This document shows positions 1 through 26,759 of a stretch of 26,759 bases of DNA, one piece after another. The first letter of the stretch is position 1; each line of letters begins with the position of its first letter. The DNA is from Bifiguratus adelaidae (lineage: Eukaryota > Mucoromycota > Endogonomycetes > Endogonales). The notes below the pieces were generated by a model. It saw only the letters and a list, made by a program, of their open reading frames with translations. It was not told the origin of the DNA and did no database searches. The position numbers were made by a program, and so were the translations under genes. The stretch is from NCBI GenBank assembly GCA_002261195.1, contig MVBO01000175.1:1-26759 (forward strand), given 5' to 3'.

Positions 1-492
1 TCAAAGCTGAATAAGGACAAGACCAACAACGGCAAACTGCCCATTATCATTGCCGGTGACTTCAATTCGGTGACAGGCTCTGGTGTGTACGATTATGTGT
101 CCAAGGGCTCAGTCAGTGCCGACCATGAAGATTTGCAAGACCACGATTACGGATCGTTCACCGCATCGGGCTTGAGTCATAACCTTAGCTTGAGGAGTGC
201 GTACGCCAATGGCGTCGAGCTGCCTTTCACCAATTTTGTGCCTGGATTTGAAGGCGTGATTGATTACATCTGGTACACGACATCCTCACTCTCTGTCTCC
301 GGACTCTTGGGACCGGTGGATAAGTCATACTTGGGACGCATTGTTGGATTTCCTCATGCGCACTATCCATCAGAGTAAGTGAACTATTTTTCAACTTTCC
401 TATCCATCGTCTAACGTTATCATAGTCACGTATGCATCTTGGCCGAATTCAAGTTGCGTTCTAAACCCGAGACACGCGAGGCAAAGTTCTAG
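1..492 (+). CDS. CCR4: CCR4-like endonuclease/exonuclease/phosphatase-family nuclease, C-terminal part
   Basis: This is the 3' end of a gene that begins left of the window. Frame 1 is open from base 1 to 374. A 51-nt intron (375-425, GTAAGT...CATAG) follows, and the last exon, 426-492, ends in TAG. The joined protein shows the EEP nuclease signatures: GDFNS with the catalytic Asp, then DYIWY, and a terminal SDH formed exactly across the splice (PHAHYPSDHVCILAEFKL), which carries the catalytic His. This arrangement is typical of the Ccr4 deadenylase catalytic domain, the poly(A)-shortening subunit of the cytoplasmic CCR4-NOT complex. The leucine-rich repeats expected upstream lie outside the window, so related EEP proteins (Ngl/angel type) cannot be fully excluded. 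Known of the family: Mg-dependent 3'-5' removal of mRNA poly(A) tails. Confidence 0.85.
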
Positions 493-628
493 TCCGGATG
501 GAGTGTGTATAGTGTGTATATGATGCTGGCCACTATAGAGGCTCGTTCTGCTTTTCTTTTTCAATTCTCTTTTTGTTTTGTGTCTTTACGTTTGCTTTCT
601 GTAGCATTGGCTTCGATGATCAAATGTA

Positions 629-634
629 AATAAA
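629..634 (+). terminator. candidate polyadenylation signal of the CCR4-like gene
   Basis: AATAAA lies 137 bp after the CCR4-like stop codon, in an AT-rich stretch just before the next gene. It is a plausible poly(A) signal by position and sequence only. Confidence 0.4.
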
Positions 635-769
635 TGGTATTTGTCCCGAGCTGAGTCCTTTTAAATAGACCCGAAGGCTTAAATGTCTTGGATCACTTGC
701 GTAAATTTTAGGGTCTCTGCTAATATCTGTTTATGGCGCACCAGTCTTGGCTCATCTGTTCGTCTTCAG

Positions 770-1873
770 ATGCAGAAGCCAGACTCTTCTAGCCCTACGT
801 CGGCTTCGCTGGGAGATGCGGAGCGACGTAATGTGACTCAGGGAGCACCGCAACCGACGTTATTGGCAGCTCCTTACTCGCGCGACTCCCCAGTGGTCAA
901 TCATGCTTCAGGCTATCCACCTCCACTCCAGTCGCAAGCAAGCTCATCCAGCTTCTACTCTGCTGCCTATTCATCGCAAATGCCACGCTCTAATAGTGGC
1001 ATGTCTGGTAGTCAAGCTTCTACGCAGAACATGTATCCTCCCACTAACTATCAGAACAATTATCAAAACAACTATTCCATGCCGGACGCGACGCAATATG
1101 GAGGTCAATCCCCATCCTATCCTCCTGCAAACTACGATTACGACTATGCCGATGAATACAACAATAATCATCAACTGGGAAGCGAAACGCAAAAACGAGC
1201 CGCTGCCGCCGCCGCCGCTGCGTCCGTCGTTGGCGCTGAAGAGGAGGATCAGAGCGGCTATCACGATCCACATGCAATTGACTTGAATGATTTTCAGTCA
1301 GAAGAACGGCGTTTGCGTCAAGAACGACAAGCGCGCCAAGGCCCCACGCTTGCAAATGACCAAGAATATTCATCGTATACCCCAGCTCCTGAGGTGAATT
1401 ATCGAGCGCCTCAGCCGCAAATAACCAGGAAACCACCACTTCAGCCCATGTTTCGACCTGCTCCTCCGCCTATTGCGCCTGTTCAAAATGGTTATGCAAA
1501 ACCTGCTTATCCACCCAATCCTTACTATCCGCCTGCTCCTCCTCCACCTGCTCCTCCTCCACCTTCAAGATACCGAGAACGCGATGACGGGTACAATTGC
1601 TGTGGAGGTGGACGCCGTGGTTTGGGGTGCTGTGGTTTCATCGGTCTCCTTCTTGCACTTTTATTGTTGGCAGCTGGCATTGCTTTATACATCCTTTCGA
1701 ATTCGAGCCAATGCGCTGGCGCTTGTTCACCGTTCAACTCCTTTACCAATGGAGCATGCAGTGCCATTTGTACCAAGACGACCTATTACGTTGGTATCGG
1801 GCTCATGTGTCTGGGCGGATTCTGCACGGCATGTTATTTGCTAAAATGCATAGGATGCTGTCGATGCTGCTGA
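770..1873 (+). CDS. Pro/Gln/Tyr-rich protein with Cys-rich C-terminal double membrane segment
   Basis: I do not recognise a named family. Starting at ATG 770 gives 367 aa. Residues 1 to about 285 are low-complexity and probably disordered: Ser/Thr-rich, then Asn/Tyr/Gln-rich (NYQNNYQNNY), a poly-Ala tract, a charged RRLRQERQARQ patch and a Pro/Tyr-rich run (YPPAPPPPAPPPP). The last 80 residues hold CCGGGRRGLGCC, a strong hydrophobic helix (GFIGLLLALLLLAAGIALYI), a short loop with paired Cys, a second hydrophobic segment and a KCIGCCRCC end. The Cys clusters flanking membrane segments suggest S-palmitoylation and disulfides; the long N-tail is probably cytosolic. An in-frame ATG at 683 would add 29 unlike residues. 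It lies beside a TTTAAATA box and a possible leader intron (700-743), so I prefer 770. Confidence 0.65.
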   Translation: MQKPDSSSPTSASLGDAERRNVTQGAPQPTLLAAPYSRDSPVVNHASGYPPPLQSQASSSSFYSAAYSSQMPRSNSGMSGSQASTQNMYPPTNYQNNYQNNYSMPDATQYGGQSPSYPPANYDYDYADEYNNNHQLGSETQKRAAAAAAAASVVGAEEEDQSGYHDPHAIDLNDFQSEERRLRQERQARQGPTLANDQEYSSYTPAPEVNYRAPQPQITRKPPLQPMFRPAPPPIAPVQNGYAKPAYPPNPYYPPAPPPPAPPPPSRYRERDDGYNCCGGGRRGLGCCGFIGLLLALLLLAAGIALYILSNSSQCAGACSPFNSFTNGACSAICTKTTYYVGIGLMCLGGFCTACYLLKCIGCCRCC

Positions 1874-2101
1874 TGTATCACCATGTTACTCTAATCTCTA
1901 GGATACTGTGTACATTAGTTACCATCTCTATATACTATTGCCATTTTCTTCTCGACACATCGCGGCATGATGAAGGAATGTCTGTGCATCAGAGAATGGT
2001 CAATATCAGGTCTGTAGGGATTGATACACGACGAAGGTGTGTAGTTTATTCAATTAAGCCTCTACATCTACCATCATGCTCGCTTCTACACAGAACAAAC
2101 G

Positions 2102-3064
2102 CTATGCACTCCCAAAGGCCCTGTTCATCTCTGCAATAGCCAAAGCCGTAGCCTCGTTTTGGGTCTCCTCGTTATAGTCCTCTTCATCCGGAAGGCGATT
2201 AATGAACCCGTGGGTGGATCGAGCATACATGCGGTGTACTACATGCACACCGGCATCACGTAATTGATGCGCGAATTGGTTACCTTCCAAGTACAAACTA
2301 TCCCATTCGGCAGTGAAAATGATCGAGGAGGGTAATTGAGCCAACCAGTCTTGAGCAGCAAAGTTGGGAGAGCACAAGGGCTCAGCGCGCTGTTTCGGCC
2401 GGGTATCGGCAGTCAAGAACAGGTTCATCAATGGCAGAGGAATTGATTTTGCTTGACAATCAGCCGAGACACGTTCAAGCTTTTGCTCGTACGGAGTGGT
2501 AAGGTCGACGACTGGGAATATGGAGCAAAGCATCACAAGTTTCGCGGCGATATCCTTTTCTTGCAAAAACTTGAGAGCCACGGTAAAAGCCAGGTTGCCA
2601 CCAGCGCTGAAACCACCAAGAATCACCTTGTTGAGGTCCAGAGAGAAGAGAGTTGCTCCACCATTGGAGGACGTATCAGCTATCCATCGCAAGACTTCGT
2701 AGCATTGATTCATTGCTGCGGGGTAGGAATGTTCAGGCGCCTTGCAATAGTCTGGAGATATCACGACAGCTCCAGTATTTTCAGAGACAAGACGACACCA
2801 AGCATTGTCCATTTCCGGTTTGAAGATCACCCAGCCACTACCATGCATATGGAGGTGGACGGGATGTTTCGCGTCAGGCTTCCAGTGGGATGGTCTGTAG
2901 ACCAGGATTCGCAACGATCCAGCTTTGGTATTCAATGTCATTTCCTCATAGTCACTACCGCCGTCGGTATGCATGAGTGGATTCATAATTGATCTCCAGT
3001 GTTCCGCTTGAGAAACAATGGGCAATGTAGATTCTCGAGTTTCTTCACTGTGCACGGATGCCAT
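2102..3064 (-). CDS. alpha/beta hydrolase-3 (hormone-sensitive-lipase family), copy 1
   Basis: An intronless 320-aa carboxylester hydrolase with the HSL-type fold. The nucleophile elbow is GFSAGG (Ser153), the acid is Asp255 in EWDSLYLE and the base is His285 in STHGF. The oxyanion-hole motif is HGSG (74-77) instead of the usual HGGG. The family hydrolyses short- to medium-chain acyl esters and some lactones or carbamates; the substrate here is unknown. The frame is open far upstream, but ATG 3064 is chosen because a TATAAAA box sits 42 bp before it and homology with the neighbouring copy begins there. No signal peptide is visible, so it is probably cytosolic. It is the most distal of three same-strand paralogues and resembles copy 2 closely (PDYCKAPEH-type block, RWIADTS, NGGATL). 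Confidence 0.85.
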   Translation of the reverse strand: MASVHSEETRESTLPIVSQAEHWRSIMNPLMHTDGGSDYEEMTLNTKAGSLRILVYRPSHWKPDAKHPVHLHMHGSGWVIFKPEMDNAWCRLVSENTGAVVISPDYCKAPEHSYPAAMNQCYEVLRWIADTSSNGGATLFSLDLNKVILGGFSAGGNLAFTVALKFLQEKDIAAKLVMLCSIFPVVDLTTPYEQKLERVSADCQAKSIPLPLMNLFLTADTRPKQRAEPLCSPNFAAQDWLAQLPSSIIFTAEWDSLYLEGNQFAHQLRDAGVHVVHRMYARSTHGFINRLPDEEDYNEETQNEATALAIAEMNRAFGSA

Positions 3065-3105
3065 GTGTAATGAGATGGTTGAAGATGACAAGGTCTTGAT
3101 CCTCC

Positions 3106-3112
3106 TTTTATA
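3106..3112 (-). promoter_or_regulatory. TATA box of hydrolase copy 1
   Basis: TATAAAA on the minus strand, 42 bp upstream of ATG 3064. It supports that start over the longer open frame. Confidence 0.6.
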
Positions 3113-3560
3113 CCTTGAGCGTGACAAGCCATTGAAGCGCGTTAACCACGGCCAAGATGGGTCAGAGTGATTAAGCAAGAGGTGAATTGCGCTTTGAGCG
3201 ATTATGTTTCCTTTTTGGGCGCGATTGATACTCCAGGAACGGTAGCGGCCGGCAAGTTGTCGCCGTACCGTCAGTGGTATTTTTTCACACCTGCATGACC
3301 CTCGTATCATGATGGCTAGATTGTCCAATATGATCGACATCCTTCCGAGCCCGTTTGTCGCGTCGGAACCATGTAATAGTGGCGAGCCCGAAATTCTCGG
3401 AGGCGAAAGATGATCGACGGGTAAAAGAGAACACGTCCTTCATAAAAATGGGTATCTCTTTAGCAATATAGCAACAAACTAGCAACTATCTTCATGGTAC
3501 ATCCCCGTGTTTACATGCTTTGCATCCTTGACCGTCAAAATAGTACATGCCACAGCAAAA
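3113..3560. other. intergenic, no gene seen
   Basis: About 450 bp between hydrolase copies 1 and 2. Only short frames without protein-like composition are present. It should hold the upstream promoter of copy 1 and the 3' end of copy 2. Confidence 0.6.
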
Positions 3561-4520
3561 TTAGGCAAAGGCTTTCTTGAGCTCCGACATGGACAAGACG
3601 ATCGACGCTTCTTTGGTCTCTGGGTTGTAATCGGGTTGACCAGGTCTCCGATAGGTGAAGCCATGTATCGAATTAGGGTAGAGTTGAAAAACAACATCGA
3701 CCCCAGCTTGACGTAATTGATCCGCAAATTCTTGGGCTTCCACGTAGAGACAATCCAAATCTGCCGCGAGAACCAAGGTTCGTGGAAATTGCGCCAAGTC
3801 TCCGTTGGACGCATATTTGGGGGAGCACAAGGGTTCACCTTCGCGACCCGGTACGGTGTATGCGACATTGTAGAGGTGAGCCATCGGCTCGGGGATGGAT
3901 TTGGTCTGAACATGAGGGGAAACACGTTTCATCTTGTCTGCATAGGGTGTAACAAGATCAATGGCCGGATAGATGGCGTTCAACAAGACAAGTTTCGCCG
4001 AGATGTCCTTGTCTTGAATGAATTTGAGAGCAGTCGTCAAGGTCAGGTTGCCACCAGCGCTGAACCCACCAATGGCCACTTTTTCGGGGTTTAACGAGCA
4101 GAGTGTCGCTCCGCCATCTGCAGAGGTATCTGCAATCCATCGGAGGATCTCGTAGCATTGCTCAAGAGCCTCTGGGTAAGGATGTTCCGGCGCCTTGCAG
4201 TAATCGACCGCGACGACCACACACCCGACCTCGTCTGCCACACGACGACACCAGAAATTGTCCATCTCCGGTCGCCCAATGGTCCAACCACCTCCATGGA
4301 TGTTGTAGTAGACTGGCCAAGGCGCCTTCGCGGTGGAGGTCTCTGGCTTGTACATAAGGAGTCGTACAGGACCCGCTTTGGTATTCAACGGTCGCTCTTC
4401 ATAGGCCCCTCCACCTCCTGTGTATACAGCAGCGTTAGCTAGAGTGCGCCATGTTTTTGCTTGAACGCTGATGGGCAAATAGGATAGGGTGTAAGCGAGG
4501 CCATTGATAAAGGCATCCAT
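3561..4520 (-). CDS. alpha/beta hydrolase-3 (hormone-sensitive-lipase family), copy 2
   Basis: An intronless 319-aa HSL-type hydrolase with a complete catalytic set: oxyanion HGGG (75-78), Ser154 in GFSAGG, Asp256 in DLDCLYVE and His286 in SIHGF. It is clearly the paralogue of copy 1 (shared EMDN.WCR, VDYCKAPEHPYP, LRWIADTS and KFIQDKDI-type blocks), so the pair arose by local duplication. ATG 4520 is preceded 51 bp upstream by a CTATAAGG box. No signal peptide or membrane segment is seen. It presumably hydrolyses esters in the cytosol; the substrate is not predictable from sequence. Confidence 0.87.
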   Translation of the reverse strand: MDAFINGLAYTLSYLPISVQAKTWRTLANAAVYTGGGGAYEERPLNTKAGPVRLLMYKPETSTAKAPWPVYYNIHGGGWTIGRPEMDNFWCRRVADEVGCVVVAVDYCKAPEHPYPEALEQCYEILRWIADTSADGGATLCSLNPEKVAIGGFSAGGNLTLTTALKFIQDKDISAKLVLLNAIYPAIDLVTPYADKMKRVSPHVQTKSIPEPMAHLYNVAYTVPGREGEPLCSPKYASNGDLAQFPRTLVLAADLDCLYVEAQEFADQLRQAGVDVVFQLYPNSIHGFTYRRPGQPDYNPETKEASIVLSMSELKKAFA

Positions 4521-4570
4521 GAGGGTGAAGGTGTGAAAAAGAGGCGCGCGTGCGATGACCTTGACAACTT

Positions 4571-4577
4571 CCTTATA
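4571..4577 (-). promoter_or_regulatory. TATA-like box of hydrolase copy 2
   Basis: TATAAGG on the minus strand, about 50 bp before ATG 4520, mirroring the spacing at copy 1. Confidence 0.45.
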
Positions 4578-4852
4578 GGGAAAAATCCTTTGGTCGGTAA
4601 TCGAGTGACCTTCAACATGACTCTTTTATCCTTTTCGAAGATTGCCGTTCCGACCTGCGCAAACTATCGATTACCTGATGCATCACAGCTGGTGCCATTC
4701 GGAAACCCCTTAGACCTATATCTGTCCCGCGCCTTGGCAGCAGGATAGGGGTATAACATGATGTAAATGTACAACAAACAATGTGATGTACAAGCACAAA
4801 GGGAAGCAAGAGTGATGATGACATCCCTCTGTCCAACAGGCCAAAGATACGG
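4578..4852. other. intergenic, no gene seen
   Basis: Upstream part of the copy 2 promoter and the 3' flank of copy 3. The only frames are short and unconvincing. Confidence 0.55.
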
Positions 4853-5791
4853 CTAACGACCCTCATAGACATCCAATACTTCGCGCACCAGCATCTCAAA
4901 CGCTTCCCGCTTGGCCTCCTCATTGTACCCATATTCATGAGGATTCTTGTGGGTAAAGGCATGAACGGCATCCCTAAATAACCGGTACCGCACCGCAACG
5001 CCTGCGTTTTCCAATGCCGTCTTGAACGCCTCGGTTTCAACCATCAGGGCATCCTTATCGCCCACCATGAGCAAGGTACGTGGAAAGCGGGCCAATAAGG
5101 CTGGGTCCGCCAAGGCGGGTGAGCAGGTGGGATGGATTCGGTCGGCGGGATTGGGACAATAGCATTCGATAAAGAATTGGGCTAGTCGCGTCGATATGGG
5201 ATCATAGCGTGCTTTTGGCGGGGCCTGTGTCATCTTGGTCCAAAAGTCGGTCTGGAGATCTAGTAAAGGATATATGGAAGCCAGCAAGAGAGGCGAAAGA
5301 TCCATGTCCTTGTCTTGTAATAACTTAAGCATGAGAGCCAAGATCAAATTGCCGCCTGCGCTGAAACCACCCATGGCTAAACGTCCATCTAGACTAAGCT
5401 GCGTCGCACCTCCGGTGGGAGAGGTGTCTGACAGCCAGCGGACAACTTCATAAATTTCCTCGAGGGCTGTCGGCCACGGTTTCTCGGGTGCTTTGGCGTA
5501 GGCAACGGATACGACGACTGCACCTGTCCGATCGGCAATGCCGCGACAGAAAAAATTGTCAATGTCGGCAAAACCAAGGATGAACCCACCGCCGTGGAGA
5601 TTGAGGTAGAGCGGATAAGTCGTTTTGGGTGTCGAAGGTGGATAGATGAGAACACGTACGGGTCCGACGCATGTCACGATGGTCTGCACTTTGACAACGC
5701 CAGCGCCATCAGTCCGAAAGAACGGACTAACCAGGGCACGTAACGCTTTCGCTTTGGTCATTCTGGACCATAGCCTACCCATATCCCACAT
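4853..5791 (-). CDS. alpha/beta hydrolase-3 (hormone-sensitive-lipase family), copy 3
   Basis: An intronless 312-aa HSL-type hydrolase, more diverged than copies 1 and 2. Oxyanion HGGG is at 66-69, Ser144 in GFSAGG, Asp247 in GDKDALMVE and His277 in AVHAFTH. The PDYCKAPEH block of the other copies is VAYAKAPEK here. The predicted role is a cytosolic carboxylester hydrolase of unknown substrate. Its ATG lies only 57 bp after the stop codon of the phosphodiesterase gene on the same strand, so its promoter must overlap that gene's 3' end. AT-rich stretches in the gap (GAATATTTCG, CATAAGAC) are the only TATA-like candidates. Confidence 0.85.
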   Translation of the reverse strand: MWDMGRLWSRMTKAKALRALVSPFFRTDGAGVVKVQTIVTCVGPVRVLIYPPSTPKTTYPLYLNLHGGGFILGFADIDNFFCRGIADRTGAVVVSVAYAKAPEKPWPTALEEIYEVVRWLSDTSPTGGATQLSLDGRLAMGGFSAGGNLILALMLKLLQDKDMDLSPLLLASIYPLLDLQTDFWTKMTQAPPKARYDPISTRLAQFFIECYCPNPADRIHPTCSPALADPALLARFPRTLLMVGDKDALMVETEAFKTALENAGVAVRYRLFRDAVHAFTHKNPHEYGYNEEAKREAFEMLVREVLDVYEGR

Positions 5792-5848
5792 GTTGCAAGC
5801 AAAAGAGTCTTATGATTCGAAATATTCTACATCCGATGGCTTTGTCTC

Positions 5849-8238
5849 TCAATGTGCCATACGCGAGTCCCATGTGCGCTTGTTCTCGTGGATAAAGTCG
5901 AGCGTATACGCCATTTCTGCGTGCCTGTCAGATGGAAGGAGAAAGAAGCGGACGATTAGCTTACCTGGTAATACGTTGGCAACCGCGGTGAACAAGGGCA
6001 GGGAAAGTGAGGAAATGAACATGGTTTGACCTTCAGCCATGGACAACTTGCCCCGATCATTCATTGGTAGAACGGGCATGCCCATACTTTTCTCCAGATC
6101 GCCTTGATTGGCAAATTCTTCGACCAACGCTTCCGTCCACCGAGAGGATATCGGGAATGGCCGCGACTATGGAGGACATGAGATGAGTGTCTGCCTAGCG
6201 TCCTTGTCCCTTTTATTACTTACCACATTGGAGATATCGGCACATTTGATCAATGCACCGCAGAGAATAAACCTTTCCGTTTCTGATATTGAAGGCTCAA
6301 GCAGCGCATGTCCATTGGCCTGTAGCCGGCCAAACTGATCCTGGATCTTGCGAACATAATCTGCATGGATGCCCATGTCCGTCGCCAGTATTGTATTGAT
6401 AACAAGTCTTCGGAATTCTGTCGAATGGGGAAGGGAAAAGAACACGAGAAAGAGGGTGTTAAACCAGACACATGAGCACAAGTTTACAAATAAGCCCACA
6501 CCGAAAGCGGGGCTTACCGAAATAATCACCATTGCCAATCTTGGATTCTCGAAAACAGTCAAAGCCGTACTGATTCATTAGCTGGAAAAGCGACATGGCG
6601 TGGAAACTCTCCAGCACCGAACGGTCATTGTACAATTCTGCCAAGGGTGTGCACCCATTCACCAGGAACATATTGTTCACACCCGGATGGAAGACATCGT
6701 GGCCGATACTGGAAACAATAAGAGCCAAGATATCGCGCGGCCTCAAGACATCTTGTAGAGCAACGCCATACTTGGCTTTGGACTCGGTAGCGGCCTTGGG
6801 ACAAACAAACATGTCTGCCTGATTTGGATCCATCGGCTGGAGGAGCCGGAGCTTGCACAAAAAGTAATACATGGCTTGCAACACGTCTACGGCGTGAGCA
6901 AAATTGTGAAACGGGTTTGTCTCATGGTAGCTGTTTCGGATAGCCAAGATGAATTGCTGCAGATGCTCTATGAGAGACATTAGACAAATTTCCAAGTAAC
7001 ACGGCGATTACTGACCATCGTCGGTATTCCTGATCATTTCCAAGCCATTAAGGCGCATCACTTGCTGAAAAATTAAGAACACACATCGCAACAAATCATC
7101 TTCTGCTAGATCGTGCGGTATAAAGTCCCAACTGGAAAGACGGCTTGCGAGATATTCTAATCGCTCGGCCGAAGTGGTTGGATCCATGCTATGCAAGTTT
7201 ATCAGGCCTGATTTGGGCATCTCCATTCTGTGTCGCACCCACCTTGGAAAATTATCCACCGGTACCGAAAACCTGTGTGGCGAATAATAACTCGAGAGTA
7301 GCTCGCGTAGCCTATTGTTGTTGCTTAGTCATCTTGCATCCTTGTAGCTTTATGCGTATGCACATACCCCGCATCCCTGACAAATATCTCATGTAACCGG
7401 TCCTTGTGATGGTATGTTTGACCAAGTTGGTTTTCTTGTGCACCTTCATCACTGTAGCCCAACGCTCTATCTGATATGTACAATTTGTTGCGGAAAGGGT
7501 GGTAGCGATGAAGATTCTGACCAAGCAATGGATTGCGTTAAAAGTCCGGAACAGTGGTCCGGTCCGCAAAACACTTACCAAGTAGAGCGTCTTGATTACT
7601 TCCTTACGAATAGGTCTTAGTAGATAATCTGCGGCCCCCATATTCATACACCTTGTCATAAACTTGGTCGAGTCATTACACGAATATACTAGAGGTCCGC
7701 GTCAGTCCGCTTAAACTGCATGCTGCCTTTCCGGCCATAAAATGGTCAGACTTACCCACTGGTACTACATTATGCATCTTTCCATGCTCACGATCCCTAA
7801 CAACTTGCTTCAAAAGCTCTAAACCTGGGAGCTCTCCGTTCCCCATTGACGTATCACAGTTGTTTTGTGAGTTAATGATTGGTTTGTTTTGAGGAGGATG
7901 GGTGACATGAGGTGTGGATGTCGTATCGAGGTTGATGAGGATGATTGTCGGACGATTTACCATGCGCGGCCGCTTCCGAAGTCTCAAAAGAGCGTTTTTC
8001 GGCGAACTAATCGGTATCACTGCATCAAAGTTAGCGCCATCCCGACATGTCAAACACCACGTCTACCTTGACTAAACGCCTGTTGCAAATCACTGCAGAG
8101 CTTAACAGGGCTATCGGGGTTAATGTCGGCATGGACGCCTACACCCATGCCGGACATGCGCATCGTCAATGATGACAAGTCGTTATCGGGTGGAAGGTCA
8201 CCATCGACCAATACCACCGTGCAGCGAGCAGGATCCAT
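5849..8238 (-). CDS. response-regulator receiver domain fused to class I 3',5'-cyclic-nucleotide phosphodiesterase (RegA-like)
   Basis: Nine exons (8238-8067, 8019-7756, 7688-7579, 7516-7368, 7311-7016, 6967-6518, 6417-6224, 6166-5965, 5916-5849) join to 634 aa with no leftover frame; the introns are 47-100 nt. Residues 1 to about 180 form a receiver domain: acidic pair in VVLVDGD (Asp12, Asp14), Asp89 ending ILINLD, Ser148 ending a beta-4-like strand, and ADYLLRP, where Arg170 replaces the conserved Lys. An Asn/Pro-rich insert of about 30 residues follows Asp89. Residues about 255-600 are the PDEase_I domain: HNFAHAVD (351-358), GHDVFHPG (His420/Asp421), ATDMGIH and KCADISNV (Asp541), the metal-binding HD-fold set. 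The predicted reaction is hydrolysis of cAMP and/or cGMP to the 5'-monophosphate, possibly gated by phosphorelay. The last intron uses an acceptor 8 nt beyond the first AG, giving VLPEMAYTLDF as in relatives. Confidence 0.88.
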
Positions 8239-8626
8239 AGCACTTACTGCATCGGTGTCATCAAAATTTCCACACGAGGAAGAAGCACGTTGACAACACG
8301 TTGTAGGCGCGCAAGTGAAGCACGTTGTTTGGTATGATCAATTTCCTAGTGCGCGTGACTTTTGAAGGGACTGCGTGCAATGCATGTGGAACAATTTTAT
8401 TCGGATGATTGGATATGGAATATGCCTAGGACGGGATCGGAATGAATATGGAATGGTCAGAGAGATGTGTGTTTGAGCCTAAACCTCCGACTTGAACCCC
8501 CCGCGATAGCGATAACAAGCAACCCCAAGAAATGTCACGCAAAAATCACGTGCTTCAAGCCCTAACCCCATTGATCGGTCGTAGTAAACTCTATATTATA
8601 TTACTATAGAATTTATCCGAAAAGGA
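8239..8626. other. intergenic region upstream of the phosphodiesterase and of tRNA-Asn
   Basis: No gene seen. The in-frame stretch before ATG 8238 has no further ATG before a stop. An AT-rich block at 8591-8610 lies 17-36 bp before the tRNA and may serve as an upstream Pol III element. Confidence 0.5.
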
Positions 8627-8701
8627 GCTTCCGTGGCGCAATTGGTTTAGCGCGTCTGACTGTTAATCAGGAGGTTGGTGGTTCGATCCCACCCGGGAGC
8701 G
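8627..8701 (+). tRNA. tRNA-Asn (anticodon GTT)
   Basis: A 75-nt cloverleaf. The acceptor stem GCTTCCG/CGGGAGC has one T-G pair, the discriminator is G, and the anticodon stem TCTGA/TCAGG encloses loop CTGTTAA with anticodon GTT at 8662-8664. The T-arm is GTGGTTCGATCCCAC-like. Internal A-box (TGGCGCAATTGG) and B-box (GGTTCGATCCC) promoter elements are present. There is no intron and no encoded CCA. It delivers asparagine to AAC/AAU codons. Confidence 0.96.
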
Positions 8702-8706
8702 TGCTC

Positions 8707-8713
8707 TTTTTTT
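8707..8713 (+). terminator. RNA polymerase III terminator of tRNA-Asn
   Basis: A run of seven T residues starts six bases after the tRNA discriminator base, the usual Pol III stop signal. Confidence 0.8.
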
Positions 8714-8802
8714 GTTCTCATCTTCATTAATTGCCATGTCCTTGCAAGGGCTTATTGTTTGTGCATGATTCCATGAGATGACGCAAACGTCTATGCTGTA
8801 TT

Positions 8803-10027
8803 TTATTGACTGCGATAACGCGACAGGAATTCATCCTTGAAAGCGCCAGCTTTGGGCAAGATAATAAATTTGGGCACAGAGTCTGTCACCACGTATTTCG
8901 GCAAGCTCAATATCCGTCCGAGGGGCAACTTTTTACCCACTTTGACAAGTTGCGGTCGAACGCCTTCGTCGTTTTCAAAATAGACTTCTAGTCCTTCGGG
9001 GGTGTATTGTCGTCGCTGATCCCAGGGTGGAGGCTGTTCAAACATGGTTTCCAGGTGATCCAAGAACGTGTCTTGTTCGTGGAAGGCCTGGATGAAATCG
9101 GTTTCTTTGTATTCGGGGTAAAGGAAGAGGACGGGCCACGTCAAAGATTCGGTATCGCGGTCGTAGGTGATGGTTGCCTCGTTGGCAAGGTCTGTATCCG
9201 TGGTATTAGTCATTTTAATGCCGCGTAGCTAGCCATTCCTTGTCAGTCTAGTAAACCGAGTCCTATGGGTTCGCCATCGCCCTACCTGGATGGCATTTTC
9301 AATGTCTTGTTTTCGTTCGCGCTCTCGTCTTTCTCGCTCCTCTGCTTTTCTCCTCTTCTCCTCCAACATCTCCTTCTTTTTGACCGCCTTCTCGCGCTCG
9401 GTTTTCAGGGCAGTGTTTTCGGGATCTGCCAGTAATCCATGGTCACAACAATCAATGGCCTCATCCACTTTGTCTAGAGAATTGAGCGCCTTGGCAGATC
9501 GATAGAGAGCCTTGACATTCTTGGGGTTCAAGCCCAGGGCTTTTGAACAATCGCTCAAGACCTTGCCATAATTGCCTGAAAACATGCCATGGACACTGTT
9601 GAGCATGCAAATCCATCTCTACATATCCACATGGACTTACCCAGCTCCAGGTTGACAGCAGCTCGATTGGTATAGCATTGTTCCATCAAGGTAGCATCGT
9701 TGCAATTGGTGTCAATGGCTTGTGTATAGTACTGTATGGCATTCTGATAGCCACGTTTGCCTAGTTTGAAACTTTCGTTGCCCTGATTCTTGAAGTTCTC
9801 GGCGACCTCTATCGGACAAGGTCAGGACCTTCACTGCCTATTGCTGGAGCCGTACCTTCCGGCGTACCCTCATACGCCAAACTCTGCAATGCAGCCAGGG
9901 TTGTATTCTCTTCAGCGTCTTCAGGCAACTGCGTCATGAACAGTGGCACCTTGTCCATGGCTTTGGACACGTCATTCTCGTCCAGCGCCCACGCTGGTCG
10001 ATCAGGTTGTGGACCAATGGCCGCCAT
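8803..10027 (-). CDS. CNS1: TTC4/Cns1-type Hsp90-Hsp70 co-chaperone (TPR plus wheel domain)
   Basis: Four exons (10027-9856, 9808-9641, 9575-9286, 9228-8803) give 351 aa. Residues about 57-175 form TPR repeats (FKNQGNESFKLGKRGY; YTNRAAVNLELGNYGK; ALYRSAKALNSLDKVDEAI), the Hsp90/Hsp70 C-terminal peptide clamp. A charged helix rich in KKK/EEK/RRK follows to about residue 205. The last 140 residues match the C-terminal wheel domain of Cns1/TTC4 (WPVLFLYPEYKETDF, DQRRQYTPEGLEVYFEN). It is a cytosolic co-chaperone; Cns1 is essential in yeast and linked to Hsp90 clients and elongation factor folding. ATG 10027 is chosen for its ACCATGG context. The gene is divergent from EMC2 with only 47 bp between start codons. 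Confidence 0.88.
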
Positions 10028-10074
10028 GGTCAATACTTGACGATCTCACTCTCGCAAAAAAGAGGTTGCCTTTC
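10028..10074. promoter_or_regulatory. compact bidirectional promoter/leader between CNS1 and EMC2
   Basis: Only 47 bp separate the two opposed ATG codons, so both leaders and the core promoter must be shared or lie inside the opposing coding sequences. No TATA box is seen; an A-rich CGCAAAAAAGAGG lies near the EMC2 side. Confidence 0.55.
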
Positions 10075-11072
10075 ATGGACGTGTCAAGTGCGGTGGATGC
10101 ACTTCGAGCATTACGGATAGATGGCGTACGGGAGTCTGAGCATGCATATCGGTATGGAAAGGTGATTCTAGACGCGCAAAAGGATAAGTCTTTGGGAGAA
10201 GAAGGTAGGTAGAGAGGTTGGATGCCTTGGATGAAATCTCATGTGACTAGTCTGGGCTGTCTATGAGCAGATTACGGTCGCTGCTCTGGACGTGGGCGAG
10301 TTTAGCTTTGCTCAGGTACATGGTTGTGCACTCGTTACTTGCTCGAGCTGACGCTAGAATGACTAGAAATGCATTGACCGACTTAAAGCGCGGTTTCCAA
10401 AGTCTGCTCGTGTCAAGCGGTTGGTGGGGATGAAATATGAGGCAGAAGGAAACTTGGACAAGGCCGCTAAAGAGTATGATGAGATCCTTGAGGAAGATGA
10501 AACAAACATGGCAAGTCGATTTGATTGTCCGCTTGTCTGTTCGATGGATTAACTCTTTACTAGCCGGCCGCAAAACGAAAGGTCGCACTACTCAAAGAGC
10601 GGGGCAACATCAAGGACGCCATTGCTTCATGTACGCAGATTATCGACAATTATTATAACGATGCCGAGAGCTGGTTGGAATTGGCAGAATTGCACCTATG
10701 TATATACCAGTACGAGCAAGCCGCATTCTGTCTCGAGGAACTGATTCTCTTGCACGGTGCCAATCACATCTTTTACCTCAAGTACGCAGACGTCATGTAC
10801 ACTATGGGGGAGATTGAATTAGCTCTCAAGAATTACCTCAAGGTCATTGAGCTTTGCAAAGATCATGTTCGCGGCATGTACGGCGTATTGCTGGCAAGTA
10901 TATCCAAATGATCTCCCTAACATGCGCTTACCTGCCTTACTAGTGCACGAGAAAGATGAGCAACGATGAGATCAATGATGCGCTGAACGAATTAGCCACA
11001 GAACGTCTACTAGCTGTGTACTCTTCGCAAAAATCATCCAACCTAGATGTCTTGAGGCAATTTTTGGAATAG
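10075..11072 (+). CDS. EMC2: ER membrane protein complex subunit 2 (EMC2/TTC35), TPR protein
   Basis: Five exons (10075-10204, 10251-10315, 10367-10510, 10564-10893, 10944-11072) give 265 aa, close to the usual EMC2 length. The family pattern is clear: RVKRLVGMKYEAEGN, EYDEILEEDETN, AAKRKVALLKERGN, ESWLELAELHLCIYQYEQA and AAFCLEELILLHGANHIFY (TPR repeats). EMC2 is the soluble cytosolic scaffold subunit of the EMC, which inserts tail-anchored and multipass proteins into the ER membrane. Introns 1 and 2 are GT-AG. Introns 3 (10511-10563) and 4 (10894-10943) both begin GCAAGT. Only these GC donors keep the conserved frame, since the nearby GT would shift it. The start is the first ATG in the conserved frame. 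Confidence 0.88.
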
Positions 11073-11219
11073 ATTCATCCATACATCATGTCTTGAACCT
11101 ACATCTACTCACATCTATTGTATGTACAACTTGCGCTTCCAGGCAACTAATTGACAAGTCAATTAAACAATGTATTTACAATAGAAGAGGGACACGCTCG
11201 AAAGCGCGTATCGTGTAAA

Positions 11220-13601
11220 CTAGTCTATGCTAAGTTTAATTGGAGAGTGAACCGTCCGTAGCAAACTCTTGCAAAATTGCTGAACATTCGAGTCTTGTAG
11301 CAACGTCAAAAACATCTTTTGTTTTTGCCCCTTCCAACCCGTATCCGCATCCATGATGTAGCATGTCGGGAACTTGCGGGCTTGCCGCAAAGATTGCAAA
11401 TCCTCACCGTTCGCCAAGGGCAAGTTCCATGGAAAACTCTTTTGATTGAGTCGACGAAAGTACCTCTAGAAAAGTAGCAGTGCTGTGAGCAAGTTTTGCT
11501 TGGCTGACCTGACCCTCATATTGTCCAGGCCATATATATTGGCGACAACCCAGTTGACATCGCACACGATTCGCAAATTGGATAGGAAAATATTGCCTTG
11601 CAGATGATCAAAAAGTTATTCGATAGCGGTCAGAACGTTCTTCGCCGCCACAAGAGAGGTTTGCATGACCTTGTGTTGAAATTGCTCTTGCGCCGAGATG
11701 GGTGAGACCATCAATACGTTGCGGTAGGAAGCGGAAGTGAATGGGTATCCCTCGGATCCAGAATTGACTCAACGCTTCCAGCTCCCCTGTGGTGACGGCA
11801 TTTTGAATCAGCTCCTGTATGGACATGAGTTGCAAAGGAGCATCCGAGTATTCGCTTTCCCCTGGTAGGGGTAATGCCCAATCCAAAAGGTCTGCCTCCA
11901 ACTGTAGGCAAAAGTCGATGGAGCCAAACGTGGGGACATCGAAAACATGCAGTAAGAGCTCGTCGGTGAATGCGTCATCACGCTTGTACCATTTCTTGAC
12001 GAGAACGGTAACGTGATTAAAGCTTTTGATGGAGCAACGCGTCTCTAACGTCTCGTCAGGTAACGCTTCAACGTATGGCAATTTCTGAAAACGAGCCATG
12101 AAATCATCCCCAGACATGATACTGTGAAAGTTCCGCACGACACAGAGCGGTTGAATTGTCGTATTGGATGTTTCGGGTACCTTGTCTGTTTCAGGATTTA
12201 CTCAATTCGCGCCCAGAGGTCTTCCCATGTGATTGAAGCACTTTGGTGCGCTTCATGTGCTAAAAAAAGGAATCAATAGACACTCCGCATGAGACGTGTC
12301 CCCTCCTGGCGTTCCATACTTTCTGCGGTAACAGTAGCTGAATCTCCATCGTTCGCAGATGCAGTCTCTTGATTCGGTTGTATGGCATAGCCGATCCGAA
12401 GCGCGTGACTTGCGTGCCTCATGCTTGACTTTACGCTCTGGGTCATTAGGGACCCCAACCCACGCTCATGTAGTGGGTTCGAAGTCTTTTATTATTATGG
12501 ACCAGAATGGTATGAATCTTGAATGTGTAAAGCGACGCATTGTCGAAGGCGTCGGCGACAACTTCTAAAGAATGAGAAGCATGGAATTCCTTTAGCTCTT
12601 TCACCTCGCCAGGTGAAAACTTGCGTGTGCTGAAGGTATTGAGGCGTTCCACTCTAGAACGATGACCAGTGCACACATCGCCATGATTACGCCGGAATCC
12701 ATGAGGTTGGCTATACTACAGTAATGCTTGCAAAAGCTTCGCTCGTGCATGTAAGATGGTGGACTGAGAGTAACGTACTATGTCACAAGATGTGGCACCC
12801 ATCGATGCGGTTCCAGAGCTTCCATAGTGGGAGCCTGAATGCGGAAATAGCCTGATCGAGTGACTCCGAGACGCATGAAAGTCTCATAATCTTGATTGGT
12901 GAATATGTTTCAATCTTGTCTCGCTCGCAAAACGGTACCGGTGGATTTTGATGGTGCTTTGAGAATAGAGGGATCATGTGGTTGAGTGATGTCTGGCTTG
13001 GTGTAAACTTGCCAGCCTTGAGAGATGAATTGGGACAACTCTTCCAGCTTATGTAGATTGGCCCATATACTCGGTCCTTGACCATTAGGCGAGACGATCC
13101 ACTCGTACAAGCGTTCATCTTTCAGACGAATGGCCATTGATTGGGGCGGCTGAGGTGTGCCGTCAAGTTTTCGTTTCTTCATCACCACACATTCAGGTAA
13201 GAGGAGATTTGCTTTTGCTTTTGCTGCTTGCGTGTTGACTAAGATTTTAATGCCGACCTCCTTGCAATGTATTATGAGGACTGGAAACCCTGGTTGGGGC
13301 CACAGTCTATTGTTGGAGGTTTACCATACGACGTATCGGTGGAGAGATCGGATAGATCGGTATCAAGCGCATACATGGCAGCGTTGAGTTTATTAAATTC
13401 AGCAAAGAGCTTTCGTATATCTGCTTCATTGGCCGTGCGCCTTGTGGTGCAAACTTGAATACATTCTAGGTTATTCCGTACACATCGAGTGCATTTGACA
13501 GGAGATGTATATGTTGAAATTTCGGGCATCAAGCATTTTCGTCGAGCCATGTGACACTGCTCGCATGGAGTTGCTCGCTTTGTGAATTGCCATGTTCCCA
13601 T
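11220..13601 (-). CDS. Zn(II)2Cys6 fungal transcription factor with middle homology region; 3' half unresolved
   Basis: Residues 10-50 carry a fungal binuclear zinc cluster: Cys13, 16, 23, 37, 40 and 47 (CEQCHMARRKC ... CTRCVRNNLEC), a DNA-binding domain for CGG-type sites. Exons 13601-13325, 13238-12939, 12890-12779, 12715-12677, 12629-12503 and 12437-12282 join in frame to 337 aa. They enter the fungal-specific regulatory domain (YFRIQAP, MAITRKFSPGE, DAFDNASLYTFK, ALRIGYAIQ, MERQEGTRLMRS). Continuation at 12180 (VVRNFHSIMSGDDF, KLPYVEALPDE) after a 101-nt intron is tentative. Near 11720-11600 the conserved reading changes frame and meets TAA at 11616-11618. A final exon, 11465-11220, is plausible (RYFRRLNQKSFPW). 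It is either a spliced gene with short unusual introns or a decaying gene. It may regulate the catabolic block that starts 0.5 kb upstream of its start codon. Confidence 0.68.
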
Positions 13602-14059
13602 AGTCGCTCGCTATTTGAGTATGAAAAGAGAACAGTGCGAAGAAAGAGTGGGCTTTATCTTTGCAATCTACATATTTAAGACTAAGAGATATTACTCCGT
13701 CGGAATCCGGATATTACGCAAACATTTCCTGTTTTTGCAGTTCCTAACCATGTATGAACACGAGGTTATTACATGGCTCGCCATTTGTTTGACGAACAAT
13801 GGATTTACTTCGCAGATTTCCATATTAGGTAATTAATTAGCCTGAATAGGCAGAAAGGCGGCGTACGTGCGTTTGTCCGTGGCCGAAGTTTCTCTCAAGT
13901 TACCGTCGATAACGAATCGTTAACGGTGATCGAATAAAGGCTCGCAAGTTGCACGTCTTTGATGTATTTAGCCGCCATTTGTCAGGGGGCCTCTTAATCT
14001 CGGTTATATCTAGCGGAATCCTTTCTCTCGTTTACAGCTACTGACCATCTTTGTGCTGA
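13602..14059. other. intergenic, promoter side of the Zn2Cys6 gene
   Basis: About 460 bp, AT-rich, with no protein-like reading frame on either strand. It separates the transcription factor (minus) from the 3' end of the DUF2264 gene. Confidence 0.55.
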
Positions 14060-15971
14060 TCAATTGCTGCGGCGAACATAATGCTTCACCACCTCTACTT
14101 GCCGACTTTCGTGCCGGAAAATATCTTGTAGCTCATTCACTGTGGGTGCGTCTGGAGGTTGTGACCAGATAGATTTGGCGACCTCTCCGTTAGGATCAGC
14201 TAATACAGCACATGCCAGGACAGTCGGACCTCCCGCTTCCACATCACCTCTCAATTGTGGAACAAACGTTCGTGGGAACATTAAGCTTGTGTTACCATGT
14301 GGAGCGATAACTCTTGCCGAACGTGAAGGCGACGAGAGGTCTACAATGCCGCTAAAGTCACCCAGCGAGCTTTCGACCCACGCTGATCCCGCGTGACTGT
14401 GTGCTTTGTCGGCGTTGAGGTCCGTTCGAGGTGCGGCGAAACCACCTTCAATGGTGGTCAGCAATCTAGGAGACGATATCCTGTGAACTCTTATGTGCCA
14501 TTGCCCACGAGGAATCAACCAGGTTTCAACCTGAACATCAGACCATGGCTTCCAGAGAGAGAAAAGAATATCGTCCGCAATGTGCGCATCAACGCAATGC
14601 TCTCTCACCCGATAGTGCTTTCCATCGTCACTGAGAGCAATCATACTGTCAAAAGTACCAATTTCGAAGCCAAGAGAGTCGCTTTCAACGCTGAAGCCAT
14701 ACCTTGATGAGTAGGCAAACTTCTGGTACTTTTCGGGAACAAATCTCATTGTCTGGCCCGTATCAGGCCCAGCTGTCAGGCCCAGCTGTCAGCATAACTG
14801 TGTGCCCAGGTTGATGAGTGAACACCATGCCGACGGTTGACATCGCGGCAACGGGTGGCCTATCCGACAAAGGGAGTTCCTGTGCACTCCAAAAGGGATG
14901 TGTTGCCGGTAGGATGATGGGCGTGAATGCTTTCATAGCCCACCACGGTGAACCTGTTGAGTTGTAGCGCTCGGCCATGAATTGGTTCGGATACGCATAT
15001 CCAATGGTCAGTATACCATCGTCGAAGCGAGTGATTGGTTGCGAAGCCCACCATCGAAGGTTCCGTAGATACAGTCCCTTTATAACACCCCAAGGTAAAA
15101 CCTCCACATTGGCGAGTGCAAGCGCTCCCCAAAAGCCTGCAACTGCAAGACGATACGTCAGACTGCGACCATAAGGTACGTTGGCACCCGTATCAGCAAA
15201 CCAGTGTTGGAAGTGCAGTGCGAACTTGCGGGCGCGATCCCTAAATCTATCACCTCGCGCCTTATCTCTAGGTCGATAGACGACGTAGATGAGTCCATAG
15301 AAATGCATGGCAAAGGCATTGTAATAATCGATGCGCTGAGTGTCTCCTTCGTCGTCACCATCTCGATACCATCCGTCGTCAATGTATAGACTTTCCAAAT
15401 CTTGCAGATACGCCTCCGTCGTGGATTCATCAACTTGAATTCCCACCTTCTCAAGGCCAAGATCGACCATTACTCTGAAAAACTTGTGATTGTTGCCATG
15501 ATGATCAGAGTTGCGGCTATCCACCAAGTACTTTGCGACATTTTTCTTGGTTGCTTCATCCAATGGATCCCAAATGTGCTCGGGAACAAGCAGCAGTGCG
15601 TAGCCGAGGGCAGCCATCTCTACTTGCCGCTGATCAAAGGAATTCACATCGCCCCAATACTCTGGGTGTGTTGGATCCGTTCCATTCTTCAGCCCCTCAC
15701 GGTACAGGTTCCAATGCGCGAATGGAGCGCCGCCGGCTACCATCGGCGCAATACCAAAGAGGGGCCTCGCAAATCCTTCGAAATCGCACGCTGCACGGTC
15801 ACACGTCGCTCCAGAGGCATCAAACTGTACTCTTGCCTTACCCTTCGAGAAGGCCGGTAACAACGGATTGAAGAGACCGTGAACGGCCTGTATCACATCA
15901 TCACGCGTCTTGAAGTCATTTCCGGCCAATGGATTGAAATGCGTTTGCGGGACGGCGCTAGAATCGATCAT
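14060..15971 (-). pseudogene. DUF2264 protein gene broken by a 13-bp tandem duplication
   Basis: Intronless. The first frame (15971-14763) encodes a DUF2264 protein: NPLAGNDFKTRDDV, FEGFARPLFGIAP, PEYWGDVNSFDQRQVE, HHGNNHKFFRV, GWYRDGDDEGDTQRIDYYN, HFQHWFADTGANVPYGRSLT and PNQFMAERYNSTGSPWW. It then meets TGA immediately after a duplicated 13-mer. The rest of the protein continues in another frame from about 14763 to 14060 (TGQTMRFVPEKYQKFAYSS onward, a beta-rich C-terminal part). Without the extra copy the two halves would read through as one protein of about 630 aa. DUF2264 proteins often sit in polysaccharide-utilisation loci and are thought to act on uronic-acid glycans; I recall but cannot confirm a link to a beta-glucuronidase family. 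No signal peptide. A TATAAAA lies about 60 bp before the ATG. Confidence 0.82.
14764..14789. repeat. 13-bp direct tandem duplication inside DUF2264
   Basis: CAGGCCCAGCTGT occurs twice without a gap (14764-14776 and 14777-14789), followed by CAG. The 13-nt length shifts the frame and creates the early stop. Confidence 0.95.
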
Positions 15972-16031
15972 GATGCAAGTGCTGAAGGTTTGGGAAATTC
16001 CGAGCAGTGCGTGAGGTGCAGCGTGTTGATC

Positions 16032-16038
16032 TTTTATA
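16032..16038 (-). promoter_or_regulatory. TATA box of the DUF2264 gene
   Basis: TATAAAA on the minus strand, about 60 bp upstream of ATG 15971. The 719 bp between this gene and the transporter form a divergent intergenic region that also holds a gene remnant. Confidence 0.5.
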
Positions 16039-16284
16039 AATTTTGAAGTTGAAGCTTAAAATGCAGGCAAGACAGATGACATTTTTCGACGCTGAACTTG
16101 CTCTGGTTAGGTATAGCGGTTACTATGCCAAGTCACGCGTGTACATGAGCGCTCTTTCGGCTTGTAAATGCGGTAAATTTCCATTTGCAGACATTCGTCC
16201 ATGGTCCGAGACATTGTGAAGCGGCTTCGCCGTACTCTGACGACCAGTCCAATACCGCGGATTGCAACGCAAACCCCTGTCGGC

Positions 16285-16630
16285 TCATCTAGGCGTCATC
16301 CCCATTGCCAACATGACGTTGAGCATGAAACCATGGTGGTTTCTGTAGCGAGCACTTCGGCCCACGGTCCGTAAAGGTGTAGCCATTTCTGGAACAAGTT
16401 CCAGTTTGGGAGATATATGCAGGGTCTTCCCTTCTGGGAAATTCCCCACGGGGCGACGCCCATACGCTGGGAAAGGGATGGAGTTTGGATCACGCGATTG
16501 AGCGTTGATCTCACACTGAGCTACATGCGTGGGTAGGCTGGCAAGACGTGAGAGCGCTCGGACTTACCCTAGCTATAGTCAAATTACTGATATTGTCCAA
16601 TTCTACGACAGGTATACTTTGGGTTACTCT
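16285..16630 (-). pseudogene. remnant of an unidentified spliced gene (two exons)
   Basis: I do not recognise the family. On the minus strand an open stretch, 16630-16568 (SIPVVELDNISNLTIAR), ends at a strong GTAAGT donor. A 52-nt intron (16567-16516) ends GCTCAG, and the next exon, 16515-16285, continues in the same phase for 76 codons to TGA. That exon holds IPFPAYGRRPVGNF, LELVPEMATPLRTVG and RNHHGFMLNVMLAMGM. The composition and the exact phase match look coding. There is no start: the frame meets TGA just upstream and then runs into the transporter promoter. It therefore looks like the 3' end of an older gene truncated by arrival or rearrangement of the transporter region. Confidence 0.42.
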
Positions 16631-16690
16631 TCATCTTACATCTCCGACAGCTGAGAGATAAAAAGGTGTCAAGCATGAAAGCCATATTGC

Positions 16691-18323
16691 ATGGTTCCTC
16701 CGTTCCACGTGACCATACATCAAGATTCCCAACCAAGATCAAGAGACATCATGATGCATACCAAGCCTGCTGGCGGTGAAAGCACCATGCTTAGAGATGT
16801 TATACCTAAGCGTGACAAGATGTGGTGGCATTATCCAGCTTTGCGCACGCTGAATTTCCTATTACTATGTGCGATTGTCTGTGATATCACCAACGGCTAT
16901 GACGGATCCATGCTGAGCGGATTGCAAATCCTTAAGAACTGGCAAGGTTACTTTAACCATCCTGCAGGTGCAATCCTGGGTGTCATGAGCAGTGGAACGC
17001 GCTTCGGACAGATTGGATCACTTCTCGTATAAGCATGGCTACTCCGGACGTTTGGACGAAGACGTCCTATCGCAATCGGCTCTGCTATTCTGCTTGTCGG
17101 CGTTGTTCTGCAAGCAGCAGCGACCAATCTGACAATGTTCGTGATCGGACGTGTTCTCATTGGTTTTGGTAATGGTATTCAAATAACGGCGTATCCTGTA
17201 CTGGTTGCTGAATTGGCCTATCCAACACAGCGCACACACATTACTGGCTTCATGAATACAACAGGCTCGCTCGGCTCCCTGATGGCCGCTTGGATCACTT
17301 TCGCAACTGGTACCGCGGCCATCTCACTGACCACCTGGAGCTGGCGCTTACCTAGTCTACTGCAAGCTGTATCGTCTCTCTTGCAATTGACGCTCAGCTT
17401 CTTCGTGCCAGAATCGCCACGTTGGCTAGTCTACAACAACAGGAGGGAAGAAGCCTACCGCCTCCTGGTCAAGTATTACGCTGAAGGCAATGAATCTTCA
17501 CCTCTACTACAATTTGAAATGGCCGAGATTGACAATGCGCTGGAAGCTGAAAAGGCACAGTCGCTTGGTACATGGATGGAGTGGTTCCGAACTCGCGGTA
17601 ACCGATACCGGATTTTCATCGTGCTCACCTCCGGCTTCATAATCCAATGGTGCGGCAACGCATTGATATCCTGCTATATCAAACTCATACTTGATTCCAG
17701 TGGCATCACTGACGCCAAAACGCAATTGCTCATCAATGGAGGCACCAATATCAGTGGGGTTTGCTTCGGTATTTTTTGGTCCTTCTTCATTGAACGCATG
17801 GGTCGTCGTCCGCTGTGCTTGATTGGTATGGCGGGTATGTTTGTCGCTTTCCTCTTGCTTACCATCTTGACCAGCGTCAATCAATCTATTGGCTATTCGA
17901 ATCATGCTATCTCTGGTGCTACAGTAGCGATGATTTTCATCTTTGGTGCCTTCTACAAGATTGCCTGGCCCCATGGTACCCAGCTACATTGCTGAAGTCA
18001 GTCCTTACAATCTGCGTGCCAAGGCTTTCGTCGTCAATGGATTTGGTGATGCAGCTGCTAACGTGTTCAGCAGCTTCGTCAATCCGATTGCCCTTGCCGC
18101 TTTGGGGTGGAAGTACTATATCGTTTGGTGCTGTGTACTGGTCAGCAATTTTACTCTCATCTACTTATTCTTCCCAAAGACAAAGCGACTTTCTCTTGAG
18201 GAAGTCGCAGAGAAATTCGATGGCACGAAGCTCGATCTCAAGATGATGGACGAGGAAAACGCATTCGCCAACGCACCGCCAAGAGAAGTGTATATCCTCG
18301 AGAAGTCAAAAGTGATGGACTGA
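16691..18323 (+). pseudogene. MFS sugar-porter-family transporter, broken by a nonsense codon and a frameshift
   Basis: Intronless. The joined frames read as a 12-helix sugar porter of about 540 aa: FLLLCAIVCDITNGYDGSML (helix 1 with the D-x-x-x-GYD pattern), FGRRRPIAIG, VIGRVLIGFGNGIQ, PESPRWLVYNNR, ERMGRRPL and, in the second frame, VPSYIAEVSPYNLRAKAF and TKRLSLEEVAEKFDG. This type (lactose/uronate/quinate-like permeases of fungi) imports mono- or disaccharides across the plasma membrane. TAA at 17030-17032 interrupts the first half; the same frame resumes at the next codon. At a CCCC run (17969-17972) the frame shifts by one and the original frame stops soon after. Splicing out either lesion would remove conserved motifs. 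A GATAAAAAG box lies about 30 bp before ATG 16691; ATG 16751 is an alternative start. Confidence 0.82.
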
Positions 18324-18649
18324 TACGGCACATTATATTTATCGTCTTCTCCTTTTGACACAGGAGCAATCGTTTCCTCCGTTCTGATAACCTTGTAACT
18401 TTGCGTTCGACGTCTTGTATATATCGTTATATTGGGATTAATGAACAGGGTCGTCATCTATATCATTTCACCTGCTAATGCATACATTTTACGTATGCGG
18501 CGTCTTTGCACACAGTACATGACCGTAAACATGGTAGCAGCATCTAGTGTACCAGAAATAATCCCAGTCCTTAGAACATTACGAGACAAGCAATACTGCC
18601 TGTCTATATTTAAAGTGCAAAGGTATTCATCCACTTTAGAATCCCACAT
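18324..18649. other. convergent 3' flanks of transporter and GH88 genes
   Basis: A 326-bp AT-rich stretch between two convergent genes. No gene seen. Confidence 0.6.
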
Positions 18650-19873
18650 CTATTTCAAAAGGCCCATGTCCAACAAACGGTTTCCTGCCTCGATGAAGTA
18701 ATAGTCGGCATACACCAGTCCGGTATCAGCAATTCGATTAGCATCAGGCGCATCGCGGTTGTTGTTCACGGTACTGTGCTCGAGGATGGTGTCACCATGT
18801 CCGGACGCTCCGGTGATGGCCCGCTTCAGTATCTTGGCAACCTGATCCAGGTATTTGGACGTGGGATCGAGCTGCTGAAGAAGCAGCATACCCGAACAGG
18901 CAATCATGGCGGCAGAGACATCCCAATAGGCAGGTCTCTCAACATCAAAGTCCCAATACACCGTGCCATCCTCGGCAACGCGAGAGCAAAAGTAATCGGC
19001 ATACTTTTTGGCCGCGCCTAGGAACTTGGAGTCCCTTGTGTACTTATAGGTTGTCGCGAACCCGTAAAGTGCCCAAGCTTGTCCCCGGCTCCAGGTACTT
19101 TCGTCAGCGTATCCTTGATGCGTCATCTTTCTCTTGACGGCGCCTGTCTGGGTATCGTAAACTACGAGGTGATAGCTTGAATTGTTGGGTCGAAAGTGGT
19201 TCTTGAGCGTCGTTTCAGCGTGAGTGGTGGCAATGTCTGAAAACTCCTTGTTGTCCGTTCTTTCGGCGGCATAGTACAAGAGCTCGAGGTTCATCATATT
19301 GTCAATGATCACCAAGTAATCCTTGTCTTGGTCGGTGAAGGAGTACCCCTTGCTCACTTGCTGATCCCACGATCGAATCGCCTTGACCTTGGGGCTGTAT
19401 CGGGTAGTCAGAGACTTGGCAGCCTGGATGATGATGTCGAGCGCTTCCTTGTTACCCGTGAGCTCGTAATCGCGTTGAAAGGCTGGCATGATCAGAAACC
19501 CGATGTCATGCGTCTTGGTGTTGTACTGCTGTTCAACGAGTCCAGATTCCCATTTACGCGCCGCTGTCAGTAGCTGTTCTTGCGATACAGGGGCGGTAGC
19601 AGCGTCACCGTTCTTCTTGAGCATCCGCTCATACAAGGCCCACAGGCTTCCAGCGAAGAATCCGGAGGTCCACCTGAACGGCGGCCAGTACACGTAGGTA
19701 TCGGTGCCTGGCAGCGTATAGTGCGGAAAACCTGTCGGAGGTCCTTCTTTGTCCAAGGCTTTCTCAGCTACCCTCCAGATGGTACTATAAATCTTTGGCG
19801 ATAGCACACCGTCTATCTTGAGCCTCTGGACGATCGGTTCGGAGCCGACGGTCTTGTCTGCAGTCGTAGACAT
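18650..19873 (-). CDS. GH88-type unsaturated uronyl (glucuronyl) hydrolase
   Basis: Intronless, intact, 407 aa from ATG 19873 (the open frame continues upstream only from non-ATG codons). It has the (alpha/alpha)6-barrel signatures of unsaturated glucuronyl hydrolases: RWTSGFFAGSLWALYE, THDIGF (Asp123, matching the first essential Asp), IIDNMMNLELL (Asp191, matching the catalytic Asp), DESTWSRGQAWALYGFA and DGTVYWDFDVERPAYWDVSA. The family hydrates the 4,5-double bond of the uronic acid that a lyase leaves at the non-reducing end, releasing it from the oligosaccharide. GH105 is the close alternative. There is no signal peptide, so it should act on imported oligosaccharides in the cytosol. It is divergent from the lyase gene (362 bp between starts), which suggests co-regulation. 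Confidence 0.87.
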   Translation of the reverse strand: MSTTADKTVGSEPIVQRLKIDGVLSPKIYSTIWRVAEKALDKEGPPTGFPHYTLPGTDTYVYWPPFRWTSGFFAGSLWALYERMLKKNGDAATAPVSQEQLLTAARKWESGLVEQQYNTKTHDIGFLIMPAFQRDYELTGNKEALDIIIQAAKSLTTRYSPKVKAIRSWDQQVSKGYSFTDQDKDYLVIIDNMMNLELLYYAAERTDNKEFSDIATTHAETTLKNHFRPNNSSYHLVVYDTQTGAVKRKMTHQGYADESTWSRGQAWALYGFATTYKYTRDSKFLGAAKKYADYFCSRVAEDGTVYWDFDVERPAYWDVSAAMIACSGMLLLQQLDPTSKYLDQVAKILKRAITGASGHGDTILEHSTVNNNRDAPDANRIADTGLVYADYYFIEAGNRLLDMGLLK

Positions 19874-20235
19874 CACGGTCGTCACAAAATATCCTTGTCG
19901 TAGAGTGAACGGGATGCAAAAGGTGAGCAAGAGACAGGTTGGGAGTGTGAGAAAGGAGTTGCTTCGGCTTCGGATCCGAGTTGCTTTCCCTTTTCAGGAA
20001 CTTGTTCCTCTTTCGTCGGCAGCAAGACATGTAAACTGCTTGCGCGCTTCCTGTGTGGGAGAGAGATGGATCGAGTGCCAGAATTTGTCAGACTAGGATT
20101 GGGTATAATGCCTTTTGGAGATTCCCCCGTGGGGAAGCAACTCCGAGGATTCGGGGTAGGAGCCGACGGAGGGAGACATTGGATGTGTCGGCGTTTGCTA
20201 GCAAAGGATCATATTACTCTTATAGTTCACCATGG
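19874..20235. promoter_or_regulatory. shared divergent promoter region of GH88 and polysaccharide lyase
   Basis: A 362-bp region between opposed start codons. It contains two CGG-triplet arrangements of the kind Zn2Cys6 factors bind: CGGATCCG near 19970 and CCG-N6-CGG at 20143-20154. A TATAATG lies at 20104. These are sequence matches only. Confidence 0.4.
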
Positions 20236-21480
20236 ATGTCTCATGGCGCCAAGAAGGGTCAAAAAGAAGCAAAAGCATCATCTCTGCCCCTGATTGACCC
20301 TGAAACCATGGTTCCCACACTCTTCACACTATCACCTTCTTTGCTCGCGTCTACCAAAGAACGGCTCTCAGACCCTCTGATAGCGCCGGCTTACAAGGCT
20401 CTCATCGCTGCCGCAAACAAAGCGCTCAAGTCACCACCCTATTCTGTTACGGACAAGACACTGGTGCCTCCGAGCGGTGACAAACATGACTACATGAGTC
20501 TGGCCCCTTACTGGTGGCCTGACCCGTCCAAGCCTGACGGTCTGCCTTACATTCAACGGGATGGGCAGGTAAACCCAGACTCCAAGACTTCAGCTACCGA
20601 CAGTATCCGCTTCAAAGACTTTGAAGCCGCACTGCAGTCTCTCGCCTTGGCTCACTACTTTACAGATGATGTCAAGTACGCCGAGAAGGCCGTATCGCTG
20701 CTCGATACATGGTTTCTGGATCCAAACACGGTGATGAACCCCCACCTGGAGTATGGTCAAGGCATTCCTGGTCACACCACAGGACGTGGCATTGGATTGA
20801 TTGATACCAGGAATCTCGTCAACGTAGTGGATAGCATTGGGCTTTTGGGCCCAGCGCTCTCCAGTCAACAACAGGCAGGTCTGCGTGATTGGTTTGAACG
20901 CTATCTGGAATGGCTTTTGACGAGCAAGAATGGTAAAGAGGAGGAGGAACAAGGCAACAATCACGGCACCTTCTACGGTTCCCAGGTGGCTGCCATCGCG
21001 CTCTTTCTAGGCAAGACGGATCTAGCCAAAGCCAAGGTCACGAATGCGTTATCACAACGGTTGCCGCATCAATTTGACGCAGAAGGCAAACAAGCTGAAG
21101 AGCTTCGACGCACGCGCGCCTACCATTACAGCGGATTCAATCTCATCGCTTTTATGCGGCTGGCTCATTACGGCAAATCCCTTGGCGTCGATATTTGGCA
21201 CGCTGATCCGTTCGGAACTGGCGAACCATTGCTCGCAACCGCCATCAATTGGTTATCGTCTTTTATTCCGCAACCAGATACCTGGCCATACACTGATCTG
21301 AATGGTGTCAAGGTGCTTCCTTTGGCCAGAGATGGTACTTTACCATTGTATCTGCAAGCAATCTTGGAATATGGCAAGAACCCGTATCTCTCTGCCGCTC
21401 TGGCCATTGCTGCCAAAGAGGAACCCAAAGCGAGGGATTGGTTGCTGTGGCCTGTCATTGCCGAGGAATTGGCCGCTTAA
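20236..21480 (+). CDS. alginate-lyase-superfamily polysaccharide lyase (PF05426 type; PL38/PL5-like)
   Basis: Intronless and intact, about 414 aa. It shows the alginate-lyase (alpha/alpha)-toroid pattern: GDKHDYMSLAPYWWPDP, PYIQRDGQVNPDS, HTTGRGIGLIDTRNL, NNHGTFYGSQVA (Asn/His catalytic pair near 241-243) and RRTRAYHYSGFNL, carrying the Arg and Tyr expected of the N-H-R-Y active site. These enzymes cleave uronic-acid polymers by beta-elimination, leaving an unsaturated end that GH88 can remove. From memory the motif set is nearer the glucuronan-lyase-like PL38 branch than true alginate lyases; this needs a family search. No signal peptide is seen. The start is uncertain: ATG 20236 is preceded 4 nt earlier by an out-of-frame ATG in better context, and ATG 20308 (ACCATGG) would give a 390-aa product. 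Confidence 0.82.
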   Translation: MSHGAKKGQKEAKASSLPLIDPETMVPTLFTLSPSLLASTKERLSDPLIAPAYKALIAAANKALKSPPYSVTDKTLVPPSGDKHDYMSLAPYWWPDPSKPDGLPYIQRDGQVNPDSKTSATDSIRFKDFEAALQSLALAHYFTDDVKYAEKAVSLLDTWFLDPNTVMNPHLEYGQGIPGHTTGRGIGLIDTRNLVNVVDSIGLLGPALSSQQQAGLRDWFERYLEWLLTSKNGKEEEEQGNNHGTFYGSQVAAIALFLGKTDLAKAKVTNALSQRLPHQFDAEGKQAEELRRTRAYHYSGFNLIAFMRLAHYGKSLGVDIWHADPFGTGEPLLATAINWLSSFIPQPDTWPYTDLNGVKVLPLARDGTLPLYLQAILEYGKNPYLSAALAIAAKEEPKARDWLLWPVIAEELAA

Positions 21481-21733
21481 CCATGCCCCTTGGGTGTTTT
21501 CGAGCGACGCCCATAGAATCCTCGCAAAGCTACTTTGGATTGATTGTAGCTAAAGCTACAATGCTGGCACTCCAAAGACAAATGTATGTACGAAAGGTTG
21601 TCTTGTATAAGAGCAAATAAATGAATGTCTGCATATACATCGCTCTAGCAACTGGGTGAACATGCTCTGTGTACGCGTTTTCGTCACCACCAACACTGGT
21701 TGAAAATAGAGGTGTCAAGTGCTCTCGAGTTCA

Positions 21734-22652
21734 TTACTCAAGGTTCATGAAATGGATTCCACGTTGCGCGTGAAAAGTCTTGACCTTGTCCCGAGCAACA
21801 CCTCGACCTTCCGCAAAGACCACTCGGCATTTACAAAAAGGTTTATTTCGCATCTTGCATCAAGGTTTGTTAAGGGCCTCCACGCTCCAGACAACACGTT
21901 GAACCGGTCAATGGATCACCGACTCTCTGCGATATAGGCCAATTGAGTGTAGGTCCCTGTATCGCCAACTGTATACAAAATCTTGTTGATGTGTCCTCGG
22001 AGAAAACAATTTCTGCCGTCAAAGTACCAATTTCTTCTGGCGTCCTGACAGTCATCGCGTTATCCCAGGACCCTAACGCATGCACCGTGTTGATGCTTCT
22101 CACGTCCACGATATCAAGAAGGGGCTCAAAGGGACAGCTCGTAAAGACGCCGGTAGGAAACAATGGCCCAAGCGGTGCGATCGTGCCGACGTAACGGAGC
22201 TGACGCACATCCAATTGTTCATCGAACATTATTTAGCCGATCCTCGTCCAATCATATCGAAATTCCACACAAAAATGCCAAGGAACGTAGCGTTGAATAC
22301 CTGCTTCCGAGACAGCGCGTGTAATCTTGAGTTTGAATACGGCTCCAGTCACGAATCACGTGCATCCAATCACAATGGGAAAGAGTGAGAAGAGTATTGA
22401 CAACTCTTTGACAGAAGTGATCACGAGATCACCAGGAAGAAGAGAGTCAACCAGTCGTCGTAGCTCTTCCACTTGCTTTGACGTTTGGGGTCCGTAGGAC
22501 GTAATTGTGGCCGGGACGAAGAAGGATCGCGATCGATGTATAGGCTGGTCCTTTCTTGACCAGTCCGCGAAGCATTTGCATGCCCAATTCACGTGCACCA
22601 AGGACGAGGATAACGTTTGGGGGCGCTGATGGATGGGACTAGCAATCGCCAT
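21734..22652 (-). pseudogene. NmrA-like/isoflavone-reductase-type NAD(P)-binding protein, heavily decayed
   Basis: Protein similarity is spread over all three minus frames across 919 bp, the length of a normal family member of about 305 aa. In order: ATG 22652; PPNVILVLGARELGMQML with LRGLVKKGPAY (Rossmann strand and GxxGxG-like region); ITSYGPQTSKQVEELRRL and SLLPGDLV; PIVIGCT, then TGA at 22356-22358; FVTGA, AVSEAGIQRYVPW; a TAA at 22233-22235 with frame changes; FDEQLDVRQL; TGVFTS, FEPLLDIVDVRS, VHALGSWDNAM, PEEIGTLTAEIVF; then other frames give YTVGDTGTYTQLAYIAES, RVVWSVEAL and RVVFAEGRGVARDKVKTF, ending near 21734. I count at least five frame changes and two or more stops, so no functional protein is expected. 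The family binds NAD(P)H and acts as redox sensor or reductase. Confidence 0.82.
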
Positions 22653-22729
22653 GGCGCTCCGTTGCTCACCTCTTATACGCGATGGTGCCCCATTTCGTTG
22701 TTTGGGTGCATTGTTCCCCATTTGCCAGC

Positions 22730-22977
22730 ATGGCGCGTAGGTAACCCCAATGAGGAAATTTTGAACGCTTGAATGCTAAGTCAACCGCAAGCCATCCTTC
22801 AACGCGGACCAAACTCGTCAGGGTTTAATCGACTGGCTTGTACGACCATGTTACTACCCCCTTGGGCCTGGATTCGATCCCCCGAGGACGGGGACCGTCG
22901 ATCAAGTACGTCCGGGTTCTGACACGTGGTACCGGCATGACTTCTACGCCAGGGATATGCGGGTCGTTAAGTGGTAA
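22730..22977 (+). CDS. small 67-aa protein gene with a 7-nt first coding exon
   Basis: Unidentified. ATG 22730 starts a 7-nt exon (22730-22736), followed by a 44-nt intron with GTAGGT donor and GCTAAG acceptor (22737-22780). Exon 2 runs 22781-22977 to TAA. The 67-aa product is strikingly protein-like: NRKPSFNADQTRQGLIDWL, YYPLGPGFDPPRTGTVDQV and DTWYRHDFYARDMRVVKW. It has no clear signal peptide or membrane helix. The basic, aromatic C-terminus recalls small accessory subunits of mitochondrial complexes, but I cannot name one. It is divergent from the NmrA-like pseudogene, 77 bp between starts. If the intron is wrong, the open frame 22780-22977 would be a remnant instead. Confidence 0.48.
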
Positions 22978-23215
22978 CTGCTTTCGTCAGAATCCCGCCC
23001 TGTACGGTATTGTCCGCTATGCATATAGCATTTTTGACCCCTTACACAAAATTCTCGTTATGTTTAGCCTTAGCCAGTATGCACAACTAGATCATCGTGA
23101 ATCCCGAGGCTAAATTACAAACAATATTCTTACGGGTAAAAGATTCAAAGGCACAGAAACAGTAAAGATGGCGTCCATAGAGCAACGGCTTCTACAAAGT
23201 TCTGTGACGATGAGC

Positions 23216-24270
23216 TTACACGGTGGTTTTATAGCTTTGGCGTTGCCCAGTCGCTGCACTCTTCTCTACGGCATCCAAGAACCGTTTTCTAATCATGCCC
23301 GTTTCAAAAGTGGGATAATCCACACCAGGTTGCCCCGTCGCAAATCTATCCCATGCTCTGCCAATGTTGGTGTGATAGGCATTGGTCAGACACGGGATGG
23401 TTTCGGTGACCTTGACGGAACCGTCCTCGTCAATCTGCTCAAGGACGACTTCGGTGTCGTAAATGTGTATGGCCCCATTGGTTGGATTGCGTAGTGTGAT
23501 CCTGCCCTTTTCGCTTTGAATCGTCCACAAGGCGCTTGTGCCCATCAAGTTCGAGGTCAGATCGGAGCCGATATGTATCGAAGCAGCTGCTCCCGATTCC
23601 AATGTACCTTGAATCAAGATTTGGTCCGGAATGTCTTTGGCCACGGTATTCGGTAGTGCGCCAGAGCTGGCATTGAGCGATGCAAACTCTCCCAAGACGG
23701 TGGAGAAACATTCCATGAGATGGCCACCGTACACCTCCAACATACCCGCTCCGTTCTTCTTGAGCAAGTGGTAGGTCCCCACAATGTAGCTGTGGAATTG
23801 AGTTCGGTATAAAAGACCCGCCCAATGGCTCCATCCTGAACAAGTTGCTTGGTCGTTTGAACCGCAGACGCCTGACGTCCTTGCAGGCCAATCATGGTCT
23901 TGACTCCCTTGGCACGAGCGAGTGCAGCAAGCTCTTCGGATTCCGCCAATCCATTGCCAAAGCACCACTCGACAAACACCGACTTGCCGGCTTCAAGGAT
24001 GGGCTTGGCCACCGCATAATGTTGTGGCGTCTTGACCGAGACAACAACGAGGTCGACGTTGGCGTCCGCTGCCAGCGATTCAGGCGACCCATGTGCACTA
24101 GTCGTAGGCGGAAGCTTGCACACCTTGATCGCTTCTAGCGTTGATCCAGCCAGTGCTGTGACGGTGTACTTGGCCCGGCCAGCAGCCGACAAAAAGTAGG
24201 GCAAGTGACTAACGACAGCCCAAGAGCCTTTGCCAGAGAATCCAAGCAGACCTACGCGAATGGTTTGCAT
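23216..24270 (-). pseudogene. Gal80-like Gfo/Idh/MocA-family protein, frameshifted
   Basis: Intronless. The first frame from ATG 24270 gives RVGLLGFSGKGSWAVVSHLP (Rossmann glycine-rich turn), ANVDLVVVSVKTPQHY, LEAGKSVFVEWCFG, AKGVKTMIGLQGRQAS and GAIGRVFYTELNST up to LWGP (residue 166). It then runs into unlike sequence. The true C-terminal domain resumes in the next frame at about 23773 (YHLLKKNGAGMLEVYGGHL, IPDQILIQGTLESGAAASI, GRITLRNPTNGAIHIYD) and ends at 23216. The net shift is minus one, perhaps within a slightly larger deletion. The E-W-C-F segment lacks the Lys of active oxidoreductases (EKP), as in yeast Gal80, whose VEW and ISLQGR blocks it resembles. An intact version would more likely be a ligand-sensing co-regulator than a dehydrogenase. 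Confidence 0.8.
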
Positions 24271-24727
24271 GATGGAGCGGGCTAGACAATCCCTGTGCTT
24301 CCCGACGTCATGTTATATCTCACTCTATACTTGCCGTCGCCGACGGCAATGCCTATGACTAAGAATTTGCTCCAGCCGGCAGTACTACCTACGCTTCATG
24401 CTAATTGCCTATCAGCTGAGCGAGACCAAAAGAGGGCAACGAAAGAGCGCGCGAGTTGCACTGGCCATAGCCATAGGGGAGCCCTAGGTAATCCAAGGGG
24501 TGTGAGATCCTCCAGTTGTTTTCTCTATCGATGGAGCCCACCTTGCATGTCTCTTCACTTCTCTTCTCCTCTCGTTCATTTTATTAAACCCATCTCTTAC
24601 TCTTACCTCGCTTAACCAACCGTCACCATCCACTTTCTACGACCCTATTCACCTCTGCTGCCCCTTTCCCCAACACAAACAAACGCCCAATCCTTATCTC
24701 TGAAATCGTTCCCTGCGTCACACACTC
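24271..24727. other. intergenic region and urease leader
   Basis: No gene seen. The last 160 bp before the urease ATG are strongly pyrimidine-rich (CTTCACTTCTCTTCTCCTC and similar), as in many fungal leaders. Confidence 0.6.
24693..24699 (-). promoter_or_regulatory. GATA-factor site upstream of urease
   Basis: AGATAAG on the minus strand, 29 bp before the urease ATG, matches the HGATAR core bound by nitrogen-regulatory GATA factors (AreA/Nit2 type). Ureolytic genes are commonly under such control. A single match has limited weight. Confidence 0.35.
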
Positions 24728-26506
24728 ATGCGTCTCGTTGCTCGCGAGTTGGATAAGCTTCTCTTACACCAAGTGGGATACTTGGCACAGAAGCGATTGG
24801 CTCGCGGTGTCAAGTTGAACTATGCAGAAACAACGGCTCTCATTGCGTCTCAGCTGCAAGAGTTGATACGCGACGGTAACCACTCGGTCGCGAATCTCAT
24901 GGATCTGGGAAAGCAAATGCTAGGACGTCGCCATGTGTTACCTGACGTGCTGGATATGTTGCATGAGATTCAAGTCGAAGGTACCTTTAGAGACGGCACT
25001 TACTTGGTCACCGTGCATGATCCTATCTGCACGGACGATGGCAACCTTGAACTTGCCTTATACGGCAGCTTCCTGCCCATTCCCTCCGCAGATCGCTTTC
25101 CTTTGGATGATATCAAGGAGCATGGACCTGGTGCGGTGGTTGTGAAGCCTGGCAATATTGTCTTGAACGAACATCGGGAACGAGTGTCTATCAAGGTAAC
25201 CAATAATGGGGATCGACCGGTTCAGGTGGGATCACATTATCACTTTATCGAAACAAATCCTCTCTTGTCCTTCAACCGTGGACTGGCGTATGGCAAACGA
25301 CTGGATATCCCCGCTGGTACAGCCATTCGTTTTGAGCCTGGAGAGTCCAAGACGGTAACATTGTGTGCAATTGGAGGCAACAAGGTGATTACGGGCGGCA
25401 ACAAGATTGCAAGTGGCCCGGTCAATCTTGATCATCTAGAGAATGTGATGGAGAAGGTGAAATCGCTCGGATTCAGTCATGTTGATAGTCCGCCGGTGGC
25501 CATTCATGCCTCTCTTACACCCTACACCATCTCGCGCGAGGTCCACAATGAAATGTACGGTCCTACGACGGGAGATTTAGTACGACTGGGTGATACCAAT
25601 CTATGGGCACGCGTCGAACGCGATTTGACGATTCCGGGCGATGAATGTAAATTTGGGGGCGGCAAGGTTCTTCGTGAAGGCATGGGTCAAATGACGGGAA
25701 TCAGCGACAAGGATTCTCTCGATCTTGTCATTACGAACGCGCTCATTATCGATTGGACGGGGATTTACAAGGCGGACGTTGGTGTCAAGGATGGGTTGAT
25801 TGCGGGCATTGGCAAGGCGGGTAATCCGGATATCATGGACGGTGTTACGGACGGCATGGTGATCGGTGCCAATACCGAAGCGTTGGCTGGCGAAGGCTTG
25901 ATCCTGACTGCCGGTGCTGTTGACTCTCACATTCACTTTATATGTCCAGAGATTTGCGAAGAGGTGAGTGTGGTTAGTCTGGTATTCAGCATACCCATTC
26001 ACAATACGTTAGGCCATTTGCAGTGGTATCACTACACTGATTGGCGGAGGCACTGGACCAGCTGAAGGAACCAAGGCCACAACATGCACACCAGGCAAGA
26101 ATCACATCGAAATGATGTTGCGGGCGTCCGATGATTTTCCCCTCAACTTTGGTTTCACGGGCAAAGGCAACTCCAGTAGCATTCATGAATTGCAAGAGCA
26201 AATTCAAGCTGGCTGCGTGGGTCTAAAGTTGCATGAAGACTGGGGCACCACGCCTTCGGCTATCGACACTTGTTTGACCCTCTGTGATGAACAAGATGTG
26301 CAATGTATCATCCATACGGATACCCTCAACGAATCTGGCTTTGTCGAGTCCACCATCGCCGCCTTTAAGGACCGCACCATTCATACGTATCATTCTGAAG
26401 GTGCCGGCGGAGGACACGCGCCGGACATTATTCGAGTGGTGGGAGAGCCTAGCGTCTTGCCGTCGAGCACAAATCCCACCCGACCTTACACAACGAATAC
26501 TCTCGA

Positions 26507-26539
<33 letters not shown>

Positions 26540-26759
26540 TCTTTCCAGGAATATTCCAGAGGATGTTGCCTTCGCAGAGTCGCGTATACGCGCCGAGACC
26601 ATTGCTGCCGAAGATGTGCTGCATGATCTTGGTGCAATCAGCATGATCAGTTCCGATTCTCAGGCTATGGGACGTGTGGGAGAAGTGGTGTTGCGCACAT
26701 GGAAGACGGCACACAAGATGAAGCTTCAGAGGGGCAAATTGCCCGAAGACAAGGACCAA
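24728..26759 (+). CDS. urease, single-chain eukaryotic type (gamma-beta-alpha), N-terminal 661 residues
   Basis: Exon 1 is 24728-25963 and exon 2 starts at 26013 and runs off the window. The 49-nt intron (GTGAGT...CGTTAG) splices in phase 0, giving [15 protein letters not shown]. Domains: gamma (1 to about 100, [26 protein letters not shown]), beta (about 130-235, [17 protein letters not shown]), alpha from about 265 ([15 protein letters not shown]). Nickel ligands are visible: His401 and His403 (DSHIHF), Lys484 in GLKLHEDWG (carbamylated in active enzyme) and later His in HTDTLNE and [14 protein letters not shown]. The flap Cys586 is in MVCHHL. All sit six positions below jack-bean numbering, so no internal loss is suspected. 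It hydrolyses urea to ammonia and carbamate in the cytosol and needs nickel plus accessory proteins. About 175 residues lie beyond the right edge. Confidence 0.96.

Follow-up and report, generated by a model that had tools for sequence, protein, structure and literature searches.

Probable piecemeal decay of a spare uronate-catabolism locus in the genome of Bifiguratus adelaidae

Background

Does a fungal catabolic gene block in which some genes are broken and others open record the death of a gene cluster, and are uptake and regulation then lost ahead of the enzymes? The question is raised by a locus of Bifiguratus adelaidae (Endogonales), analysed here as a window of 26,759 bases on contig C85 of the 18.6 Mb assembly. 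The closest known case is that of Saccharomyces kudriavzevii, in which pseudogenes make up the whole GAL set of one strain but not that of another (PMC3276118, citing Hittinger 2004, 2010). Both cases involve several genes of one sugar-catabolic network with separate lesions, whereas two strains were compared in the yeast, and in C85, represented by one strain, only some members of a physical cluster are broken and paralogous loci persist. A literature search on cluster decay returned no paper on this cluster by title.

Results and Discussion

Gene content and damage of the C85 block

A first-pass annotation had described a polyuronide-type block with broken DUF2264, transporter, NmrA-like and Gal80-like genes, open lyase and GH88 genes, and lesions of different kinds. 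All six genes were located as described (Table 1), their families support a uronate-type block, and the varied damage can be read directly in the sequence. The MFS sugar transporter, Gal80-like and NmrA-like genes are broken and the DUF2264 gene is split in two, while the GH88 and alginate-lyase-family genes are open, each with a Pfam domain above the cut-off. The lesions comprise a 13-bp tandem duplication, a nonsense codon, a 1-2 nt shift, a net 22-bp loss, a multi-break wreck and, in the Gal80-like gene, in-frame losses of 12 and 54 bp. This spectrum differs from that of homopolymer errors, in agreement with the earlier view that sequencing error is unlikely as a general cause. In the transporter, Gal80-like and NmrA-like genes, homology runs on across the disabling lesions without an intron explanation, as in pseudogenes, and with three broken genes and one truncated gene, all differing in their lesions, a single pathway carries several independent lesions.

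Table 1. Features of the uronate-type block and its flank in the C85 window
Feature	Coordinates	Strand	Basis and remarks
Possible damaged regulator, first piece: Zn(2)-Cys(6)-type N-terminus	13272..13610	-	weak PF00172; gene reaches ~11.6 kb
DUF2264 C-terminal domain, in a different frame from the catalytic domain	14060..14788	-	PF20938, e-value 1.9e-42
Perfect 13-bp tandem duplication, shifts DUF2264 frame in interdomain linker	14763..14788	.	sequence
DUF2264 remaining 402-aa open frame, whole catalytic domain	14766..15971	-	PF10022 1-352 of 353, 416 bits
MFS sugar transporter, broken	16679..18323	+	PF00083 in pieces; in-frame TAA 17030-17032; frame change ~17958-17971
GH88 unsaturated glucuronyl hydrolase, open	18650..19873	-	PF07470; start codon by eye
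Alginate-lyase-family (PL38-like) lyase, open	20308..21480	+	PF05426; start codon by eye
NmrA-like wreck	21870..22775	-	three-frame reading; tblastn with paralog L059
Gal80-like (Gfo/Idh/MocA-fold), broken	23219..24270	-	net 22-bp loss ~23776-23779; in-frame losses of 4 and 18 residues

The adjacent housekeeping genes were previously described as free of such damage. As controls in the window, three esterase frames (2102-5809) show no damage, and a urease gene, as far as it is visible, has a single frame gap with a GT-AG candidate. A Zn(2)-Cys(6)-type gene adjoining the block (11.6-13.6 kb), which the first-pass annotation did not list, may be damaged too: its N-terminus falls just below the Pfam cut-off of 21 (PF00172; 20.5 bits; e-value: 5e-4) and three-frame reading reveals stops and frame changes, with introns as an alternative. 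Four pieces of this region gave no tblastn match to eight other loci.

The GH88 gene lies in an open frame (18650-19993), and its product shares 77% identity with P0002, matches GH88 structures (e-values: 1e-41 to 7e-57) and contains both HDIGF and IIDNMMN, which we take to be the catalytic-Asp motifs of the family. The lyase (open frame 20035-21480) matches PF05426 over its full length (1-275 of 275; e-value: 1.4e-82) and the structures 3nfv (e-value: 1.6e-82) and 8bdq (e-value: 1e-52), the latter presumably a PL38 enzyme. Both structures match over most of the window lyase and an NNHG stretch is common to all three; the window lyase has no obvious signal peptide by eye. PL38 alginate lyases are mentioned in the literature (PMC11381880). 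A further lyase copy, at C198:67072, was considered as a broken gene, as stops occur in the family search, but its frame gaps appear intron-like by eye and it was not counted.

Read in three frames, the NmrA-like gene changes frame several times, and its aligned frame is interrupted by two stops. The tblastn alignment with the genome paralog L059, a 318-aa frame with a Pfam NmrA match, extends over 176 positions with 25% identity and passes both stops (e-value: 6e-8, against the 951-bp stretch alone). Pfam found no domain in either open piece, one piece had no match in the PDB and the other retrieved only itself from the genome. The window is also absent from the matches when the genome is searched with Pfam NmrA, and the family assignment thus derives from the L059 alignment. 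Judged by its number of breaks, this gene is the only clearly old loss in C85.

The split DUF2264 gene

The DUF2264 gene consists of two overlapping frames (14763-16055 and 14060-14788), with the 13-bp duplication between them. Perfect tandem duplications with a unit of 9-30 bp number 11, this one included, in the 126,759 bases read, against a mean of 0.2 in five shuffles. The 402-aa frame shares 77% identity with the intact C197 copy, and the C-terminal domain 66% with that copy and 73% with the one at C68. By its sequence, this is a pathway enzyme gene, a predicted relative of the 'GH154' β-D-glucuronate dehydratases, one of which primes GlcA for GH88 (PMC12269599). Over the catalytic domain, the dehydratase structure 9o4u is matched by the window frame (e-value: 4e-25) as by the C197 copy (e-value: 3e-26), and the 402-aa translation aligns with the single-domain structures 8oi4 (35-363 to 17-366 of 398) and 9o4u. 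Nine of the ten active-site residues mutated in BcGDH are identical at the aligned place in the window, while W178 is a His in both the window and the intact C197 copy (placed by eye in the HMMER alignment, where the number used in the paper equals chain position + 5, and transferred from there to the window; residue list from PMC12269599). The C85 gene has lost its C-terminal domain but retains an intact catalytic-domain frame, and its product may still be active.

The most serious competitor of gene decay takes this further: the change would be a domain truncation yielding a working 402-aa single-domain dehydratase, so that C85 keeps dehydratase, GH88 and lyase, with uptake provided from another locus. 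The position of the lesion in a linker that, at about 112 bp, makes up 5.9% of the gene, the near-complete PF10022 domain, the alignment along most of the single-domain relatives and the conserved BcGDH residues make this a possibility to be taken seriously, if a somewhat doubtful one. Both intact copies in the assembly (C197, C68), however, have two domains, as does BT3677 but not BcGDH, and the second domain of BT3677 supplies side chains close to the active site (PMC12269599). Furthermore, the C-domain is not significantly freer to change than the N-domain on the window branch (syn:nonsyn 30:12 vs 59:13; Fisher 0.24). With a pLDDT of 44.2, the 402-aa frame as modelled by AlphaFold2 from its single sequence was too poor for judgement, and a literature search by the name DUF2264 alone found no paper.

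Probable transporter and Gal80-like pseudogenes

The transporter and Gal80-like genes of C85 are probably pseudogenes with young lesions. The transporter shares 70-72% identity with P0122 and P0123, and its relatives P0122-P0126 are 505-522 aa long. Among 49 transporter matches in the genome, nine have internal stops, and the loci of three of these nine were read as controls; in 3/3, GT-AG candidates in phase with the reading frame are present at the gaps tested, the shortest of 41 nt. The C198 transporter, counted as an open copy, has a single frame gap with such a candidate. In the window, unlike the controls, the homologous blocks in tblastn adjoin or overlap to within a few bp, leaving no room for an intron of the kind seen in the controls.

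The net 22-bp loss in the Gal80-like gene was derived from codon positions by comparison with the intact P0241 of the same species, with which its two halves share 85% and 82% identity (genome search) or 84% and 75% (tblastn). Among proteins of known structure, both Gal80-like paralogs are nearer to GAL80 than to the Gfo/Idh/MocA enzymes (C197 copy: e-value 1e-48, against 2e-14 for the best non-GAL80 oxidoreductase). Yeast GAL80 is their best solved relative by sequence, but the gene here sits among uronate genes in a zygomycete, and activator binding is putative. No paper on Gal80-like genes in filamentous fungi was found in a literature search.

Paralogous loci and the probable decay of spare copies

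Damage to the same families is found elsewhere in the genome, affecting DUF2264 at two of four loci (C85 included), Gal80-like genes at four of five and GH88 at one of seven resolved loci (eight in all). Intact DUF2264 copies are present at C197 and C68, while the C203 copy carries five lesions. The Gal80-like sister copies at C198, C234 and C67 are damaged, that at C197 and the public P0241 are open, and for the C198 remnant no match to the first 278 residues was found in the 1,440 bases upstream. GH88 is open at C197 and C198, damaged at C159 and also open at C247, where an Asn replaces the motif Asp of C85, C197, C198 and C113. On C197, three genes from the families of the C85 block are open, and a transporter ghost lies beside the kept enzymes. 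Identity to the window is 57-62% for GH88 copies and 67-77% for DUF2264.

Because the same families are broken at other places in the sister loci, we consider it probable that C85 is one of several redundant paralogous uronate-catabolism loci losing genes piecemeal, that is, an early stage in the ordinary decay of spare copies. We infer redundancy as the cause from the paralogous copies, although these may have other substrates, which would argue against it. The first-pass annotation saw here how fungal catabolic clusters die; the damage is there in the sequence, but since several paralogous loci lose different parts, it bears rather on how spare copies die.

Judging from the gene families, the MFS transporter would import uronate-containing oligosaccharides, to be cleaved by the lyase in what is probably an intracellular pathway. 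The DUF2264 dehydratase would convert saturated non-reducing GlcA ends to 4,5-unsaturated ends, from which GH88 would remove the unsaturated uronate, and the Gal80-type protein may regulate the pathway. Lyase, GH88 and dehydratase also adjoin in PUL25 of Bacteroides caccae (PL35, GH88 and BcGDH), where the dehydratase primes GlcA (PMC12269599); this system is bacterial, has PL35 in place of a PL38-like lyase, and a Gal80-type gene is not named in the consulted part of that paper. The locus also points to a uronate route in fungi in which GH88 would work together with a GH154-type dehydratase and a Gal80-clade protein. The substrate might plausibly be a glucuronan-like polymer, in the wall of zygomycetes or extracellular; polyuronides and β-1,4-linked GlcA polymers have been described in Mucorales (PMC6433966). 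Specific CAZyme expansions have been described in B. adelaidae (PMC8778642). Since the genome has broken as well as open members of these families, the order and cause of loss in a fungal catabolic system that is still losing genes could be tested by comparing strains.

Alternatively, decay may have produced a division of labour, in which paralogous clusters lost complementary parts, leaving one working pathway distributed across unlinked loci, with Gal80-type regulators lost repeatedly and the C85 dehydratase truncated. We hold this to be unlikely; if true, the surviving enzymes may be constitutively expressed, and in C85 a frameshift would have created a new single-domain form of the dehydratase.

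Sequence change, assembly error and the order of loss

The ratio of dN to dS, proposed earlier as a check, was approximated by branch-specific codon changes among paralogs of the same genome, comparing the broken genes with their relatives. The window branch of DUF2264 has a syn:nonsyn count of 89:25, against 81:22 and 81:24 in intact copies, and the Gal80-like gene shows private changes in six of 119 columns, against nine of 122 in intact P0241. The transporter ranks second-highest among 11 sequences in private changes, with no significant excess in either of the two comparisons made. Leaving aside the NmrA-like wreck, judged old by its breaks, excess change is not significant in any of the broken genes, so that their lesions are too young to be ordered.

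Such constraint also fits a reading in which most lesions arose during sequencing or assembly and the organism itself has intact genes. The C203 copy, with five lesions but no nonsynonymous excess (40:12 vs 37:17), fits errors as well, and with one strain and a single assembly, the transporter shift, the TAA codon and even the 13-bp duplication could each be artefacts. Tandem duplications are a known kind of gap-closing artefact. Nevertheless, we judge general error improbable: lesions of 10-54 bp and nonsense codons are unlike homopolymer errors, intron candidates are present at the tested gaps in all three control transporter loci, C197 carries its open genes in the same assembly, and read error is an unlikely explanation for the NmrA-like wreck, the C198 Gal80-like remnant, C159 and C234.

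Uptake and regulation were earlier proposed to have been lost before the enzymes. This order is not borne out in C85, where DUF2264 is itself an enzyme gene (albeit with a complete catalytic domain), DUF2264 and the Gal80-like gene change like their intact relatives, and a regulator role for the old NmrA-like wreck is unsupported. Across the genome, uptake and the Gal80-type regulator could still have gone ahead of the enzymes, their loss being selected or tolerated, as the excess of broken Gal80-like over GH88 genes would suggest, but the difference does not reach significance (Fisher 0.07; 0.10 when the intact public copy is counted). C197 retains its Gal80-like gene yet has a transporter ghost, the broken gene of C203 codes for an enzyme and the C247 GH88 is open but altered in its motif, so that directional loss also appears improbable. 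Restoration of the proteins by programmed recoding or unusual introns is scarcely credible, as three genes would each require a different recoding signal, and the public model of the window transporter that might speak for it, P0121 (BZG36_04982), a 371-aa protein patched so as to begin downstream of the TAA, has the look of an artefact from annotating the broken gene.

Structure and predicted function of the uronate-type gene block

The assembly of the Mucoromycotina fungus Bifiguratus adelaidae (Endogonales) analysed here comprises 18,628,366 bases in 286 contigs, of which the window covers contig C85 from end to end (26,759 bases). As claimed in the first-pass annotation, the DUF2264, transporter, NmrA-like and Gal80-like genes carry damage of differing kinds, and the GH88 and lyase frames are uninterrupted. 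Both of these open genes retain their domains. The DUF2264 gene consists of a 430 amino acid frame with PF10022 (1-352 of 353), followed by a separate frame with PF20938, and a perfect 13-bp tandem duplication lies between them. A unit of 9-30 bp, perfectly duplicated in tandem, was observed 11 times in the 126,759 bases read (mean of five shuffles: 0.2), and in only two cases, the window 13-bp copy and a 10-bp copy in the C203 DUF2264 gene, is the unit length not a multiple of three. The transporter is interrupted by a TAA within unbroken homology and, secondly, by a frame change. The Gal80-like frame is altered by a net 22-bp loss relative to its intact public relative P0241, as determined from codon positions, and lacks a further 4 and 18 residues in frame. 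The NmrA-like gene contains two stops and several frame changes; a paralog (L059) aligns with its 951-bp stretch through both stops (25% identity; e-value: 6e-8), while a second (L058) matches with 7.5e-5.

Coordinates of features in the window and in other contigs of the assembly
Feature	Contig (locus)	Position	State
Three tandem alpha/beta-hydrolase (Abhydrolase_3) genes	C85 (window)	2102-5809	all open
Putative Zn2Cys6 regulator beside DUF2264	C85 (window)	11600-13610	possible damage or introns
DUF2264 tandem duplication	C85 (window)	14763-14788	13-bp unit
Transporter TAA	C85 (window)	17030-17032	nonsense codon
Public transporter model P0121	C85 (window)	17135-18323	begins after TAA
Transporter second lesion	C85 (window)	17958-17971	frame change
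DUF2264	C203 (L009)	3611-5523	broken
GH88	C247 (L030)	6399-7658	open
Transporter N-terminus	C197 (L008)	3617-3756	ghost
Gal80-like	C198 (L025)	1441-1889	broken
Gal80-like	C234 (L034)	1501-2702	broken
Gal80-like	C67 (L040)	1501-1662	broken
Abhydrolase_3 copy	C230 (L065)	542-867	broken

The intact C197 DUF2264 protein matches β-D-glucuronic acid dehydratase structures (9o4u, 9nwf) as well as 8oi4, a related entry that carries the name beta-galactosidase in its deposition. PMC12269599 shows that BcGDH, the β-D-glucuronate dehydratase of Bacteroides caccae PUL25, acts on saturated non-reducing GlcA to prime it for GH88, and argues that "GH154" family members are dehydratases. Nine of the ten residues mutated in BcGDH, mapped by eye, are identical in the C197 copy and the window frame, while W178 is His in both; owing to a difference in a flanking residue, one motif string is absent from the window as a pattern. 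The frame of the window gene is broken past the catalytic domain, and the linker that holds the lesion, ~112 bp long, makes up 5.9% of the gene. The 402 amino acid window frame aligns across most of these solved single-domain enzymes and may therefore still be functional. Yeast GAL80 is by far the best solved match for the Gal80-like proteins (e-value 1e-48 vs 2e-14 for the next solved protein with C197; 4.5e-30 vs 5.6e-13 with P0241). Glucuronic acid polymers occur in zygomycete walls (PMC6433966), and we infer a uronate-type substrate for the block. Relatives of the GH88 and transporter genes in Umbelopsis sp. PMI_123 are each located on a contig of 578,348 bases, which suggests that they may be linked there.

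Introns, sequencing errors and lesions

Internal stops occur in 9/49 transporter matches in the genome, and three loci with interrupted matches, which account for three of these nine, were read as an intron control. In-phase GT-AG candidates were present at all six frame gaps tested, of 41-67 nt in four and of 85-142 nt and 44-77 nt in two more gaps on C127, several with GTAAGT donors. The visible part of the urease likewise has a single frame gap with GT-AG candidates (40-49 nt). Homologous blocks in the window genes overlap or meet within a few bp. Alternatively, the genes could be intact and the lesions errors of sequencing or assembly, as only a single assembly is available and the broken genes are otherwise barely changed. 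However, neither nonsense codons nor lesions as large as those seen here (10-54 bp) resemble errors in reads, and the three window esterase frames are undamaged. The earlier view that sequencing error is an unlikely general cause is supported. The decay is, with good probability, real.

P0241 (BZG36_05465) is located on a public 8,936-base contig, and its top match in a genome search of the assembly is the broken C85 copy (85% and 82%). No intact P0241-like copy with 82-85% identity to the C85 gene was found in the assembly searched, and at least one public contig seems to be missing from it. The public 371 amino acid transporter model P0121 (BZG36_04982) skips pieces and looks like a patched pseudogene model.

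Age of the lesions and constraint

With the intact C197 and C68 copies as references, window-specific DUF2264 codon changes number 89 synonymous to 25 nonsynonymous (intact branches: 81:22 and 81:24). Under a rough death model (22% nonsynonymous before and an assumed 75% after death), a post-lesion share of at least 15% of the window branch is unlikely (P 0.036). The Gal80-like halves of the window gene (81.1% and 71.4% identity) and those of intact P0241 (81.1% and 72.4%) are equally distant from P0242. At 127 columns where the other ten transporter sequences agree, the window gene has eight changes of its own, the second highest of eleven (others: 0 of 119 to 12 of 131). Neither of two comparisons showed this to be a significant excess (Fisher 0.49; 0.57). 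The proposed contrast of dN/dS between GH88 and the broken genes was approximated by branch codon changes, and for GH88 varies with the reference: 32:8 or 40:5 with C247 among two references, and 67:71 with the mutually similar C197 and C198, a figure that also counts older divergence. Constraint therefore does not distinguish open from broken genes, and the proposed loss of uptake and regulation before the enzymes was not demonstrated. For most genes the decay is young; judged by its number of breaks, the NmrA-like wreck is the only clearly old lesion set.

Paralogous loci

Redundancy among paralogous uronate loci, rather than a demonstrated order of loss, best explains the decay. There are four DUF2264 loci, intact on C197 and C68, split on C85 and broken on C203, where one codon has become nonsense, 16 and 17 bp are missing at two sites, and two others have gained 1 and 10 bp. 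Despite these five lesions, including the 10-bp tandem duplication, its codon changes (40:12) look constrained; lesions outrun substitutions. Only the C197 copy of the five clear Gal80-like loci is open, a count that leaves out a weak C5 match (e-value: 6e-5) and P0241, which is outside the assembly. Six of eight GH88 loci are open, while C159 is broken and C146 holds short pieces only. The HD-G motif is kept in C85, C197, C198 and C113, and was not found by pattern search in C112. In C247 the HDIGF motif reads HNLGL, with Asn at the HD-G site, and this enzyme may therefore be inactive despite its open frame.

The C197 transporter ghost, 44 residues in three frames (10,000 of 10,555 bases read), lies between open GH88 and Gal80-like genes, and C198 carries a transporter with a single intron-like gap as well as a broken Gal80-like gene. 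The C197/C198 and C68/C203 gene pairs share 79-82% nucleotide identity, and a 144-bp match at the ghost 72%. The same kind of event is already known for the GAL genes of S. kudriavzevii, according to PMC3276118; new here are the uronate system itself and its multi-locus setting. The C230 esterase copy is also broken, with stops and a frame change and no room for an intron; the decay of duplicates is therefore not confined to the uronate pathway.
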